This document shows positions 1 through 64,000 of a stretch of DNA of 64,000 bases, piece after piece. This DNA is from Gammaproteobacteria bacterium (GTDB taxonomy: Bacteria > Pseudomonadota > Gammaproteobacteria > SZUA-229). The position numbers and the translations under genes are program-made. Location of the stretch: positions 1 through 64,000 of the forward strand of contig JABDRN010000018.1 of NCBI GenBank assembly GCA_013041745.1. The letters are read 5' to 3'. Within the stretch, counting starts at the first letter, position 1. The number at the start of each line of letters is the position of its first letter. The notes under the pieces are model-generated. The model saw only the letters and a list, made by a program, of their open reading frames with translations. It was not told where the DNA came from and did not search any database.

Positions 1-25
1 AACCTGATTCAAATTCGAGGCCGAG

Positions 26-916
26 ATGAAACGTATCGCTCTTTTTTTATTAACTAACCTTGCGATCCTGGTGGTATTAAGTATCGTGCTCAGCCTGCTG
101 GGTATAGATTCAGTGCTGGCAGAGAATGGCGTTGATCTTGATCTGCAGGCATTGCTGATTTTCTCTGCAGTCATCGGCATGACCGGCTCATTTATCTCGC
201 TCGCTATGTCGAAATGGAGCGCCAAGCATATGACCGGTGCCCAGGTTATTACTCAGCCAGAGAACAAAACGCAGCAATGGCTGCTGTCTACGGTAGAACG
301 GCAGGCAATGCAGGCAGGCATCGGTATGCCAGAAGTTGCAATATATCCATCACCCGATGTGAATGCTTTTGCTACAGGCATGAGCCGAAATAATGCACTG
401 GTCGCTGTCAGTAGTGGCTTGATAGAAAATATGAAGATGGATGAGGCTGAAGCAGTGCTCGCGCATGAGGTTAGTCATGTTGCCAATGGCGACATGGTAA
501 CACTGGCCCTGATACAGGGCGTAGTGAACACCTTCGTTATCTTTGCATCGCGCGTCGTCGGCCATATTGTGGACCGTGTCATACTGAAGAATGAACGTGG
601 TCATGGTATCGGTTTCTTCATCTCATCGATGATCGCCCAGGTTGTATTCGGTATCCTGGCCAGTACGATCGTGATGTATTTTTCCCGAGTGAGGGAATTC
701 AAGGCCGATGCTGGTGCTGCGAAGCTGGCAGGTAGTGAAAAGATGGTGGCCGCGCTGCAGCGCTTGCAGATGATTCATCAGCCATCACGTTTGCCTGAGC
801 AGATGGCGGCGTTCGGTATCAACGGTGGCCTGGGTGATGGCATCAAGAAGTTGTTTATGAGTCATCCGCCGTTGCAAGAGAGGATTGCGGCGTTGCGGGC
901 ATATGGTGATTCTTAG
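26..916 (+). CDS. htpX: HtpX-type membrane zinc metalloprotease
   Basis: Inner-membrane metalloprotease that degrades misfolded membrane proteins under envelope stress, partly overlapping FtsH in role. The 296-residue length is normal for HtpX. Two hydrophobic segments lie near residues 5-27 and 40-60, followed by the zinc-binding HEVSH motif at 147-151, two more hydrophobic stretches and the downstream EFKAD segment that supplies the third zinc ligand. The ATG at 26 follows a purine-rich GAGGCCGAG. The gene ends just before the non-coding palindromic element and converges on the fimX-like gene. Nothing is missing from the catalytic site. Confidence 0.96.
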
Positions 917-939
917 TTTTCTGTATTTACTTTGTGCTT

Positions 940-996
940 CTCGTTAGGCATTGCGGTTTTCGCACCGCGGGCGAGTTATTCTTTTTTTAATTTTAT
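940..996 (+). terminator. Possible htpX terminator
   Basis: A two-part hairpin (CTCG...GCGG pairing with CCGC...CGAG, loop TTTTCGCA) is followed by TTATTC and a run of seven T. The internal mismatch makes it weaker than a textbook terminator, but position and polarity suit the end of htpX. Confidence 0.4.
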
Positions 997-1010
997 TATT
1001 TTCTTTTTTT

Positions 1011-1596
1011 GACGCTACCTAGGTACGTGGATTTGTATCGTGAGTTTCGCCTTTTTTACGGCGAGGTACTCTTTTGCAACAGCCCAAAAGAGTACCCAGA
1101 AAAGGCCGCCACGTCAGCTGCGCCCCTATAGAAGGCACAGGGGTGCCCATTGAGGCAGTGCCATTATCATGCTGCGCCAGAACTCGCAAAAGACGCTCAG
1201 ACAACTGGCCCAGAAAGCCCATGATAATAGTACTGCCTCAATGGCTTGCTAAGGTGGGGTGAAGGTCAAGGTCAAAAACGGTTTCTTTGCTAAGCACTCT
1301 CTACACTTCTTCGTGACTGCTTTGTTTTTAGCTTTTATCTTTAGACTCTCTCTCGCATCAGCCAAGCCATTGCTGTGTTGCCGGTATCATGGGCTTTCTG
1401 TGAAAACTGTCTGAGCGTCTTCTGCGAGTTTTTTCACAGCATGGTGCCGGCAACACAGCAATGGGAACCCCGTGTCTTTACGGGGCGCCCGGCGTAGCGA
1501 CGGCCTTTTTTGGGTACTTTTTTTGGCTGCAGAAAAAAAGTGCCTCGCCGTAAAAGGCGAAACTCGCGGGTAAAATATAGGTACCTAGGTAGCGTC
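1011..1596. repeat. Nested palindromic element with 16-bp terminal inverted repeats (MITE-like)
   Basis: This 586-bp stretch fills most of the gap between htpX and fimX and has no credible gene. Its ends are perfect inverted repeats, GACGCTACCTAGGTAC at 1011-1026 and its complement at 1581-1596. A second matched block (1042-1066 against 1543-1565) and a third (around 1085-1110 against 1500-1520) continue the two arms inward. Each arm holds its own hairpin: 13-bp perfect arms at 1147-1159/1232-1244 and 18-bp perfect arms at 1367-1384/1447-1464. The two hairpins also share blocks with each other in opposite orientation, for example 1191-1203 with 1408-1420. The structure fits a non-autonomous mobile element; no clear target duplication is visible. 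Short ORFs inside are by-products. Confidence 0.75.
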
Positions 1597-1752
1597 TAAA
1601 AGAAATCGTGGATTATAATCCGCTCCTACAGTATGCACACCGCCCATAGTGCGAGAACCGTAATGCCAGACAAAAAAACAGAAATAGATATTGAGAAAAC
1701 AGTCTTCAGCTAGAGCGCATCAGGCCGAAAATGACGAAACAGCCAAACTATA

Positions 1753-3843
1753 TCAACCCGACATCTCGGTAAAGTCATACTCCATCTCAGGCAACGGTTC
1801 CTGCAGGAAGTATCCCTGGATGAAATTGACGCCCATGCCCCATAACAATGACAGGCTGGTTGCATCTGGTACATGTTGAGCGATAGTTAACTTACCGAGT
1901 TCGGCGGCCTGTTCTGCGATATTTTTTATCGATTCCTGATTCTGTGGATTTTCGGCGAGGTTTTCCATGAAGCTGGCTTCCAGCCTGACATAATCAGCAT
2001 GTATGTGTTCCAGTAGCTGGAATGGGTTGGTTCCTGTGCCAAAGTCATCCAGGATGAAGCCGCATTGCAGGGCTTTGAGCTTGTGCGATAAGGTTTTAGT
2101 GCTTTTCAGATTAGTGACAGCCACGGTTTCTTTGACTTCAAAGTTAAGCGTGTTGGCAGGGATTTTTTTCTCCTTGATCTGATAGCTCAACCAGTCAACC
2201 AGGGTATCATCTTTCAGTGAGGAGGCTGACAGTTTTATGAAGAACCGTGTCTTCTTGCCCTGTTTCAACCTGTCGCCAAATTCCTGTATCGTCCTGTACA
2301 GCACCCAGCGGTCTATGGCGATGGCCATACCGATGCGTTCGGCTGCTGGCAGGAAATCCTGCGGCATGACCAGGCTTTGGTCACCTTCGCTCTCCATGCG
2401 TACGAAAACCTCATAACGTTCATCAGTATCACCATGCAAACTAACGATAGGCTGGTGATGTAAAACAAAGCGATCGCTCTTCAGTGCGTCTGTTAGCTGT
2501 TCTTTGAATTTGGCATCGACCTCATGACGTGTGAGCTCGCCTTTTTCAGGCGTGTAGATGAATATCTGGTTGGCACCTTTCTTGATAGCAGATGCGACAG
2601 CTTTTTCTGAACGGGCCAGGATGTCATTATATTCCGGTGAGTCCTTGTCGATGAGGGAAATACCGATACAGCATGTCGTGTTGATGCTGGAGCCTTTAAT
2701 GCTGGTCTCAAGTTGCGATATCGCTTTTTGAAATTCGGCAGCGTAACTTTCTATGTTGTCTTTGTTGTAACCTGTAGCGATCACGGTAAAGCTGTCATGT
2801 GTGTAACGTGATAGCACATCACCATCACGTACGATGCTGCTCAAGGTCTTTGCCGCATCGATGATATACTGGTCTGACTCGATGACACCGACCGAGTTTT
2901 TGATCTCGTCAAAATTATCGATGTGTATCTCCATGAGGGCGGCAGTATATTTGCCCTGTTCGCAGTCCGCGATGGTGTTCTCCAGTTTTTCTATACTGTA
3001 CTGGCGGTTGAACAGGCCGGTCAGCTGGTCCTTCTGGCTGAGCAGTTTTAACTGTCGTTCCAGTTCTTCAGAGTTAACATCTTCTTTGCGGATGATGATC
3101 TGTATGCACGGTTCGCCTTCGATCTGCGCAGGTGAGAACTCCATCTCACCATTGAATTCATCTCCGTCTGGCTTGCGTAAAGTGGTGTCCAGTTTTTCGG
3201 TGCCTTCACTGTCTTTTGTATATTGACGTAAAAAGTCTTTAAATGCGTCTCGCCCTTCGGTGGCTACCATGTCCAGGATGGGTAGGCCTTCAAGGTCGTC
3301 TGACTCTTCGATATCAAACATCTCCAGGTAGGAGCGGTTCGAATATACATGCATGCCTTCATGTATATAGGCGATGGCATCACGTGAACTGTCGAGCAGC
3401 GAGGAGCAGCGCCGTTCTGATTCATTAAATGCTTTTCTGTACGTCGAGATCTGTTTAGCGCTGGTTGCTGACTGATGTTCACGAGCGATGATCAGTATCA
3501 GGTGGCTGATGTCACTGAAACAGGTTGCATCGACGGCACCTGCTCGCATGGCGGCGACGACATCGGGCTGCTCTTTTTTGTTGACAACTATAACTCTGCA
3601 ATTCTCGGTCCTTTTATCTTTTTTCAGGCACTCGATTGTCTGGTTTAGTGAGATCAGCTCCATACCTTCAAAGTAGATGATGAGCTCAGGTGTCTGTTTG
3701 GCAAGTACATCGAGAAGGTCCTCGTCATCTTCAGCGCGTGAAGAACGGGCGGTATAACCTGCCGTCCTTAACGAACTGATGATTTTTTCTTCGCTATCGA
3801 AAGAGTCATCGATGACGACCAGGTTAATTATTTTATCTTCCAC
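1753..3843 (-). CDS. fimX: FimX-like REC-PAS-GGDEF-EAL protein, degenerate c-di-GMP effector
   Basis: Probable c-di-GMP receptor controlling type IV pilus assembly. Order: REC-like domain (about 1-125), PAS (about 145-250), GGDEF-like (about 275-425) and EAL-like (about 440-690); 696 residues matches P. aeruginosa FimX closely. The GGDEF signature is replaced by YTHDS near 347-351, and the EAL signature reads EVF at 478-480, as recalled for FimX. Later EAL residues are altered too: DDFGTG is kept, but the usual KID is RLE and the AEGVE segment is AQHVP. It is therefore expected to bind but not make or cleave c-di-GMP. It lies 46 bp downstream of a PilZ-like gene on the same strand, likely one operon. 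Type IV pilus genes themselves are not in the window, apart from fimV. Confidence 0.85.
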   Translation of the reverse strand: MEDKIINLVVIDDSFDSEEKIISSLRTAGYTARSSRAEDDEDLLDVLAKQTPELIIYFEGMELISLNQTIECLKKDKRTENCRVIVVNKKEQPDVVAAMRAGAVDATCFSDISHLILIIAREHQSATSAKQISTYRKAFNESERRCSSLLDSSRDAIAYIHEGMHVYSNRSYLEMFDIEESDDLEGLPILDMVATEGRDAFKDFLRQYTKDSEGTEKLDTTLRKPDGDEFNGEMEFSPAQIEGEPCIQIIIRKEDVNSEELERQLKLLSQKDQLTGLFNRQYSIEKLENTIADCEQGKYTAALMEIHIDNFDEIKNSVGVIESDQYIIDAAKTLSSIVRDGDVLSRYTHDSFTVIATGYNKDNIESYAAEFQKAISQLETSIKGSSINTTCCIGISLIDKDSPEYNDILARSEKAVASAIKKGANQIFIYTPEKGELTRHEVDAKFKEQLTDALKSDRFVLHHQPIVSLHGDTDERYEVFVRMESEGDQSLVMPQDFLPAAERIGMAIAIDRWVLYRTIQEFGDRLKQGKKTRFFIKLSASSLKDDTLVDWLSYQIKEKKIPANTLNFEVKETVAVTNLKSTKTLSHKLKALQCGFILDDFGTGTNPFQLLEHIHADYVRLEASFMENLAENPQNQESIKNIAEQAAELGKLTIAQHVPDATSLSLLWGMGVNFIQGYFLQEPLPEMEYDFTEMSG

Positions 3844-3889
3844 TTAAGGTTTCCACGAAAATCTGATTATGTTTGTTAAAAAGAAGAGA

Positions 3890-5719
3890 TTATAGTGACG
3901 ACCAGAGCTCATCGAAGTCATCTTTATTCTTGGTTGCTTCTTCTTTTTTCACCTGTTTTTTAATGCGTTTATCGACTTCCGTGTTCTTATAGGTGAACTG
4001 GGTGAAAGAGCCCGTATGTTCTTTAGGTTCCCCTAAAGTTATATTAATTTTATTCTCCATAATCTGGACGATCAGTTTATCATTTGATTTAAATGCATGT
4101 GAAGGTAATAGCACGCTGGATGACTGATTTAAGGCTTTTATGCCGGGTAACATAAGGCAGTCAAAAGGAATTTCGCTTGGGCGGTTTACACGATGAGCGG
4201 TAGCGGTGACAACTTTTGGAGAGATTACCTGGACACCGATCTCCAGCCCATACTCCTGGGTGAACTGCATCCAGCGGATGACGCCGACACGCCATTCAAA
4301 ATTATCTTTCGCGCTGAATTCCTGTAGTGCGATCAGTTCGCCGATCTGGGCCCTGGATGTGTCGTCTGAATTCCAGCGTAAGCAGTAACCTCCCGCACTC
4401 ATATTGACAAGCTGCCAGTGTGCTTCCGCTTTTGACTGACTCTGTTTGATCTGTTCTTCATTAGCAAATTCCCGCTGCCTGGCATAGGTATCGGTTAGTG
4501 CACGCCCCTTCGCGACCATGTCCCAAGAGTCGTTATCCACGGCACCAATTTCGGTATGAGTCATATAGTTTGATTCATCACTTGCATTGCTGATCGGGTC
4601 CAGAGTGAAATCTGGATCCTGTTTTGTGTAAGCAGAAGTGCGTACGAAACCTGACTTGGTATCTAGTGGACCGTCTTTTTTCAAGGAGTCTCTGATCGAC
4701 TTTGCTGTTTGGTTGAGGCCGATAGAAACATTGATATGACCCTGGCGTTGGGCGCGTGAGAAACGGCGTTTTGCACTGACGCCCCATGACAGTAGCAGTG
4801 CATTTAGAGTCTCTAGCGGGATATCGTCACCGACCGCAAGTTTCTGTTTTTGTGCACTTTGCTCTTCAATCAAAGATTTTATATGTGAGACCAGGTTGTC
4901 GGCGTGGAGTGTTCGTATAGTTATGTTTTCTGCCAGGTCCGCTTGTGACAGATAGTCGGGCGGTGAGTCTTCATGTATACGAATGCAGAATACTTTATCG
5001 ATCTGTTCTACGGCACTCTCACGCTGAATAGTTGAGTATTTCGACCATTCATAAAGCTCTTTGAATACCCGCTCGCTATCACGCTGCCGTAAAGCGGTCG
5101 GACGTGCCAGGGCAAACAGCAGCATCTGTTTGTAACAGCCATCGATGTTAAGCTTTTCCGGTGTTTTTTCTGCATCGATGACGGTGTTTTCTGTAATGCC
5201 TCTGCTCTCTGCAAATGCATACATCTGGTGTGCGTCGTACCATAAATGTTTTGGGCATGGAGCGTAGACTTCGCAAGAACGCAGTAGCATCTCCGACAGG
5301 TAATTTATCGCTCGGCAGGCTGCGATACTCAAGGTCTTATCGTCGACTTTGGTGTCGATATCATTTGCCGCTTCATAGATGATGATCTCGTAGCCGTATA
5401 TCAGCTCCTGAAGTATGGACTGGTTCAGGTTGACGATCTTCTGGCTCTTATCAGGAAGCGGTAATGTCCTGTTGATGAAATACTTTTTAAGATTATCGAA
5501 AATGTTACGTGCCAGTAGGCGCATCATTTCGAGATCTTCCAGGCGCTGCTTGTTTGGCATCGTCTGGCGGTTCAGGTCACGCAGTATGGTGAAAGTCTGT
5601 TTGGTGAGTTCACCCATGTTTGAATTTGGCAGGGCGGAGAGAACCTTCTTCAGTTTACGAGGGTGGCTCGGCGTTGCATCGGCTGAAGGTGTCTTTTGTT
5701 CTGGTATATTTAATTTCAT
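3890..5719 (-). CDS. FimX-neighbour protein with PilZ-like C-terminal region
   Basis: A 609-residue soluble protein without signal peptide or membrane segment. The N-terminal half is mostly helical in composition and matches no domain I can name. In the second half KRRFSRAQR (near 318-326) resembles the PilZ RxxxR motif, and LVNMSAGGYCLRW (about 110 residues later) resembles the PilZ (D/N)xSxxG motif, but the spacing is much longer than in a standard PilZ domain. The C-terminus is Lys-rich, ending DDFDELWSSL. It lies directly upstream of the fimX-like gene in the same orientation. From memory, Pseudomonas fimX also has a similar-sized conserved neighbour; that should be checked. A c-di-GMP-linked or pilus-linked role is inferred from context. 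Confidence 0.7.
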   Translation of the reverse strand: MKLNIPEQKTPSADATPSHPRKLKKVLSALPNSNMGELTKQTFTILRDLNRQTMPNKQRLEDLEMMRLLARNIFDNLKKYFINRTLPLPDKSQKIVNLNQSILQELIYGYEIIIYEAANDIDTKVDDKTLSIAACRAINYLSEMLLRSCEVYAPCPKHLWYDAHQMYAFAESRGITENTVIDAEKTPEKLNIDGCYKQMLLFALARPTALRQRDSERVFKELYEWSKYSTIQRESAVEQIDKVFCIRIHEDSPPDYLSQADLAENITIRTLHADNLVSHIKSLIEEQSAQKQKLAVGDDIPLETLNALLLSWGVSAKRRFSRAQRQGHINVSIGLNQTAKSIRDSLKKDGPLDTKSGFVRTSAYTKQDPDFTLDPISNASDESNYMTHTEIGAVDNDSWDMVAKGRALTDTYARQREFANEEQIKQSQSKAEAHWQLVNMSAGGYCLRWNSDDTSRAQIGELIALQEFSAKDNFEWRVGVIRWMQFTQEYGLEIGVQVISPKVVTATAHRVNRPSEIPFDCLMLPGIKALNQSSSVLLPSHAFKSNDKLIVQIMENKINITLGEPKEHTGSFTQFTYKNTEVDKRIKKQVKKEEATKNKDDFDELWSSL

Positions 5720-5821
5720 AGTTTTTATTATTTTAGTTTCTGCAGAGCCATTTCCTTACTATATAAAACAATAACTTGGCGTTTCGATTGTAATTATTCC
5801 AGTTATGCCCTTAATTGTAGC

Positions 5822-6868
5822 TTAGATATCAAAAATTGCAGTTTTTGCCTGTTTTCCGGCGATTTCCTGTACCAGTTTGGGCACCAGGTAACCGGGCAGT
5901 TGCTGTTGCAGCTTTGTCATTATGTGCATTGCATTTTGGCGGCTAACATCAAAATGCATGGCACCATCGACCGGGTCGAGCAGGTGCAGGTAATAAGGCA
6001 GCGTGTTGCACTGCAGCAATCGTTTACTCAATGTGATGAGTGTTTCGGCGTCATCGTTGATACCTTTCAGTAAAACGCTCTGGTTTAGCACGGTGATGCC
6101 AGCAGCATGCAACAGGTGTAATTTTGACTGTTCATTGTGCTGAAGTTCATTAGCATGATTCGAATGGATAACCATGACGATCTGCAGCCTGCTGGTCTGA
6201 AGCAGCTCAAGCAAGCCTTCATCGATACGATCTGGTAATACCACGGGTAAGCGGCTGTGAATTCGAAGTGTTGACAGATTTGGGGCAGACTCCAGCTGTT
6301 GAATGAGGGAAGACAGTTTGTCGTTAACCATCACCAGTGGGTCACCACCACTTAAAATGATCTCGTCTATCTCGGGATGCAGGCCGAGGTATTCTAGCGC
6401 TGCGTCGAGATCATTGCTTTTACAGGATGAGTGCTGGTAAGGGTAATGCCTGCGAAAGCAGTAACGGCAGTGGATAGCGCAGGCGCCGGTAGTGATCAAC
6501 AGTGCTCGGCCGTTGTACTTGTGTAATAATCCTGGTGATGTCATAGCGGCCATATCACCGACCGGATCGTATATGCCGTCGCTCTGTATATGCGAGTGTT
6601 TTTCTTCTGACAATGGCAGTACCTGGCGCAGTAGCGGGTCATTGATATCACCGATTTGCATCTTACTTATATAACTGTCTGTTGCCACGCAGCTGAAATC
6701 GGGTCGCTCATCGATGAGTGGTAATTGTGACTCAAGCTGTAACTTCTTTAGTAATCGTGACGCCGATGTCGTCGCATTGGCCAGTTCTTTTTTCCAGTTT
6801 GGTTTCGAAACTGTCGAAGTCGAAGCGGGCTCGGTGTGTTTTCGTATTATTTTGACGTGTGATTGCAT
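5822..6868 (-). CDS. epmB: EF-P (R)-beta-lysylation protein EpmB, lysine 2,3-aminomutase-like
   Basis: Radical SAM, PLP-dependent aminomutase that converts lysine to (R)-beta-lysine for EpmA to attach to elongation factor P. The radical SAM cysteines are C130, C134 and C137 (CAIHCRYC), followed by FRRHYPY. The ILSGGDPL segment and HSRLPVVLPDRI are typical of lysine aminomutases. At 348 residues it is a normal EpmB rather than the longer catabolic KamA. It is transcribed divergently from efp and epmA, so all three genes of the modification route are together. Identification is strong because of this context. Confidence 0.95.
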   Translation of the reverse strand: MQSHVKIIRKHTEPASTSTVSKPNWKKELANATTSASRLLKKLQLESQLPLIDERPDFSCVATDSYISKMQIGDINDPLLRQVLPLSEEKHSHIQSDGIYDPVGDMAAMTSPGLLHKYNGRALLITTGACAIHCRYCFRRHYPYQHSSCKSNDLDAALEYLGLHPEIDEIILSGGDPLVMVNDKLSSLIQQLESAPNLSTLRIHSRLPVVLPDRIDEGLLELLQTSRLQIVMVIHSNHANELQHNEQSKLHLLHAAGITVLNQSVLLKGINDDAETLITLSKRLLQCNTLPYYLHLLDPVDGAMHFDVSRQNAMHIMTKLQQQLPGYLVPKLVQEIAGKQAKTAIFDI

Positions 6869-6997
6869 GGCAGGTCGCTGAGATCCGATGGCTGGTAAAT
6901 TAGTGAGTGTTGTGATTTAAGTTGATGCAGAATCAGGGTAATATACCGCGATTATTTTATATCACAGTAATTTAGCGCAGAAGGGCGAAAGTTTACC

Positions 6998-7561
6998 ATG
7001 GCGACATACAGTACAAACCAGTTTAAGAATGGCTTAAAAATTATCCTCGATGGAGACCCTTGCTCGATTACCGAGAACAACGTGGTTAAGCCGGGCAAAG
7101 GCCAGGCCTTCAATAAGATCAAGGCAAAGAACCTCAGGACAGGCAGGGTTCTCGAGCGTACTTTCAAATCAACCGAGTCCGTTGAAGCGGCTGATGTCGA
7201 TGAGATGAATGTTGAATACCTTTATAGTGATGGTGAGTCCTGGCATTTTATGGAGCCAACCAGCTTCGAGCAGTATGCGGCCGATGAGATCGCGGTCGGT
7301 GAAGCGGTCAAGTGGATAAAAGGCCAGGAAGTCTGTGTTATGACGTTGTGGGATGGTGCACCGCTGACTATCACGCCACCAAACTTTGTCGAACTGGCAG
7401 TGGCGCAGACAGATCCCGGGCTAAAGGGGGATACTGCACAGGGTGCGACCAAGCCGGCTACTCTGGAGACCGGTACTGAGGTGAAAGTGCCGCTATTCGT
7501 TAATGAGGGAGACATTCTGAAGATCGATACGCGTACAGGAGAGTATGTTTCTCGCGCCTGA
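6998..7561 (+). CDS. efp: Elongation factor P
   Basis: Translation factor that binds between the P and E sites and rescues ribosomes stalled at polyproline stretches. The 187-residue length and the VKPGKGQAF loop are typical; the modified lysine is K34. The gene is 11 bp upstream of epmA and divergent from epmB. The window encodes several proline-rich proteins (the permease tail at 13660-14265, the secreted proteins at 14281 and 15043, SgpA-like at 15873), which would be natural EF-P clients; that link is inference. Confidence 0.98.
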
Positions 7562-7572
7562 TGCTTTAATCG

Positions 7573-8568
7573 ATGTCTGCAGATAGCGCTAATAAACAGG
7601 CCTGGCAGTCCAGGGCCAGCAGAGAAACGCTTTTAGAAAGAGCTCTGATGATGAAGAAAATCAGGGCTTTTTTTGATGCTCGAGGTGTCATCGAGGTCGA
7701 GACACCTCTGATCTCGCGCTATTCAACAACCGACCCCCATCTTGATAGTCTTGCTACGCGTTTTCGTGAGCAGGACTGCTATCTCAATACCTCGCCTGAA
7801 TATGCCATGAAGCGCCTGCTTGCTCAGTGGCAGCAGCCGATATACCAGATCTGTAAAGCCTTTCGTGATGATGAGCTGGGACCGAATCATAATCCTGAAT
7901 TCACCATGCTGGAGTGGTATCGGCCGGGTTATGACATGTTGCAGTTAATGGCCGAAGTAGCTGATCTCGTCGGCTCCTTGTTCGGGCGGTCTGATGCCGA
8001 TCCGTTATTTGAATACCTGAGTTATCAGCAGGCATTTGAGGATGTGACGGGTTTCGATCCGCACCAGGTCACTGCGAAACAGTGTTATAACTACTCTGTC
8101 GATAACCATGTCGAGGTTCCACAGGGGCTTAGACCGGAAGATGATGTCAATCACTGGCTGGACTGGTTGTTGACTCAGTTGGTGCTGCCGACATTCGACA
8201 ATCGCGGATTTACATTTTTATATGATTATCCTGCTGCGCAATGCGCACTGGCAAAAGTTGAACCTGGCCCGGGTTCGCTACCTGTAGCGAAACGCTTCGA
8301 ACTGTTTTACGGTGAGGTGGAACTGGCGAATGGTTTTTACGAATTAACCGATGCTGATGAGCAATTGAATCGTTTTCGGCGAGAGAATGAGAAGCGACTG
8401 AGTGCTGGCAGGGAAGCATCAAAGATCGATGAAAATTTTATAGATGCACTCCGCTGCGGCCTGCCGGATTGCTCGGGGGTCGCGATGGGTCTCGATCGTC
8501 TGATGATGGTGTTGACGGGTACAGCATGTATCGACCAGGTGTTATCGTTCGCCTGGGACTGTTCATAA
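7573..8568 (+). CDS. epmA: EF-P lysine ligase EpmA (GenX/PoxA, LysRS paralogue)
   Basis: Class II synthetase paralogue that activates (R)-beta-lysine and transfers it to K34 of EF-P. It consists only of the catalytic core (331 residues, no anticodon-binding domain), as expected. Motif-like segments are FRDDELGPNHNPEFTMLEWY and the C-terminal GVAMGLDRLMMVL. The start at 7573 follows efp after 11 bp, so the two are surely cotranscribed. The family member EpmC (hydroxylase) is not in the window. Confidence 0.97.
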   Translation: MSADSANKQAWQSRASRETLLERALMMKKIRAFFDARGVIEVETPLISRYSTTDPHLDSLATRFREQDCYLNTSPEYAMKRLLAQWQQPIYQICKAFRDDELGPNHNPEFTMLEWYRPGYDMLQLMAEVADLVGSLFGRSDADPLFEYLSYQQAFEDVTGFDPHQVTAKQCYNYSVDNHVEVPQGLRPEDDVNHWLDWLLTQLVLPTFDNRGFTFLYDYPAAQCALAKVEPGPGSLPVAKRFELFYGEVELANGFYELTDADEQLNRFRRENEKRLSAGREASKIDENFIDALRCGLPDCSGVAMGLDRLMMVLTGTACIDQVLSFAWDCS

Positions 8569-8857
8569 GGATATTTTATGATAGATTTTCCTTGTCGCTA
8601 ATTCAGGTGATTTCATACAGTAAGACCTGTTTGTACTCCGTCTGAAAAGTAAACATTAAAATTTGTCAGTGAATTTATTGATTAGATTGAAAGGCAGGTT
8701 TTTTTAACCTGATGCACTTTAAAACGTCGATAAGTTAGCGAAAAACCTTGCAATTTTACTAATCACAGGGCATTCTCTACGGTCAATACATATCATTTCC
8801 ATGTGGGTATGTAACACTCATTATTTTATGTAAATGAACATGAAGGTAGCTTTGGGC
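8569..8857. other. Intergenic region upstream of the RND pump
   Basis: About 290 bp between epmA and the pump operon. It is AT-rich. The only structure noticed is a short hairpin, CAGGTT (8695-8700) and AACCTG (8706-8711) around five T. I see no convincing terminator, promoter hexamer pair or gene here. Confidence 0.4.
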
Positions 8858-10000
8858 ATGTCAATTATAATAAGTCGAATAAAACTTCCTCTTTATCTCT
8901 CCTTAACTCTACTTACCGGATGGTCCGCTCAAGCTCAGGCAGACAATGTAATAACCGTAGGTGTCGCACCACATGGCGGTTATGTCATTCTTGGTGGCAG
9001 TGTGATACCGCTGAAAGAAGTTACTCTCGCAGCCCAGATGCCCGGACGTATCGTGAGTATCGCGGGTGAAGAGGGTGATGAATTTCCTGCTGGTACCGAG
9101 CTGGTGAAGATCAATGACGATGACCTGCTGGCCAAAAAAGCAGCCGCTGAAGCACAACTGGTGACATCGCAGAACGCGATGCAGAATGCGCAGGTTCAGT
9201 ATAACCGGGAGCTGTGGAATCCACGTGTTTACAACCCGCGGCCAATGGCGGGTATGGGTATGCCATCCATGTTCGACGGTTTCTTTGATGATAATGATTT
9301 CATGCCGGGTACCGGTAATAAAAGTATCGAAAGGCATGCGGACCTTGTCACGCAGGGCACTCAGGTGGCATCTGCCCGTTCACGCATAACCGAGGCAGAA
9401 TCAGGCTTGCGTGAGATCAATGCTAAATTGCGAGACACCAAGGCGATTGCGCCATTCGACGGCATCATCATGCAGAAGCTGGTTGAGATCGGTGACACCG
9501 TTCAGCCGGGGCAGCCCATGATGGTGTTCTCCTATTCAAAATATCTACGCATACAGGTTGAGGTGCCGGCACGCCTGATGCCTGGGCTGACAAAGGGGAT
9601 GGTCGTCCCAGCGAGGCTGGACGTCGGTAATACCCAGATCAATGCACGAGTAGCGCAGATCGCACCTATCGCTGATAACAAGCAGCATACTGTCACTGTC
9701 AAATTTGATCTGCCTGAAGGCGTACCAGGCGGTGCAGGTATGTATGCCGAGGTAATGATCCCTGATGTTAATTCACCGACCAGGGCGCTTCCTGTGATAC
9801 CAAAATCTGCCATCAGCAAGCGCGGCAGTCTGCCTTCGGTCAAAGTTCTGGATGAAAATAACGTGCCTAAGATGCGTTTGATCCGTACCGGTATCGAAAT
9901 TGGTGATAACACTGTGGTAGTACTTTCCGGGCTTGAGCCAGGCGAGAGAATTTTGATCAATAGCAGCGAGCCAAAACCACCGATACCCTGGGATAAATAA
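8858..10000 (+). CDS. RND efflux periplasmic adaptor (membrane fusion protein)
   Basis: Periplasmic adaptor linking an inner-membrane RND pump to an outer-membrane channel. A signal peptide (hydrophobic run then AQA before DNV) is followed by a lipoyl half (LAAQMPGRIVSIAGEEGDEF), a short helical hairpin, the second lipoyl half (TKAIAPFDGIIMQKLVEIGDTVQPG) and the beta-barrel region. The hairpin contains an unusual Pro/Met/Gly-rich insert (NPRPMAGMGMPSMFDGFF). The ATG at 8858 gives the best signal peptide and has GAAGG upstream; an in-frame ATG at 8834 is the alternative. The permease follows 161 bp later. No outer-membrane factor gene is nearby. Substrate unknown. Confidence 0.9.
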   Translation: MSIIISRIKLPLYLSLTLLTGWSAQAQADNVITVGVAPHGGYVILGGSVIPLKEVTLAAQMPGRIVSIAGEEGDEFPAGTELVKINDDDLLAKKAAAEAQLVTSQNAMQNAQVQYNRELWNPRVYNPRPMAGMGMPSMFDGFFDDNDFMPGTGNKSIERHADLVTQGTQVASARSRITEAESGLREINAKLRDTKAIAPFDGIIMQKLVEIGDTVQPGQPMMVFSYSKYLRIQVEVPARLMPGLTKGMVVPARLDVGNTQINARVAQIAPIADNKQHTVTVKFDLPEGVPGGAGMYAEVMIPDVNSPTRALPVIPKSAISKRGSLPSVKVLDENNVPKMRLIRTGIEIGDNTVVVLSGLEPGERILINSSEPKPPIPWDK

Positions 10001-10015
10001 AAGCAAGGCAGTGTG

Positions 10016-10105
10016 ATGAGATCTCCGGATGACTTACCAGGGCCGATTATTAATACGGGCGATCAGTTTCGATATCGGCCTGATGTGTTGTCGCAGACCT
10101 ACTGA
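10016..10105 (+). CDS. Possible 29-residue mini-ORF between adaptor and permease
   Basis: ATG at 10016 preceded by AAGG (10005-10008) opens a 29-codon frame ending at TGA 10103-10105. The peptide begins MRSPDDLPGPIIN and has no signal peptide or membrane segment. It could be a real small gene, a leader, or chance; nothing else supports it. Confidence 0.2.
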   Translation: MRSPDDLPGPIINTGDQFRYRPDVLSQTY

Positions 10106-10161
10106 GCGACTGCTAAAAGTGAAAAAATAATAGCCAGAATAATATGAGCGATTGTTAGAAA

Positions 10162-13100
10162 ATGACTGATGAACTGGATAAAAATCAAAACGATAGTGAC
10201 GATTTGAATGGTGATGTAAAGCCACCCGCCTCCACCGACGGCAGAGATCTTGGCCTGGCGGGTACGATAGCAAAAACGTTTATCAATTCACCTGTCACCC
10301 CGATGTTACTGATTGCGACATTACTCATCGGCCTGAGCGGATTGATATTTACACCACGGCAGGAAGATCCCCAGATATCGGTGCCTATGATCGATATCTT
10401 CGTCTCATATCCCGGCACCTCGGCGCAGCAGGTGGAAAGCCTGGTCACTGATCCGTTGGAGAGGTTGATGGACGAGATCCCCGGGGTCCGCCATACATTC
10501 TCTGCTACCCAGCGCGGTAATGCGATAGTCACCGTCCAGTTTTACGTTGGTGAGAACCTGGGTGAATCCATCGTCAAGGTCACCGATAAGATTAATTCAA
10601 ACATGGATATGATGCCGCCGGATGTAATGCCTCCTCTGGTAAAACCGGTGGCGATCGATGATGTGCCGGCGGTGGCCGTTACCCTGTGGTCGAAGGAAGT
10701 CGATGACAGTACTTTACGGATCCTCGGTAACGATGTTCTACAGGAGCTTGGCCAGGTAAAGAATACTGGTAAAGGTTTTGTGGTCGCAGGCCGCTCGGAC
10801 CAGATTCGCGTCGAAGTATTACCGGAGCGCTTAGCGGGTTACGGTATCAGTCTGCAACAGGTGGCGGGTGCTATTACTGTCGCTAATACCCAGAAGAATG
10901 TCGGTGCGGTCGAAGCGGGCAGTAAATCATTTACCGTCTACTCGGGTTCTTTCCTGCGTACCGCCGATGATATCAAACGCCTGGTGGTCGGTATGAACCA
11001 GGGTTCACCAGTGTTCATGCGAGATGTTGCTGAGGTCTATCATGGTCCTGAAGATGCCAGGAATATCTCCTCTTATTACGCAGGGCCAGCCTATGAAGGC
11101 ATCGAGCGACCAGTGGGTGATCCTGCGGTTACCGTAGCGATCGCAAAGAAAGAAGGTACCAATGGCGTTACCGTTTCTAAAGCGATCCTGAAAAAGCTGG
11201 AAGAATTAAAAGGTACCATCATCCCGGATAATGTTTATGTAGAGATTACCCGTGACTATGGTAAGTCCGCCAACGACAAGGTAAATGAGCTACTGGCTGC
11301 GATGTTCGAGGCCACAGCGGCTGTTGCTATATTGTGTTTGATCGGCCTGGGTTTCCGTGCTGCATTCGTCGTGGTAACTGTGATACCAGTTGTTATCCTT
11401 ATCACTATCTGGTGGGCCTGGATGGTCGATTACACTATCGACAGGGTCAGTATGTTCGCACTGATTTTCTCTATCGGTATCCTGGTTGATGATGCTACCG
11501 TGGTGGTGGAAAACATATTCAGACACTGGTTGATCAAGGGTCGAACTACTTTACCTGACGCGGTAGATGCGGTCCGAGAGGTTGGTAATCCCACCATCCT
11601 GGCGACATTTACCATTATCGCCGCCTTGCTGCCTATGGGCTGGGTGAGCGGTATGATGGGCCCCTACATGCGTCCGATTCCGGTAATGGGCGCTTCAGCG
11701 ATGTTCTTCTCGCTGGTCGCAGCTTTCATCTTCACACCGTGGTTTGCCGTTCGAGTCCGCCCACAACTTGACGCGCTGGAAAAAGCAGAGAAGCGAGAAG
11801 AGAAGACGCGAAAGTTCGTGGCAGCTATATATCGCCCGCTTATCATGCCGCTGGTGAACAGCCGCAAACTTGGGATTATATTTCTTATCAGCGTGATCGC
11901 GGTTACTGCGATGACGATGTTACTGTTTTACCCGACGCAATGGGTCGCGGTTAAGATGCTGCCATTTGATAACAAACCGGAGTTTAGCGTAATCATCAAT
12001 ATGCCCGAGGGTACGGCGATGCCTGTGACCGCTAACCTGGCGCATGATCTCGCCGTTGCGCTTAACGAGATGCCTGAAGTAGAAGCGATACAGACTTATG
12101 CAGGTACCGCGCAGCCGTTCAACTTCAATGGTATGGTGCGACACTACTACCTGAGGAAGCAACCCTGGCATGGTGAACTGCTGGTGCTGTTAAAAGAGAA
12201 GCATGACCGTGAAAAAAGCAGTCACCAGATAGCAGAAGAAGCGCGTGCCATGCTGACGCCGATTGCAAAAAAAGCCGGTGGTCGAATTGCTATCGTAGAG
12301 ATGCCGCCTGGACCGCCGGTACTGCAAACTGTCGTTGCCGAAATTCATGGACCTGATGCAGAAACTCGACGCGAAGTAGCGAACAAGATGACAGAGTTTT
12401 TTGAACAGGCCGAAGGTGTCGTCGATGTTGATAACATGATGAATGAACCATCGCTGCACTGGCGTTTTGAAGTCAACAAGGAAAAAGCAATACGCAGAGG
12501 AGTCACGGTAGACAGTATCAATGGCACCCTGGCTATGGCCATGGGCGGCTTCAAGCTGGGCGATGTGAAACGTGCATCGGTCATCGAACCAACATTTATC
12601 GTTGTCCAGGTGCCGATGGCGACACGTTCCCAGGTGAACCAGTTGAGTAACCTGCCGATGGTAACATCGGATGGCACTATCATACCCCTGGGTGAGTTAG
12701 GTCGCTTCGTCCTCGAAGAAAATGAGCCGATTATCTGGCATAAAGATCTGCGTAATGTCGAGTTTGTTACCGGCGAGATGGAAGGCCGTCTCGGTGCGCC
12801 GATCTACGGTATGTTTAATGTTGAAGCGTTTTCTGATCAATACACCACACCGGATGGCGTCATCATGGAAGGTATGCCGATGAACCTGATCGGTCCGCCT
12901 AGCACTGATACCAAATCGGGCTTCGAGTGGACCGGGGAATGGACCGTTACCTTCGAAACATTCCGCGACATGGGTCTTGCTTTCATGGCGGCGCTGGTAT
13001 TGATCTACGGTTTGATCGTCTGGGAATTTCGTGACTTCGCCCTGGCTGGCCTCATCATGTCACCGATCCCGCTTACCATGATCGGTATCGTGCCTGGTCA

Positions 13101-14265
13101 CTGGTTTCATGGTGCTGAATTTACAGCGACTTCTATGATCGGCATGATCGCTCTGGGCGGTATTATCGTGCGTCAGTCTATCCTGATCGTCGAGTTTGTG
13201 AAGATCGAAGTGTCTAAAGGTATCCCGGTGAGAGAGGCGGCTGTCAACGGTGCTGAAATACGTATGCGTCCGATCTTCATTACTTCTCTGACATTGATGG
13301 CTGGCGCTTTTGCTATCCTGAATGATCCGATCTTTAATGGTATGGCTATCAGCCTGTTATGGGGTGCTGGCGTTGGTACATTAATGGCTGTTATCGTGAT
13401 ACCGCTAGGCTGTATCAGTGTGCGTGAAAACTTCTACTTTGTAGAGTCGGCGTCGGGTGAAAGGATTATCAGTGAGAAATTTGCCGAGATTGAGGGTGAG
13501 AGTCCCGAGCAGCTGAATGCAGCTGAGACCGAGTATAAAACGCCATTATGGATGAAGGTATACGGTGTCATCGTTGGAATCTTCGGCTGGATTTTTGTTA
13601 TCGGACAGATGATTTTCAATATCTTACGTATGCTGTTCGGTATGGTCATGGGTATGTTCGGTTCTGATTCGACACCTCCTCCATCCTCGACACCACCGCC
13701 CACGGCTCCGTCTACGCCTCCTCCTGCGCCACCGGCTACTCCGCCCCCTGTCACTACTGATGATAAATCAGAAACTGGGGCTAAGGGTAAATCTGATGAT
13801 AAGCCCGTGGCGAGCAAGAAGGTGGCTGCTGAAAAACCGGCCGTTAAAAAAGCACCGGTCAAGAAAGAAGCGCCTGAAAAAGCACCGGTCACGAAAGAAG
13901 TGCCTGAAAAAGCAACGGTGAAAAAGGTGGCAGCCAAGAAGCAGGCACCCGTTAAAGAACAAGTACCTAAAGAGACAGTGGCTGAGAAACCAGTGCCGGC
14001 AAAATCTGAGCCAGTCAAGGCTGCACCAAAACAGGTTGAACAAAAACAGGCTGAAACTGAGCAAAAAGAACCTGTAAAACAAGTGCCTGTTAATAAAGTC
14101 GCGGTTAAAAAGAAAACGATAGCCAAGAAAGTTGCTAAAAAGAAAGCGACCAGTAAGGTTGTTGCTGAAAAGATTGCTGTTAAAAAAATTGCCGTCAAGA
14201 AAGCACCGTCAAAGAAAACGTCACCGCGAGGTCGCCGGGGAATACGGTTGAAAGACGAGACTTAG
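10162..14265 (+). CDS. RND efflux permease with long Pro and Lys/Ala-rich cytoplasmic tail
   Basis: Inner-membrane proton-driven RND transporter. The first membrane helix is preceded by an acidic 30-residue N-terminus; the TM4 proton-relay motif reads GILVDDATVVVENI with the aspartates at 443-444. The two-fold repeat of membrane and periplasmic domains is intact to about residue 1110. The protein is 1367 residues, far longer than the usual 1030-1100. After an extra hydrophobic segment (about 1135-1160) comes a Pro/Ser/Thr stretch (about 1172-1195) and about 170 residues built from Lys, Ala, Val, Pro and Glu (KKAPVKKEAPEKAPV-like units), ending in PRGRRGIRLKDET. RND C-termini are cytoplasmic, so the tail should face the nucleoid. 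Paired with the adaptor upstream. Substrate unknown. Confidence 0.93.
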   Translation: MTDELDKNQNDSDDLNGDVKPPASTDGRDLGLAGTIAKTFINSPVTPMLLIATLLIGLSGLIFTPRQEDPQISVPMIDIFVSYPGTSAQQVESLVTDPLERLMDEIPGVRHTFSATQRGNAIVTVQFYVGENLGESIVKVTDKINSNMDMMPPDVMPPLVKPVAIDDVPAVAVTLWSKEVDDSTLRILGNDVLQELGQVKNTGKGFVVAGRSDQIRVEVLPERLAGYGISLQQVAGAITVANTQKNVGAVEAGSKSFTVYSGSFLRTADDIKRLVVGMNQGSPVFMRDVAEVYHGPEDARNISSYYAGPAYEGIERPVGDPAVTVAIAKKEGTNGVTVSKAILKKLEELKGTIIPDNVYVEITRDYGKSANDKVNELLAAMFEATAAVAILCLIGLGFRAAFVVVTVIPVVILITIWWAWMVDYTIDRVSMFALIFSIGILVDDATVVVENIFRHWLIKGRTTLPDAVDAVREVGNPTILATFTIIAALLPMGWVSGMMGPYMRPIPVMGASAMFFSLVAAFIFTPWFAVRVRPQLDALEKAEKREEKTRKFVAAIYRPLIMPLVNSRKLGIIFLISVIAVTAMTMLLFYPTQWVAVKMLPFDNKPEFSVIINMPEGTAMPVTANLAHDLAVALNEMPEVEAIQTYAGTAQPFNFNGMVRHYYLRKQPWHGELLVLLKEKHDREKSSHQIAEEARAMLTPIAKKAGGRIAIVEMPPGPPVLQTVVAEIHGPDAETRREVANKMTEFFEQAEGVVDVDNMMNEPSLHWRFEVNKEKAIRRGVTVDSINGTLAMAMGGFKLGDVKRASVIEPTFIVVQVPMATRSQVNQLSNLPMVTSDGTIIPLGELGRFVLEENEPIIWHKDLRNVEFVTGEMEGRLGAPIYGMFNVEAFSDQYTTPDGVIMEGMPMNLIGPPSTDTKSGFEWTGEWTVTFETFRDMGLAFMAALVLIYGLIVWEFRDFALAGLIMSPIPLTMIGIVPGHWFHGAEFTATSMIGMIALGGIIVRQSILIVEFVKIEVSKGIPVREAAVNGAEIRMRPIFITSLTLMAGAFAILNDPIFNGMAISLLWGAGVGTLMAVIVIPLGCISVRENFYFVESASGERIISEKFAEIEGESPEQLNAAETEYKTPLWMKVYGVIVGIFGWIFVIGQMIFNILRMLFGMVMGMFGSDSTPPPSSTPPPTAPSTPPPAPPATPPPVTTDDKSETGAKGKSDDKPVASKKVAAEKPAVKKAPVKKEAPEKAPVTKEVPEKATVKKVAAKKQAPVKEQVPKETVAEKPVPAKSEPVKAAPKQVEQKQAETEQKEPVKQVPVNKVAVKKKTIAKKVAKKKATSKVVAEKIAVKKIAVKKAPSKKTSPRGRRGIRLKDET

Positions 14266-14280
14266 TTAGTGAGGTCCATT

Positions 14281-14802
14281 ATGTATTTATGCCATAGTTT
14301 TGATTACCTAAAAAAAGCCTGTTATACAACGCTGCTAGTGGTTTTCTCGACAAACTTTCAGGTGCTTCAGGCAGCGGACGCTGCCGCGACAGGGCCAGGA
14401 GTTGCGCAGTCTGCCCCGAATGCGAATAACTCACGACAGAGAGCATATTATTTCCCTCGCTGGCCTGAGCGGAGCAATATACATAGAGTGGAGAGGGTGC
14501 CGCCGGCACCGCCGGGACCGTATATGTCATCGGCTATGACTCTAGACGGTTCTATAACGGAAAACTCACCATTTTCACGTGATCAGCGGTCTGCAAATCT
14601 ACCTGCTGGTGCCAGCGTCTCGAGATCAAAATTCAGTCCTGAGATTCCCTGGCCAAGTAATTCTGAAGCGCCTAATCGCTGGAAACCTGATACGGGTTAT
14701 CGCTATGCACCGCCAGGGATCGAAAACCAGGTATATCCTGTAGTACCTTCAAGTTATCGATACGGTTACAGCTATCCGGATATAAGCCGGCCAGCCCGAT
14801 GA
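14281..14802 (+). CDS. Secreted low-complexity Pro/Ser/Tyr-rich protein
   Basis: Not recognised. A signal peptide (hydrophobic TTLLVVFSTNFQVLQA before ADA) leads a 150-residue disordered region rich in Pro, Ser, Asn, Arg and Tyr, including RVERVPPAPPGPY and a Tyr-rich end (GYRYAPPG, SSYRYGYSYPD). No cysteine lies in the mature part. ATG 14281 is chosen because GAGG lies 7 bp before it; a GTG at 14269 in the same frame is possible. It starts only 15 bp after the permease stop, so it is probably cotranscribed with the pump and exported to the same compartment. Its composition resembles that of the two secreted proteins downstream, but there is no clear alignment. Confidence 0.7.
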   Translation: MYLCHSFDYLKKACYTTLLVVFSTNFQVLQAADAAATGPGVAQSAPNANNSRQRAYYFPRWPERSNIHRVERVPPAPPGPYMSSAMTLDGSITENSPFSRDQRSANLPAGASVSRSKFSPEIPWPSNSEAPNRWKPDTGYRYAPPGIENQVYPVVPSSYRYGYSYPDISRPAR

Positions 14803-15042
14803 GACAGCCAGTCTATGGCGCCAGCCGCCAGCCGCAACAGGATATCATGGCAGCCATCGATATATGATATTGAATAGTGCAATGCAGCGGTGTTACCCCG
14901 GGGATAGTGATGGCATTGTTCTGAAATCTAACCCTGATTTATCTGTACGGTATTAATTAATAAATCGAAAGAAAAGAGTGAAAATTGGTAAAATGTATTG
15001 TCTGAGCTAAGGTAAGTATTAGATCTTTTCAGAGTATGTTTT

Positions 15043-15717
15043 ATGCAGTACAGGTTTATACACAATAAATTATTTACAGGCCGGTCTATGGCTGGTGGGA
15101 TGTTTAGCTTACTGATGATAATGGTTTCACCTGTGAAAGCTGACGATGGCAGTTCTCTGTATCCAGTTCAAGAAATAGCTGAAAAATCTAATCCCTGGGC
15201 CTTACCTCAACAGCAGGAAAGGCGGCCCGGGTATCAGCAGCAGCCGTATAGAGGGCAGACCCAGCCTGATGATAGTCGAGGACCATCTCAGCCGTCTCAT
15301 CAGTGGCAACCACCGAGGGATCGCTTCGTCACTCCTTCGTTTCTCGAGTCCTTAAAAAAACAGCAGCAACAGTATCAGGTCATGCCGGAAAACCGTCAAC
15401 AGCCACAAGGTGGGCGTAACCCGTGGCGGTCAGGACCATCATTACCTGGGCAGGGGGCTTATGGTTATCCATCATATGGCAGCGGTACGGTTAATCCATT
15501 GTATGACGCACCGGCGGTATCGCCATGGGGTGACGGTGCCGATGTCCTGCTCCGTGGCGAATCATTTCCTATGGTCCCAAGTGAGGCGCTCGGCGGTCTG
15601 CCGCCGATGCATGTGCCATCATTTGGCATGAAAAATTTTAAAAACAGTGAATCTGAAGAGCCTAGTGAGGTTTATGAAGGCAATGTTTTTAACCCGTTTA
15701 CGTTTTTACCCGATTGA
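15043..15717 (+). CDS. Secreted Gln/Pro-rich protein
   Basis: Not recognised. A hydrophobic signal segment ends at VKA before DDGSS; the mature 190 residues are mostly disordered, dominated by Gln, Pro, Arg, Gly and Tyr (PGYQQQPYRGQTQPDD, KKQQQQYQVMPENRQQPQGG). A somewhat more ordered C-terminus contains GGLPPMHVPSFGMKNF and an acidic stretch, ending NPFTFLPD. Start at ATG 15043; ATG 15088 is also in frame and would still leave a signal peptide. It lies 240 bp after the previous gene and 155 bp before the sulfur globule-like gene, so it may be its own unit. Periplasmic or surface structural role is a guess. Confidence 0.65.
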   Translation: MQYRFIHNKLFTGRSMAGGMFSLLMIMVSPVKADDGSSLYPVQEIAEKSNPWALPQQQERRPGYQQQPYRGQTQPDDSRGPSQPSHQWQPPRDRFVTPSFLESLKKQQQQYQVMPENRQQPQGGRNPWRSGPSLPGQGAYGYPSYGSGTVNPLYDAPAVSPWGDGADVLLRGESFPMVPSEALGGLPPMHVPSFGMKNFKNSESEEPSEVYEGNVFNPFTFLPD

Positions 15718-15774
15718 AGTTACTTAACTTTAAGGTAATGGCTTCTATTGATTAACAGGCGTATAGTGTATAGA

Positions 15775-15803
15775 TTGTCGCTGAAAAAGTAGGCAATTAT
15801 ACA
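15775..15803 (+). promoter_or_regulatory. Candidate sigma-70 promoter of the sulfur globule-like gene
   Basis: TTGTCG (15775-15780) and TATACA (15798-15803) are separated by 17 bp. The predicted start, near 15810, falls just before the 5' hairpin at 15819, which makes the pair more credible. Confidence 0.5.
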
Positions 15804-15818
15804 GTTACAAGGTGTTGA

Positions 15819-15861
15819 GTTACTCCCTCGATTCAATGCCACCATTAACGAGGGTAGTAAC
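15819..15861 (+). promoter_or_regulatory. 5' UTR stem-loop directly before the ribosome binding site
   Basis: GTTACTCCCTCG (15819-15830) pairs with CGAGGGTAGTAAC (15849-15861): 12 base pairs with one bulged T and an 18-nt loop. The Shine-Dalgarno GAGG (15862-15865) follows at once and the ATG is 7 nt later. Such a stem near the 5' end is typical of stable messages for abundant proteins; a regulatory switch is the alternative. Confidence 0.6.
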
Positions 15862-15872
15862 GAGGTAATTAT

Positions 15873-16337
15873 ATGAAATCAATGATGAAAGTTGCTGCTA
15901 TGACCGCAGCATTAGGTTTTGCAGTAGCTCCTCTGTCAGCAAGTGCTGACTGGGATATGCCATGGGACAATAATAATAACAGCAGCAATAACTGGAATAA
16001 CAACAACCGTTGGAATAATGACGGTTATGGTTCTGGTTCTGGTTATGGCGACGGTTATGGCGATGGTTCTGGTGATGTCGATGGTAGCTTTAATTTTGGC
16101 ATGAGCGGTAAAGGAAGTGGCCGCGGTCGTGGTGATGCTCGTAATGAGTATTATGGTAATGGCTATAACAATATGGACAACCGTTGGGACAACCGTTGGG
16201 ACAATAACAGTGGTTACTATAATAACCGTGGTTATGGTCGTCCTTACTATGGTCCAGGCCCGGGTTACGGTTATGCTCCGCGCCCTTATGGTGCGCCACA
16301 GGCTGCACCACAGGCTGCACCTGCTCCAGCACAGTAA
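15873..16337 (+). CDS. Sulfur globule protein-like secreted Gly/Asn/Tyr-rich protein
   Basis: Likely structural protein of the envelope around periplasmic sulfur globules, by resemblance to Allochromatium vinosum Sgp proteins. A clean signal peptide ends ASA before DWDMPWDNN. The mature part is low complexity: Asn/Trp repeats, GYGDGYGDGSGD, then SFNFGMSGKGSGRGRGD at residues 72-88, the segment most like the Sgp FNxxMSGxGRGxG region, then NRWDNRWDNN, a Tyr/Pro/Gly stretch and PQAAPQAAPAPAQ. 154 residues suits the family. It is monocistronic: own promoter, 5' hairpin, strong Shine-Dalgarno and terminator at 16352. Low-complexity composition makes homology hard to prove by eye, so a similar extracellular matrix protein cannot be excluded. 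Confidence 0.75.
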   Translation: MKSMMKVAAMTAALGFAVAPLSASADWDMPWDNNNNSSNNWNNNNRWNNDGYGSGSGYGDGYGDGSGDVDGSFNFGMSGKGSGRGRGDARNEYYGNGYNNMDNRWDNRWDNNSGYYNNRGYGRPYYGPGPGYGYAPRPYGAPQAAPQAAPAPAQ

Positions 16338-16351
16338 CTTGAAATTGACAG

Positions 16352-16383
16352 GGCGGTGCCTTATGGGCACCGCCTTTTCTTTT
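16352..16383 (+). terminator. Rho-independent terminator of the sulfur globule-like gene
   Basis: GGCGGTGCC (16352-16360) and GGCACCGCC (16366-16374) form a perfect 9-bp stem with a 5-nt loop, followed by TTTTCTTTT. It separates the sulfur globule-like gene from the next gene, which starts at 16394. Confidence 0.9.
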
Positions 16384-16393
16384 ATAGATATCT

Positions 16394-17176
16394 ATGAAGT
16401 ACTCTACAACCATATTATTTTTGCTATGTACTGCCTACACTGCATTTCTGCAGGCCGCATCTTTTACTGCGGACGCTGTGCAGATCCGTGGCGAAAATAT
16501 CAGTCACGCCAAGATGTTCTGGTTAGATGGTAACGTGCGATTTGAATACACCGAAGATGGCGTGCCGATGGCACAGATTTTTGACAATAAGAACAACAAG
16601 ATAATCTGGCTGGATAACGAGAATAAATACTACCTGGAAAGGGAGATGCCAGAGAGTGAGAGAGTAACGACAGGAAGTAAAAATACAAAAACAAACGATC
16701 CGTGTAAACAGTTCGCTGATGCGGAATGTGTGTTTCTTAAAAAAACCAAGATAAATGGCAGAAAGGCTGATAAATGGCTTATCACATTGGATAATAATGG
16801 CCATGATTTTCATATTTTTCAATGGATAGATGAGAAGTATAAGAATATTCTGAGACAGGAAAACTCTGATGGATCAGGGTTAAGTGTGGCAATAAAAGAT
16901 GACCAGGAAATGAATGGTCGAAAAGTCAGGAAACTGACCATGATCGCGTTTAGCGCATCGGGCGAGCAGCAGCAGGGTACCCAGTGGTACGACAATGAAC
17001 TTGATATCGTGGTAAAGCAAGAATATCAAGATGATGTAATTGATGAGCTACGAAATATTGAAGTAGGTAAAGTGGACAAGTTACTGTTCTCGATACCAAA
17101 GGATTACGCTCTGTTCGATAGCAAGGTACAGACAGCGCAGCAGAATGAAACTGATTTACCAGTTAATGGAAATTAA
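16394..17176 (+). CDS. Secreted DUF4412/LolA-like protein
   Basis: Periplasmic protein of unknown role. A signal peptide ends LQA before ASFTADAV. The body has the feel of a LolA-like half-barrel (DUF4412 type): repeated strand pairs such as VRFEYTEDG, IIWLDNENKYYLEREMP, KADKWLITLDNN and a closing KVDKLLFSIPKDYALF. Two cysteines (DPCKQFADAEC) may form a disulfide. 260 residues. It follows the strong terminator, and 86 AT-rich bp separate it from the ParA gene, so it could head or precede that operon. It resembles the gene at 59264 in size and fold type but not closely in sequence. Assignment to DUF4412 is tentative. Confidence 0.6.
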   Translation: MKYSTTILFLLCTAYTAFLQAASFTADAVQIRGENISHAKMFWLDGNVRFEYTEDGVPMAQIFDNKNNKIIWLDNENKYYLEREMPESERVTTGSKNTKTNDPCKQFADAECVFLKKTKINGRKADKWLITLDNNGHDFHIFQWIDEKYKNILRQENSDGSGLSVAIKDDQEMNGRKVRKLTMIAFSASGEQQQGTQWYDNELDIVVKQEYQDDVIDELRNIEVGKVDKLLFSIPKDYALFDSKVQTAQQNETDLPVNGN

Positions 17177-17262
17177 ATTGACTACCTTATTGATATAAGT
17201 CATAAAGCATTGATATTAAAAATAATTATAATCTTAAAATTAGTATTATTGGGTAATCGTCT

Positions 17263-17889
17263 ATGATAACAGTCGTTGGAAATCTAAAGGGTGGTACGGG
17301 AAAAAGTACGGTTGCATTTAACCTGGCGGTCTGGCTCGCACATGATAAGGCCGGGGTGAAGGCATTTGACCTTGACCCGCAGTGTACACTGGTCGATGTT
17401 GGTGAAGTCAGAGTCGAGGATGGCTATGAACCGTCTTTCGAGGTTTCCACTGACCTGGGTGAGCTGGAAGCACTGGCAAAAGATAAAAAAAACAAACAGC
17501 CGATTATTGTAGATATGAGTGCCACAAACATGTTTGCCATGGAAAAAGCCATTTCATTGGCAGACAGGGTGTTGATACCGATTCAGCCGAGTCAGGCCGA
17601 TATCTGGTCGACACAGCGTTTCCTGAAAATAGTAAACAATAATATCGATAAGAAAAAAACAGAAGTTCTGGGATTTCTTAATCGGGCTGATACACATATC
17701 GGTGTGCGCGAGACAGATGAAGCTGATCAGGCGCTACAGATGATGCAGGGCATAAAGGCCCTGGGTATACGCTTGCATCAGCGTACGGCCTACCGTCGTT
17801 CATTTAGCGAGGGGCTTGCTGTATTCGAGCTTGACCCGATGGGGAAAGCATCAAAAGAAATGAAGCAACTGGCGATTCTGCTAGATTAG
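17263..17889 (+). CDS. ParA/MinD-family positioning ATPase (orphan)
   Basis: Small ParA-type ATPase (208 residues, no N-terminal helix-turn-helix). The deviant Walker A KGGTGKST is at 9-16 with the signature lysine K9; Walker A' is FDLDPQ, and PIIVDMS is the Walker B-like strand. RTAYRRSFSEGLAVFE near the end is typical of the family. It opens a run of five genes (17263-22089). There is no ParB gene or parS-like repeat beside it, which argues against chromosome or plasmid segregation and for cargo positioning as in McdA, ParC or PpfA. The cargo is not known; the membrane proteins that follow are the obvious candidates for an adaptor. Confidence 0.88.
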   Translation: MITVVGNLKGGTGKSTVAFNLAVWLAHDKAGVKAFDLDPQCTLVDVGEVRVEDGYEPSFEVSTDLGELEALAKDKKNKQPIIVDMSATNMFAMEKAISLADRVLIPIQPSQADIWSTQRFLKIVNNNIDKKKTEVLGFLNRADTHIGVRETDEADQALQMMQGIKALGIRLHQRTAYRRSFSEGLAVFELDPMGKASKEMKQLAILLD

Positions 17890-17969
17890 TATTGGTCTAA
17901 CAGGTATCGCTCACTATCAAGTGCTGCAATGAGAAATTACTGATAATGTTGCGAGTCTAGAGGTTAATT

Positions 17970-18800
17970 ATGAAGATTATTCGTTGGTTATTAAGTCATA
18001 CATTCCTTATCCTGTTAATCGTAGCAGTGATTTATTGTTATATGTTCTGGGGTAACCTTACCGGTGAAGACACTCCGGCAGGAAAAGCGATAGCATACCT
18101 GTCAGATGAGTTTGTTGAAGTTGAAAGCTTTGTCGAGGCGGTCAAATCTAAGCAGGCAGAGCTGGCCAGTGAGAGATCGAGCGCAGAGAAGCCGGTTGCC
18201 CTTACAGAGACCGGGACAAGCACCGAACAACGAGCTGTCGTACAGCAGCCAGTGAACATCAGCTACAGCCATAACCAGAAACCTGTCGAGCAGAGTGCGA
18301 TGGCTGTTAACAATACAGGAGCTGGAGCTCAGGCCACGGCGGGTGCGGCAAATCGAATGATGCCAGCCGCAACGGCTCCTGCAGCAGCGATGAACAGGAC
18401 TAGTGAAAAGTTTATTTCACCCGAGATTGAAGAGCAGCTGAGTAATGTAGATGAGCACGGCAAAGCCATCGATCCTTCGCAGACCGGTAATTCGGTGAAA
18501 GAGAGCTGGATAACCGCGAGAAAATCTTTTTATCAGCGTGATTATGATAAATCCATACAGAGCTATCAGGATGTGATTGATAATACTGAGGATAATTTTG
18601 ATGCCTATGGCGAACTTGGCAATGTTTATTTCAACCAGGGTAAAAAACGAGAGGCGGCATCTGCGTATTTTGAGGCGGCCGCTATACTCATTAAAAAAGG
18701 GCAGGTCAATCGAGCGCAGAGCTTGATGGGTTTGCTACGACAACTGGATGAAGCTAAGGCGAATGAACTGAAGACGCTGATCGACTCAGCCAGGTCATAA
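17970..18800 (+). CDS. Membrane-anchored TPR protein
   Basis: One membrane helix (about residues 6-27), short cytoplasmic start (MKIIRW), then a likely periplasmic 250 residues. Residues 60-140 are a low-complexity Ala/Pro/Gln/Thr linker; the last 100 residues form TPR-like helices (SWITARKSFYQRDYDKSIQSYQ, DAYGELGNVYFNQGKKREAASAYFEAAAIL). TPR folds bind other proteins, so this is a likely scaffold. It is 80 bp after the ParA gene and 15 bp before the DUF302 gene. No specific family recognised. Confidence 0.75.
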   Translation: MKIIRWLLSHTFLILLIVAVIYCYMFWGNLTGEDTPAGKAIAYLSDEFVEVESFVEAVKSKQAELASERSSAEKPVALTETGTSTEQRAVVQQPVNISYSHNQKPVEQSAMAVNNTGAGAQATAGAANRMMPAATAPAAAMNRTSEKFISPEIEEQLSNVDEHGKAIDPSQTGNSVKESWITARKSFYQRDYDKSIQSYQDVIDNTEDNFDAYGELGNVYFNQGKKREAASAYFEAAAILIKKGQVNRAQSLMGLLRQLDEAKANELKTLIDSARS

Positions 18801-18815
18801 TCGAGGAGTTATTAC

Positions 18816-19406
18816 ATGTTTTATGCACTACGAAATCTATTTGCCCTGGTCGGTTTTCTGGCAATAGTCTGTGCAATCTATGCGGCTGTCAAGATAGCGC
18901 CAATGAAGCAGGCATTTGATGCTCTGGATGAAGGTGCTTTTGATGTCTACAGTGAGATGATGATCAAGGTATTAGAAACCGGTAATTCGGCTGAAGCCAT
19001 GGTCTGGAAAGTAAAAGTCAATGAAGACCTGTCCGCTGAAGAAGTTGAAGAGACCATGCGTTTTGTCGCTAACGAACACAACATAAAAAATGTAGGTGAA
19101 TTACCTCTGTCCGGTCAGGTCGAAGCAATGACAGGTGAAGAGTCTCGTTACCTGAAGATCTACATGTTCTGTAATGCACTTACTGCAGCACAGATGCTCG
19201 AATACAGTGATGCATATTCTGCATTTTTACCTTGTCGCGTCAGTATGGTCGAAGATAAAGAAGGTAAGTTATGGTTATATTCATTGAATATGGATGCCAT
19301 GATCTACGGCGGTACTCCTTTACCTGCAGATCTGAAAGAAGAGGCGGAAGGTGTAAAGGAGATTATATTGGATATTATGAATCGAGGCGCTGAAGGCGAT
19401 TTCTAA
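18816..19406 (+). CDS. Membrane-anchored DUF302 protein
   Basis: One N-terminal membrane helix (about 7-27) followed by a DUF302-like domain: the IYMFCNALTAAQMLEYSDAY segment, then FLPCRVSMVEDKEGKLWLYSLNMDAMI matches the usual DUF302 core (CNP..A..ll, LPCRV, v.ed.G.v.l). 196 residues. DUF302 has no settled biochemical role; it recurs in sulfur-oxidising bacteria and with sulfur-trafficking genes, as I recall. Two cysteines (in FCNA and LPCRV) could be functional. It starts 15 bp after the TPR gene and ends 1 bp before the next gene, so it is tightly coupled. Confidence 0.75.
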   Translation: MFYALRNLFALVGFLAIVCAIYAAVKIAPMKQAFDALDEGAFDVYSEMMIKVLETGNSAEAMVWKVKVNEDLSAEEVEETMRFVANEHNIKNVGELPLSGQVEAMTGEESRYLKIYMFCNALTAAQMLEYSDAYSAFLPCRVSMVEDKEGKLWLYSLNMDAMIYGGTPLPADLKEEAEGVKEIILDIMNRGAEGDF

Positions 19407-19407
19407 G

Positions 19408-20511
19408 ATGGCAGAAGATAAGAAGACTGACAAGCAGTCTGCAAAAAAAACTGCAGAGGCGAAGGCTAAGCCAGCCAGCAGTGCTGTAAAAAAAGAACCG
19501 GTTGCGAAAAAAACTGCAGCTAAAACAGCAGCCAAAGGCGCTGCAGGTTCCACAGCGTCAAAGACAGAAGAGCCTGTGCTGAAAGCATCTAAGGATGCAC
19601 TGGCAGCGATCGAGAAAGCCGGTGCTTCGAAAGATTCTGATATGAAAGCAGCGGCCAAGAAGATCAGTGACATGGATAAGGTTGCTGCCGATAACTCAAT
19701 AAAGTCGAAGAAAGGCGTTGATGAGTTAAAGGCGCGCGCGCATGAAGCAAAACAGCGTGCACAGAGAAAAATACTGGAAGAGTCTTACGTCAGCGACAAA
19801 CCAGCAGATCCCCTGGAGAGGCTTGCCAATACATTCGATAGTAGTGCACGCCGCTGGGAGATGGTGGTGTATCCATCGATGTTTGCCTTTGTGCTGTTAG
19901 CCGGTTATGGCTTTTTCCTGATTTATCGCTTAACGCATGATATCGCCATACTGTCACAATCAGTGACTCATATGGCGGTGATTGTCTCAGATGCGATGCC
20001 ACGTATGACAAAAGACCTTAATGTGATGACTGGCAGTATCGATAATATGACCGGTAACATCGATGGTATGACTACTGAGATTACTTCTATGTCGGGCCAG
20101 ATGGATAGCCTGACACCGATGAGCCATAATATTCAGAGTATGACGCACAACATCGGCAGCATGAACCGTTCCGTTTACGGCCTGCAGCGTGATATGCATG
20201 GTATGAACCGTACCGTATCCAGTGGTCCTTTCGGTATGATGAATGACATGATGCCATTCAGTTCTGACACAAATGTACCACCGCCGATACAGCCATCGCC
20301 GGTATGGCCTTCATATAATCCGGTGCCTCAGCAACAGCCTTTTTATCGGCCCTATGCAGCACCTGCACCAGTAGCGCCCGTTGCAGAGAAGCCCAAAGAG
20401 CCTCAGCAGACAGTCAAGACCGAAGTGACAATGCCGGGTGCGAGTCCGGTTTCACTAAAAGAGGTTTCCAGCCCAAAGGTTTCAGCGACAGTACAGGATA
20501 AAGGTAATTAA
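19408..20511 (+). CDS. Lys/Ala-rich membrane protein with periplasmic Met heptad repeat
   Basis: Not recognised. Residues 1-75 are almost entirely Lys, Ala, Glu, Ser and Thr (KKTAEAKAKPAS, KKEPVAKKTAAKTAAKG), like a histone H1 tail. A helical region (75-150) precedes one membrane helix (about 155-174), so the basic part should be cytoplasmic. Residues about 185-270 form a heptad series with Ile/Leu and Met at fixed places (IDNMTGN, IDGMTTE, ITSMSGQ, THNIGSM), a probable coiled coil. The end is a Pro/Tyr-rich linker. Genes on both sides are within 6 bp. A basic cytoplasmic N-terminus next to a ParA gene would suit a ParA-activating adaptor; that is inference. Confidence 0.8.
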   Translation: MAEDKKTDKQSAKKTAEAKAKPASSAVKKEPVAKKTAAKTAAKGAAGSTASKTEEPVLKASKDALAAIEKAGASKDSDMKAAAKKISDMDKVAADNSIKSKKGVDELKARAHEAKQRAQRKILEESYVSDKPADPLERLANTFDSSARRWEMVVYPSMFAFVLLAGYGFFLIYRLTHDIAILSQSVTHMAVIVSDAMPRMTKDLNVMTGSIDNMTGNIDGMTTEITSMSGQMDSLTPMSHNIQSMTHNIGSMNRSVYGLQRDMHGMNRTVSSGPFGMMNDMMPFSSDTNVPPPIQPSPVWPSYNPVPQQQPFYRPYAAPAPVAPVAEKPKEPQQTVKTEVTMPGASPVSLKEVSSPKVSATVQDKGN

Positions 20512-20517
20512 TCAGAT

Positions 20518-22089
20518 ATGTTAAACCGTCCGGATAAATCTATTCGAGATCGATTGACGAAACTGGAGACTCATCTGAACAATGAGAATCCTCTGTTGAT
20601 CGATGTGGTTTCTCGATTTAAAAAACTTGATACTGTCGCATATAAGATGGGTTTGCTGGATACCACTGATTCCTATGCAACCAGCATTCCGTGGTGGCCA
20701 CTGGTGTCTATACTCGGTACCTTTTCCGCGGGCAAATCGTCGTTCATCAATAATTTTCTTGATGATAAGCTGCAGCTGACGGGGAACCAGGCTGTCGACG
20801 ATAAATTTACCGTCATTACCTATAGCAACAGTAAAGAGAACCGGGTGCTGCCTGGTATCGCGTTGAACTCCGATCCTCGCTTTCCGTTCTACCAGATGAG
20901 TGATGAGATCGACAAAGTGGCCAGCGGAGAAGGTCGTCGTATCGATGCTTATCTGCAGATGAAGACGTCACATTCAGATAAGCTGAGCGGAAAGATCCTT
21001 ATTGACTCTCCCGGATTTGATGCCGATGAGCAGCGCAATGCTATTCTGCGACTGACTGATCATATCGTTGATCTATCTGACCTGGTGCTGGTGCTTTTCG
21101 ATGCACGCCACCCCGAGCCAGGTGCCATGCAGGATACGCTTGACCACCTGGTCGGCAATACAATCAACCGTAGCGATTCAGAAAAATTTCTCTACATTCT
21201 CAATCAGATCGATACCGCTGCGCAGGAGGATAACCCGGAAGCAGTAGTAGCTGCGTGGCAGAGAGCTCTGGCAGCCAAGGGCCTCACTGCAGGGCGTTTT
21301 TATTCAATTTATAACCAGGATGTCGCGGTGCCGATTGAAGATGAGGCAGTCCGCCAGCGTTTCGAAAGCAAGTGTGAGCAAGATAAAGCTGCCATCTTCG
21401 AGCGTATACATCAGGTCGAGGTTGAGCGTTCATATCGGATCCTGGGTGCATTGCAGACCATCGCCGGTGACATAGAAAACCATGTCGTACCCGTAGTTAA
21501 AGCAGCCATGACCCGATGGCTGAAAATGGTATTAACGATCGATGCCATTGCTATCGGCATTTTCATGATAGTCCTGTTTGTGCTTAGTAATATGTTCGAT
21601 AGCTGGGCGTTATTCTCATACGATTTCACTGATGAAGCTATCATATCTTCGCTGAAGTTAAGCCTGACCGTGGTGGGCTTTCTTGTCGTCCATTTTACTG
21701 CACGGGCTTTTTCTGCAAGAGTGATAGCGAAAAAACTGATGTCGAGTATATTTGCTGACAAGAGTCTCGCTGGTGAGCACCGTGAGGGCAAGATACTGGC
21801 TGGCAGCATTAAGAAAGCATTCCTGAAAAATACTCAGCCACTGAGGAGTTTGTTCAGGCCGATGCCGGTGGGCTGGTCGATGCGCTCCAAGCGTACCCTG
21901 GCCCAGGTGGCTGCAGATGCCAGTGAATTTATTCAGACAATGAATGATCGTTATACCCGGCCATCAGGTATGAAAGAGCCTGACACTGCAGCGCAGGTGA
22001 ACCCCGTACAGGGTGAAGCTGAACCCGCCGATGCCAACCAGGCTGCTTCTGTTGAACCGCTGTCTACGGTGAAGTCAGAGACTCATTAA
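20518..22089 (+). CDS. Bacterial dynamin-like GTPase with membrane segments
   Basis: Large GTPase of the dynamin superfamily, expected to assemble on and bend or remodel membranes. G1 is GTFSAGKSS (67-75), G3 DSPG (163-166), G4 NQID (229-232). Around residues 337-359 and 380-400 are two hydrophobic segments, placed as in membrane-inserted bacterial dynamins, with a C-terminal helical and Pro/Ala tail. 523 residues is short for a dynamin but fits a minimal bacterial type. It is the last gene of the ParA operon (6-bp gap). Alternative: another membrane-bound GTPase family such as EngA-like or YfjP-like; the dynamin reading is favoured by the G1 sequence and the paired hydrophobic segments. Confidence 0.85.
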   Translation: MLNRPDKSIRDRLTKLETHLNNENPLLIDVVSRFKKLDTVAYKMGLLDTTDSYATSIPWWPLVSILGTFSAGKSSFINNFLDDKLQLTGNQAVDDKFTVITYSNSKENRVLPGIALNSDPRFPFYQMSDEIDKVASGEGRRIDAYLQMKTSHSDKLSGKILIDSPGFDADEQRNAILRLTDHIVDLSDLVLVLFDARHPEPGAMQDTLDHLVGNTINRSDSEKFLYILNQIDTAAQEDNPEAVVAAWQRALAAKGLTAGRFYSIYNQDVAVPIEDEAVRQRFESKCEQDKAAIFERIHQVEVERSYRILGALQTIAGDIENHVVPVVKAAMTRWLKMVLTIDAIAIGIFMIVLFVLSNMFDSWALFSYDFTDEAIISSLKLSLTVVGFLVVHFTARAFSARVIAKKLMSSIFADKSLAGEHREGKILAGSIKKAFLKNTQPLRSLFRPMPVGWSMRSKRTLAQVAADASEFIQTMNDRYTRPSGMKEPDTAAQVNPVQGEAEPADANQAASVEPLSTVKSETH

Positions 22090-22142
22090 GCTCTGTTGTT
22101 TGGTTTTTACGGCTTTGCTGATCAGGATTTTGCCAGGCCAGG

Positions 22143-23000
22143 TTATTCCCCGGTGTGGGCAGGTGTTGCCAGACACTGACCGAGTTTGATCTCAGCTTCT
22201 GCAGTCATCTCGGGCGCTATTTTCATTCGGTCGGTTGCCAGCACGATGACAGTGGAGCCCAGGTTAAACCGTCCCATCTCATCACCCCGTTTTAATACGA
22301 TGTCTTTGTCGCTGTAATTGAACCGCTTGATTCTCCTGGTTTCACTGGTTATCAGCCCGTGCCAGGTGGTCTCTATAGCAGAAACATTGATAGCACCAAC
22401 CAGTATGAGCGCCATCGGGCCCTGTTCGGTCTCGAAATAACATACACATCGTTCATTGCGAGCAAATAAACGCGGGATATGATTGACCACGAATGTTGCG
22501 ACACTGAACAGACGGCCGGGAATGTATTGCATATGCTTCAGTACACCGGTGGCAGGCATGTGTATGCGGTGGTAGTCTCTTGGAGACAGGTACAGCGTGG
22601 CGAACTGTCCATGCTTAAACGTTTTTTCAAGATCTCTGTCACCGCCGACCAGCTCCAGCAGGCTGTATTCCTGCCCCTTGGCCTGAAATATACGGCCGTC
22701 TTTTATTTGCTGAGCCTGACTGACTGAACCGTCAACCGGGCATAACCAGTTTTTTTCATCGCCATCGAATGGACGGCATTCAGGTTTTAATGCACGTGTG
22801 AAAAAAGCGTTCAGCGATTCATACGCGAACATGTCTTCTTCGACAGCTTCATGCATCTTTACAGGGTTGAGTCTGGTATAAGTTCGGATGATGTAATTCT
22901 TAAGCGGTGCCCAACGTATTCTTGCCAGCTTGAACATCAACCATGAAATTGCATGATGCGGCAGGATATAAAATAGTAAAGCGAGCAGTTTCTGTTTCAT
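22143..23000 (-). CDS. psd: Phosphatidylserine decarboxylase proenzyme
   Basis: Makes phosphatidylethanolamine from phosphatidylserine at the inner membrane. Self-cleavage at the LGST motif (L247-T250) generates the pyruvoyl cofactor from S249. The YLSPRDYHRIHMP segment and the N-terminal membrane-associated stretch are typical; 285 residues is standard. It converges on the dynamin-like gene with a 53-bp gap, in which no clear terminator is visible. From memory, psd is near fimX in Pseudomonas; here the two are 18 kb apart. Confidence 0.97.
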   Translation of the reverse strand: MKQKLLALLFYILPHHAISWLMFKLARIRWAPLKNYIIRTYTRLNPVKMHEAVEEDMFAYESLNAFFTRALKPECRPFDGDEKNWLCPVDGSVSQAQQIKDGRIFQAKGQEYSLLELVGGDRDLEKTFKHGQFATLYLSPRDYHRIHMPATGVLKHMQYIPGRLFSVATFVVNHIPRLFARNERCVCYFETEQGPMALILVGAINVSAIETTWHGLITSETRRIKRFNYSDKDIVLKRGDEMGRFNLGSTVIVLATDRMKIAPEMTAEAEIKLGQCLATPAHTGE

Positions 23001-23041
23001 TGTGGATTGTCTGCGGACGATGAGTACTGTATGAGTACGAA

Positions 23042-23497
23042 CTAGAACTGTGCTTTTTTCACAATTACAGTGATAGTCTTAGTGATATTGTCTTTTGTGG
23101 TTAAAATGATTTCTACCATGTCACCGGCTCTGAGAGCCTTTACAGGGTTGAATAACATTAAATGGGGGCCACCGCGCTTTAATTCAAGCTTGCTGTTTGC
23201 GGGAATTTTCAGGCTACCGTGACGTACCATCCTGGCCATGCCATCCTCATGTATGGTCTCATGGAATTCGATACTGCTGTAATTTTCGGATTCTGCGCGG
23301 GTTATCTCAAGAGCAGAGGTGCCGGTATTCTTTATCGTCATATATGCCACCATGACCTTGCTTACCGGCGGTGCTTCAGCTATCCATGCGTCCTGGATGA
23401 TCAGAGTGGCATCGCTGTTTTTCATATCAGCGGCATTTAGCGGGCTGATGAAACATGAGAGAAAAATTATAAATATGCTAACAGTCTTGTGTTTCAT
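23042..23497 (-). CDS. Periplasmic copper chaperone PCu(A)C
   Basis: Delivers Cu(I) to the CuA site of cytochrome oxidase. A signal peptide (IIFLSCFISPLNA) precedes a 130-residue cupredoxin-like domain. The copper ligands are in the family arrangement: EFHETIHEDGMARM and GGPHLMLF, i.e. H..10..M..21..HxM. 151 residues is normal. It lies 41 bp upstream of psd on the same strand; no Sco gene is nearby. The role in oxidase assembly suggests aerobic or microaerobic respiration. Confidence 0.92.
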   Translation of the reverse strand: MKHKTVSIFIIFLSCFISPLNAADMKNSDATLIIQDAWIAEAPPVSKVMVAYMTIKNTGTSALEITRAESENYSSIEFHETIHEDGMARMVRHGSLKIPANSKLELKRGGPHLMLFNPVKALRAGDMVEIILTTKDNITKTITVIVKKAQF

Positions 23498-23536
23498 GAT
23501 GTGATATACCGGAGTAAGTAAATGCTGGCAGGTCAG

Positions 23537-23566
23537 TTCAAGTTTCGCTGAGTGTGGGATTATAAT
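23537..23566 (+). promoter_or_regulatory. Candidate promoter of prmB-aroC
   Basis: TTCAAG (23537-23542) and a consensus TATAAT (23561-23566) are 18 bp apart. The start would fall near 23573, 40 bp before the prmB ATG. Confidence 0.5.
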
Positions 23567-23613
23567 CGCTTACTGCAGGGCATGGAAGTCGACTTTTTGT
23601 GTACAATACAGCG

Positions 23614-24546
23614 ATGATAAATAAACGCGAAATCGCCAATGACCTCGTTACCCTGCGTGACCTGATCCGCTGGGGTACGAGTCAGTTCAATGCGGCAGGT
23701 CTGAGCTTCGCTCAGGGTATGCCGACTGCGATCGATGAAGCGGTTTATCTCTGTTTGAGTGCACTGCACCTGCCACCAGATTTTAGTGTCGAGTATTTCG
23801 ATTGTGTACTGACCATGGATGAGCGCTTACATGTCTTAGGCATGTTTCAACAACGTATCGAACAGCATAAACCTGCGGCCTATATCACGAATGAAGCATG
23901 GTTTGCCGGTTTGAGTTTCTATGTCGATGAGCGCGTATTGATCCCGCGCTCTCCGATCGCAGAGATGGTCCATCAACAGTTCTCGTTATGGACAGATCCC
24001 GCTCAAGTTCATCACATTCTGGATCTCTGTACCGGTAGTGGCTGTATCGCGATCGCCTGCGCCTATGCATTTGACCAGGCTCAGATCGATGCCAGTGATA
24101 TATCTGCAGACGCGTTAGCTGTGGCCGAGATCAATCGCAGGGATCATGGTGTCGAGGACCGAGTACATCTGCTACAGTCAGACCTGTTCGAGTCGATACC
24201 TGCTAAACGTTATGACCTCATCGTGAGTAATCCGCCATATGTCTCGTTACAGGAGATGGCGGAGTTGCCAGCCGAATTCCAATATGAGCCCGGGAATACG
24301 GCTCTCGCGGCAGGTGAGACCGGGATGAATATGGTGCTTCCGATACTGGTTCAGGCCAGGGATTATCTGAGCGATGATGGCATACTTGTCGTTGAAGTCG
24401 GATACTCAAAACCTGCCTTAGTTGCGCTGTTTCCAGAAGTGCCTTTCTTCTGGGTCGATTTCGAATTCGGCGGTGACGGGGTCTTGGTGTTGACAGCAAA
24501 TCAGCTGGAGACGTATCAGGCTGTTTTTGAGCGTGTTAATATCTAA
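23614..24546 (+). CDS. prmB: 50S ribosomal protein L3 glutamine methyltransferase
   Basis: SAM-dependent N5-glutamine methylation of ribosomal protein L3. The SAM-binding segment is LDLCTGSGCIAIA and the catalytic NPPY is followed by VSLQEM, the PrmB form. ERVLIPRSPI and the N-terminal helical part match PrmB rather than the release factor enzyme PrmC. ATG 23614 gives 310 residues, like E. coli; GTG 23599 is an in-frame alternative. aroC follows 33 bp later, the usual order in gammaproteobacteria. Confidence 0.94.
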   Translation: MINKREIANDLVTLRDLIRWGTSQFNAAGLSFAQGMPTAIDEAVYLCLSALHLPPDFSVEYFDCVLTMDERLHVLGMFQQRIEQHKPAAYITNEAWFAGLSFYVDERVLIPRSPIAEMVHQQFSLWTDPAQVHHILDLCTGSGCIAIACAYAFDQAQIDASDISADALAVAEINRRDHGVEDRVHLLQSDLFESIPAKRYDLIVSNPPYVSLQEMAELPAEFQYEPGNTALAAGETGMNMVLPILVQARDYLSDDGILVVEVGYSKPALVALFPEVPFFWVDFEFGGDGVLVLTANQLETYQAVFERVNI

Positions 24547-24579
24547 TCATATCCAAAAATAAAACAAGTAGTTACATAT

Positions 24580-25677
24580 ATGTCAGGAAATACGATAGGA
24601 AAATTGTTCAGTTTAACCACTGCCGGTGAGTCACATGGCGCCGGGCTGGTCGGCATCATCGACGGGTGTCCACCGGGGATCGCACTTAGTGAAGAGGACC
24701 TGCAGTTTGACCTGGATCGACGCAAGCCCGGAACATCACGTCATACCACGCAGCGCCGTGAAGAAGATAAGGTGAAGATATTTTCAGGAGTGTTCGAAGG
24801 GAAAACGACCGGTACCAGTATCGGCTTGCTGATAGAAAATACCGACCAGCGCTCCAAAGATTACAGTAATATTATGGACCGGTTTCGGCCCGGTCATGCA
24901 GATTATACCTACCAGCAAAAATACGGAGTGCGCGATTATCGTGGTGGTGGCCGCTCTTCAGCACGTGAGACGGCGATGCGGGTTGCCGGCGGCGGTATCG
25001 CCAAGAAATTTCTCAAAGATCGTTATAATATAGTGATATATGGTTACATGTCACAGCTCGGACCAATCCAGATGCCGATGCTAAGCAGGGATGATATAAA
25101 TAATAATGCCTTTTTCTGTGGCGATGCTTCAAAGGTTGCAGAACTCGAGGCTTATATGGATGCACTGCGAAAAGAGGGGAATTCAGTCGGTGGAAAAATT
25201 ACGGTGGTTGCTGAGGGAGTCCCTCCAGGGCTTGGCGAACCGGTTTTTGACAGGCTGGATGCAGACATCGCTCATGCCATGATGGGTATCAATGCTGCCA
25301 AGGGTGTCGAGCTTGGCGACGGCTTCGCTTGTGTCCAGGCAAAAGGTACAGAATTTCGTGACGAGATTACTCCTGATGGCTTCAAGAGCAACCATGCGGG
25401 TGGCGTCTTAGGTGGTATTTCTTCAGGGCAGGATATCGTCGTTCACACCGCATTCAAGCCTACATCGAGCATACGCCTTTCTGGAGACACCGTAGATGTC
25501 GACGGTAATGCCATCGATGTCGTCACTCATGGTCGGCATGATCCCTGTGTCGCTATCCGTGCTACTCCGATCTGCGAAGCGATGCTGGCGATAGTGCTAT
25601 GTGACCACCTGTTGCGGCAACGCGGACAGAATATGGATGTGCATTCTCAGACACCTGTCATTCCATCACATACCTGA
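24580..25677 (+). CDS. aroC: Chorismate synthase
   Basis: Last step of the shikimate pathway, converting EPSP to chorismate with reduced FMN. The signatures [44 protein letters not shown] and the final [18 protein letters not shown] are all present. 365 residues is standard. It supplies chorismate to the trp genes located 12 kb downstream. Cotranscribed with prmB by position. Confidence 0.98.
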
Positions 25678-25691
25678 TATAGCATACCTCG

Positions 25692-26852
25692 ATGGTCAGG
25701 CGTGTTGTCCCTTACTGGAAGTTAAGTGGATTTTATTTTTTTTACTTCGCCTCACTCGGCGTGCTGGTTCCTTACTGGAGCCTGTATCTAAAATCACTCG
25801 GCTTTAGCAGCCTGGCGATCGGCGCCCTGGTAGCCATCCTGCCGGCGACAAAACTTGTTGCACCTTATATCTGGGGCTGGCTTGCCGATCATACGCGTCG
25901 TTCTATGTTGATCATCCGTGTGTCCAGCCTGCTTGCCCTGGTAAGTTTCTCACTGGTGTTTATCAGTCAGGAGTTATGGTGGCTAAGCTTTGCCATGCTG
26001 CTGTTCAGTTTTTTCTGGAATGCCACCTTGCCACAGTTCGAAGCCATGACGCTGAATCACCTTGGTGAGGACTCGCACCATTACAGCATGATCCGCCTCT
26101 GGGGCTCATTGGGGTTTATCGTGATCGTGGTGTTGATCGGTGATCTGCTGCAAACACATGGTGCCGATGTGATTCCGCTTGTCGTGCTCTCTACCTTCGT
26201 GTTGATTCTGCTATTTAGTTTTATCGTTCCAGAAAAACTGAATACCCCGCATACCGATCACTCACCAATCTGGCATGTCATCAAGCAGCCAAAAGTGATG
26301 GCGTTTCTCGTGGTCTGTTTTCTGATGTTGTGCAGTCATGGACCATACTACACTTTTTATACCATCTTCCTCGAGGAACAGGGTTACAGCTCACACATGA
26401 TAGGCGTGTTGTGGGCAGTTGGCGTAATTGCTGAAGTAGTAATTTTTTTATTGATGCACCGCATGCTGCCAGCTTTTGGTGCCAGGAAACTATTGATAGT
26501 AACCTTGCTACTGACTACTATGCGCTGGCTGCTTATTGGCTTTTTTGTCGATGATCTACCCATGCTGTTTCTTGCTCAGCTCATCCATGCTTTTTCTTTT
26601 GGCATGTTTCACTCTGTCGGCATCTCGCTGGTGCATGAATATTTTACCGGTAGCCATCAGGGTAGAGGGCAGGCTCTTTATTCCAGCATGAGTTTTGGTG
26701 CAGGAGTCGCTGTTGGCAGCCTCGTCAGTGGTATGCTTTGGGATAAATGGGGAGCCAGTGTTTTATTTATGTTTGCATCCTGCTGTACTGTTGCCGCACT
26801 GCTAATTGTATGGCGGTTTATCCAGACACCGGATAGGATTCATTTGTCTTAA
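25692..26852 (+). CDS. MFS transporter, phenylpropionate permease (PPP/HcaT) type
   Basis: Twelve predicted membrane helices in 386 residues. The N-terminus (YWKLSGFYFFYFASLGVLVPYWSLYL) and WGWLADHTRR loop are typical of the PPP subfamily that includes HcaT. It is 15 bp after aroC, a common arrangement in gammaproteobacteria. The natural substrate of most members is unknown, so the family name should not be read as a function. Confidence 0.88.
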   Translation: MVRRVVPYWKLSGFYFFYFASLGVLVPYWSLYLKSLGFSSLAIGALVAILPATKLVAPYIWGWLADHTRRSMLIIRVSSLLALVSFSLVFISQELWWLSFAMLLFSFFWNATLPQFEAMTLNHLGEDSHHYSMIRLWGSLGFIVIVVLIGDLLQTHGADVIPLVVLSTFVLILLFSFIVPEKLNTPHTDHSPIWHVIKQPKVMAFLVVCFLMLCSHGPYYTFYTIFLEEQGYSSHMIGVLWAVGVIAEVVIFLLMHRMLPAFGARKLLIVTLLLTTMRWLLIGFFVDDLPMLFLAQLIHAFSFGMFHSVGISLVHEYFTGSHQGRGQALYSSMSFGAGVAVGSLVSGMLWDKWGASVLFMFASCCTVAALLIVWRFIQTPDRIHLS

Positions 26853-26979
26853 TAATGAATATATCAGGTTTAATTCAGCAGGGTATTGCAACATGGAAAA
26901 ATCAATCTAGACTTGTTTAATATATTCTAGCTTTTACAAATTGTAGTAATTGCAGAAATCAACTTCATTGGGTATATGA

Positions 26980-27852
26980 ATGTCAGGTAGTTCTGAGGAA
27001 TTAGTAAAAGCCGGTTTTGAAGTAGTGGCAAAGAGTATTGAGCCATCACTAATGGAGTACACGTCTGTTAGCCGGTGCCAGGCAAAAATTCAAACCTATC
27101 TTGGACAGTACATAAGTACCTTTACTACTGAGCTTCCTGGTGCTTTTGCACGCAATACCATGATATCACCGCTTAAAGAAAGTATCGTAGATATGCTGGT
27201 GCTGTTCAACAGTGAGCATAGTGAGCGTTTCCTCCCGGCAGAGCTGCTGAGCAAGCTGCATGTTACCCTGCGTGCAGAATATCCGGGCACAACTTTCGAT
27301 GAATCGACCGAATCAGTATATGTGCCTGTTGAGAGTTTTACATTCAGGGTGCAGCCTGGTTTTATAACTGAAGAAGAACATTATCTGGTTCCTGCACCAG
27401 GCTGGGATGAGTGGGTGGAGTATGATTCGATAGGTTATAAGCGCCTGTTTTCCAGGATGAATGCAAGGCATGAAGGGAAGTTGTTAAATTTGGTGAGGAT
27501 GATGAAAACGTGGAACCGTCTGTCCGGTAACACCTTCGATGGTTACTTTCTTGAGCTTCTGGTCATTAACGTTCTTGCCAATCACAAAATTCAGACATAC
27601 CAGGCTGCTATCAGCCATTTATTTAGAGCTATCCTTGCGGATGTCGCTCTGAAGCAGCATGACCCGGCAAACCAGAGTCTAAATGTAGAAGGTTTGCACA
27701 ATCTTGAGGAAGTTGTTAATGCCATGATACTGGTGAAAAATTCATACCTGGTCTCAAAGCGTGCTATCGAGCTCGAGCAAGAAGGGGAAATGAAATCGGC
27801 CCTGACGAGCTGGGCGCAATTGTTTCCAGCTATGCTTCCAGGCAAAATATAA
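26980..27852 (+). CDS. CD-NTase-like (SMODS-type) protein with lost catalytic residues
   Basis: 290 residues with the layout of a cGAS/DncV-like nucleotidyltransferase. The helix-strand GAFARNTMISPLKESIVDML (54-73) aligns to the usual GSxARGTxIxPLxDxDxD, but the Gly-Ser is Gly-Ala and of the two aspartates only D71 remains. Where the third aspartate is expected (VDVVPAF-like) this protein reads FRVQPGF. Downstream, PAPGWDEW, the Asn in RMNARHEGKL and RMMKTWNR fit the family's C-terminal core. It probably cannot make a nucleotide second messenger. No CBASS effector, Cap2 or Cap3 gene is adjacent. It lies between an MFS gene and a convergent LysR gene. It could be a nucleotide sensor, a decoy or a remnant. 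Confidence 0.65.
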   Translation: MSGSSEELVKAGFEVVAKSIEPSLMEYTSVSRCQAKIQTYLGQYISTFTTELPGAFARNTMISPLKESIVDMLVLFNSEHSERFLPAELLSKLHVTLRAEYPGTTFDESTESVYVPVESFTFRVQPGFITEEEHYLVPAPGWDEWVEYDSIGYKRLFSRMNARHEGKLLNLVRMMKTWNRLSGNTFDGYFLELLVINVLANHKIQTYQAAISHLFRAILADVALKQHDPANQSLNVEGLHNLEEVVNAMILVKNSYLVSKRAIELEQEGEMKSALTSWAQLFPAMLPGKI

Positions 27853-27860
27853 TTATCCTT

Positions 27861-28742
27861 TCATCGCTTGTTCTTTTTATCATGACTGTTCAAGGTCTCT
27901 AGCAGAGCGTTTGCGGGACTCGATAAGGTTCTGGATTCATGCAACAGAACACCGAGGTGCCTGTTCATGCTCGCACCCTTGATTTTTAACTGATGTAGTG
28001 AGTCATCGATCATCGATCGTGGTAGTACACCCCAGCCCAGTCCATTTTGTATCATCGCTTTGATGGTTTCGAGATAATTTGATTCCATGATGATGTTCGT
28101 GTTGTCATCGAGTTTTAAGGCACTATCAATTATGTTGCGTGTATGCGTACTGTGAGATTGTATCAGTACACCGTGATGTCTCAGCTGTTGCCTCGTTATA
28201 TGATCCTGAGCTGCCAGAATATGATCTTTTGCTACAACGCATTCCATCGGATCGCTCCACACGGGGATCGTAGTAAGCGGTTTCTCAATGGCATCAGGTA
28301 AAGTGATCAATGCGAGTTCGATGCTTCCTTTCAATATCATTGCAGATGCTTGCTCGGAATCCATAAACTGGATATCCAGTTCGACCTCGGGGTATTTCCT
28401 GGTATATTGGCGCAACACCGGTGGCAAGCGGTGTAGTCCGATATGATGGCTGGTGCCAAACTTCAGGTGGCCGCTTACGCTGCTCCGCAAGTTGCTGACG
28501 ATGCGCTGAGTTTCATCGAGTTCAGAAATTATTCGCTGATAACTTGGTATCAGGGCTTCGCCTGCCTGCGTCAGCTGGACGTTTTTACCCAGGCGGTCGA
28601 ACAGCTGGCAGTCAAGCGCGAATTCAAGGGTAGAAATACGTTTACTGATAGCAGGCTGCGTGATAAACAGTTTATCAGCTGCTCGCGAGAACGACCGCAT
28701 CTCAGCCACCATTAAAAAAGCGCGAATATTCTGTATGTCCAT
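27861..28742 (-). CDS. LysR-family regulator divergent to leuC
   Basis: N-terminal winged helix-turn-helix (FSRAADKLFITQPAISKRISTLE, residues about 17-39) and a periplasmic-binding-like effector domain; 293 residues. It is divergent from leuC across 211 bp. The same arrangement, a LysR gene opposite leuC, occurs in Pseudomonas and relatives, so control of the leucine genes is likely but unproven. It ends 9 bp from the CD-NTase-like gene, in convergent orientation. The effector is not predictable from the sequence. Confidence 0.92.
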   Translation of the reverse strand: MDIQNIRAFLMVAEMRSFSRAADKLFITQPAISKRISTLEFALDCQLFDRLGKNVQLTQAGEALIPSYQRIISELDETQRIVSNLRSSVSGHLKFGTSHHIGLHRLPPVLRQYTRKYPEVELDIQFMDSEQASAMILKGSIELALITLPDAIEKPLTTIPVWSDPMECVVAKDHILAAQDHITRQQLRHHGVLIQSHSTHTRNIIDSALKLDDNTNIIMESNYLETIKAMIQNGLGWGVLPRSMIDDSLHQLKIKGASMNRHLGVLLHESRTLSSPANALLETLNSHDKKNKR

Positions 28743-28796
28743 AGTTTTTAGTTAATTAATTGGTTATTACTAATCGAGCCAGAAAGCCCTTGGTAG

Positions 28797-28866
28797 TATA
28801 TTTTAAATATAACTAAAAGTAATTAATAATATAAAAAATATGAATTTGTTTTATATTTAAAATAAT
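28797..28866. promoter_or_regulatory. AT-rich inverted repeats in the LysR-leuC divergent region
   Basis: ATATTTTAAATAT (28798-28810) is a perfect 6-1-6 palindrome, and its longer form ATTTTAAATATAA recurs in opposite orientation at about 28853-28865. Spacing and position suit binding of the divergent LysR protein; AT-richness makes chance repeats likely too. Confidence 0.35.
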
Positions 28867-28953
28867 ACTAGTGTTATCCTGTCAGATATGATTTACCCTG
28901 CCTGAGAATAGGTAAATCGGTTCCATAAACAGATATTTTGAACGGCGAATGAT

Positions 28954-30363
28954 ATGAGTAATAGAAAAACACTTTACGATAAACTATGGGACGATCATGT
29001 CGTCAGAACCGAGGAGGACGGTACCGCTTTATTGTACATAGACCGCCACCTGGTGCATGAGGTTACCTCGCCACAGGCTTTTGAAGGGTTGCGCATGGCT
29101 GGCCGTGAGCCATGGCGCACCGGTTCGATCGTTGCAGTGCCTGATCATAATGTACCTACCACCGATCGCAGTGAAGGTATCACTGATCCGGTAGCAAAGC
29201 TGCAGGTAGAGACTCTGGACAACAACTGTAAAGAGTTTGGTCTCACCGAATTCGATATGTCAGATCAGCGTCAGGGCATCGTTCATGTCATCGGGCCTGA
29301 ACAGGGTGCGACATTGCCTGGTATGACGGTGGTCTGCGGTGATTCGCATACATCGACTCACGGTGCCTTCGGTGCCCTGGCCTTTGGTATCGGCACCTCG
29401 GAGGTCGAGCATGTGCTGGCGACACAGTGTCTGATGCAGAACAAGAGCCTGAATATGCTGGTTTCGGTCGACGGCCAGGTTCATCCGGGTGTTACTGCAA
29501 AGGACATCGTACTAGCTATCATCGGTGAGATTGGTACCGCGGGCGGTACCGGATACGCGATCGAGTTTGGCGGTGATGCCATACGTGCGTTATCTATGGA
29601 AGGCCGTATGACGGTATGTAATATGGCGATCGAAGCCGGCGCACGTGCCGGTATGGTAGCAGTTGATCAGACCACGATTGATTACGTTAAAGGCCGTCCA
29701 TATTCACCGACTGGCGACAACATGGAAAAAGCGGAAGCCTACTGGTCGACGCTGCACAGTGATGACAATGCAAAATTCGATAAGCTGGTTCATATCGATG
29801 CTGCAGAGATCAAGCCACAGGTGACCTGGGGCACTTCGCCAGAAATGGTGGTCGACATCGATTCATCTGTACCTGATCCTGAGGCTGTGAGTGATAAGGT
29901 GAAAGCAGACGGCATGCGCAAAGCACTGGCTTACATGGGGCTGGAAGCAGGGATGCCAATCTCGGATATCGCAGTTGATAAAGTATTTATCGGTTCATGC
30001 ACCAATTCGCGCATCGAAGACCTGCGTGAAGCAGCGGCGATCGCCCATGGTAGACAAGTATCTGATCATGTCAAACTCGCCATGGTGGTTCCGGGTTCAG
30101 GACTGGTGAAAAAACAGGCCGAGGAAGAGGGCCTCGACAAGATATTTATCGATGCTGGATTTGAATGGCGCGAACCCGGTTGTTCCATGTGTCTGGCAAT
30201 GAATGCTGACCGACTGGAACCAGGTGAACGATGTGCCTCAACCTCTAACCGTAATTTTGAAGGCAGGCAAGGCCAGGGTGGCAGAACGCACCTGGTAAGT
30301 CCTGCTATGGCAGCTGCTGCTGCGATCAATGGCCATTTTACAAACATTAACGAATTATCTTAG
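28954..30363 (+). CDS. leuC: 3-isopropylmalate dehydratase large subunit
   Basis: Aconitase-type 4Fe-4S enzyme interconverting 2- and 3-isopropylmalate in leucine synthesis, working with LeuD. Cluster ligands are in FIGSCTNSR and in GCSMCLAMN (CxxC). [29 protein letters not shown] is canonical, and 469 residues is the standard length. A small lipoprotein gene separates it from leuD; all three are likely one message. Confidence 0.98.
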
Positions 30364-30370
30364 ACGAGAG

Positions 30371-30562
30371 ATGAAAATGAGATTTTTTATTACACTGGCT
30401 GTAATGCTGACAGTCGTTTCCGCCTGTAACTTTAAGGAAGGTTTAAAAGAGACCGGCGATGCGATTCAGGGCGGTACTCAAAATGCTGTTGAAGCAGTCA
30501 AAGGGGCTCCTGCTGACATAAGTGAAGCGTCAAACAAAGCTGAAGCCGATATCAAGAAGTAG
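30371..30562 (+). CDS. Entericidin-like small lipoprotein
   Basis: A 63-residue lipoprotein inserted between leuC and leuD. A signal peptide with lipobox VVSAC is followed by NFKEGLKETGDAIQGGTQNAVEAVKG, which resembles the entericidin A/B family (GxGxDxxxxGxxI and alternating helix). The ATG at 30371 has GACGAGAG before it; an upstream in-frame ATG at 30329 overlaps leuC and would bury the signal. Function of such small lipoproteins outside the Ecn pair is poorly known. No antitoxin-like partner is visible. Confidence 0.75.
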   Translation: MKMRFFITLAVMLTVVSACNFKEGLKETGDAIQGGTQNAVEAVKGAPADISEASNKAEADIKK

Positions 30563-30584
30563 ATTAAAACAGTAGATAATTTCA

Positions 30585-31220
30585 ATGCAAAAATTTAATA
30601 AACATAGCGGTATCGTTGCACCGCTGGATCGACCGAACGTCGATACCGATGCGATCATCCCCAAGCAGTTTTTAAAGTCGATCAAACGTTCCGGCTTTGG
30701 GCCTAATGCCTTTGATGACTGGCGCTACCTCGATGAGGGTGGTCCCGATATCGATAATGCCAGCCGCCGACCGAATCCTGATTTCGTTCTAAACCAGCAG
30801 CCTTTTGATAAGGCGACGATATTACTGGCACGTGAAAACTTCGGCTGCGGTTCTTCTCGAGAGCATGCGGTATGGGCGCTGGATGATTTTGGTTTCAGGG
30901 CAGTGATCGCACCGAGCTTTGCCGATATATTCTTTAATAACAGTTTTAAGAATGGCCTGCTGCCGATTGCACTGCAAGCATCAGTCGTCGATGACCTGTT
31001 CAAACGGGTGTCAGATAACAATGGCCTGGAACTCACTATTGACCTCGCTGCGCAGACGGTAAGTTGTGGCGATGAATTGATCGCATCGTTCGAGATCGAT
31101 GAGTTTCGTAAACATTGTATGTTGAACGGTCTGGATGATATCGCGTTGACACTGCAGCATGCCGATGAAATAAAGGCATATGAAGCAAACAGGAAGCAGT
31201 CAGCACCCTGGCTGTTTTAG
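30585..31220 (+). CDS. leuD: 3-isopropylmalate dehydratase small subunit
   Basis: Partner of LeuC in leucine synthesis. Contains [18 protein letters not shown] near the start and [25 protein letters not shown], the family signature; 211 residues is typical of the bacterial LeuD. It starts 22 bp after the entericidin-like gene. leuB follows after a 191-bp gap with its own possible promoter. Confidence 0.97.
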
Positions 31221-31364
31221 TTTACTAAGTTTGAACTGCAAACATGCCGTTCGTGCCGAGGTGAACTTGTTAATCTGTGAAACACAAACGACGAATATGC
31301 CTGTACTCAGCGTGTCCGTGTGGTAATAGAATCTGATTGTTAGATCGAAGTTATAAATTAAGCG

Positions 31365-31402
31365 TATAATTATTTGCCCTGATTTTACGGGCAGTATTTT
31401 TT
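31365..31402 (+). promoter_or_regulatory. Possible -10 box and hairpin before leuB
   Basis: A consensus TATAAT (31365-31370) is followed by TGCCC (31375-31379), GGGCA (31389-31393) and six T (31397-31402). No good -35 is visible. The hairpin could terminate readthrough from leuCD or lie in a short leuB leader. Confidence 0.35.
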
Positions 31403-31411
31403 GAGAGAGCT

Positions 31412-32488
31412 ATGAGTTTAAAAATTGCAGTGATGCCCGGTGATGGCATCGGAATAGAGATAGTTGCCGAAGCGGTAAAGATTTTGAACCACTATAAATC
31501 AAGCGGCCGTCTCGATGTCGAACTTGAGGAGGCACCTGTCGGCGGTGCCGGATATGATGCGGCTGGTAAGCCGCTACCCGATGAGACACTGGCACTGGCA
31601 AAAGCCTCAGATGCGATCCTGTTCGGCGCCATCGGCGGGCTCGAATATGACGGTCTCGCTCGTGAGCTTCGTCCAGAGAGAGGCTTGCTGGCATTGCGTT
31701 CCGAGCTTGAACTATTCGCAAACCTGCGTCCGGCGATCCTGTATCCTCAGCTGGCAGATGCATCATCGTTAAAACCAGAGGTCGTTTCCGGCCTCGATAT
31801 AATGATCGTTAGAGAATTGACGGGTGGTATCTATTTCGGAGAGCCGCGCGGCATTGAAACTGATGCTTCGGGGGAACGTAAAGGTTTCAATACCCTGGTT
31901 TATAAAGAGAGCGAAATCGACCGCATCAGCCGTGTCGCTTTTGATATCGCTATGAAGCGCGGCAAGCGCCTGTGCTCGGTGGATAAGGCGAATGTTCTCG
32001 AGGTGTCTGAATTATGGCGCGAGGTCGTTACCAGGAATGCCAATGATTATCCTGAGGTCGAACTGAGTCATATGTATGTCGACAATGCTGCGATGCAGCT
32101 GGTGAAATGGCCGAAACAATTCGATGTCATGGTTACAAAAAACATGTTCGGTGATATCTTGTCGGATGCGGCCGCGATGTTGACCGGTTCGATCGGCATG
32201 TTGCCATCGGCTTCGCTGGATGCAAATTCTAAAGGCATGTATGAACCTATCCACGGATCTGCACCTGATATCGCCGGCAAGGGTGTCGCCAACCCACTGG
32301 CCACGATTCTGTCGCTGGCGATGATGTTACGTTACAGTCTCGACTTCGTTGATATTGCCGATGAGATCGAGGCAGCAGTAGGCCGTGTTCTCGATAAAGG
32401 TCTGCGTACGCCTGATATAATGGCTGAGGGCTGCAAAGAAGTTGGTACAGAAGCTATGGGTGAAGCCGTGCTGGCAGAACTTTCATAG
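31412..32488 (+). CDS. leuB: 3-isopropylmalate dehydrogenase
   Basis: NAD-dependent oxidative decarboxylation of 3-isopropylmalate. The start [17 protein letters not shown], the substrate loop [13 protein letters not shown], the Tyr/Lys active-site region and [26 protein letters not shown] are all canonical. 358 residues. GAGAGAG upstream is the ribosome binding site. Completes the leu set apart from leuA, which is not in the window. Confidence 0.98.
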
Positions 32489-32554
32489 AAGTATTCTGCT
32501 GTATCGGCGTTGAACGATTTTTTTGATATTCGATTATTTTGTGAAGTATAAATT

Positions 32555-33577
32555 ATGAGTAAAACATATGATGTTGCGGTCGTGGGTGCTACCGGTGCCG
32601 TTGGTGAAACCATGTTGTCAATTCTCGCGCAGCGCAAATTCCCGGTCGGTGAAGTGTATGCACTAGCCAGTAGCCGCTCGGCAGGTAAACGTGTCGAGTT
32701 TGGTGATAAAACACTGGTAGTGCAGGATCTGGATAAATTCGACTTTTCAAAAGCGCAGATAGGATTGTTCTCTGCAGGTGCGTCTATCTCTGAAAAATAT
32801 GCCCCTGTTGCTGCTGCTGCCGGTTGCGTAGTGGTCGATAATACATCACAGTTTCGTTATGACGATGACATACCGTTGGTCGTGCCTGAGGTTAATCCAC
32901 ATGCTATCGCGGATTATAAAACTCGCGGGATAATCGCTAATCCCAACTGTTCCACCATTCAGATGCTGGTCGCCTTGAAGCCTATCTACGATGCTGTTGG
33001 AATTGAGCGAATCAACGTGGCGACCTACCAGGCGGTTTCAGGAACCGGTAAAGAAGCAATAGAGGAACTTGCTAGTCAGACGGCCAGGTTGCTTAACGCA
33101 AAACCCATCGAGTGTGAGGTTTATCCGAAGCAGATCGCGTTCAATGTCCTGCCGCAGATAGATGTGTTTCTGGAGAATGGCTACACCAAGGAAGAGATGA
33201 AGATGGTGTGGGAAACACAAAAGATATTCGAGGATGACGATATCAAGGTCAACCCTACCGCGGTCCGTGTACCCGTATTCTATGGTCATTCTGAAGCGTT
33301 GCATATCGAAACAAGAGAAAAGATCAGTGCCGAAAAAGCGACTGAACTGCTGTCAAAAGCTGATGGTGTGCAAGTTCTGGATGAGCGTGTCGACGGTGGT
33401 TATCCTACAGCAGTGACGGAGGGCGCTAATAATGATGCGTCTTATGTTGGCCGCATCCGCGAGGATATTTCTCACGATCGCGGTCTGGATATGTGGGTGG
33501 TGTCAGATAACGTACGAAAAGGTGCTGCATTAAATAGCATACAAATTGCTGAGATTTTGATAAAACAGTATTTATAA
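32555..33577 (+). CDS. asd: Aspartate-semialdehyde dehydrogenase
   Basis: Reduces aspartyl phosphate to aspartate semialdehyde for Lys, Thr, Met and diaminopimelate synthesis. VVGATGAVGETML is the NADP-binding start; NCSTIQM holds the catalytic cysteine; VYPKQIAFNVLPQID and HSEALHIE are typical. 340 residues, USG/ASADH type. It lies 66 bp after leuB and 132 bp before fimV, the usual Pseudomonas order. dapA, which uses its product, is the last gene in the window. Confidence 0.97.
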   Translation: MSKTYDVAVVGATGAVGETMLSILAQRKFPVGEVYALASSRSAGKRVEFGDKTLVVQDLDKFDFSKAQIGLFSAGASISEKYAPVAAAAGCVVVDNTSQFRYDDDIPLVVPEVNPHAIADYKTRGIIANPNCSTIQMLVALKPIYDAVGIERINVATYQAVSGTGKEAIEELASQTARLLNAKPIECEVYPKQIAFNVLPQIDVFLENGYTKEEMKMVWETQKIFEDDDIKVNPTAVRVPVFYGHSEALHIETREKISAEKATELLSKADGVQVLDERVDGGYPTAVTEGANNDASYVGRIREDISHDRGLDMWVVSDNVRKGAALNSIQIAEILIKQYL

Positions 33578-33709
33578 CCTATAGTTATATCTGCATACTT
33601 AAAGTATATTATCAGTAATATGCTTACGAAGCAGAAAAAATAAGAATAAATCGTGGTTAATGCCTGATTTTACGGCGCTTTAATAGTTGTCTGAACAGGT
33701 TTTGACGGG

Positions 33710-36700
33710 ATGAATAGGGGATCACCAGTGCGTAAATTGCCAGCTCGTAAATTGCTCGGGGCCATCGTGGCTGCGGCATTAATTCTGCCAGAAACGGCTT
33801 ATACCTTGGGATTGGGTGAGATTGAGGTCAGCTCAGCACTTAATCAAAAACTAAATGCCAACATAGAACTTCTGTCTGCGACGCCCGAAGATGCAGAGAC
33901 AATCATCGTCAAGCTGGCTTCAAGAAAGGAATTCAGTCGAGCCGGTCTGGATCGCCCTTATCTGCTTAACGACCTGCGTTTCAAGTCCGAAGTCATTGAT
34001 GGTGTGCCCCACATCACAGTCACTTCCGGTAGCCCGATACGTGAACCATTTTTAAATTTCCTGGTTGAGATCGACTGGCCCAATGGCCATCTGTTACGTG
34101 AGTACACGGTGCTGCTGGATCCACCGGTTTTTATGACACAATCAGCCACACCTGCTGCGACTCAAGGAGGCGCAGCAGGTAGTTCTGGCTTTCGCCCGAG
34201 TTCATCAGGCGGCGCAAACGTTGTCCCAGTAGTGACGCCGGGTGCTGCGGTTTCTCCGCGACCGGCAGCTGGCAGTGTTGCCCCTGCAGTGCAAGCCCAG
34301 CCACAGGTCCAACCTCAGGCCCAATCACAGGCTGTGGCTCAGACATATATACCGGCGCCTTATGTGCAGCAACAGACAACGATAAATCAGCCACCTGGTT
34401 CCTACCGTATTAAGTCAGGTGATACTACATGGAGTCTGGCAAATGCCATGATGCCTGATCAGAGTATCACTGTAGAACAGATGATGATTGCGATGCTCCG
34501 TTCTAATCCGGAGTCTTTCATCGATGAGAATATTAATGGTTTGAAGCGTGGATATATCCTGCGTGTACCGGACTATAATGAAATTATCTCGGTCAATCCT
34601 GCAGAAGCACGTGCACTGGTGCGCGAGCAGGCTGCCCTCTGGCGTCAGTACCAGCAGACGCATGCAGGCGGACAGCCGACATCAGCTATGCCAGCAGATG
34701 AGATCGGCGCTACAAGCTACAGCGATGATGGCACAGCTATCAGCGGCGAAGATGATGCTTATCTTGAGATAGTGAGTGCAGGTTCTGGTACTTCTACCAT
34801 GAGCGGTAAGGATCCTACCGAGATGTCCGCACAGGAGCTTCGTGCCGAGCTGGCTCTGGCGAGAGAACGAGTTGAAACTGAGCGTGTAGAGAAAGAAGCA
34901 CTGCAGCAGAGAATCGATAGCCTGGAACAAAATCTCAGTGATATGAAAGGTATGTTATCTATCGAAGATGACGCACTTTCAGATATTCAGGCACTCGGCC
35001 AGCCTGCTGGCACTGCTACACAAGGTGAGATGCTGGAGCCCGCTCTGGTTGAAGAAGCAGCCGAAGATATGGCTGAGTCTGTCGCTGAAACCGATGATAT
35101 GCTGGCTGAGCAGCGACTTGATGATGCGATATCAGAAGAGGCCGAAGCAGTCGAGTCAGACATGGCAGCCAGAGAAGATGATGCTGAAACCGAAGAAGGT
35201 GAGCCTGCCGTATTCCTCGACGAAGCTGCTGTGGATACAGAATCTGCTGAAGAGCTGCAAGAAAGTGTCGAGCCGGTGCAGGATGAGGTTGTCGCTGAAG
35301 ATATCGTTGCACCGCCACCAGCTGCCGTCACACAACCACCAGCCGACCCTCTGAGTAAATTGTTGAGTGATCCAGTATTACTGGCTGCCGCAGGTGGTGG
35401 ATTATTACTGATCCTTGCAGTAATCGGGCTGATTATCAGGAAGCGCCGTGAATCGGCTGAAGAAGATGAAGTGCCGGCAGCGATGGGTATGGCTGCTGAC
35501 GACCTGGAAAGCGTTGCTGATGATATCGCTGCAGAAGAGATTGCTGCGGCGCAAACAGAGGTCGATGTTGATTCGCTTGCAGGTGATGAGGCGACTAGCC
35601 AGGACGCTGCAGAAGAATTCGATTCCGATTCAACGATGATACTTGACTCATCTGTTGAAGATACGGTGGTCACTGAAGACAGCGGGGCTGCATTAGCCGA
35701 TGAAGATGAGCCGCGTGATGATGTCATCGCAGAGGCCGATGTCTACCTGGCGTATGGTATATACCAGCAGGCTGAAGAGTTGCTGACGCAGGCTATCGCC
35801 GATAATCCAGATCGTGATGACTACCGGGTTAAACTGGCAGAGACGCATTACGCAAGTAAAAATGCTGAAGCATTCGTTGAAGTCGCATCTGAAATCAAGC
35901 AGCGTGCGGGTAATGAGGATACGCCTGCCTGGAAAAAAGTTATGGTCATGGGACAGGACCTGTGTGCTGATAATGAGATGTTCCAGGGCAGTATGGTCGG
36001 TGATCTGGATGTCGATTCGCTGGCTCCGAAAGCACCGGAAATGGATTTTGACCTGGGTCTCGATGCCGTCGAGGATAAGGCTGAAGAAAACGCCGACCTT
36101 GACCTGAGCCATAATGAAGAGCCGCTTGAATTGCCTGAAATGGAGCAGGCAGAAGAGCCAGCTGAAGAAGAACCGAAGATCGCTGAACCAGCCAGCGAGA
36201 TAGAATTTGATCTGAGTGATACCGGTGCAGTTGAAGAAGCACCTGCTGCTGATGAGTTCTCACTGGATATCGATGCATCAGAACTGGATATCGATATTCA
36301 GGAAGAGGCTGAAGAGCCTGTCGCGAGTGAGGATGATGAGGTTCATGAGGTCGGTGATATCGATATCGACTTTGGTCTGGATGATGATACAACTGCCGCT
36401 GAAGATGAAGAAGAAGTTGCGATAGACCTGACAGAAGAAGCGGATTCGCTGGACCTTGATCTGGATGATGCTTTTGCTGAAGAGTCTCTTGATACAGCCG
36501 CGGCAGAAGAACCTGTTGCAGAAGAGCCAGCAGCTTTAGAGTCTATAGCAGAAGAGCCGGTCGCAGAAGCAGCTGAGGTAGAACCTTCTTCGTCCCTTGA
36601 TGCAATGACTGATGAAGATGATTTCGACCTGTCCAGCCTGGATGATGTCGATGAGGTCAGCACCAAGCTTGACCTTGCTCGTGCTTACCTTGATATGGGT

Positions 36701-36799
36701 GATCATGAAGGTACCCGCGGTATACTTGAAGAAGTCATCGCAGAAGGTAATGCTGAACAGAAACAGGAAGCAAATGAGCTGATGGAAAAACTCGACTAG
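33710..36799 (+). CDS. fimV: FimV-type pilus assembly and polar hub protein
   Basis: Peptidoglycan-binding inner-membrane protein needed for type IV pilus assembly, twitching and polar organisation. A signal sequence ends near AYT before LGLGEIEVSSALNQKLNANIEL, the conserved FimV start. A LysM-like segment (YRIKSGDTTWSLAN) starts near residue 232; a coiled coil lies near 385-425; one membrane helix near 558-578 precedes RKRR. The long acidic cytoplasmic part (Glu/Asp/Ala) contains a TPR-like stretch (AYGIYQQAEELLTQAI) and the FimV C-terminal motif (STKLDLARAYLDMGDHEG). 1029 residues. The transcript ends at the terminator at 36843. Confidence 0.96.
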   Translation: MNRGSPVRKLPARKLLGAIVAAALILPETAYTLGLGEIEVSSALNQKLNANIELLSATPEDAETIIVKLASRKEFSRAGLDRPYLLNDLRFKSEVIDGVPHITVTSGSPIREPFLNFLVEIDWPNGHLLREYTVLLDPPVFMTQSATPAATQGGAAGSSGFRPSSSGGANVVPVVTPGAAVSPRPAAGSVAPAVQAQPQVQPQAQSQAVAQTYIPAPYVQQQTTINQPPGSYRIKSGDTTWSLANAMMPDQSITVEQMMIAMLRSNPESFIDENINGLKRGYILRVPDYNEIISVNPAEARALVREQAALWRQYQQTHAGGQPTSAMPADEIGATSYSDDGTAISGEDDAYLEIVSAGSGTSTMSGKDPTEMSAQELRAELALARERVETERVEKEALQQRIDSLEQNLSDMKGMLSIEDDALSDIQALGQPAGTATQGEMLEPALVEEAAEDMAESVAETDDMLAEQRLDDAISEEAEAVESDMAAREDDAETEEGEPAVFLDEAAVDTESAEELQESVEPVQDEVVAEDIVAPPPAAVTQPPADPLSKLLSDPVLLAAAGGGLLLILAVIGLIIRKRRESAEEDEVPAAMGMAADDLESVADDIAAEEIAAAQTEVDVDSLAGDEATSQDAAEEFDSDSTMILDSSVEDTVVTEDSGAALADEDEPRDDVIAEADVYLAYGIYQQAEELLTQAIADNPDRDDYRVKLAETHYASKNAEAFVEVASEIKQRAGNEDTPAWKKVMVMGQDLCADNEMFQGSMVGDLDVDSLAPKAPEMDFDLGLDAVEDKAEENADLDLSHNEEPLELPEMEQAEEPAEEEPKIAEPASEIEFDLSDTGAVEEAPAADEFSLDIDASELDIDIQEEAEEPVASEDDEVHEVGDIDIDFGLDDDTTAAEDEEEVAIDLTEEADSLDLDLDDAFAEESLDTAAAEEPVAEEPAALESIAEEPVAEAAEVEPSSSLDAMTDEDDFDLSSLDDVDEVSTKLDLARAYLDMGDHEGTRGILEEVIAEGNAEQKQEANELMEKLD

Positions 36800-36842
36800 T
36801 TAAGTTCGAAACTCATAAACAAATCTGCTGTAAAATAACGAG

Positions 36843-36872
36843 CGCCAGTCTGAGATCAGACTGGCGTTTTTT
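36843..36872 (+). terminator. Rho-independent terminator after fimV
   Basis: CGCCAGTCTGA (36843-36853) and TCAGACTGGCG (36856-36866) form an 11-bp perfect stem followed by six T. It overlaps the leader of truA, which starts at 36886. Confidence 0.88.
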
Positions 36873-36885
36873 ATTGTACGTTTTT

Positions 36886-37677
36886 ATGGTCATGAAAAGA
36901 ATAGCATTAGGTATCGAATATAACGGCAGTCAGTTCAACGGTTATCAGTTACAGTCAGCGGGAACGCGGACAGTGCAGGGTGAGCTTGAAAAAGCACTGT
37001 CAAAGGTTGCAGATCAGCCTGTACGTCTGACCTGTGCCGGTCGCACTGATACCGGTGTCCATGCTACCGGCCAGGTGGTGCACTTTGATACATCGGTGCA
37101 GCGTGAGTTAAAAGCATGGATGTTAGGTGGCAATACCAATCTGCCGCGCGATATCTCAATACATTGGGTGCGCCAGGTAAGTGATGATTTCAGTGCGCGC
37201 TTCAGTGCGATCTCGCGCAGTTATCGATATATACTGTTTAACCGTAAAGTACGTTCAGCAGTGTTTCAGCACAATGTTTCGTGGTCATTTGAACCTCTGG
37301 ATACGACGATGATGAATGCGGCGGCACAGCTGCTCATCGGTGAACATGATTTTTCCGCTTTTCGTTCATCGCAATGCCAGGCCAGGCATGCCGTGCGCGA
37401 GATGCAGGCGATCAGCGTCAAACGCGAAGGGGAATACGTGATACTGGATATCAAGGCGAACGCATTCCTGCACCATATGGTGAGGAATATCATGGGCACC
37501 CTGATGGTGATCGGCCGTGGTGAACAGCCAGTTTTATGGATGCATGAGTTGTTACAGGCACGGGACAGAAAAAAAGCCGGAATGACCGCTCAGGCCGCCG
37601 GTTTATACCTGATTAATGTAGAATACCCGGAAGAACATGGTTTGCCAGACAGTGGCTGGTTACCGAATATAAGCTAG
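36886..37677 (+). CDS. truA: tRNA pseudouridine synthase A
   Basis: Modifies U38-U40 of tRNA anticodon arms. CAGRTDTGVHATGQVVHF contains the catalytic aspartate, and the RRYRYILFN-like and SQCQ segments are typical. ATG 36886 is chosen; ATG 36892 is 2 codons later. A TTG at 36874 lies inside the fimV terminator and is unlikely. About 263 residues. It heads the run truA-trpF-trpB-trpA-accD-folC-dedD-cvpA-purF. Confidence 0.96.
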   Translation: MVMKRIALGIEYNGSQFNGYQLQSAGTRTVQGELEKALSKVADQPVRLTCAGRTDTGVHATGQVVHFDTSVQRELKAWMLGGNTNLPRDISIHWVRQVSDDFSARFSAISRSYRYILFNRKVRSAVFQHNVSWSFEPLDTTMMNAAAQLLIGEHDFSAFRSSQCQARHAVREMQAISVKREGEYVILDIKANAFLHHMVRNIMGTLMVIGRGEQPVLWMHELLQARDRKKAGMTAQAAGLYLINVEYPEEHGLPDSGWLPNIS

Positions 37678-37715
37678 TCAGAGTGGATAATAAAGCTACC
37701 AGGCATTAAATCTCT

Positions 37716-38339
37716 ATGCGTACTCGTGTTAAAATTTGTGGCATTACCCGTGGTGAGGATGCGCAGCATGCGGTCGAGGCTGGTGCTGATGCTATTGGGC
37801 TTGTTTTCTATGATAAAAGTCCACGTTTTGTAAGTAATGAGCAGGCGTCTGAAATCAGCCGGATGATACCGGCATTTGTCAGTCGAGTAGCACTGTTTAA
37901 AGACGCTGATCAGGCGTTCGTCAAGTCAGTACTGGCGCAGGTAGAAATTGATCTTTTACAGTTCCATGGCAGTGAGACAGCAGCTTATTGTGATCAGTTC
38001 GAACGGCCATATATTAAAGCTATAGGCATGAGAGGCCTGGAACATGATGCCGATTTTTTGATTTCCAGTGCTGAAACTTTTCGCTCCGCAAAAGCTCTAT
38101 TACTCGATGGTCATGCGCCGGGTGAAGCCGGTGGCTCTGGGGAATCGTTCGATTGGGCTGCAGTTTCAAAAATCGATAAGCCTGTCGTGCTGGCAGGCGG
38201 TTTAACGGTAGAGAATGTGCGTCAGGCAATAGACCTGGTACATCCTTATGCGGTCGATGTCAGCAGTGGTGTTGAGCGTTCCCCGGGAACCAAAGATAAA
38301 GATAAGATTGCTGCCTTTATGGAGCAGGTAAACGCTTGA
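37716..38339 (+). CDS. trpF: Phosphoribosylanthranilate isomerase
   Basis: Third step of tryptophan synthesis from anthranilate. KICGITRGEDAQHAVEAGADAIGLVFYDKSPR is the canonical start with the catalytic cysteine, and VDVSSGVERSPGTKDKDKI the canonical end. 207 residues, single-domain, not fused to TrpC. Downstream of truA by 38 bp; followed by trpB and trpA. The other trp genes (trpE, D, C) are elsewhere. Confidence 0.97.
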   Translation: MRTRVKICGITRGEDAQHAVEAGADAIGLVFYDKSPRFVSNEQASEISRMIPAFVSRVALFKDADQAFVKSVLAQVEIDLLQFHGSETAAYCDQFERPYIKAIGMRGLEHDADFLISSAETFRSAKALLLDGHAPGEAGGSGESFDWAAVSKIDKPVVLAGGLTVENVRQAIDLVHPYAVDVSSGVERSPGTKDKDKIAAFMEQVNA

Positions 38340-38382
38340 ATATTCTGCAAGCATATACAGAATGACGATGTAAGTATTTTTT

Positions 38383-39627
38383 ATGACTCAGTTAATAGAT
38401 AATTCAGTAAAAGAGAAACCACAATCAGTCGATTATGCATCCATGCCGGATGAGCATGGGCACTTCGGTATATATGGTGGCGTATTTGCTTCAGAAACAT
38501 TGATGCAGGCACTGGACGAACTGCGCGATGCTTATGAAAAAATTAAAACAGATGACGATTTCCAGAAGCAGTTCGATGCAGATCTTGCGCAGTATGTCGG
38601 GCGTCCGAGCCCGCTGTATCTGGCCGAGCGTTTGAGCCAGCAGGTCGGTGGCGCCCAGATCTATCTCAAGCGTGAAGATCTCAACCATACCGGCGCGCAC
38701 AAGATAAACAATACCATCGGTCAGGGATTGCTGGCAAAAATGATGGGAAAAAACCGTATCATCGCAGAGACCGGTGCCGGCCAGCATGGCGTGGCCTCAG
38801 CAACGGTAGCGGCGCGCTTTGGCATGGAATGTATCGTTTATATGGGGGCGGAAGATATCGAGCGCCAGGCGCCAAATGTCTATCGCATGAAATTGCTTGG
38901 CGCAAAAGTGGTCGCAGTTGAATCTGGTTCGAAGACATTGAAGGATGCCTTGAATGAAGCCATGCGTGACTGGGTGACGAATGTCGATGATACTTTCTAC
39001 ATCATCGGTACTGTTGCAGGACCGCATCCTTATCCCGCTATGGTGCGTGACTTCCAGGCAATCATCGGCCGTGAGGCCAAGGTTCAGATGCAGGAGCAGT
39101 GCGGATGCCTGCCTGATGCACTGGTTGCCTGTGTCGGCGGCGGTTCAAATGCCATAGGTCTGTTTCATCCGTTCCTCGAAGATGAGTCGGTTGCAATGTA
39201 TGGTGTAGAGGGTGGTGGCCTTGGTATCGAAACGGGCAAGCACGCCGCGCCGTTATGTGCAGGTAGTTCCGGTGTGTTACATGGAAACCGGACCTATATG
39301 ATGGAAGACGAAAATGGCCAGATCATAGAGACACACTCTGTTTCAGCCGGCCTTGATTATCCCGGTGTCGGCCCGGAGCATTCATGGTTGAAAGACATAG
39401 GTCGTGTCAATTACGTCGCCGCGACTGACGATGAAGCGCTTGAAGCATTCCACACACTAACTCAGGTAGAAGGCATCATCCCCGCACTGGAATCGAGTCA
39501 TGCTATCGCCTATGGGATGAAACTGGCTGCGAGCATGAAACCGGATCAACGCATCATCATCAATCTATCTGGACGTGGTGATAAAGACATAAATACGATA
39601 GCGAATATTGAAGGTATAAAGTTGTGA
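38383..39627 (+). CDS. trpB: Tryptophan synthase beta subunit
   Basis: PLP enzyme joining indole and serine. The PLP lysine is in [26 protein letters not shown] is the phosphate-binding loop and ESSHAIAYG lies near the end. 414 residues. Its stop overlaps the trpA start by 4 bp, so the two subunits are translationally coupled. Confidence 0.98.
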
Positions 39628-40457
39628 GTCGATTAGCCGCTCGTTTTGCCGAGCTTAAAGCCCAGAACACAGGCAGCGGGTCAAAAGCTGCGCTTATCCC
39701 TTATGTCATGACTGCGGACCCGGTTCCGGAGATAACGTTACCTTTAATGCATGCCATGGTTGCTGCCGGTGCCGATATTATCGAGCTCGGCGCACCTTTT
39801 TCCGATCCTATGGCAGACGGTCCTGTAATACAGGCAGCGTCGGAACGGTCACTGGCCCACGATACCAGTCTGCATGATGTATTCTCACTGGTTAGTGAAT
39901 TCCGTAAGACAGACGACAGCACACCGATCGTGATGATGGGTTATCTCAATCCGATCGAAGTCATGGGTTATGACTCTTTTGCGCAGCAGGCGTCCGCCTC
40001 TGGTATCGATGGTGTAATCACGGTCGATATGCCGCCGGTAGAGGCTGAAAAGTATGTACCTGCATTAAAATCTCAGGGGCTGGATCCTGTATTTTTACTG
40101 GCGCCGACCAGTACCGAGGAGCGTGTCAAAAAACTGGCAGGTCTCGCCAGTGGTTTTGTTTACTATGTATCGCTCAAAGGTGTAACCGGTGCAGCGACGC
40201 TGGATGTTGGCGCTGTCGAAGAAAAAGTCGCACAGATCAGGAAGTTTATCGATCTTCCTATCGGCGTAGGTTTTGGCATCAGCGACGCCGAATCAGCGGC
40301 TAAAGTCTCCAGGTGTTCAGACGCTGTGGTGGTCGGTAGTGCGATTGTTAAAAAAATGACCCTGAACAGCGGGAAAACCGAGCAAGAAAGGTCTATAATT
40401 ATCAAAGAAATCAGTGATATACTATCTGCCATGCGTGCAGCCATGGACGCTGCTTAA
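39624..40457 (+). CDS. trpA: Tryptophan synthase alpha subunit
   Basis: Cleaves indole-3-glycerol phosphate and channels indole to TrpB. Contains [19 protein letters not shown] with the catalytic residues, GVTGA and the phosphate-binding GFGISD. Starts with GTG at 39624 overlapping the trpB stop. 277 residues. accD follows 78 bp later. Confidence 0.98.
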
Positions 40458-40535
40458 AATATTGATGTAAATTGCTGATTTATAACATGTGCTGATTTAG
40501 AACATGCGACCAATATTACAGAGCAGGTATATAAA

Positions 40536-41411
40536 ATGAGTTTAAGCTGGTTTGAAAAATTGATGCCAACGAGCATTCGAACCGATAGCAGTACGAAACG
40601 CGGTGTACCTGAAGGCCTGTGGACCAAGTGTACTGCTTGTAGCGCAGTACTGTATCGTGCAGAGCTGGAACGTAATCTTGATGTCTGTCCCAAGTGTAAC
40701 CATCATATGCGCATCTTCGGGCGTCAACGTATCGCTATGTTTCTCGATGAAGGGCCAGCAGAAGAGATCGGTGCAAACCTGGTTCCGTTCGACAAGTTAA
40801 AATTCAAAGATAGCAAAAAGTATAAAGACCGCTTGCTGCAGGCACAGAAAAACACCAACGAAAAAGATGCCCTCATCGCCATGAAAGGGAAAGTAAAAGG
40901 TGTACCTGTTGTTGTCGCCGCATTTGACTTCCGTTTCATGGGTGGTTCCATGGGTTCAGTGGTTGGCGAACGTTTTCTCAAAGCTGCTACCACGGCATTG
41001 GAAGAAAAAATTCCTTTTATCTGCTTCTCAGCATCTGGTGGAGCACGTATGCAGGAAGCATTATTTTCATTAATGCAGATGGCGAAGACCAGCGCAGTGT
41101 TGGCCAAACTGGCCAAGAATCGCATCCCTTATATCTCTGTGCTAACTGACCCGACCATGGGTGGTGTATCTGCAAGTTTTGCCATGCTGGGTGACGTGCA
41201 TATCGCAGAACCCAAAGCATTGATCGGATTTGCCGGACCTCGCGTTATCGAGCAGACCGTCGGCGGTCAATTGCCGGAAGGTTTCCAGCGTAGTGAGTTT
41301 TTGCTGGAGCATGGTGCTATCGATATGGTTGTCGATCGTCGCGACCTGCGTGATCGTATCGCCAGTCTGGTACTGATGTTATCTAATAAGCCAGCGACCC
41401 AAACCCAATAA
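40536..41411 (+). CDS. accD: Acetyl-CoA carboxylase carboxyltransferase beta subunit
   Basis: With AccA transfers CO2 from carboxybiotin to acetyl-CoA, the first step of fatty acid synthesis. The N-terminal zinc ribbon is intact (CTACSAVLY...CPKCNHH), followed by the crotonase-like core ([22 protein letters not shown]). 291 residues. In E. coli and relatives AccD also binds its own mRNA through the zinc ribbon. Confidence 0.98.
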
Positions 41412-41471
41412 TAATTCATGCAGCAGTAGCTCATGCAGCCATGGTTCTCAGTAACGAGGGCCTGAAAGATA

Positions 41472-42872
41472 ATGCGTTTTGAATATCTCGATGACTGGCT
41501 TGCCTGGCAGGAAAGTCTCAATCCCAAAGAAATTGACCTCGGCCTTGACCGTGTAAACAGCGTGTTACGAGGGGCAGGTTTGGCCAGCGTATTCAACTGC
41601 CCGCTGATTACGGTGGCGGGTACCAACGGCAAGGGGTCTGTGGTCGCCATCCTCGAGGCAGTCGCCTCGGCTGCAGGGCTGAATGTCTGTAGTTATACCT
41701 CGCCACATATCTTTCGATATAACGAACGTATAAAAATCAATGCCATGCCAGTGGACGACGCTTCACTATGTGAAGCCTTTCAGCGTATCGATCAGGCACG
41801 TGGCGAGATCCCGTTGACTTATTTTGAATTCGGCACGCTGGCAGCCATCGATATTTTTTTCCAGCAGCAACCTGACCTGGTGATACTTGAAGTCGGCCTC
41901 GGCGGCCGGCTTGATGCGGTCAATGCTATGGATGCAGATGTCAGTATATTAACTTCAGTCGCTATCGACCATGTCGACTGGCTGGGTGATGACCGTGAAA
42001 CCATCGGCTTTGAAAAAGCTGGCATCTTTCGCCAGCACAAAACGGTTATCTGTGGTGACATGGATCCGCCACAGAGCGTCGTTACAGAGGCCGAGAAAAA
42101 ACAGTGTGAATTCCTGCAGGCTGGGCGTGATTTTGATGTTTCCTGTGAAGATGACAGCTCTGACGGTAACTGGACTTTAGACAGCCCTTACCAGGTATTG
42201 ACCGGCTTGCCGGTGCCAAACCTTGCCGGTGACTTCCAGAAGTACAATGCTGCCAGCGCTATCGTGGCGTTACAGGCTCTGCAGGTCGGAATATCGAGAT
42301 TTAAAATGATCGATCTTGCTCTTGCCTCAACAGCAGCATTGTCAAAGATAGTACTGGCAGGCCGATTTCAAAAGTTGCATGATCGTCCCTGTGTATTTGT
42401 TGATGTGGCGCACAATCCACATGCCGCTGGGGCGCTATCATCACAGCTGAAGCTGACAGCTAGTGCGGAAGGTAAAACATGGGCAATCGTAGCCATGCTG
42501 GCAGATAAAGATATAGTCGGTGTACTGGAAGAGCTTGTTTCTGATATCGATATCTGGTGTATTGCCGGTCTCGATAATGTGCCCCGGGGCATGACTGTCG
42601 AAGCGTTTATAAAGGTGTTGCCCGATATGATTTCAGGCCCGGACATAGCTGTTATAAGCGAGGAAAATCGACATGATTTGGCGCAAAATCAGTGTACAAT
42701 GCTGTCTGAAACAGTACTGCTGACAACAAGCGTAACAAACGCATGTCGAGAGGTGCTATCAAGAGCTAACGAGACCGACCGTATTATTATCTTCGGCTCG
42801 TTCTATACGGTTACTGAAGCGATGCAATTTTTTTCTGTGAATAATGATGAAAGCTCGGAGTTAAGATACTAA
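41472..42872 (+). CDS. folC: Folylpolyglutamate/dihydrofolate synthase
   Basis: Makes dihydrofolate and adds glutamates to folates. The ATP loop is VAGTNGKGSVVAI; EVGLGGRLDAVNAM, ISVAIDHVDWLG-like and GRFQKL segments follow. 466 residues, somewhat longer than the E. coli enzyme. The last base of its stop codon is the first base of the dedD start, so translation is coupled. Confidence 0.96.
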   Translation: MRFEYLDDWLAWQESLNPKEIDLGLDRVNSVLRGAGLASVFNCPLITVAGTNGKGSVVAILEAVASAAGLNVCSYTSPHIFRYNERIKINAMPVDDASLCEAFQRIDQARGEIPLTYFEFGTLAAIDIFFQQQPDLVILEVGLGGRLDAVNAMDADVSILTSVAIDHVDWLGDDRETIGFEKAGIFRQHKTVICGDMDPPQSVVTEAEKKQCEFLQAGRDFDVSCEDDSSDGNWTLDSPYQVLTGLPVPNLAGDFQKYNAASAIVALQALQVGISRFKMIDLALASTAALSKIVLAGRFQKLHDRPCVFVDVAHNPHAAGALSSQLKLTASAEGKTWAIVAMLADKDIVGVLEELVSDIDIWCIAGLDNVPRGMTVEAFIKVLPDMISGPDIAVISEENRHDLAQNQCTMLSETVLLTTSVTNACREVLSRANETDRIIIFGSFYTVTEAMQFFSVNNDESSELRY

Positions 42873-43363
42873 TGGAAGCGCCCCTGCAACAACGTATTGT
42901 CGGTGCCATTGTTCTGGTTACACTCGGGGTGATTTTTATCCCCGCATTGCTCGATGGATCGGGTTACCGGTCTCGTCAGGTGCAGGACATCGAAATCAAG
43001 GAAAAGCCCGAGTTTCCGCCGTTGAAGCAGAGGAAGGTGGCACCGATTCCGACCCCACTTGAGGTGAATAAGCAGGAACAGGCGAAGCTGCAAAAAACGG
43101 ATTCCAGGCAGTCGCATAAAAAGCCGATCAAGTCATTTGCACTTCAGGTCGGCACCTTTGGCAGTAATGAAAATGCAGAGAAAATGCGTGATCAGATGAG
43201 AGAAGCAGGGTATACCGCGTTTGTCCATAAATCTACATCCAAGGGAAAAACCAGATACAAAGTCAGGGTGGGACCTGAGCTGGAGCGCAGTGTTCTGGAA
43301 AAAATCAAGTCAGATCTCAAAAAGTCAAAGAAAATCGATGCATATATCGTCAATCACCCGTAA
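42872..43363 (+). CDS. dedD: SPOR-domain cell division protein (DedD-like)
   Basis: Membrane protein that binds denuded peptidoglycan at the division septum. One N-terminal membrane helix (IVGAIVLVTLGVIFIPALL), a basic linker (about 35-85) and a C-terminal SPOR domain (FALQVGTFGSNENAEKMRDQMREAGYTAFV, then KVRVGP). 163 residues. Position between folC and cvpA is the standard one for dedD. Confidence 0.93.
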   Translation: MEAPLQQRIVGAIVLVTLGVIFIPALLDGSGYRSRQVQDIEIKEKPEFPPLKQRKVAPIPTPLEVNKQEQAKLQKTDSRQSHKKPIKSFALQVGTFGSNENAEKMRDQMREAGYTAFVHKSTSKGKTRYKVRVGPELERSVLEKIKSDLKKSKKIDAYIVNHP

Positions 43364-43441
43364 CAATATGAACCATACGTTCTCATCATGTGCTTTCAGA
43401 AAGCCGGCAAAAGCGTATAATACCCCTTTAGAAAAACACAT

Positions 43442-43945
43442 GTGAATTTCATGACAGTCGTAGACGTAGTCGTAATATTTGTAATTTTCCTCTCTGCCTT
43501 ATTCAGCCTGATCCGTGGCTTCGTCAAAGAAGCTATCTCGCTGGCGACCTGGATCATCGCTATCTGGCTGGCAGCTACATTTGCCCCCAAACTGGCCGCG
43601 GCACTGCCGAATTCAATCGAGTCTGAAGCTGTACGCCAGGCGATTGGTTTTGGCGTATTATTTGTGCTGACGCTAATTGTTGGCACTATCGTGAATACAC
43701 TGGTCAATCAGATCGTGAAAAAAACCGGGCTCTCTGGAGCGGATCGAATCTTTGGCGTATTCTTCGGTGTGCTTCGTGGTGCTTTGATCGTTCTCGTATT
43801 TGTTGTCATCGGTGGAATGACACCACTACCTGATGCTGAGTGGTGGCAGTCGTCGACTTTACTTCAGTGGTTCGAAAGTGCCGCTATTGTTATACAGGAC
43901 TATATTCCGGAAGATCTGAATCTTTCCTACCAACCAACAAAATAA
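43442..43945 (+). CDS. cvpA: CvpA family membrane protein
   Basis: Four-helix inner-membrane protein named for colicin V production in E. coli; recent work links it to envelope homeostasis. Begins VNFMTVVDVVVIFVIFLSALFSLIRGFVKEAISLATW, the conserved CvpA start. GTG 43442 and ATG 43451 are both possible starts. 167 residues. Followed 14 bp later by purF, the usual neighbour. Confidence 0.95.
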   Translation: MNFMTVVDVVVIFVIFLSALFSLIRGFVKEAISLATWIIAIWLAATFAPKLAAALPNSIESEAVRQAIGFGVLFVLTLIVGTIVNTLVNQIVKKTGLSGADRIFGVFFGVLRGALIVLVFVVIGGMTPLPDAEWWQSSTLLQWFESAAIVIQDYIPEDLNLSYQPTK

Positions 43946-43958
43946 AGAGTAGCTTCAT

Positions 43959-45452
43959 ATGTGTGGTATTACCGGTATAGTTGCGCACAGCGCTGTTAAT
44001 CTTGATCTATACGAATCATTGTCCGTATTGCAGCACCGTGGTCAGGATGCAGCGGGTATAACGACTTGTGAAAACGGCCGTTTTTATATGAAGAAAGGGA
44101 ATGGACTGGTACGAGACGTATTCTATAAAAAACATATGCAACGGCTGCCGGGAAAGATGGGCATCGCGCATGCACGTTATCCGACTGCCGGCACCTCATC
44201 ATCTGCTGAAGCTCAGCCGCTTTATGTCAACTCACCTTATGGTATAGCGCTGGCGCACAACGGCAACCTGACCAATGCTGAACAGTTGAAGGAGGAGCTG
44301 TTTCAGACCGAACTGAGGCATTTAAATACCGATTCAGATACCGAAGCGCTGCTCAATATATTTGCGCATGAGCTGCAGTTGATCGCCAAGCCGGACTTCA
44401 ATCACGAAGATATTTTCATTGCTGTCGAAGGCATACATCGTCGCTGTCGTGGTGGTTATGCCGTAGTCGCCATGGTCGTAGGTAAGGGCATACTGGCCAT
44501 CCGTGATCCAAATGGTATCCGTCCCCTGTGTTATGGTATCCGAGAGACCGAGCTGGGGCCCGACTATATGGTGGCCTCGGAAAGCGTAGCATTGCAGGCT
44601 CAGGGATTTGAACTGGTAAGAGATATCGAACCGGGTGAAGCGATATTCATCAGTGAGGATGGAGAAATGTTTGCCAGACAATGCGCACAGGATCCGGTGC
44701 TGTCTCCCTGTATCTTCGAGTATGTCTATTTTGCCAGGCCAGATTCGATCATCGACGGTATCTCTGTATATAAGTCGCGCCTGCGTATGGGACAGACGCT
44801 GGTCCAGAAGATACTTCGTGAGCAGCCTGATCATGATATCGATGTCGTGATCCCCATTCCCGACACCAGTCGAAGTACTGCGCTGGAAGTTGCATTCCAT
44901 CTCAATGTTAAGTATCGCGAAGGTTTTATCAAGAACCGTTACATCGGTCGAACATTCATCATGCCCGGGCAGAAAGAGCGTAAGAAATCCGTTCGTCAGA
45001 AGTTAAATCCGATAGAACTGGAGTTTGCTGGCAAGAATGTACTCCTGGTCGATGATTCGATCGTGCGCGGTACTACCTCCAAACAGATAGTGCAGATGGC
45101 TCGTGAGGCCGGTGCTAAAAAAGTTTACATGGCTTCAGCAGCTCCACCGGTACGTCATCCCAATGTATACGGTATCGATATGGCATCACATGAAGAATTT
45201 GTCGCACATGATAGAACGGTAGAAGAGATCACCGAGATCATCGGTGCAGACTGGTTGATATACCAGGGCCTCGATGACCTGATCAAAGCAGTGCGTAAAG
45301 GTAACAAGGACGTAGAGCAATTTGACTGTTCATGCTTCGATGGTGTCTATATAACAAACGATGTCGATGATGCTTATTTCAAGCGCCTCAATGATCAGCG
45401 AAACGATTCCGCCAAGAATAAAAAAAATATCAAGGCAGCCGGACAGTTATAA
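43959..45452 (+). CDS. purF: Amidophosphoribosyltransferase
   Basis: First committed step of purine synthesis. The N-terminal nucleophile C2 follows the initiator Met ([11 protein letters not shown]); the PRPP-binding motif is [19 protein letters not shown]. 497 residues is normal. The propeptide found in Bacillus-type enzymes is absent, as expected for gammaproteobacteria. It is the last gene of the truA run on this strand; an intervening minus-strand gene separates it from metZ. Confidence 0.98.
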
Positions 45453-45535
45453 AATCGTTCACTCTAGTTGTACACGTCATATGCAACTGGTTTTCGGGTC
45501 ATTGTAATTGCAGTTTGAGCTGCGCAGGAACAGGA

Positions 45536-46210
45536 CTACTGTGCAGGAACCAGCCCCATTGAGCCTGCCAATAAACCGAGCAATACCATCAACCATAATA
45601 GGGTTCCGGCGATAATCAGCAAATAATTCCATGCGCTGTACCTGTGGTTCAGATATCCCAGTATGTCATTATTGAGCCTGTTTACAGTGGCTTGCACTAC
45701 TGCCAGAGGGTATGCACTCAGCAAGAAGATAATCAGTGAGATGATGATCATGGTGTTATCTGGCAGCATGTTCAGCACACCAGAATTAACCGATACCCTA
45801 TCCAGGATGTTGCTGATGACGACGGCTGCTACGAATAATGTTGCCAGCAGGTTCGCATTGAACTTGTGTTTCCTCTCCAGGGTTACAGCGCTTTGGTCGA
45901 TCAGTTTAAACAGTGAGTGGGTGAAGAAAATCGAGAATATTGCGCGCATCAGCGGAAAAATTCTCTTCTCTATTCTGGGTTGCAGTAACGACCAGTTCTT
46001 GTAAAACCAGTAGACACCATATAGACCGAAACTAAGGATATAGAGGGTTATCAGCTTGCCTTCCGAAACGGGGAAGTATGTGATTGCATTTTCACCAGCC
46101 ATGGTATGATCAGCCGGATCTATGCTGTTATCGGCTACCTCGGAACTCATGGTATCGATTCCTGCAGCCTGTTCCTGATCCGGTTTTGTCTCTATTTCTG
46201 CTTGCTTCAT
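45536..46210 (-). CDS. Conserved multi-pass membrane protein
   Basis: Not assigned to a characterised family. After a 45-residue acidic N-terminus, FPVSEGKLITLYILSFGLYGVYWFYKNW is a phrase I recall from conserved membrane proteins of gammaproteobacteria. Four or five further hydrophobic segments fill the remaining 224 residues. It is on the opposite strand between purF and the L,D-transpeptidase gene, both transcribed plus. No motif points to an enzyme or transporter. Confidence 0.6.
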   Translation of the reverse strand: MKQAEIETKPDQEQAAGIDTMSSEVADNSIDPADHTMAGENAITYFPVSEGKLITLYILSFGLYGVYWFYKNWSLLQPRIEKRIFPLMRAIFSIFFTHSLFKLIDQSAVTLERKHKFNANLLATLFVAAVVISNILDRVSVNSGVLNMLPDNTMIIISLIIFLLSAYPLAVVQATVNRLNNDILGYLNHRYSAWNYLLIIAGTLLWLMVLLGLLAGSMGLVPAQ

Positions 46211-46374
46211 GAAAGTTCTTAACTGTAAGCTGCCGGAAAAAATATAATGTAGCTCTTGATTCTAACGCAGAAGTTTCGATTGAGGAACTTATCTTGCTGT
46301 CGCTATTTAATATAAGCTATTGATTATACTTTCAACTGTGTAATACTTTGGATTCGTCTATTCAAGGTAATAAA

Positions 46375-46857
46375 GTGAACTCGATAAATATCAACATAAC
46401 AGAGCAGCAGCTAAGACTGCTGGATGATGAAGGTAATCTGATCCATCAGTACCCGGTGTCGACTTCGAAATATGGTACCGGTAACCAGAATGGAAGCGAG
46501 CAGACACCGCTCGGGCTGCACCGGATAAAAGACAAGCTGGGTGGTGCCATGCCGGTGAACGAAGTCTTTATCGGCAGGGTCCCGCATGGCAACCTGGATG
46601 AATGTATCGAACGCGGTGTAGATCTGCCTGATGACGTTATAATGAGCCGGATCATGTGGCTGGAAGGCATGGAGCCCGGACGTAACAAGGGCGGTTACGT
46701 CGATACTTATCAGCGTTATATCTATATTCATGGCACCAACCACGAAGCAGATATAGGTAGACCTTCGTCGATTGGATGTATACGAATGTGTAATCAGGAT
46801 ATCGTCGAACTGTTTCGACTGGTTGATGTCGGCACCGAAGTACTGATCGAAGAGTAG
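46375..46857 (+). CDS. L,D-transpeptidase (YkuD domain) family protein
   Basis: Peptidoglycan cross-linking or lipoprotein-anchoring type catalytic domain. The catalytic motif HGTNHEADIGRPSSIGCIRM contains the expected His, Ser, Cys and Arg. There is no signal peptide in the 160 residues, so export or a cytoplasmic role is unclear; some short family members of gammaproteobacteria also lack one. GTG 46375 is chosen because AAGGT lies 6-10 bases before it; TTG 46348 in the same frame lacks one. metZ follows 46 bp later. Confidence 0.88.
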   Translation: MNSININITEQQLRLLDDEGNLIHQYPVSTSKYGTGNQNGSEQTPLGLHRIKDKLGGAMPVNEVFIGRVPHGNLDECIERGVDLPDDVIMSRIMWLEGMEPGRNKGGYVDTYQRYIYIHGTNHEADIGRPSSIGCIRMCNQDIVELFRLVDVGTEVLIEE

Positions 46858-46903
46858 CGATGTCAGGTGACGTTTTAGGATGGACATATAGAAGATATTT
46901 GAG

Positions 46904-48100
46904 ATGAAAGACAAAGATATACAAGATGAGGCATCAGGCCCGGGATTTGCCACCAACGCCGTGCGTGCCGGCCAGCAAAGGACAAATGAGGATGAACACA
47001 GTGAACCGATATTTACCACCTCGAGCTTCGTGTTCTCATCTGCCGCCGAGGCTGCAGCAAGATTCTCAGGTGAAGAAGCGGGTAATATATATTCGCGTTT
47101 TACTAATCCGACAGTAAGGGCTTTCGAGCAACGCCTGGCGTCACTGGAGGAGGCTGAATGCTGTGTCGCAACCGCCTCTGGAATGTCTGCGATTACAGCA
47201 ACCATACTCGGCCTGCTTAAAACGGGTGATCATATCGTCTCATCTCGCAGTATCTTCGGTACCACGACGGTGCTGTTGACAAACATAGTCGCCGGGCTGG
47301 GTATCGAAACGACTTTTGTCGAGCTGCCTGATCTGGCCGCCTGGGAAAAAGCGATCAGACCTGAAACCAAATTGTTATTTCTGGAGACACCATCCAACCC
47401 ATTGGGCGAGCTGGTCGATATCGCCGCTTTATCTGAGATCGCACACAAACATGGCTGCCTGTTAGCTGTCGATAATTGCCTGTGTACACCTGCATTACAG
47501 CAGCCGTTGAAACTGGGTGCCGATATCGTGATTCATTCTGCAACCAAGTACATCGATGGCCAGGGCCGTTGCATGGGCGGTGCGGTTTGCGGTACAGACG
47601 AGGTCGTCGGCGGTGGTGTCTTCGGCTTTTTGCGCAGCGCTGGGCCTACCATGAGTGCCTTCAATGCCTGGGTCTTTCTCAAAGGCCTGGAGACCTTGAG
47701 ACTACGTATGTCGGCACATTCAGCTGCGGCACTGGAACTGGCGGAATGGTTAGAAGAGCAGCCCGAGGTAGAAAGAGTGTATTATCCTGGGCTGCAGAGT
47801 CATCCGCAATATGAACTGGCGAAGAGCCAGCAGAGCGGATTTGGCGGCGTGGTTTCTTTCGAGCTACGTGGCGGTAAAGAGGAAAGCTGGCGCCTCATCG
47901 ATGCAACCAGGCTGCTTTCGATCACCGCCAATCTGGGTGACGCTAAAACGACGATAACGCATCCGGCGACGACGACGCATGGCCGCTTAACGCCAGAGCA
48001 GCGTGCTGAAGCAGGTATCTCTGATAGCCTTATCAGGGTCGCTGTCGGTCTCGAAGATATCGGTGATATCAAGGCTGACCTGTTTCGCGGTATGCGTTGA
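46904..48100 (+). CDS. metZ: O-succinylhomoserine sulfhydrylase
   Basis: PLP enzyme incorporating sulfide directly into O-succinylhomoserine to give homocysteine, as in Pseudomonas. The PLP lysine is in HSATKYIDGQGRCMGG. RFTNPTVRAFEQRLASLE and SSRSIFGTT are typical of the MetZ/MetB group. 398 residues. The purF-near-metZ context supports MetZ over MetB. Use of free sulfide fits a sulfur-metabolising host, though it is not specific to one. Confidence 0.94.
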   Translation: MKDKDIQDEASGPGFATNAVRAGQQRTNEDEHSEPIFTTSSFVFSSAAEAAARFSGEEAGNIYSRFTNPTVRAFEQRLASLEEAECCVATASGMSAITATILGLLKTGDHIVSSRSIFGTTTVLLTNIVAGLGIETTFVELPDLAAWEKAIRPETKLLFLETPSNPLGELVDIAALSEIAHKHGCLLAVDNCLCTPALQQPLKLGADIVIHSATKYIDGQGRCMGGAVCGTDEVVGGGVFGFLRSAGPTMSAFNAWVFLKGLETLRLRMSAHSAAALELAEWLEEQPEVERVYYPGLQSHPQYELAKSQQSGFGGVVSFELRGGKEESWRLIDATRLLSITANLGDAKTTITHPATTTHGRLTPEQRAEAGISDSLIRVAVGLEDIGDIKADLFRGMR

Positions 48101-48217
48101 CAGATAACCTGTTGAAGGTGAAGACAGGCTAGTGTCTTCATATGGATCAGTAGCATCCCGGTGCTTGATCTGCAGATGTGTCATGGAATTATCTATCGCC
48201 ATATCTGTCCTACCTGC

Positions 48218-49024
48218 ATGAAAAAACTTCTACCGTTTTTACTGTTATGCTTGTTGTCAAATCATCTGGCGCTGGCCGTCGGAGTTACCACCGATAACAG
48301 TATAAGGACATCAAGCAGTCCAGAGAATCGTGTCGTATTACTTGAACTTTATACCTCTGAAGGATGCAGCAGTTGTCCGCCTGCCGATCAGTTCTTAAGT
48401 AGCCTGGGGTCTGGCGGTATCACTGCTGAGCAGCTTATCCCCGTAGCATTTCATGTGACATACTGGGATTATATTGGCTGGAAAGACCGGTTTGCCGATA
48501 AACAGTTTGATAAGCGCCAGCGACTGCTGGCAGGTAAGAATGAGCTCAGCACTATCTATACACCGCAGTTTGTCATGTCAGGTAAAGATTACCGTAGTTT
48601 TGCAACTTTCAGCGAAGATGTTCAAAAGCTTGCTGCCGAAAAATCTACTGTAGATATATCGCTCTCGGCAGGAGAATACACGAATGCAAAAGGCACTGAT
48701 GCCATGCATCTGTTACTGACAGCTGATACTACGATGAGTGATGTGGAGGATATCGCTTTCTACCTGCTGGTCATCGAGGATAATCTGACAAGTGATGTTG
48801 ACGATGGCGAGAATGAAGGCCGCAAGCTTCACCATGATTATGTGGTCAGGCAGTTCCTGGGGCCTTATTATCAAACAGACTCAAAAGGCTTTTTTCGACG
48901 AGAACAGACGGTTACACTACAGCCGCGATGGAAGCGTCGTGATATAAGTGTCGTATCGTTTGCACAGAACCAGCACACTGGAGAAGTACTACAGGCTGTC
49001 ATATTGAAGTATTACCAGGAATAA
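48218..49024 (+). CDS. DUF1223 secreted thioredoxin-like protein
   Basis: Secreted protein with a thioredoxin-like fold and a CxxC motif in YTSEGCSSCPPAD. Signal peptide MKKLLPFLLLCLLSNHLALA. HVTYWDYIGWKDRFAD and the TPQFVMSG region match DUF1223. ATG 48218 (268 residues) is preferred to a TTG at 48161 because it starts the signal peptide. The biochemical role of the family is unknown. Next to metZ, with no visible operon partner. Confidence 0.9.
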   Translation: MKKLLPFLLLCLLSNHLALAVGVTTDNSIRTSSSPENRVVLLELYTSEGCSSCPPADQFLSSLGSGGITAEQLIPVAFHVTYWDYIGWKDRFADKQFDKRQRLLAGKNELSTIYTPQFVMSGKDYRSFATFSEDVQKLAAEKSTVDISLSAGEYTNAKGTDAMHLLLTADTTMSDVEDIAFYLLVIEDNLTSDVDDGENEGRKLHHDYVVRQFLGPYYQTDSKGFFRREQTVTLQPRWKRRDISVVSFAQNQHTGEVLQAVILKYYQE

Positions 49025-49052
49025 GTCTGATGCGCCTGGTCTCTACCAGCGA

Positions 49053-49283
49053 CTACTTCTTAGGGTCATTAGTAGTCTTATGACCAAAACCGAGAACTGC
49101 ATATACGGGACAGAAAGCAGCGATACCGGATATCAGTGGGATCAGGCCAAGCCAGCCTAATCTCCATAGGTACATCAGATCGAATGGCAGGACATCGGTC
49201 TGTGGACCGAACCAGGCGAGTGCTATAAGCAGAAGGCCAATGATGATTCTTGATACCTGGGAAAATATACCTAAATTACACAT
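49053..49283 (-). CDS. DUF2892 small membrane protein
   Basis: A 76-residue two-helix membrane protein starting MCNLG and ending with FCPVYAVLGFG, matching DUF2892 (MCNxG start, CPxY near the end), often linked to rhodanese or sulfide-responsive genes. ATG 49283 gives the conserved MCN start; an upstream in-frame ATG at 49301 adds six residues. A second copy lies 106 bp upstream. Function unknown. Confidence 0.82.
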   Translation of the reverse strand: MCNLGIFSQVSRIIIGLLLIALAWFGPQTDVLPFDLMYLWRLGWLGLIPLISGIAAFCPVYAVLGFGHKTTNDPKK

Positions 49284-49389
49284 TGAGAAAACACGCTGCA
49301 ATTGAAAAAAATTACTACATGTTAATATTAATATATTTGTGCGGTGTCGTCCCTGACAATCAGCAAAATTTTTAGAATAATTATTTGGC

Positions 49390-49581
49390 TTAACAGGTCT
49401 TCAAGCCGAACAGTTTGTATGCCGGGCAAAACTTGAATAAACCGGTCGCCAGTGGCAACAGGCCAACCCATCCCCAGACGACATTTTGACCGATGACCTG
49501 ATCACCTACAAATACCAGGCTGATTAAAAACAGACCGGCAATAATACGAAGCACGCGATCGACTCCACCTACATTACACAT
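49390..49581 (-). CDS. DUF2892 small membrane protein
   Basis: 63 residues: MCNVGGVDRVLRIIAGLFLIS then WGWVGLLPLATGLFKFCPAYKLFGLKTC. A closer match to the DUF2892 consensus (MCNxGxxDRxxRxxxG, CPxYxLxG) than its neighbour. The conserved Cys in MCN and CPAY may be redox-active. The palindrome at 49643-49655 lies 60-75 bp upstream of its start. A Crp/Fnr gene lies just upstream on the same strand. Confidence 0.85.
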   Translation of the reverse strand: MCNVGGVDRVLRIIAGLFLISLVFVGDQVIGQNVVWGWVGLLPLATGLFKFCPAYKLFGLKTC

Positions 49582-49642
49582 GATAACAACTCCACTTAGT
49601 TAGACAGTAAATAGATATTATATTTGTCTTGGATCGGCGTCA

Positions 49643-49655
49643 GTGACATTGTCAC
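49643..49655. promoter_or_regulatory. Perfect palindrome GTGACATTGTCAC upstream of DUF2892 gene
   Basis: GTGACA-T-TGTCAC is a 6-1-6 inverted repeat in the 160-bp gap between the DUF2892 gene at 49581 and the Crp/Fnr gene end at 49742. GTGA...TCAC is the Crp-type half-site pair, but spacing is 5 rather than 6. A candidate operator for the adjacent regulator. Confidence 0.45.
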
Positions 49656-49741
49656 ATTAGTGAAAGTATTTTTAGATACATCAAGCAGTAGTTGTTGATG
49701 CTTGATGCTATGTGCTGATGGAGTATGCTCCACTGGTGAGC

Positions 49742-50401
49742 TCAGCAGTCTGCTATGTCCTGTAAGGCTGCGATATCGATGATCTCGATACTGCCACGGT
49801 TAATAATTATAATACCTTTTGATTCAAGCTCTTTTAACTGACGGCTGATAACTTCACGTGCACTGCCGAGTTCAGTCGCAATATTCTGGTGGGTCGATGT
49901 CAGGATGTTGTTATCACACTGGCTGAGTAAAAGTCTGGCTAGCCGAACGTCGACTTTTCCGAAAGCGACTTCTTCGACCAGTGTTATGAGGTCACTGAGA
50001 TGAGCTGAGAAGGCTGAGAATACTATTTCTCTGAAGCTGGCCGAAGATTGCAGTGCCTGGTTGAACCTGTTCGCCGGTATGGCAAGAGCGCTAACGCTGG
50101 TCTCGGTTTTACCTTCGGCCGGGTAGTTCTTGTTGCCTAGTAAACAGGAAGTCGTGAGTACACAGGAATCACCGGTAAATAATCTGTAGAGCAAGATTTC
50201 CCGGCCATTCTCTGCACGGGTAAATACTTTTACCTTACCCTGCAGGACGATGAGATAGTTGCTGCAGGCATCCCCCTGGTGGAACACAGTGTTATTTTCT
50301 GGCAGTGTGATAATGTTGCAGCTATCGAATAACTGGCATATTGCATTATCTGCAGATTGCTCCAGTTCAGGCAGGTATTGTCGCCAGCCATTAATCTTCA
50401 T
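49742..50401 (-). CDS. Crp/Fnr-family transcription regulator
   Basis: cNMP-binding-like beta-barrel (about 15-130: NNTVFHQGDACSNYLIVLQGKVKVF) and winged-helix C-terminus (THQNIATELGSAREVISRQLKELESKGIIIINRG). No FNR-type cysteine cluster at the N-terminus, so it is not an oxygen-sensing FNR. About 219 residues from ATG 50401; a GTG at 50413 is the alternative. The next two genes downstream are DUF2892 proteins, likely targets through the palindrome at 49643. The ligand is not predictable. Confidence 0.9.
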   Translation of the reverse strand: MKINGWRQYLPELEQSADNAICQLFDSCNIITLPENNTVFHQGDACSNYLIVLQGKVKVFTRAENGREILLYRLFTGDSCVLTTSCLLGNKNYPAEGKTETSVSALAIPANRFNQALQSSASFREIVFSAFSAHLSDLITLVEEVAFGKVDVRLARLLLSQCDNNILTSTHQNIATELGSAREVISRQLKELESKGIIIINRGSIEIIDIAALQDIADC

Positions 50402-50432
50402 ATCGCTGGCCACTGGTGCGTCATGTTACGGG

Positions 50433-51011
50433 TCATGACTGATACCAGTGATACTGTAATGCTTTCAGTACTTTATTGCTGTAGACCTTGGAGCCTCTGC
50501 TGCCATTATACCTGGCCAGTGCTTTGTGCAGATCGTTCTTTTCCATATCCATATAATATTTGAGGATGGTGCAGCCCATACGCAGGTTGGTCTTCATGTC
50601 GATCAGGTTGTCTTCTGGACGGCCGATCTCATCCAGCCAGAAAGGCATGATCTGCATCATACCCTGGGCACCAGATTTTGATATGGCATAGCTGTCAAAG
50701 TGACTCTCGACCTCGATAAGAGCCAGTACCAGCTCCGGTTGTAATTCAGAACGGGTGGCTTCCAGATGGATATGTTTGAGCATGCTCAGGCGCGTTTCTT
50801 CATCTTTGACAAAACGTTTGAGGCGGTTGGACATGTCCAGCAGCCAGACTTCAGCATGGAAGCGATCATCGAAACTTTCCGATGAGTTGATCGCGTCGGT
50901 CAATAGCTGGCGCAGCTTGGGGTCGACAGGCTGGTCATTAGCCCATAGCTGTGTTGATACAGGCATAGTAGCAGCGAGCATTAGCACTAATGCAGTTAAA
51001 CGTTTAATCAT
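50433..51011 (-). CDS. Lytic transglycosylase, SLT domain
   Basis: Cleaves peptidoglycan glycan strands to 1,6-anhydro products. Signal peptide MIKRLTALVLMLAATMPVST. The catalytic Glu is in ALIEVESHFDSYAISKSGAQGMMQIMPFW, followed by NLIDMKTNLRMGCTILKYYMD and ALARYNGS. The short form, about 192 residues, begins at ATG 51011; an upstream ATG at 51086 would place 25 extra residues before the signal peptide. It lies 32 bp upstream of the Crp/Fnr gene on the same strand. Confidence 0.92.
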   Translation of the reverse strand: MIKRLTALVLMLAATMPVSTQLWANDQPVDPKLRQLLTDAINSSESFDDRFHAEVWLLDMSNRLKRFVKDEETRLSMLKHIHLEATRSELQPELVLALIEVESHFDSYAISKSGAQGMMQIMPFWLDEIGRPEDNLIDMKTNLRMGCTILKYYMDMEKNDLHKALARYNGSRGSKVYSNKVLKALQYHWYQS

Positions 51012-51137
51012 GCTTTTAAATATACACATAATTGACGTTTTTTCCGCAATTATTCCAGAAAAAATCTGTACAGTTCGATCCGCCAAGCCGTAAATATATA
51101 AGCAAATATCTGCCCTCGGCCTGTTCTTCGATAGAAG

Positions 51138-52838
51138 TTAGCTGGTCAATAACGCAACGATATCATGTATTGCGATATCCTGACTCTGTTCGGCATCCCG
51201 TCTCTTGTATTCTACTTTATCTTCTTTCAGGCCGCGGTCACCGATGACTATACGGTGCGGTATACCGATCAGATCCAGGTCGGCCAGCATGCCGCCGAGG
51301 CGTGCTTTCTCATCGTAGAGTAGAACGTCCAGCCCTGCTGCTGTCAGCTCATCGTGCAGCTTAACAGCTGCCTTGTTGACGTCTTCAGACTTCTGCATAT
51401 TGATCGGTGCGATCGCCACATCAAATGGTGCCAGGCTCTGTGGCCATATTATGCCGTTGTCATCGTGGTTCTGTTCGATGGCAGCTGCCACGATCCTGGT
51501 GACACCGATGCCATAACAGCCCATGGTCATGGTCGTTGCCTTACCATTGTCGTCGAGTACTGTCGCGTTCATGGCTTCTGAATATTTATTTCCGAGCTGG
51601 AAGATATGGCCGACTTCGATGCCGCGGACGATAGATAATGTACCTTTGCCGTCCGGGCTGGCGTCACCTTCGATGATATTTCTCAAGTCAGCAGCATCGG
51701 GCACAGCGCAGTCACGTTCCCAGTTGACGCCGGTCAGGTGTTTGCCATCGATGTTTGCGCCGCAGACGAAATCAGCACATTGCAGGGCCTCATGGTCAGC
51801 GATCACCTTGATGTCCAGACCAACAGGGCCCAGTGAGCCGGCGGAACATCCAGCGACTTTCTTTATCTGCTCATCACTGGCAAAGCACAGTGGTGATGCT
51901 ACCTCATCGAGGTGCTCTGCTTTGATCTCATTCAGTTCATGGTCGCCTCGCAGTACCAGCGCGACCACAGTGTTCTCTTCAATGCCTTCTACTAACAGGG
52001 TCTTCAGGCAACGAGAAGCATCCAGCGAGAGAAATTGACTGACCTCATCGATGCTGTGCTGCTCAGGTGTATCCACGGTCGTCATCTCAGCTGAAGCTGC
52101 AGGGCGGGATCCACTCGGAAGCAGTGCCTCCGCTTTCTCTACGTTAGCCGCGTAATCACTCTCATTTGAGAAAGCGATAGCATCTTCACCGGAATCTGCC
52201 AGCACATGAAATTCATGTGAGCTGTTGCCGCCGATCGAGCCACTATCTGCCATCACCGCACGAAATTCCAGACCGAGGCGAGTAAAGATCCTGCTGTATG
52301 CCTGGTACATAACATCATAGGTTTCTTGCAGGCTCTGCTGGCTACTATGGAAAGAATAGGCATCTTTCATGAGGAATTCGCGTGCACGCATGACACCGAA
52401 ACGAGGCCTGACTTCATCACGGAATTTGGTCTGTATCTGGTAGAAGGTGACAGGTAACTGTTTGTAGCTGGACAGTTCCTTACGTGCCAGGTCAGTGATG
52501 ATCTCTTCATGTGTAGGGCCAAAGCAGAACTCCCTGTCATGGCGGTCTCTCAGGCGCAACAGTTCTGGTCCATACTGCTCCCAGCGGCCGGACTCCTGCC
52601 ATAGCTCACTCGGCTGTACCGCCGGCATCAATATTTCCAGTGCACCGCAGTTGTCCATCTCCTGGCGAACGATATTTTCTACTTTACGCATGACGCGAAG
52701 ACCCAGTGGCAGCCAGGTATAAAGTCCGGATGCCAGCTTTCGTATCAGGCCGGCACGCAGCATCAACTGGTGACTGCTGATCTCTGCATCAGAAGGGGTC
52801 TCTTTTAGGGTGGTTAACTGAAAATTTGATAGATACAT
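51138..52838 (-). CDS. proS: Prolyl-tRNA synthetase
   Basis: Class II synthetase charging tRNA-Pro. The 566 residues include the bacterial editing (INS) insertion of about 180 residues near 230-390. Motifs: [40 protein letters not shown] (motif 2), [16 protein letters not shown] and the GVxxxR-like end. Catalytic core and editing domain appear intact. It is a single unit between the lytic transglycosylase and the tautomerase, same strand as both. Confidence 0.98.
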
Positions 52839-52997
52839 AGTAGGTACACTCGGTGGAATGTGCGCATTTTACCAAGTAATACACAATATGCGACTGTAAT
52901 TAGGTATTACAGGATGGTGTTTATATAAATATTAGTGCAGCGAGTGTTGCTCGTATCTTTGAAAAAGGCTCAGCGTGAATAGCTGAGAGAAAACTGG

Positions 52998-53336
52998 CTA
53001 GAATGTGTGGTTATCCCAGCCCCACATATGTCGCTCCGGACTGGAAAACTCTATATAGACTCGGGCACTGCTTATGCCTAGCTCGTTGTCCATAAATGTG
53101 CATAACATGGAAGAGAAGTCTGCGGTTTTTCTCTCGGGCAATCCCAGGCTCTTTAATTTCAGGTGGGCGGCAGGTTCATCGCTACCGGCAAATACCAGAG
53201 TCTGTTCGGCAAGTACTTTCACCATCACATAACTCTCGGGTTTCCCGAGCATCTCTGCGGTCAGTTTAGACGCCTTCTCGGCCAGTTGCCGGCAGTTATC
53301 GATAGCTATATTGGTGGATATCTGTAACAGGGGCAT
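52998..53336 (-). CDS. MIF/tautomerase superfamily protein
   Basis: 112 residues starting MPLLQISTN, so the mature N-terminal proline is the expected catalytic base. SYVMVKVLAEQTLVFAGSDEPAAHLKLKSLG and SSARVYIEFSSPERHMWGWDNHTF match the MIF-like group, which includes phenylpyruvate tautomerase-like proteins of bacteria and cyanobacteria. The physiological substrate is unknown. DUF4124 gene starts 14 bp upstream on the same strand. Confidence 0.85.
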   Translation of the reverse strand: MPLLQISTNIAIDNCRQLAEKASKLTAEMLGKPESYVMVKVLAEQTLVFAGSDEPAAHLKLKSLGLPERKTADFSSMLCTFMDNELGISSARVYIEFSSPERHMWGWDNHTF

Positions 53337-53349
53337 GGTAGTGCTTTGG

Positions 53350-53799
53350 TTATTTGCAGAACTCTCGTTGCTTCTTCTTGGCGGCAGAAATGCGCTGTTG
53401 ACGCTGTTCTTCGGTCATCACGATATACTCACCTTTTTCGTTGATCTCTCTCATACGACCTCGCGCGTAGATGGCCTGCAGATCACTCCTGGCTTCGTTG
53501 CACCATTTGCGATTGTCACGGCTGATCTTCCTTTGCTCTTCCGCCTCTTTTCTCTTCTTGTCTTTTTCTTCCAGGTCGGAATTGACCATGTCTACTTTAT
53601 CTTTATTCATAGTACGCGGAGCGGTGGTCTCGTTTGTACGAATAGGGACTTTTTCTGCACTGGTATTTCCGGGCTGCTCTCCATAGTGTACCTGGCCATC
53701 TTCATCGATCCATTTGTAAACTCCAGCATGCGAAGGTGACTGGCTAAAGATCATAAATGATGCTGTAATGATACTGCTGATAAGTCGTTTGTTGTGCAT
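53350..53799 (-). CDS. DUF4124 secreted protein
   Basis: A signal peptide (ITASFMIFSQSPSHA) precedes GVYKWIDEDGQVHYGEQPG, the DUF4124 signature near the N-terminus. The rest is charged and coiled (KDKKRKEAEEQRKISRDNRKW, a WCNEARSDL segment, EEQRQQRISAAKKKQREF). 149 residues. Common in gammaproteobacteria with no assigned function. Confidence 0.85.
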   Translation of the reverse strand: MHNKRLISSIITASFMIFSQSPSHAGVYKWIDEDGQVHYGEQPGNTSAEKVPIRTNETTAPRTMNKDKVDMVNSDLEEKDKKRKEAEEQRKISRDNRKWCNEARSDLQAIYARGRMREINEKGEYIVMTEEQRQQRISAAKKKQREFCK

Positions 53800-53927
53800 T
53801 ATTTGTATTTACCCATTGCCAAGCTTGTTAGGTTAAAATAGCTGTTAATGTCCATAAAATCAACAACAATGCTTTTTCTGACGAAACTTAAATTTACAGC
53901 TTTTTTTTATTATCGAGCATATGAGTA

Positions 53928-54824
53928 ATGGCTGATCGTCGTCTAAAAATATTTCATACTGTTGCCAGGCTGCTCAATTTCACCAAGGCGGGAGAGCATC
54001 TGCATATGACTCAGCCTGCGGTAACGTTTCAGATCCGGCAGCTGGAGGACCAGTTCAATACCCGCTTGTTTGACCGTACTCATAATAAAGTGACTCTGAC
54101 CGAAGCGGGTAAACAGGTCTATATGTACGCGGACCGCATACTCAAGCTGTACGACGATATGAACCACAGTATCACTGAGATGACAGGTGATGTCAGCGGC
54201 GGCGTCTCTCTCGGCGCGAGCACCACGATTGCTGAGTATATGCTGCCGTTGCTGATCGGTGAATTCAAGGGCAAGTTCCCTGATGTCAATATCAGCCTGA
54301 AGGAATCTAACTCGGAAGATATCATCGCAATGGTAGAAAACAACGTTGTCGACCTTGCCATCGTCGAAGGTTCGGTCAATAACAAGAACCTGATAGTTGA
54401 ACAGTGCCGGGTAGACCAGCTGGTCGTCATCATGCCTAACAATCACCAACTCGCTAAAGAATCGACATTACATGTAAAAGATATCCTCGGGCATCCATTT
54501 ATCTGCCGCGAGAGCGGCTCAGGCACGCAGGAAGCGATCACTAACTATGTCGAGCAGCAGAACCCTGACGGTATCCTCAACGTCTGTTTCGAACTGAGCA
54601 GCCCGGAGGCGATCAAGGGTGCGGTCGAGGCGGGCATGGGGATATCTATCGTCTCCCGCGCCAGTATAGAGAAAGAATTGCGTCTAGGTACCCTGACTGC
54701 TGTCGAATTAACGCCAAAGCTGGAACGCCCGTTTTCATTCGTACGCCAACGCTACAAGTTTAAATCGCGCGCTGCTGATGAGCTGTTAGGTTTTGCCCAG
54801 GAATTCTGTAAGAATATGGCCTGA
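53928..54824 (+). CDS. LysR-family regulator, CysR/CbbR-like
   Basis: N-terminal HTH (LLNFTKAGEHLHMTQPAVTFQIRQLE) and effector domain with GASTTIAEYMLPLLIGEFKGKFPDVNISL, LAIVEG and ESGSGTQEAI, which recall the group that includes CbbR and sulfur-responsive regulators. 298 residues. It is divergent from the DUF4124 gene across 128 AT-rich bp. Genes downstream (54862 and PerM-like) do not identify its target. Confidence 0.9.
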   Translation: MADRRLKIFHTVARLLNFTKAGEHLHMTQPAVTFQIRQLEDQFNTRLFDRTHNKVTLTEAGKQVYMYADRILKLYDDMNHSITEMTGDVSGGVSLGASTTIAEYMLPLLIGEFKGKFPDVNISLKESNSEDIIAMVENNVVDLAIVEGSVNNKNLIVEQCRVDQLVVIMPNNHQLAKESTLHVKDILGHPFICRESGSGTQEAITNYVEQQNPDGILNVCFELSSPEAIKGAVEAGMGISIVSRASIEKELRLGTLTAVELTPKLERPFSFVRQRYKFKSRAADELLGFAQEFCKNMA

Positions 54825-54861
54825 TCTGCAGGCCGATGTATTATTTCTATGTGTGACCACC

Positions 54862-55227
54862 ATGCTTGACGATAACAGCAAGATAAAAGACACTAAAGCA
54901 CTGATCGAGCTATACGACTCCCTGGATGACGAAAGAAAGCACAGCCTGTGTGATTTTGCTGATTTTCTCTATGCACAGGCAGAGCCGGTCAGCAAAGAGA
55001 TCCCGCAGCCTGATGATATCCCTCGGCCCGAACAGGAGACCGTAGTCGGTGCAGTCAAGCGGCTGAAGACGAAATACCATATGGTTGAGAGCATGACCGT
55101 TTTTTCTGCCGCATCGGCCTTGATGACAGACCATATGGTAAAAGGTCGTGATGTGGTCGAAGTCATCGATGAGATGGAGCTGCTGTTCGACGATGCCTAC
55201 AATAAATTATTACAGGATAATGAATGA
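54862..55227 (+). CDS. Conserved hypothetical protein upstream of PerM-like gene
   Basis: Not recognised. 121 residues of mostly helical, soluble, acidic protein. The segment ALIELYDSLDDERKHSLCDFADFLYAQAE resembles the antitoxin-like DUF2281 helical start, but no toxin gene is present. A GTG at 54853 in the same frame is another start. Its stop overlaps the next gene start (ATGA), so the two are translationally coupled and probably act together. Confidence 0.65.
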   Translation: MLDDNSKIKDTKALIELYDSLDDERKHSLCDFADFLYAQAEPVSKEIPQPDDIPRPEQETVVGAVKRLKTKYHMVESMTVFSAASALMTDHMVKGRDVVEVIDEMELLFDDAYNKLLQDNE

Positions 55228-56282
55228 TTGATGTCATCAGAGACTGGTTTGAAAAGCATTTCTCAGACCCGCAGGCAATCATACTCATTTCTATCCTGGT
55301 ACTGGGCGGGATACTGGTGCTGTACCTGGGTAGCATACTGTCTCCGGTTTTAGCTGGCGTTATCATCGCCTATGTACTTGAAGGGCTGGTAAAGAAAATT
55401 ACCAATCTCGGTCTGCCACGGATTGCCGCGTTTATCATCAGCTACCTGTTATTCATTGCCGCGCTGGCACTGATCCTGTTCGGACTGGTGCCACTGGTCA
55501 TCAGCCAGCTTACACAGCTTATTACAGACTTTCCACGTATCCTGGAAAAGGTTCAGCAGCTGATCCTCACCATCCCCGAGCAATACCCGATCTTTAACGA
55601 CCAGGAGATCGAGAAGATGCTCGGCAGTTTTTCTACGGAGCTGGTCGGGATCGGACAAAAACTGGTTTCGGTCTCACTGGCTTCTGCGGTCGATGCTTTT
55701 ACCGTGCTGGTCTACCTGGTAGTGGTACCGTTGCTGGTGTTTTTTATACTCAAAGATAAAACGGTCATCATCAACTGGTTCAGACGTTTTTTGCCTGAGG
55801 AGCGAGGTCTTGCTTATTCGGTATGGAAAGAAGTTGATGCCAAGATGGGGAATTACATCCGCGGTAAATTACTGGAGATTCTCATCGTTGGTATCGCAAC
55901 CTTTATCCCGCTGAAATACATGGGCATGAACTATGCTGCAACCATGAGTCTGCTGGTCGGCCTTTCTGTCATCATTCCCTATGTCGGCGCGGTGGCAGTC
56001 ACGATCCCGGTTGCCATGATTGCATGGTTCCAGTGGGGAGCGAGCAGCGACTTTGTCTACCTGATGATCGCTTATACGGTGGTGCAGTTCATGGATGGCA
56101 ATGTGCTGGTACCACTGCTGTTCTCGGAAGTGGTGAACATGCACCCGGCGGCGATCATCATTGCGGTCTTGTTCTTTGGCGGCCTCTGGGGTGTTTGGGG
56201 GGTGTTCTTTGCTATACCCCTGGCGACACTGATTCAGGCGGTGATCAATTCCTGGCCGTCTATTCAGGAGCAGCAGGTTTAA
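55224..56282 (+). CDS. PerM/AI-2E family transporter
   Basis: Membrane protein with about eight hydrophobic segments in 352 residues, from LISILVLGGILVLYLGSILSPVLAGVIIAYVLEGLV to FFGGLWGVWGVFFAIPLATLIQAVINSW, which is the family signature end. Substrates differ among members: autoinducer-2 export for TqsA, sodium/proton exchange for others. It overlaps the upstream gene by 4 bp. An inverted repeat (56291-56396) follows the stop. Confidence 0.92.
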   Translation: MIDVIRDWFEKHFSDPQAIILISILVLGGILVLYLGSILSPVLAGVIIAYVLEGLVKKITNLGLPRIAAFIISYLLFIAALALILFGLVPLVISQLTQLITDFPRILEKVQQLILTIPEQYPIFNDQEIEKMLGSFSTELVGIGQKLVSVSLASAVDAFTVLVYLVVVPLLVFFILKDKTVIINWFRRFLPEERGLAYSVWKEVDAKMGNYIRGKLLEILIVGIATFIPLKYMGMNYAATMSLLVGLSVIIPYVGAVAVTIPVAMIAWFQWGASSDFVYLMIAYTVVQFMDGNVLVPLLFSEVVNMHPAAIIIAVLFFGGLWGVWGVFFAIPLATLIQAVINSWPSIQEQQV

Positions 56283-56290
56283 ACTCTTTC

Positions 56291-56396
56291 TCTCGCAGAG
56301 GCGCAAAGACGCAGAGTTTTTTATATAGCAATTAACAGCGCCGGAGGCGCAGTTAATAGAGCAGTGTTTTTTCTGCGTCTTTGCGCCTCTGCGAGA
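56291..56396. repeat. Nested inverted repeat with 25-bp perfect arms
   Basis: The arm at 56291-56315 and its exact reverse complement at 56372-56396 (core CGCAGAGGCGCAAAGACGCA) flank a second smaller inverted repeat, ATTAAC/GTTAAT (56331-56357) with GCGCC/GGCGC inside. The same GCAGAGGCGCAAAGACGC phrase is, from memory, widely scattered in bacterial genomes. It lies between convergent genes (PerM-like and PepSY), so it could also serve as a two-way terminator. Confidence 0.8.
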
Positions 56397-56406
56397 AATA
56401 CGGTTG

Positions 56407-57198
56407 TTAAACCCTATGGTGTTTGCGGTAATGCTTTTTCCTGCGCATCTTACGGCGCCGGCTGTTCCATACCCAGAGGCCGCTGAACGATAACCAGAGC
56501 AGGGCGATTGCAGCAGCATCCATCAGGTAGACGCCGAAGTCACCGAAGATGCGCCCACTGTGCAGGTCGAGGATGATGCGTTCTAATTTAAGGCCATTTC
56601 CGCGATATGCGACCAGTAATTTTTCATGTTCTTCTGCATCCAGTGAATACTGTTGGGTCCATTCGATATCTTCATTTGATATCACGTCCCAGTCCAGGAT
56701 ATGTTCGTCTGCTATGTAATAAAGCGGGTCACTGGTCTCTATGACCGGGCGTTGGTATTTTTTGCCGAGACGCTGAATTTTGCTGAAGCTGATACTGGTG
56801 CTGACACGTTCGATAAACTCGCCTTCAAATGAGAGCAGGATGATCTCGTTATCCAGTGCCACAACGATGAACTGCTCGGCTGCGATAGCACCATGCATGT
56901 CCTGTTCTAAAGTGGTTATCGCGATATCATCGAAGAACAGCTGCTTGTTCCAGGCGCTTATGATGTGGCTTTGCGACTGGTTGATCACACGATAAGAGAC
57001 TGGCTCATGTTTCGGCTTGATGCCATACCAGTTGAGTAACAAGGTATTATTGACGTAGGTTTCATCGAGCCTGAATTTCTCGGTATGGTTTAACATGATA
57101 CCGGTGATAGCCAGGATGATCACCAGCAGTAGCGCCAGCAGGCCGATGCGCCGATGCCATAAAAATGCAGTAAATTTCTTGGCTTTGCGATTGGTCAT
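56407..57198 (-). CDS. PepSY-associated membrane protein
   Basis: Membrane protein with an N-terminal TM helix (WHRRIGLLALLLVIILAITGIMLNHTEKF), a periplasmic segment of about 180 residues, and a C-terminal helix (GVYLMDAAAIALLWLSFSGLWVW) followed by a basic tail RKMRRKKHYRKHHRV. The helix-with-conserved-His pattern (HRRIGL, LNHTE, DLHSGRIFG) is the PepSY-TM type, found in periplasmic ferric reductases and siderophore-related proteins. 263 residues. It begins 2 bp after the FMN-binding gene ends. Confidence 0.8.
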   Translation of the reverse strand: MTNRKAKKFTAFLWHRRIGLLALLLVIILAITGIMLNHTEKFRLDETYVNNTLLLNWYGIKPKHEPVSYRVINQSQSHIISAWNKQLFFDDIAITTLEQDMHGAIAAEQFIVVALDNEIILLSFEGEFIERVSTSISFSKIQRLGKKYQRPVIETSDPLYYIADEHILDWDVISNEDIEWTQQYSLDAEEHEKLLVAYRGNGLKLERIILDLHSGRIFGDFGVYLMDAAAIALLWLSFSGLWVWNSRRRKMRRKKHYRKHHRV

Positions 57199-57200
57199 TA

Positions 57201-57764
57201 TTATTTTTTACTGAGCTGCTTGTCCTGTACCTGCTGGTCGAGCAGTAAAGCAATCTGGGCAAGTTTTCTCATGGCACGAACTGATAATGTTGCACCAGAT
57301 ATATTATCGATATTTTTATCCAGCCGGTTATCCTCTTGCAGGCCAGCCTGTTTGAACTGATCAGTGAAAAAGTCATGCCGTATCTCCCAGCCGCGGCTCT
57401 CTCTGAAGACCAGTACTTTAACCTGCTGGATCCTGCTGTCATTGACCACGATGCCAGCAGTGATCTGTTTTTCTTTACCGATCTCTTCCAGTACCCAGGC
57501 AGATCTTTTCTGCTTTTGCCAGTAGCGGACACGTAATCCCTTGTACTTATGATCGAGTATTTCGACGATCTGCTGTTTCAATTCTTTATTCAGCCACAGT
57601 ACGTCAGCCTTCGGTGGCTTTCCGTCAAACACATCATTGATGAAATCAGCCGGCTCCTGGTAAACACCACCAGCATTTGCTGGAGGTGTAGAAGCAATTA
57701 TCAGTATACCTAGAGAGCAGAGGCTAATTAAAAGCAGTTTAATTGTATTTACATGATCTTTCAT
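57201..57764 (-). CDS. Periplasmic FMN-binding domain protein
   Basis: Signal peptide (LLLISLCSLGILIIASTPPANA) and an FMN-binding domain carrying covalent FMN on the Thr of DNISGATLSVRAM, near the C-terminus, as in RnfG/NqrC and related proteins. 187 residues from ATG 57764; an upstream in-frame start at 57851 would add 29 residues before the signal peptide and lie inside the hairpin region. It precedes the PepSY gene by 2 bp and follows the porin gene by about 150 bp. Confidence 0.82.
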   Translation of the reverse strand: MKDHVNTIKLLLISLCSLGILIIASTPPANAGGVYQEPADFINDVFDGKPPKADVLWLNKELKQQIVEILDHKYKGLRVRYWQKQKRSAWVLEEIGKEKQITAGIVVNDSRIQQVKVLVFRESRGWEIRHDFFTDQFKQAGLQEDNRLDKNIDNISGATLSVRAMRKLAQIALLLDQQVQDKQLSKK

Positions 57765-57830
57765 TACCGCGCATTTTACCTGTAAGTCATTATAGTCATC
57801 GTGACAAGTCACCGATATAAATATATGCAC

Positions 57831-57902
57831 GCGCAAGGGGTGCGTTAGCACCCCTTGCGCAACAGTTTATATTCTCCTCCAGCTGGCTATAGCATGGAGG
57901 AG
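57831..57902 (-). promoter_or_regulatory. Tandem hairpins between porin and FMN-binding genes
   Basis: GCGCAAGGGGTGC (57831-57843) and GCACCCCTTGCGC (57848-57860) form a perfect 13-bp stem with a GTTA loop. A second 8-bp stem joins CTCCTCCA (57874-57881) and TGGAGGAG (57895-57902). Neither is followed by a T-run in the direction of transcription, so they may protect the porin message end or reduce expression of the downstream genes. Confidence 0.65.
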
Positions 57903-57918
57903 GGTACATATCATTTCA

Positions 57919-59052
57919 TTAGAACTGGTAGCCTACACCGAGGTTGAATCCGTCAAAGCTGCCGGCGACATCGTTCTGTATCTGGTAGTCCGCTTTCAGT
58001 ACCACGTATTCATGCGGCCAGTAGTTGAATCCGATATTGGTCTGTTCCTTGCTGGTATCGCCGGCACCGCCATTGTCCCACTGGTTTTGACGGGCGAATA
58101 CACCCCATTCAGGATGAAGCTTGTAGGATGCTTCGATATAACCACCGTCCTGTTTTTCTTTGTCTATATCAGACTGTGAAGCGGTAGCTGCAACATCGAT
58201 ATCCCAGTAAGCGTATAGACCGGTCAATGTGAAATCTGCGATTCCCCATCTTACATGCGCTTCGAGCAGAGTTGCACTGCCGATATCATCGCTGGTGTCC
58301 TGTGTCATGTCATCCTGATATTGGGCAGTGGCGGCCAACACTAGTCCAGGGACGCCGGTGTACCTGGCACGTGCGGTTGCAGCTAAATTATTGGCTACAG
58401 CATTAGATCCTTTCTGGCGACCACCACGGATATTGGTGCCGCCATCCAGGCCACTGCTTAGTGCCAGGTCGTAACTGAAGCCGGATCCATAGTGACCGCT
58501 TAAAAAGACACCAGCTTCACTCCAGGTAGTTGGGATAATGTTCTTTTCAACCGGGTTGCGCTCTACACCATAAAAAGTAGCGGGCTCATGCGTTTCATTG
58601 AGGATGCCTACCGGCACTAGAAAAATACCTGCATTGGCTTTTGTATTCTCGGTTAAATCGAATTGTACATAAGCCTGTTCGACAGCCACATAACCGTTGC
58701 TGGAACCATCGTCTGTGTCTTCGATAGTAGCATGTTCGATTTCAAATTCAGAGAAGAATCGGATGTCATCATTAAACTCATGATTGATCATCAGCACAAA
58801 ACGGTGAAAATCGAGTTCTTTAAAGGTATTGCCCTGGTCATCACTCCAGTTGTTGTAATGCAGTTCACCATAGCCGCCTATAGTGGTATCGCTGGTGCTG
58901 TCTTTACTGTTTTCTTCGACCTGTTCTGCTAACAGGTTAAATTGTTCCTGCAGGGCTTTAAACTCTTCATCGGTTACCGCCAGGGCTGGTTGTGCCAGTG
59001 CGAATGTTATGGCGCCGAATAAAGTACTTTTTGCGATAGATTTGTGAGTCAC
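57919..59052 (-). CDS. Outer-membrane porin
   Basis: A signal peptide (LFGAITFALAQPALA) precedes a short coiled coil (EEFKALQEQFNLLAEQVEENS) and a beta-barrel sequence of amphipathic strands (GGYGELHYNNWSD, FHRFVLMINHEF, IRFFSEFEIEH), ending GFNLGVGYQF with a terminal Phe. 377 residues is about right for a 16-strand phosphate-selective or DcaP-like porin. Promoter and Fur-like box lie upstream at 59106-59147. Porin control by iron and the FMN/PepSY genes downstream suggest iron or siderophore-related uptake; that is inference. Confidence 0.85.
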   Translation of the reverse strand: MTHKSIAKSTLFGAITFALAQPALAVTDEEFKALQEQFNLLAEQVEENSKDSTSDTTIGGYGELHYNNWSDDQGNTFKELDFHRFVLMINHEFNDDIRFFSEFEIEHATIEDTDDGSSNGYVAVEQAYVQFDLTENTKANAGIFLVPVGILNETHEPATFYGVERNPVEKNIIPTTWSEAGVFLSGHYGSGFSYDLALSSGLDGGTNIRGGRQKGSNAVANNLAATARARYTGVPGLVLAATAQYQDDMTQDTSDDIGSATLLEAHVRWGIADFTLTGLYAYWDIDVAATASQSDIDKEKQDGGYIEASYKLHPEWGVFARQNQWDNGGAGDTSKEQTNIGFNYWPHEYVVLKADYQIQNDVAGSFDGFNLGVGYQF

Positions 59053-59104
59053 GTCTTGCTCCGGGGAGTATTGTAAGTTTGAAATCAGTAATAAGCTGGC
59101 AGCT

Positions 59105-59147
59105 ATTATACTTGTTGATAATGCAAATGCAAATGATTCTCATATAG
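59105..59147 (-). promoter_or_regulatory. fur box: Fur-like box overlapping the porin promoter
   Basis: Read on the plus strand, GCAAATGATTCTCATATAG (59129-59147) has the AATGATTCTCAT core of Fur boxes. The porin promoter reads TTTGCA (59133-59128) and TATAAT (59110-59105) on the minus strand with a 17-bp spacer, so the -35 overlaps the box. AAATGC is repeated just beside it (59120-59133). Confidence 0.65.
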
Positions 59148-59263
59148 ATTATCGTATTCACTTTGGGATAGATAGCACCTTCCATTGGGTAATAGTCATG
59201 CATTAGCGGTTTTAACTTGGGGGAGAACAGGTATAATTTGCGCCAGCCTAACAGGAGTTATAA

Positions 59264-60085
59264 ATGAGCAAATCGTTTCACCTTCCTATGTTTCCAACTC
59301 TGGGCTTGATACTGTTGCTGTTTTCACCGCATATAAAGGCAGCAACAGCCATCGAAGTGCAGAGTGACAATGACATGACCACTGTAGTCACCGATGGCAG
59401 CTTTGCAAGAATGAACCTGGGTGATAGTGAATATGTCATCGTGGACTACCGAAAGCATCGGGTAAATGTCGTCAATCCGGAGAAGCAGCAGGTTATGTCG
59501 CTGGATGCGAACAAACTGGCATCTTCCAACAAAGGTCCGCTTGTGCAAACATCGATACAAAGGCTTGGTGCTGGTATTCAGGTTGCTGGTTATGCCACCC
59601 AGAAGTACAGCTATTCAGCGAATGGTAAACCGTGTGGCGTGATTTATGGCTCGATGGAGGTCTATCAGAAGCAGGGTATCAAAGAGCTGTTCCAGGCATT
59701 GAAGATAATGATGGATAAACAGCGTGCAGTACTCGGCGGCCTGGTGAATATGGTCGACGACTGTACCCTGGCTGATATGAATGTGAACCAGCATGTGAGA
59801 ACTGTCGGTGTGCCTATGCGTACCGATAAGAATGGTCGAGTCGAAACCGAGATAAAAAGTATCAGGTATGACGTAAACCTGCCAGCTGATACTTTTGTCG
59901 TACCTGCGTCGTATAAGACGATTACCATGCAGGACAAGATCAATGCAGTTGCGACGGATATGTCGACACAGTCTCGGCAAGTGTCTCCACAGGTGCAGCA
60001 GCATGGCCTGCAGTCTCCTCAGATGATGCAGCAGATGCGTCGCAGCCAGGGCACGATGAGGCAGTACCCGGCTCGAGGATATTAG
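59264..60085 (+). CDS. Secreted protein with Met/Gln-rich tail, DUF4412-like
   Basis: Not firmly recognised. Signal peptide ends IKA before ATAIEVQ. The core (residues about 25-230) has LolA-like strand pairs (TVVTDGSFARMNLGDSEYVIVDYRKHRVNVVNPE, YSYSANGKPCGVIYGSME) and ends in RYDVNLPADTFVVPASYKTI. Two cysteines in mature protein. The tail (about 240-273) is Gln/Met-rich. AGGAG at 59251-59255 is a good ribosome binding site. Resembles in type the protein at 16394. Divergent to the porin gene but outside the Fur-like box. Confidence 0.6.
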   Translation: MSKSFHLPMFPTLGLILLLFSPHIKAATAIEVQSDNDMTTVVTDGSFARMNLGDSEYVIVDYRKHRVNVVNPEKQQVMSLDANKLASSNKGPLVQTSIQRLGAGIQVAGYATQKYSYSANGKPCGVIYGSMEVYQKQGIKELFQALKIMMDKQRAVLGGLVNMVDDCTLADMNVNQHVRTVGVPMRTDKNGRVETEIKSIRYDVNLPADTFVVPASYKTITMQDKINAVATDMSTQSRQVSPQVQQHGLQSPQMMQQMRRSQGTMRQYPARGY

Positions 60086-60136
60086 GACTGATAACCTTTT
60101 CAACCACGAGGAGAGATGACTAGAGTGGCCTGCTAG

Positions 60137-60697
60137 TTAACGTTTCCTGATTCGAACAGGGCCCTGCTTTTTGGGGTGTTTTCCAGTCTTATCTTTATAA
60201 AAATCTCTTATTAACTCAAAGTCTTTTTCGATGTCACCCGTTGGTGTAATCATTTTTCCAAAACCGACAGTGCGGCCTGGATAATCTATATAGGCAAGGC
60301 AGATGGGTATATTGGCTTCCTGTGCGATGTAATAAAAACCGGTCTTCCAGTATTCTGTCTTCGAACGTGTGCCTTCCGGCGTAATGCCAAACACCATCTC
60401 TTCGCGTTCATTGAACTGGTTTGCGATCTGTTTGATGAAACCGCTATGGACTGACCTGTCTACCGGGATACCGCCAAGTGCGCGGAAGAAATAATTGAAT
60501 GGCCCGACGAATATCTGTTTTTTTGCAACCCAGGTGATTTTTATCTGCACCGACCAGAAACATAAAAGTCCTATCGGCAGATCCCAGTTAGTCGTATGAG
60601 GTGCGCCGATCATGATGAACTTTTTCTCTTTGGGCATGGTGACATCCACATGCCAGCCGATCAACTTTAGTATCAATTTAGAGAGGATCCTAAGCAT
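60137..60697 (-). CDS. PlsC-type acyltransferase
   Basis: Membrane-associated lysophospholipid acyltransferase. The HX4D catalytic motif is HTTNWD (in GAPHTTNWDLPIG) and FGITPEGTRSKTEYWKTGFYYIA carries the acceptor-binding EGTRS. 186 residues is short compared with PlsC (about 240), so it belongs to the smaller subgroup often annotated as glycerol acyltransferase. The C-terminus is basic. Downstream of the yjdF-like gene on the same strand (54-bp gap). Confidence 0.88.
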   Translation of the reverse strand: MLRILSKLILKLIGWHVDVTMPKEKKFIMIGAPHTTNWDLPIGLLCFWSVQIKITWVAKKQIFVGPFNYFFRALGGIPVDRSVHSGFIKQIANQFNEREEMVFGITPEGTRSKTEYWKTGFYYIAQEANIPICLAYIDYPGRTVGFGKMITPTGDIEKDFELIRDFYKDKTGKHPKKQGPVRIRKR

Positions 60698-60751
60698 AGA
60701 CAGGCTTGCTTGGGCAAATATCTAATATGTATATCTTAGCATTCATCATAT

Positions 60752-61369
60752 CTATGACCGTAATTGTTGTATCTGTCTGTTGTGAATGTTTGAAAGCGTA
60801 ACAAGTGCAATGGCAGCACCTGATAAAGCCCATGCCATATCAGACTGGGTGTCCCAGACATAACCCTGGGTGCCGAGGAAAGCTTCTGCTGCTTCTTCGC
60901 TGAGTAGTGCAACCCACCATTCCAGCATCTCGTAAAGCGCACTCAGTGCAAGGCAGAAACACAGGGTGAAAAAATGGGTAAAATATTTCCCTGAGATTAT
61001 TTTTTTTCGGATAATGATCTCTCTGCAGATGATGGCAGGCACAAACCCCTGGACGAAGTGGCCTAGCTTGTCGAAATTATTTCGCGACTGCTGGAATGCA
61101 TCTCTGATGCTATCGAACAGCGGCACCTCGGCATAGGTGTAATGGCCGCCGATGAATAGTATCCAGCAATGTAACAGGATAAGTGTATAGCATAGCGCTG
61201 TCAGCGGGAAACTTTGGCGTGTTATCGCTAACACCAAGAAACCAAGAATAGCTGGCGCGGTCTCAAGCGCCCATGTCGGGTAATCTTTTGGCTCGATGGC
61301 GGACCAGATGAAGACGATTAAGAATAAACCTGTCCATATGATCTCACCAGGCTTTAGGTTTATTGTCAT
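60752..61369 (-). CDS. YjdF-like DUF2238 membrane protein
   Basis: Six or more membrane helices in 205 residues. Conserved features of DUF2238 are present: DKLGHFVQGFVPAIICREIIIRK, YEMLEWW and the C-terminal YVWDTQSDMAWALSGA. The function is unknown. It begins 20 bp before the end of bcp on the same strand. Confidence 0.88.
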   Translation of the reverse strand: MTINLKPGEIIWTGLFLIVFIWSAIEPKDYPTWALETAPAILGFLVLAITRQSFPLTALCYTLILLHCWILFIGGHYTYAEVPLFDSIRDAFQQSRNNFDKLGHFVQGFVPAIICREIIIRKKIISGKYFTHFFTLCFCLALSALYEMLEWWVALLSEEAAEAFLGTQGYVWDTQSDMAWALSGAAIALVTLSNIHNRQIQQLRS

Positions 61370-61389
61370 AATCGAAGTAAACGAAAAGT

Positions 61390-61854
61390 TTATTTGTGTT
61401 TTTTAGATGCGGCCAACACTTCATCGACGTGGCCTTTAACTTTTACGCCCCGCCATTCTTCGAGTAAAACACCATCTTCACCAATAAGGAAAGTGCTGCG
61501 GTCGATGCCCATGTATTCCCTGCCGTATAGTTTCTTCAACTTGATGACATCAAATTGTTTGCATAGTGACTCGTCTTCATCTGAGAGCAGATCAAAATTA
61601 AAGCTCTGTTTAGTCTTAAAGTTCTCATGACGTTTCATGCTGTCACGAGAGACGCCGAGTATCACCGTGTTCTGGCGGCTAAACTTTGCCTTGGCATCAC
61701 GGAAGTCCTGGCCTTCCGTAGTGCAACCGGGCGTGCTGTCTTTCGGATAAAAATACAGTACGACTTTTTTGCCGGCCAGTTCTTTCAGGCTGATGGTTTT
61801 ATCGCCGGTCGCCGGGCGCGTGAAATTTTTAACTTTTTTACCTATGCTTACCAT
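61390..61854 (-). CDS. bcp: Peroxiredoxin of the Bcp/PrxQ type
   Basis: Thiol peroxidase that reduces peroxides. The peroxidatic cysteine is C44 in STPGCTTEG. The classical resolving cysteine five positions later is missing (T49-like), but C98 (SLCKQF) is present and could be the resolving cysteine in a different disulfide pattern. 154 residues. Between gcvR and the yjdF-like gene, on the same strand. The gcvR-bcp pairing is common in gammaproteobacteria. Confidence 0.93.
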   Translation of the reverse strand: MVSIGKKVKNFTRPATGDKTISLKELAGKKVVLYFYPKDSTPGCTTEGQDFRDAKAKFSRQNTVILGVSRDSMKRHENFKTKQSFNFDLLSDEDESLCKQFDVIKLKKLYGREYMGIDRSTFLIGEDGVLLEEWRGVKVKGHVDEVLAASKKHK

Positions 61855-61878
61855 ATCTTCTGCTCCCAGTTGTCAGGT

Positions 61879-62403
61879 TTATATGTTTTTCATCTCTGCA
61901 TCGAGGTTGAGTTCTTCACATGTCTGCATGAAGGCATCACGTAATTTTGCAATATTGGTATCAGCAGCAATGCCGATAGTCATGTGCAGTGCAAACATGG
62001 TGGTGCCGGTGTGCGGTGCCGAATAACTCTCGGTATGCAGGTTGACGATGTTGATACCACGCTGAGAAAAGAAGCTGGATATATTGTTAACGATACCCGG
62101 GTGATCCAGTGAAGTTACTTCTACTGAGTAGGGGATGGCATTCTCAATCGGTGCGGGGTCGTTTGTGGCTTTTATCATCAGACGCATCTGCAGTGCCTGC
62201 TCGATCTCATTGACCTGTGTCTGGATCGCATCGATCGAAGACTGTTCACCACTGACCAGTAATAACATGGCGAATTCACCACCGAGCACCGTCATGCGGC
62301 TGTCTTCGATGTTTAGTGAATGCCTGTAGATGATATTGCTGATTTCGTCGACAATACCTGGTCGGTCAGCGCCCAGTGCCGAGATAACGAGTTTTGTAGT
62401 CAT
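61879..62403 (-). CDS. gcvR: Glycine cleavage system regulator with two ACT domains
   Basis: Two ACT domains in 174 residues: LVISALGADRPGIVDEISNIIYRHSLNIEDSRM and VTSLDHPGIVNNISSFFSQRGINIVNLHTESY. In E. coli GcvR counteracts GcvA at the gcv operon when glycine is low. No GcvA gene is present in the window. The order gcvR-bcp and the nearby divergent dapA is standard, here with a PilZ gene placed between. Confidence 0.9.
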   Translation of the reverse strand: MTTKLVISALGADRPGIVDEISNIIYRHSLNIEDSRMTVLGGEFAMLLLVSGEQSSIDAIQTQVNEIEQALQMRLMIKATNDPAPIENAIPYSVEVTSLDHPGIVNNISSFFSQRGINIVNLHTESYSAPHTGTTMFALHMTIGIAADTNIAKLRDAFMQTCEELNLDAEMKNI

Positions 62404-62531
62404 TTGTTTTACTAGAGTGAAAAAAGTGAGGCACAGTGTAACAAAAACGACAGAAACGCAAAATTACTATTTAAAAGGACTTTGCTTGCGCCGTCATCAG
62501 GGGAGTGTTCACTGAGTGTTTAGTATCGAAT

Positions 62532-62897
62532 TTATCCCAGTTCGGAGAGCTCGCGTGTCAGCATCGCCGGATCATTGGTGTTCAACTCGATCAGCCGGCG
62601 CAGATGCTGCAGGCTGGCGACATCTATCTGCAGCCAGTTCAAGCCCCAGTTTCCATTACTGGTGTGAGTGATGGTAACCCTGGCATGGATGGATATATCT
62701 TCGCCGAGAAAAAGCGCCATGCCACAAGGATTGCTCATATCGATCTCGATATTATCCGGCGGTTCGACCAGCATGCCTTTGAGAGAGATATCCAGCAGGT
62801 TGCAACTCCATTCTTCATGGCCGCATTGCATCAGTATTTCTGCGCTAAATGGGATTCGGCTATAATTACGGCGTTCTGACGGGTTTGGTGTATTCAA
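62532..62897 (-). CDS. PilZ-domain c-di-GMP-binding protein
   Basis: A 121-residue single-domain PilZ protein. RRNYSRIPF holds the RxxxR motif and LLDISLKGMLVEPP the DxSxxG motif, at the usual distance, so c-di-GMP binding is likely. No additional domain. It lies between gcvR and the divergent dapA, where PilZ is not expected. The binding partner is unknown. Confidence 0.9.
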   Translation of the reverse strand: MNTPNPSERRNYSRIPFSAEILMQCGHEEWSCNLLDISLKGMLVEPPDNIEIDMSNPCGMALFLGEDISIHARVTITHTSNGNWGLNWLQIDVASLQHLRRLIELNTNDPAMLTRELSELG

Positions 62898-62920
62898 TTT
62901 TGTGCCTTAAGAGTTCGCTG

Positions 62921-62973
62921 CCTTGTTTTGTATACTTTATTCATGCTATGTGCATAGAATGAGTATAGCAAGG
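62921..62973. promoter_or_regulatory. Imperfect long palindrome between PilZ and dapA genes
   Basis: CCTTG...CAAGG, GTATACT...AGTATA and ATTC...GAAT nest around an ATGC...GCAT centre, giving a 53-bp imperfect palindrome in the 234-bp divergent gap. It may be an operator or hairpin for either gene; no regulator is identified. Confidence 0.45.
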
Positions 62974-63131
62974 GATTGTCATTTGCTGCGAAAATACTGG
63001 TTAATTGCCTGAAAAATCCGCATGGTAAACAGGCATAAAGACTAGTAAATTATTCACATTTGGCAATATATATCATTGAAATAAAGGTGAAATGTTGATT
63101 AACTGTGCGCCTTGTTTTTTCGGGGTTCTTG

Positions 63132-64000
63132 ATGAGTAAAAGCGGCATGTTTCGAGGCAGTATGGTTGCATTGGTTACGCCAATGCACGTCGACGGTAGT
63201 GTCGACTATAAAAGCCTGGCCAATCTGGTTGAATTTCATATCGAAAACAGCACTTCAGCTATCGTGTCTGTGGGGACGACGGGGGAGTCGGCGACATTGA
63301 ATATGGAACAGCACTGTGATGTCATGGCACGTACCGTGGAAATGGTCGGCGGCCGTATTCCTGTGATCGCTGGTACCGGTGCCAACTCGACCTGGGAAGC
63401 GATCGAGCTGACTCGGTGCGCACAACAGGGTGGGGCAGATGCCTGTTTGCTGGTTACACCTTACTATAACAAGCCGCCGCAGCGCGGTTTATATGCACAT
63501 CATAAGAAGGTTGCCGAGGCCGTCGATATCCCACAGATTCTCTATAATGTCCCCGGCCGAACCGCCTGTGACATGTTACCGGAAACGGTGAAGCAGTTAT
63601 CTGAAATCGACAATATTATCGGCCTGAAAGATGCCACCGGCGATCTGGGGCGTCTCGCAGAAACACAGTCACTGCTCACTGAGGCAGCGTTCGGCCTTTA
63701 TAGTGGTGACGATGCGACCGGTGCTGAGTTCATGTTACGAGGTGGCCACGGTGTCATATCTGTAACTAATAATGTCGCACCAAAAGCGATGGCTGAGATG
63801 TGCGAGGCTGCACTGTCGGGTGACAGGGAACTGGCGGAATCGATAAACCAGCGCCTGGCCGGGCTGCATTCACGATTATTCCTGGAGTCGAGTCCGATTC
63901 CGGTCAAATGGGCGTTATTTGAAATGGGCTTGATCGAGCCGGGTATACGTTTACCTCTCGATGTACTGGATGAGCAATTTCATGAGCCGCTACGTCATGC
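63132..64000 (+). CDS. dapA: 4-hydroxy-tetrahydrodipicolinate synthase, 3' end outside window
   Basis: First committed step of diaminopimelate and lysine synthesis, condensing aspartate semialdehyde and pyruvate. [12 protein letters not shown] starts the TIM barrel; GTTGESATL binds pyruvate; the Tyr in [16 protein letters not shown] and the Schiff-base Lys in [13 protein letters not shown] are present. It begins at ATG 63132 (ATG 63147 is an alternative) and runs past base 64000, which cuts off only the last few residues. It uses the product of asd at 32555. Confidence 0.96.

Follow-up and report, generated by a model that had tools for sequence, protein, structure and literature searches.

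The RND permease gene cluster

The analysed window, a 64,000-nucleotide stretch of a gammaproteobacterial genome, carries on its forward (+) strand a gene cluster with an RND permease (10162–14265) and its periplasmic adaptor. The permease gene contains no stop or frameshift, which bears out the description, given in the earlier note, of a 1367-residue RND permease reading cleanly into a C-terminal tail encoded at 13660–14265. Residues 36–1050 form an AcrB/HAE1-like core and match Pfam ACR_tran (PF00873) with 459.7 bits against a curated cut-off of 28. As in other RND permeases of the AcrB/HAE1 type, an adaptor gene lies upstream, and the pair Asp443–Asp444 is invariant in 16 permease homologues. 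Unlike them, the protein has Arg1004 near what we take to be the location of AcrB Lys940, and its core is followed by a linker, a 38-residue helix (residues 1129–1166) and a 201-residue tail with a terminal motif. Its best match among the multidrug RND subfamilies of NCBIfam reaches 410.6 bits against a cut-off of 1250, so the substrate is not inferable from these models.

The adaptor (8834–10000) scores above the TIGR01730 cut-off. It contains a conserved Met/Pro/Phe-rich stretch, GMGMPSMFD..F, at the expected position of the alpha-hairpin tip; this stretch can be made out in the majority of 26 aligned homologues, systems with tailless permeases included, and the adaptor may dock to a TolC-like protein in an unusual way.

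Downstream of the permease, the cluster encodes a conserved protein weakly similar to DUF4412, below the cut-off (16394–17176), a ParA-family ATPase of 208 residues (17263–17889), and conserved neighbours with TPR (17970–18800) and DUF302 (18816–19406) domains, all on the + strand. They are followed, on the same strand, by a conserved protein whose Lys/Ala-rich N terminus precedes one hydrophobic segment (19408–20511) and by a dynamin-like GTPase (PF00350; 20518–22089), which closes the cluster. The Lys/Ala-rich protein is conserved beside ParA and is also present in clusters lacking ParA. In three loci (L116, L118, and L120) the dynamin-like GTPase is placed divergently before the adaptor.

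The ATPase is ParF-like and carries the deviant Walker A motif KGGTGKST, with K9, G10, G11, G13, K14, S15, and T16 invariant in 19 sequences, in agreement with the consensus KGGxGKS/T. It passes the Pfam CbiA cut-off, while its best NCBIfam match, ParA_partition (NF041546), stays at 131 bits, below the cut-off of 180. Among solved structures it is closest to ParF (4dzz) and a ParA (5u1g). A conserved Arg near the C terminus is only suggestive of nucleoid DNA binding.

The C-terminal tail and its conserved end

The helix following TM12 (13546–13659, +), predicted by AlphaFold2 and hydrophobic in this protein, and a conserved C-terminal motif are features additional to those of the earlier note. 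The tail itself comprises 201 residues from G1167, with 45 Lys, 31 Pro, 28 Ala, 25 Val, and 16 Glu; as described in the earlier note, a Pro/Ser/Thr stretch passes into Lys/Ala/Val/Pro/Glu units (13660–14232, +). It ends with RRGIRLKDET (PRGRRGIRLKDET), in which the motif RRGIRLK occupies residues 1358–1364 (14233–14253, +). A degenerate DNA pattern for the motif has a single match in this genome, at 14233.

Disorder and codon usage were two points raised for checking in the earlier note. In a single-chain AlphaFold2 model of residues 168–1367, built with 36 sequences, residues 1167–1367 (model residues 1000–1200) have pLDDT below 50 and no secondary structure, and the tail is thus predicted to be disordered. 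Its GC3 is 0.39 versus 0.56 in the core, partly because of many AAA and GAA codons. The tail contains one 30-base tandem repeat (13847–13926, 2.7 copies), and the preservation of the terminal motif in frame among homologues indicates that it is coding. The Lys/Ala composition of the tail resembles that of histone H1-like proteins; unlike these, it remains below the curated cut-offs of HC2 (PF07382; 22.7 bits against 40) and hist_H1_lk_Burk (22.5 bits against 80), and such composition is not conserved across the permease family. These weak matches reflect tail composition.

Among 40 relatives, with orthologues 51–84% identical, the tails vary in length and repeat make-up and the end is constant. 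Close homologues retain the tail and none of them ends near residue 1165; the possibility of a lineage-specific oddity is therefore rejected, as homologues carry tails with the same end. Tails with the end RRGI[RKQ]L were also met repeatedly among the best 80 loci when a single genome of each species was scanned; these loci include Chromatiaceae (Halochromatium, Lamprobacter, Thiocystis, and Thiorhodococcus), Candidatus Parabeggiatoa, the Solemya velum symbiont, Magnetococcales, and a Rhodospirillaceae MAG. In motif-bearing homologues RRGI[RKQ]L[KN] begins 8–28 residues before the end of the permease. Among 96 distinct motif-bearing permeases, the first residue of the pattern is Arg and the L/I position is Leu in all 96, in a search that permitted Arg or Lys and Leu or Ile, respectively, and the preceding residue is Arg in 92.

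The 100 residues upstream of the motif range in net charge from +31 (L005 and L032) to −26 (L039), with the motif shared throughout; the ParA gene is present at both L032 and L039, with their oppositely charged tails. The conserved feature is the terminal motif and not the histone-like composition. Thus, of the conservation looked for in homologues, the end of the tail proved constant, while its length and make-up vary.

The tails of L018, L193, and L195 are built from long AAAEK repeats that reach contig ends, and such repeats may break assemblies. Second permease copies at L205 and L208 carry, instead of the tail, another C-terminal extension (..AEW.P.Q.AWIDRYIKFPGRVER..).

Co-occurrence of the motif with ParA

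At 56 loci, ParA was the strongest tracker of the motif, being found at 33 of the 36 motif-bearing loci and at none of the 20 others (p = 2e-12), in a set where 16 loci were chosen deliberately, 11 for an adjoining ParA and five from genomes without ParA. The motif also correlates in these loci with the adaptor, DUF302 protein, Lys/Ala-rich transmembrane protein, dynamin-like GTPase, and DUF4412-like protein (p from 1e-6 to 1e-3). However, the adaptor, DUF4412-like, TPR, Lys/Ala-rich and dynamin-like proteins are all retained at L050, L060, L062, and L084, together with the DUF302 protein at L050, where both ParA and the motif are absent.

For 18 loci with no ParA nearby, and for six ParA-positive controls, ParA was sought in the whole genome. 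In 14 of the 18 genomes ParA is encoded elsewhere. In 12 of these 14 a second permease copy adjoins it, and all 12 copies end in RRGI[RQ]L[KR]; in the remaining two, both Magnetococcales, the first copy already bears the motif. The other four genomes, those of L050, L060, L062, and L084, contain no ParA orthologue (best matches 28–31% identical) and no motif. Tailless permease homologues come from genomes without ParA or are second copies located away from it. Among cultured purple sulfur bacteria, Thiocystis violacea and Thiorhodococcus drewsii have genomes with the permease–ParA pair.

Because 16 of the 56 loci were hand-picked, a survey of 369 evenly drawn Gammaproteobacteria genomes provides a cleaner test. 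ParA was found at E 1e-35 or better in 63 genomes, or 60 without three of a divergent kind. The permease was present in 75, or 74 after a 43% paralogue (G038) was dropped. Both genes occur together in 55 genomes, the permease only in 19, ParA only in five and neither in 290. Genomes with the permease and the main ParA comprise 48 with the motif, one without and six with unreadable tails; where only the divergent ParA occurs, the motif is present in three and altered (RRGIRAD) in one; with neither kind of ParA, one has the motif, 13 lack it and one tail is unreadable. For the 63 genomes with readable tails and either the main ParA or neither kind, this gives 48 with motif and ParA, 13 with neither, one with ParA only and one with the motif only (Fisher test, 1.8e-11; 4e-10 when the divergent-ParA genomes are counted as ParA-less). 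The named and survey genomes overlap (by coordinates, L050 is G254 and L060 is G384), so the two samples are not independent.

In these counts the motif state was left out where a contig end truncates the tail or where the ParA-side copy is missing or cut (G321, G375, G033, G367, G348, G230, and G239). Genomes scored as motif-bearing include G133, where the motif follows the stop immediately, in the next frame, G151, with a motif-bearing fragment on another contig directly before ParA, and G359 (RRGIRI), G208 (RKGIRL), and G432 (PRGIRI), missed by the first pattern; G284 (RRGIRAD) was scored as motif-less. In an order-level survey of 54 genomes, the motif was present in 15 of 16 newly fetched tails, the other being cut by a contig end.

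Several genomes depart from the association. G161 (99% complete) has the motif and keeps the cluster with an empty ParA slot; like G308 and G405, it encodes only a divergent ParA, 36–43% identical and located away from the permease. In G165 (88% complete) and G068 (84%) the motif is present and ParA was not found, with contigs that end soon after the permease, in G068 as deduced from L033, whose tail is the same. Conversely, ParA is present and the permease was not found in G119 (96% complete), and G374 combines ParA with a complete-looking tail without the motif, near a contig end. A query with the divergent ParA matched six of the 369 genomes with E values no higher than 1e-45 (G161, G284, G308, G405, G193, and G299), in G299 at its main ParA. 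The permease ends with RRGI in G161, G284, G308, and G405, and G193 showed only a 40% paralogue. This divergent subfamily (L251, L252, L242, and L243; f85 and f117) occurs in few genomes, mostly with a motif-bearing permease and no main ParA, and it may be the partner of the tail there, though not adjoining the permease.

In a phylogeny of 65 permease cores, seven changes are required for the motif and seven for ParA; 51 cores have both, 14 neither and none a mixed state, and all six independent pairs are concordant (sign test, 0.031). This tree omits second copies unlinked to ParA and divergent-ParA genomes, the G151 row was set by hand, and long branches possibly meet in the L250 group and L278. 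A tree of 64 rows including second copies and G161, with ParA scored as present only if adjacent to the permease, contains 41 rows with both, three with the motif only, none with ParA only and 20 with neither; six pairs are concordant, none opposed and two show no difference. Stepwise decay is apparent in G380, which keeps the hydrophobic helix and has lost the linker and motif, its sister G151 having both ParA and motif. In G217 the motif is replaced by RKSVRIKQ; the corresponding sequence of its sister G329 is WRGIRLN. From its distribution on these trees, the motif is seen to co-evolve with the ParA ATPase.

A gene for a sulfur globule protein (15873–16337; PF17228, just above the cut-off) is part of the cluster in this genome and in some of its close relatives, and several of the named cluster-bearing organisms are presumably sulfur oxidisers. 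As a candidate partner of the motif, this protein was rejected, being detected at only two of the 36 motif-bearing loci. No paper linking sulfur globules with ParA was found in an open-access paper library; the one paper there on RND, efflux and sulfur globule proteins together concerns metal efflux genes in Allochromatium vinosum.

A ParA-binding tether as a proposed role of the tail

The tail is probably cytoplasmic, a side that we infer from sequence for most members. Against this, the preceding helix looks transmembrane in many of them and, if it crossed the membrane, would place the tail in the periplasm. The helix would then be transmembrane segment 13 of the permease, and the tail a spacer of the TonB/TolA type. 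This would fit a 19-residue KD hydropathy of 2.15 for this protein, with values as high as 2.63 among homologues, and the Pro/Lys and AAAEK repeats (L018), which resemble such spacers. However, in four Magnetococcales TM12 is not followed by any hydrophobic segment (KD −0.21 to 0.94 over 19 residues), and both motif and ParA are kept; provided that their core consists of the usual 12 helices, the motif is cytoplasmic in these four. In L052, L054, and L068 the segment is weak (KD 1.1–1.4) with three charges within 19 residues. On the permease tree, the motif is lost together with a cytoplasmic ATPase, and we consider a periplasmic spacer very unlikely. The cytoplasmic, partner-binding tail suggested in the earlier note probably stands, while a leading role for its histone-like Lys/Ala make-up is not supported. 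An H1-like arm whose Lys/Ala repeats make direct contact with DNA, with RNA or with an acidic protein would fit the 45 lysines, the weak histone-type matches and the many Lys-rich close homologues, and could supplement a ParA contact in this lineage; as the main role of the tail it is improbable, given the swing in charge from −26 to +31 with the motif retained. Moreover, second copies of purple sulfur bacteria not adjoining ParA (L037, L041, L044, and L048) have Lys/Ala tails without the motif, so composition and motif are separable. A histone-like or nucleic-acid-binding tail as the conserved function is rejected, since neither charge nor composition is conserved.

The correlation of the motif with other neighbours, and its presence without the main ParA in G161, G308, and G405, would also be expected if it bound another cluster protein and ParA merely travelled with the cluster. 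Such other partners are less likely, and we regard this explanation as improbable, because L050, L060, L062, and L084 keep most neighbours and are without only ParA and the motif, and because the ParA-positive L055 and L056 keep the motif with no dynamin-like or DUF302 gene detected in the available flank.

The most probable reading, in which we have reasonable though not firm confidence, is that the tail is a flexible cytoplasmic tether with a ParA-binding end peptide, and the permease both cargo and partner of the dedicated ParA of the cluster. ParB and other partners are described as reaching ParA via a disordered region with a short aliphatic and basic motif, a peptide with this motif alone being sufficient to stimulate ParA (PMC12462528). 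Other papers place such partner ends at the N terminus (PMC10241942) and report one lysine of the N-terminal end of McdB to be critical (PMC12204374). In the genome studied here, the ParB N terminus (MMTVKKKAPKKQAAKKKGLGRGLTALL) has a Lys/Ala stretch followed by GLGRGLTALL, resembling GRRGIRLK of the permease in sequence, with Lys/Ala then GRGL against Lys/Ala repeats then RRGI. It is from these papers and this likeness that the tail is read as a tether with a ParA peptide. As in ParA–ParB, ParF–ParG, and McdA–McdB, the ATPase has a deviant Walker A motif, and its proposed partner a disordered region with a short basic/aliphatic motif; the structures nearest to the ATPase are those of ParF and a ParA (5u1g). 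Unlike these systems, no centromere or carboxysome is involved, the putative partner is a polytopic RND permease, and its peptide is C-terminal.

We infer binding of the motif to ParA, ATPase stimulation and pump positioning from sequence conservation and genomic co-occurrence. In the proposed mechanism, ParA-ATP dimers would coat the nucleoid, and the tails of the pump would extend and bind a ParA dimer. RND permeases are homotrimers, so each pump would have three tails, which would give avidity. The basic/aliphatic end peptide would stimulate ATP hydrolysis and release of ParA, and repeated rounds of binding and release could keep the pump in place or distribute it with respect to the nucleoid. 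We judge the chances to be evenly balanced that an RND transporter, in hosts including sulfur oxidisers, is positioned or partitioned by a ParA system of its own via a C-terminal peptide mimicking the ParB activation motif, with a linker free to evolve and only the end peptide retained.

In open-access titles and abstracts, with most subscription journals outside this scope, no link between an RND transporter tail and ParA was described. Chromosomes, plasmids, carboxysomes, chemotaxis arrays, and flagella are among the structures placed by ParA/MinD ATPases (PMC10241942). If the proposed reading is true, pumps would join this list, with an active transporter acting as its own partner protein and forming a new class of cargo. 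ParA partner peptides could then be C-terminal, and the motif would serve as a sequence tag for finding further ParA cargos. A tether for ParA would also explain a tail that otherwise resembles an oddity of composition.

Follow-up and report, generated by a model that had tools for sequence, protein, structure and literature searches.

The window, a DNA stretch of 64,000 nucleotides, contains a conserved gene cluster that quite probably encodes a system that positions the sulfur globule apparatus of the envelope by means of ParA and shapes the membrane; we infer the contact of ParA with its partner and the positioning from sequence comparison. The preliminary description had taken five genes, ParA-TPR-DUF302-KAP-dynamin with gaps of 80, 15, 1, and 6 bp, to be a system by themselves. 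All five open reading frames were found at 17263-22089 with exactly these gaps, and the domain matches agreed. However, since the RND pump, the sulfur globule protein (SGP), and the LolA-like protein were at least as conserved with ParA, the five genes alone could not be kept as the system. Judged from the genome comparison, they make up the 3' half of a more extensive conserved cluster, which starts upstream with the HlyD/RND genes (8834-14265) and runs in the order HlyD adaptor, RND pump, two secreted proteins, SGP, LolA-like protein, ParA, TPR, DUF302, KAP, and dynamin, all on the + strand.

In the synteny comparison, the full gene order was repeated across gammaproteobacterial families and in dozens of genera, a recurrence that, as far as gene order can tell, is far above chance. 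Conserved order was seen in the gamma- and alphaproteobacteria and in other classes, where the core of RND, LolA-like, SGP, ParA, and KAP was also found together, and where DUF302, TPR, and dynamin were absent or rare. The homologues of the core genes were not scattered among the genomes, and the conserved unit that had been proposed was borne out. As an alternative, these would be ordinary envelope genes that merely adjoin each other by chance in related genomes, without forming a functional unit. The downstream flank (PSD, PCuAC, PrmB, and chorismate synthase) is also kept in close relatives, so part of the order is plainly inherited. Nevertheless, the operon genes remained linked in other families and classes whose flanks differ, ParA was limited to sulfur oxidisers in the class survey, and ParA was lost jointly with the tip motif of the pump described below. 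Synteny over families and classes ruled out chance neighbours, an explanation to which we assign a negligible probability and which is already refuted for RND, SGP, LolA-like, ParA, and KAP. At the level of gene content and order, the conserved unit and its link to sulfur are established.

The link to sulfur was evaluated in a survey of 276 class genomes. A ParA orthologue was present in 49 of them, and all 49 carried dsrA or soxB. Of the 40 genomes with an SGP, 37 had this ParA (odds ratio 230, p=6.6e-32 over the 276 genomes); the association held within the sulfur oxidisers only (OR 75, p 8e-18) and, with one vote per family, in 23/24. The cluster was thus seen almost exclusively in bacteria that carry sulfur-globule genes, and the tie to sulfur-globule formers suggested in the preliminary description was in line with these counts. 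A Fisher test of RND versus ParA over the 276 genomes was set aside and was not used as evidence because RND had been searched in 74 preselected genomes only.

The SGP of the cluster (15873-16337) carries a signal peptide and passed the PF17228 gathering score (28.7 bits against a cut-off of 26.7). Its position is conserved: SGP was linked to ParA in 45/67 gamma/alpha loci and lay inside the operon in several classes. The source genome held 7 SGP matches. Sulfur globules are extracytoplasmic (PMC10386293; PMC6509183). Two further secreted proteins, one small and Pro/Tyr-rich (14269-14802, cluster c9) and one Pro/Gln-rich (15043-15717, cluster c13), were conserved in this lineage only. Between SGP and ParA lies a secreted DUF4412-like protein (16394-17176; AlphaFold pLDDT 89) with two conserved cysteines, C104 and C112, which are invariant. 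Its matches to the LolA/RseB fold were weak, with significant E-values and low TM-scores; because of the latter, the label was kept at 'LolA/RseB-like'.

ParA (17263-17889) is a predicted ParF-like ATPase of the nucleoid type with the Walker A motif KGGTGKST. It matched CbiA (1e-12) and AAA_31, and it scored 131 bits with NCBIfam ParA_partition, below the equivalog cut-off of 180. The K, G, G, GKS, and D residues of the deviant Walker A family were conserved in 69 sequences, R177, R181, R182, and K198 (L031 numbering) were invariant, and no obvious MTS was seen by eye in the C-terminal part. The identity among the ParA orthologues was sharply bimodal. The nearest solved structures by sequence were ParF 4dzz and ParA 5u1g (E about 1e-10), and the ParF score was 44.5 bits versus 27.3 for McdA. 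As had been stated before, no ParB or carboxysome gene explains this ParA: Pfam scans of the annotated window neighbours gave neither ParB nor McdB and carboxysome genes. Rather than always pairing with ParB or McdB, the ParA kept RND, LolA-like, SGP, and KAP as its conserved neighbours.

The pump genes open the cluster. The HlyD-type periplasmic adaptor (MFP; 8834-10000, Pfam HlyD_3 6e-15) had a homologue upstream of ParA in all 28 gamma/alpha loci with enough sequence, and the RND pump (10162-14265, 1367 aa) preceded ParA in 53/53 gamma/alpha loci. With a full-length ACR_tran match (2e-137) and the HlyD adaptor adjacent, the pump belongs to the RND efflux permeases (HAE-type), and its closest solved structure was an RND, 6vej. 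The earlier observation that the block adjoins a sulfur globule-like gene and an RND pump thus held for both genes, the SGP above the Pfam cut-off and the RND full-length. A TolC outer-membrane partner was not seen in the scanned flanks.

Compared with its paralogues, the operon pump bears an added C-terminal tail (13657-14262, residues 1166-1367), which is disordered, rich in Lys, Pro, and Ala (K45, P31, and A28 of 202), matched by Pfam HC2, and predicted to be cytoplasmic. In L175, L230, and L249 the tail directly follows TM12 and is therefore assigned to the cytoplasm; most orthologues have an extra hydrophobic segment before the tail, so that in those the tail may lie on either side of the membrane. 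Near the end of the tail lies the tip RRGIRLK (14233-14253, residues 1358-1364), with the consensus R[RK]GI[RKQ]LK across classes, and this tip tracked ParA. Every one of the 84 complete operon pumps from ParA-positive genomes carried the motif, and at least 10 paralogous RNDs of such genomes were without it. It was absent in six genomes that kept the pump and had no ParA (G107, G220, G308, G305, G161, and G688), all but G688 of which are known to retain KAP and dynamin; the losses of ParA and tail amount to ~3 independent events, so that a covariation p-value overstates independence. In three ParA-less genomes with the motif, the contigs broke off directly behind the LolA-like gene or the pump, and thus no later than the position expected for ParA. 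One genome was discordant (G674), with ParA present and only tail-less pumps found. From this sequence covariation, the tip is best read as a ParA partner motif, and the contact of ParA with the tail is the candidate interaction. A tail made for dynamin is unlikely, since dynamin was kept where the tail was lost (L140, L152, and L173).

ParA may instead position the RND/HlyD pump only, for example at the poles or between nucleoids, with the pump exporting a by-product of sulfur metabolism or an envelope lipid and SGP being a neighbour by shared regulation. The tip motif stands on the pump itself, the linkage of HlyD, RND, and ParA is tighter than that of SGP in the gamma/alpha loci, and 12 ParA-positive genomes gave no Pfam SGP match. 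However, three of the Pfam-negative genomes (L155, L175, and L249) had an SGP-like gene by a custom profile, and a pump-only role sits poorly with the occurrence of this ParA in nearly all SGP genomes and with an SGP inside the operon in several classes. We consider this explanation unlikely. The earlier guess, which named sulfur globules or the pump itself as possible cargo, agrees with the presence on the pump of the motif that tracks ParA.

Of the three membrane proteins between ParA and dynamin, KAP or TPR could also be the partner. The TPR protein (17970-18800) has one N-terminal TM helix, TPR matches at ~187-240, and a C-terminal part predicted to be periplasmic. The DUF302 protein (18816-19406, E=7e-12) has one N-terminal TM helix and two invariant cysteines, and a search against solved structures gave no match. 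KAP (19408-20511) has one TM helix at 154-172 within the conserved segment SARRWE-VYPS-FAF--LA-YGFFLIY, and 6 of its 12 Met-to-Met intervals are exactly 7 (residues 175-275). The one helix and the Met heptads described earlier were thus recovered; the Lys/Ala-rich head is present here, but it is not a conserved scaffold feature. KAP lay downstream of ParA in 76/94 loci and was the commonest downstream gene in other classes (19/20). Together with the basic KAP head of this lineage and the HC2 match of the tail, this frequency would suit a scheme in which KAP (or TPR) is the ParA partner and the RND tail a histone H1-like nucleoid tether, binding DNA non-specifically with RRGIRLK as a DNA-binding patch. 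Such a scheme appears quite improbable. In other lineages the KAP head was for the most part neutral or acidic, and the TM segment alone was conserved, which rules the head out as a conserved contact with the nucleoid or ParA. Moreover, the linker of the tail was Pro/Gly-rich and non-basic in L078, L083, and L095 while the tip was invariant, which weakens a merely histone-like tail; KAP and TPR persisted where ParA was lost, whereas the tail did not.

The last gene encodes an EHD-like dynamin GTPase (20518-22089) with two hydrophobic helices. It matched PF00350 (E=4.5e-14), and its G1 (GTFSAGKS), G3 (DSPG), and G4 (NQID) motifs were intact, as reported before; GK73S74, DSP165G, and NQ-D232 were invariant, and the fold agreed with the dynamin superfamily. 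In the fold search, EHD4 5mtv was the top match (E 6e-11), followed by the bacterial dynamin pair 5owv; by sequence, EHD2/EHD4 were the only matches. The similarity to the EHD fold was partial (TM 0.48/0.63), and the Pfam scan gave no EH domain. Some genomes had dynamin paralogues without a G domain beside DUF302. The dynamin also occurred away from the operon, and ten genomes that carry it lack both dsrA and soxB. Because it stands alone in genomes of this kind, it was rejected as a specific marker; ParA was cleaner. As a point against the main reading, SUP05 bacteria have periplasmic globules and were reported without dynamin (PMC6509183).

Taken together, it is on balance likely that the cluster is a dedicated system for sulfur globule positioning and biogenesis, in which the pump would serve as the ParA adaptor through its C-terminal R[RK]GI[RKQ]LK and would be coupled to a membrane-shaping dynamin. 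ATP-bound ParA dimers would sit on the nucleoid, and the pump, with its tip displayed on the long flexible tail, would mark the globule site through the SGP, LolA-like, and KAP/TPR/DUF302 proteins. Terminal peptides of ParB, ParG, and McdB stimulate ATP hydrolysis of their ParA-type partners. If the tip likewise docked at the ParA dimer interface and stimulated ATP hydrolysis, the pump and the globule site would follow the ParA gradient, so that globules would be spaced along the nucleoid and partitioned at division. The dynamin may work on the inner membrane where it is bent round an extracytoplasmic globule.

No earlier account emerged from a literature search that combined sulfur globules with ParA, dynamin, RND, or DUF302, and no machinery for placing or inheriting globules was described in the literature searched. 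With this cluster, machinery that places and shapes bacterial sulfur globules may have been identified for the first time, and the conserved peptide that ends the disordered tail of the operon pump is newly described. Named genes and a 7-residue candidate ParA-partner peptide are now on offer, and the cluster may serve as a genomic marker for sulfur storage in bacteria that have not been cultured. ParA is known to act on chromosomes, plasmids, microcompartments, flagella, chemotaxis arrays, and conjugation machinery; if our reading is true, these cargos would be joined by a storage organelle and by a pump of the inner membrane. We know of no earlier C-terminal ParA-partner peptide on a transporter, and this one would then be the first.

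Among known systems, the A/D ATPases of McdAB carboxysomes, ParC chemotaxis arrays, and FlhG flagella likewise place a small deviant-Walker ATPase beside cargo genes. The peptides of known ParA/MinD partners are N-terminal, not C-terminal as here. The cluster differs from A/D systems in that the candidate partner motif ends an RND pump and a sulfur globule/envelope complex would be the cargo. The annotated neighbourhood contained no genes for ParB, McdB, carboxysomes, or chemotaxis. ParG acts through a flexible Arg-bearing tail. ParF/ParG (TP228) resembles the present case through the nearest solved ParA structures, but the similarity is distant, the operon here includes a pump and a globule protein, and neither ParG nor a centromere was seen in the annotated neighbourhood. 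Like the positively charged disordered terminus of A/D ATPase partners (PMC10241942, PMC12204374), the candidate tip is short, positively charged, and disordered; ParB has hydrophobics around a central R/K (PMC12462528). The dynamin shares its fold with EHD ATPases and bacterial dynamin-like proteins, but it has two hydrophobic helices and no EH domain and lies within a ParA operon. The SGP resembles Allochromatium vinosum SgpA/B/C/D in its PF17228 domain, signal peptide, and extracytoplasmic globules, for which the literature searched describes no positioning or membrane-shaping machinery. Finally, magnetosome clusters (MamK/MamJ/MamA) similarly combine a cytoskeletal NTPase, a TPR protein, and membrane proteins in a storage or organelle cluster. 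The present cluster occurs in Magnetovibrio blakemorei MV-1 (L061). The MamA model matched the TPR protein weakly (E=0.006), no mam genes were seen, and the NTPase is ParA here and actin there; some hosts are common to both kinds of cluster (Magnetovibrio, L059-L061).

The five ORFs at 17263-22089, encoding ParA, TPR, DUF302, KAP, and dynamin proteins, and their gaps of 80, 15, 1, and 6 bp were borne out exactly in the window, and Pfam agreed with the ParA, TPR, DUF302, and dynamin identities. The nearest solved structure of ParA was ParF, and the DUF302 protein has two invariant Cys. The TPR and DUF302 proteins are each predicted to have one N-terminal TM helix and, judging from the charge pattern of the sequences, a periplasmic body. 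KAP, described as a Lys/Ala-rich one-helix protein with Met heptads, has a single, extremely conserved TM segment (SARRWELIVYPSLFAFIILAxYGFFLIYSLT); however, the Lys/Ala-rich head was not a general feature, a strongly basic head being limited to the window's lineage. The sulfur globule-like neighbour (15873-16337) matched PF17228 at 28.7 bits against a cut-off of 26.7. In the Pfam scan, the RND pump (10162-14265) was full length (1367 aa), an HlyD adaptor gene lay upstream of it, and its C-terminal tail matched histone H1-like HC2. Two secreted low-complexity proteins (14269-14802, 15043-15717) with the short conserved motifs PPxPPGPYMSSA and NPLYDxPxVSPWG were found in close relatives only and are candidate extra globule-coat proteins. 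A CD-NTase/SMODS-type nucleotidyltransferase gene (26980-27852; PF18144, E 1e-12), possibly a defence-type gene, is flanked by an MFS gene and a LysR regulator.

With the DUF302 protein as query against genome contigs, 80 loci were obtained and their ORFs were clustered. In the closest relatives, the order was RND, the two secreted proteins (c9, c13), sulfur globule protein (SGP), LolA-like, ParA, TPR, DUF302, KAP, and dynamin; in more distant Gammaproteobacteria and Alphaproteobacteria, it was reduced or permuted. Neighbours were then counted with profiles built in this analysis at 104 ParA loci, the denominators being loci with enough flanking sequence. Upstream of ParA were RND (65/71), HlyD (37/44), LolA-like (63/89), and SGP-like genes (58/87), and downstream were KAP (76/94), dynamin (64/75), TPR (66/100), and DUF302 (61/97, a count that is circular for the first 49 loci because DUF302 had found them). 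At gamma- and alphaproteobacterial loci, RND (53/53) and HlyD (28/28) were always upstream. In other classes, the core was RND, LolA-like, SGP, ParA, and KAP (beside ParA: RND 12/18, LolA-like 14/20, SGP 13/20, KAP 19/20); TPR and dynamin were rare there, and the profile search of these loci found no DUF302. Thus, the genes proposed as a five-gene unit do stay together, but the unit is bigger and reaches upstream to RND/HlyD; that it is a conserved unit is almost certain. Genome G316 also carries it (locus L302). Close DUF302 homologues (61-67% identity) also occur in other surroundings without a nearby ParA operon, in many sulfur oxidisers (L056, L057, L062, L064, L065, L068, L081, L084). In one clade, a second one-helix protein lies between KAP and DUF302 (L067 4629-5651, L071, L076, L079 7053-7916), with a basic N-terminal head, a conserved IxKLQAMGVMSGG-like motif, and a Gln/Met-rich part beyond the helix; its function may be analogous to that of KAP.

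The proposed tie to sulfur-globule formers was examined in 276 gammaproteobacterial genomes (at least 90% complete; about 159 families). The ParA orthologue was sharply bimodal, with 49 genomes at 36-100% identity (E<=3e-35) and the remainder at <=35% (E>=1e-21). All 49 had dsrA or soxB above the curated cut-off, vs 76/227 others. ParA was present in 37 of the 40 genomes with a Pfam SGP match (OR 230, p=6.6e-32; within sulfur oxidisers only, OR 75, p=8e-18), the exceptions being G107, G220, and G161, and, with one vote per family, in 23/24 SGP families. A functional tie of the cluster to sulfur globules is therefore very likely. Searches of the window's own genome gave soxB and seven SGP matches but no full-length dsrA; apart from the SGP gene at 15873-16337, four SGP matches lie in tandem on its contig 90 (~29063-32613). 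Alphaproteobacterial carriers were Magnetovibrio blakemorei MV-1 (L061), Magnetovibrio bins (L059, L060), and Rhodospirillaceae (L085, L092). The cluster in Magnetovibrio fits the globule formation known in many magnetotactic cocci and cultured marine alphaproteobacterial magnetotactic bacteria (PMC6783814; PMC4169400).

The RND tails were unalignable and varied in composition (Lys/Ala-rich in the window, Pro/Gly-rich in L078, L083, and L095), yet they shared one terminal peptide, R[RK]GI[RKQ]LK, a candidate ParA-binding tip motif. It was found in 84/84 complete operon pumps of ParA-positive genomes, a total that combines the class sample with two deeply searched families and other classes, with single-residue variants allowed (e.g. 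WRGIRLN, RRGIRIK); in G090 it was in a shifted frame. Nine class genomes whose pump was masked or cut by a contig end were left unscored. RND paralogues that the ParA-positive genomes encode outside the operon share 54-59% identity with the query and were without it (G212:C187, G090:C7, G210:C198, two copies in G051, G260:C6, G202:C69, G300:C255, G094:C71, G230:C7), as were further copies in the two deeply searched families. At the C-terminus of the tail-less paralogues L238 and L240 (G300:C255, G094:C71) sits an extra segment, 'RISGIGPKIEALLNEAGI', that looks like a helix-hairpin-helix domain.

Six genomes with the pump but without a ParA orthologue, representing about three independent losses, all lacked the motif. 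G107, G220, and G308, of one family, have a gap at ParA's place and retain SGP, LolA-like, TPR, KAP, and dynamin; G305 lacks both while sister genomes of its family carry both; G161 has a degenerate tip (RKSVRIK) and relatives with both; and G688 lacks both. The motif occurred without ParA in G676, G708, and G712, whose contigs break off immediately behind the LolA-like gene or pump, at or before ParA's place. G674 was discordant, with ParA and dynamin present and only tail-less pumps among those found.

Both termini of standard RND pumps are cytoplasmic. In L175, L230, and L249, the tail directly follows TM12 with no further hydrophobic segment and is therefore cytoplasmic. Most other orthologues have an extra hydrophobic or amphipathic stretch of ~30-50 residues ahead of the tail, presumably lying on the membrane surface or forming a hairpin.

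The dynamin model (AlphaFold, 50 aligned sequences; pLDDT 85) best matched EHD4 among solved structures (E 6e-11, TM 0.48/0.63), followed by a bacterial dynamin pair; EHD2/EHD4 were the sole sequence matches. Its G1, G3, and G4 residues were invariant. Dynamin was associated with SGP in the class genomes (OR 57), but it belongs to a wider family, since it also occurs alone, for instance in ten genomes that have no dsrA and no soxB; the chances that it shapes the globule membrane are about even. Paralogues of ~240 aa without the G domain lie directly after DUF302 (L067 6268-6987, L079 8600-9328, L071, L080, L096, L109) and still have the TM pair as well as the terminal FLKNTR..S.FRP..GW sequence. 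The LolA-like protein model (AlphaFold, pLDDT 89) matched LolA/RseB by E-value, with low TM-scores.

Since sulfur globules are extracytoplasmic (PMC10386293; PMC6509183), ParA in the cytoplasm has to be connected to them across the membrane. The pump would provide this connection, with ParA engaging the tip peptide of its tail. As to the cargo, for which the preliminary description named sulfur globules or the pump itself, the pump carries a tip motif tracking ParA presence, and globule placement is what we infer. ParA probably engages the pump tip, and it is reasonably likely, with somewhat less assurance, that ParA positions globules through the pump. In open-access papers, no link of sulfur globules with ParA, dynamin, RND, or DUF302 was found. 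By its sequence features, the cluster is assigned to the broad ParA/MinD positioning systems. Partners of these ATPases act via a positively charged disordered terminus (PMC10241942; PMC12204374), and in ParB hydrophobics around a central Arg/Lys touch the dimer interface and Walker B loop (PMC12462528). The I-[RKQ]-L pump tip is of like kind; however, unlike the known partner peptides, it is C-terminal and on a pump. What would be new relative to the known ParA/MinD systems is thus the cargo class and the partner architecture.
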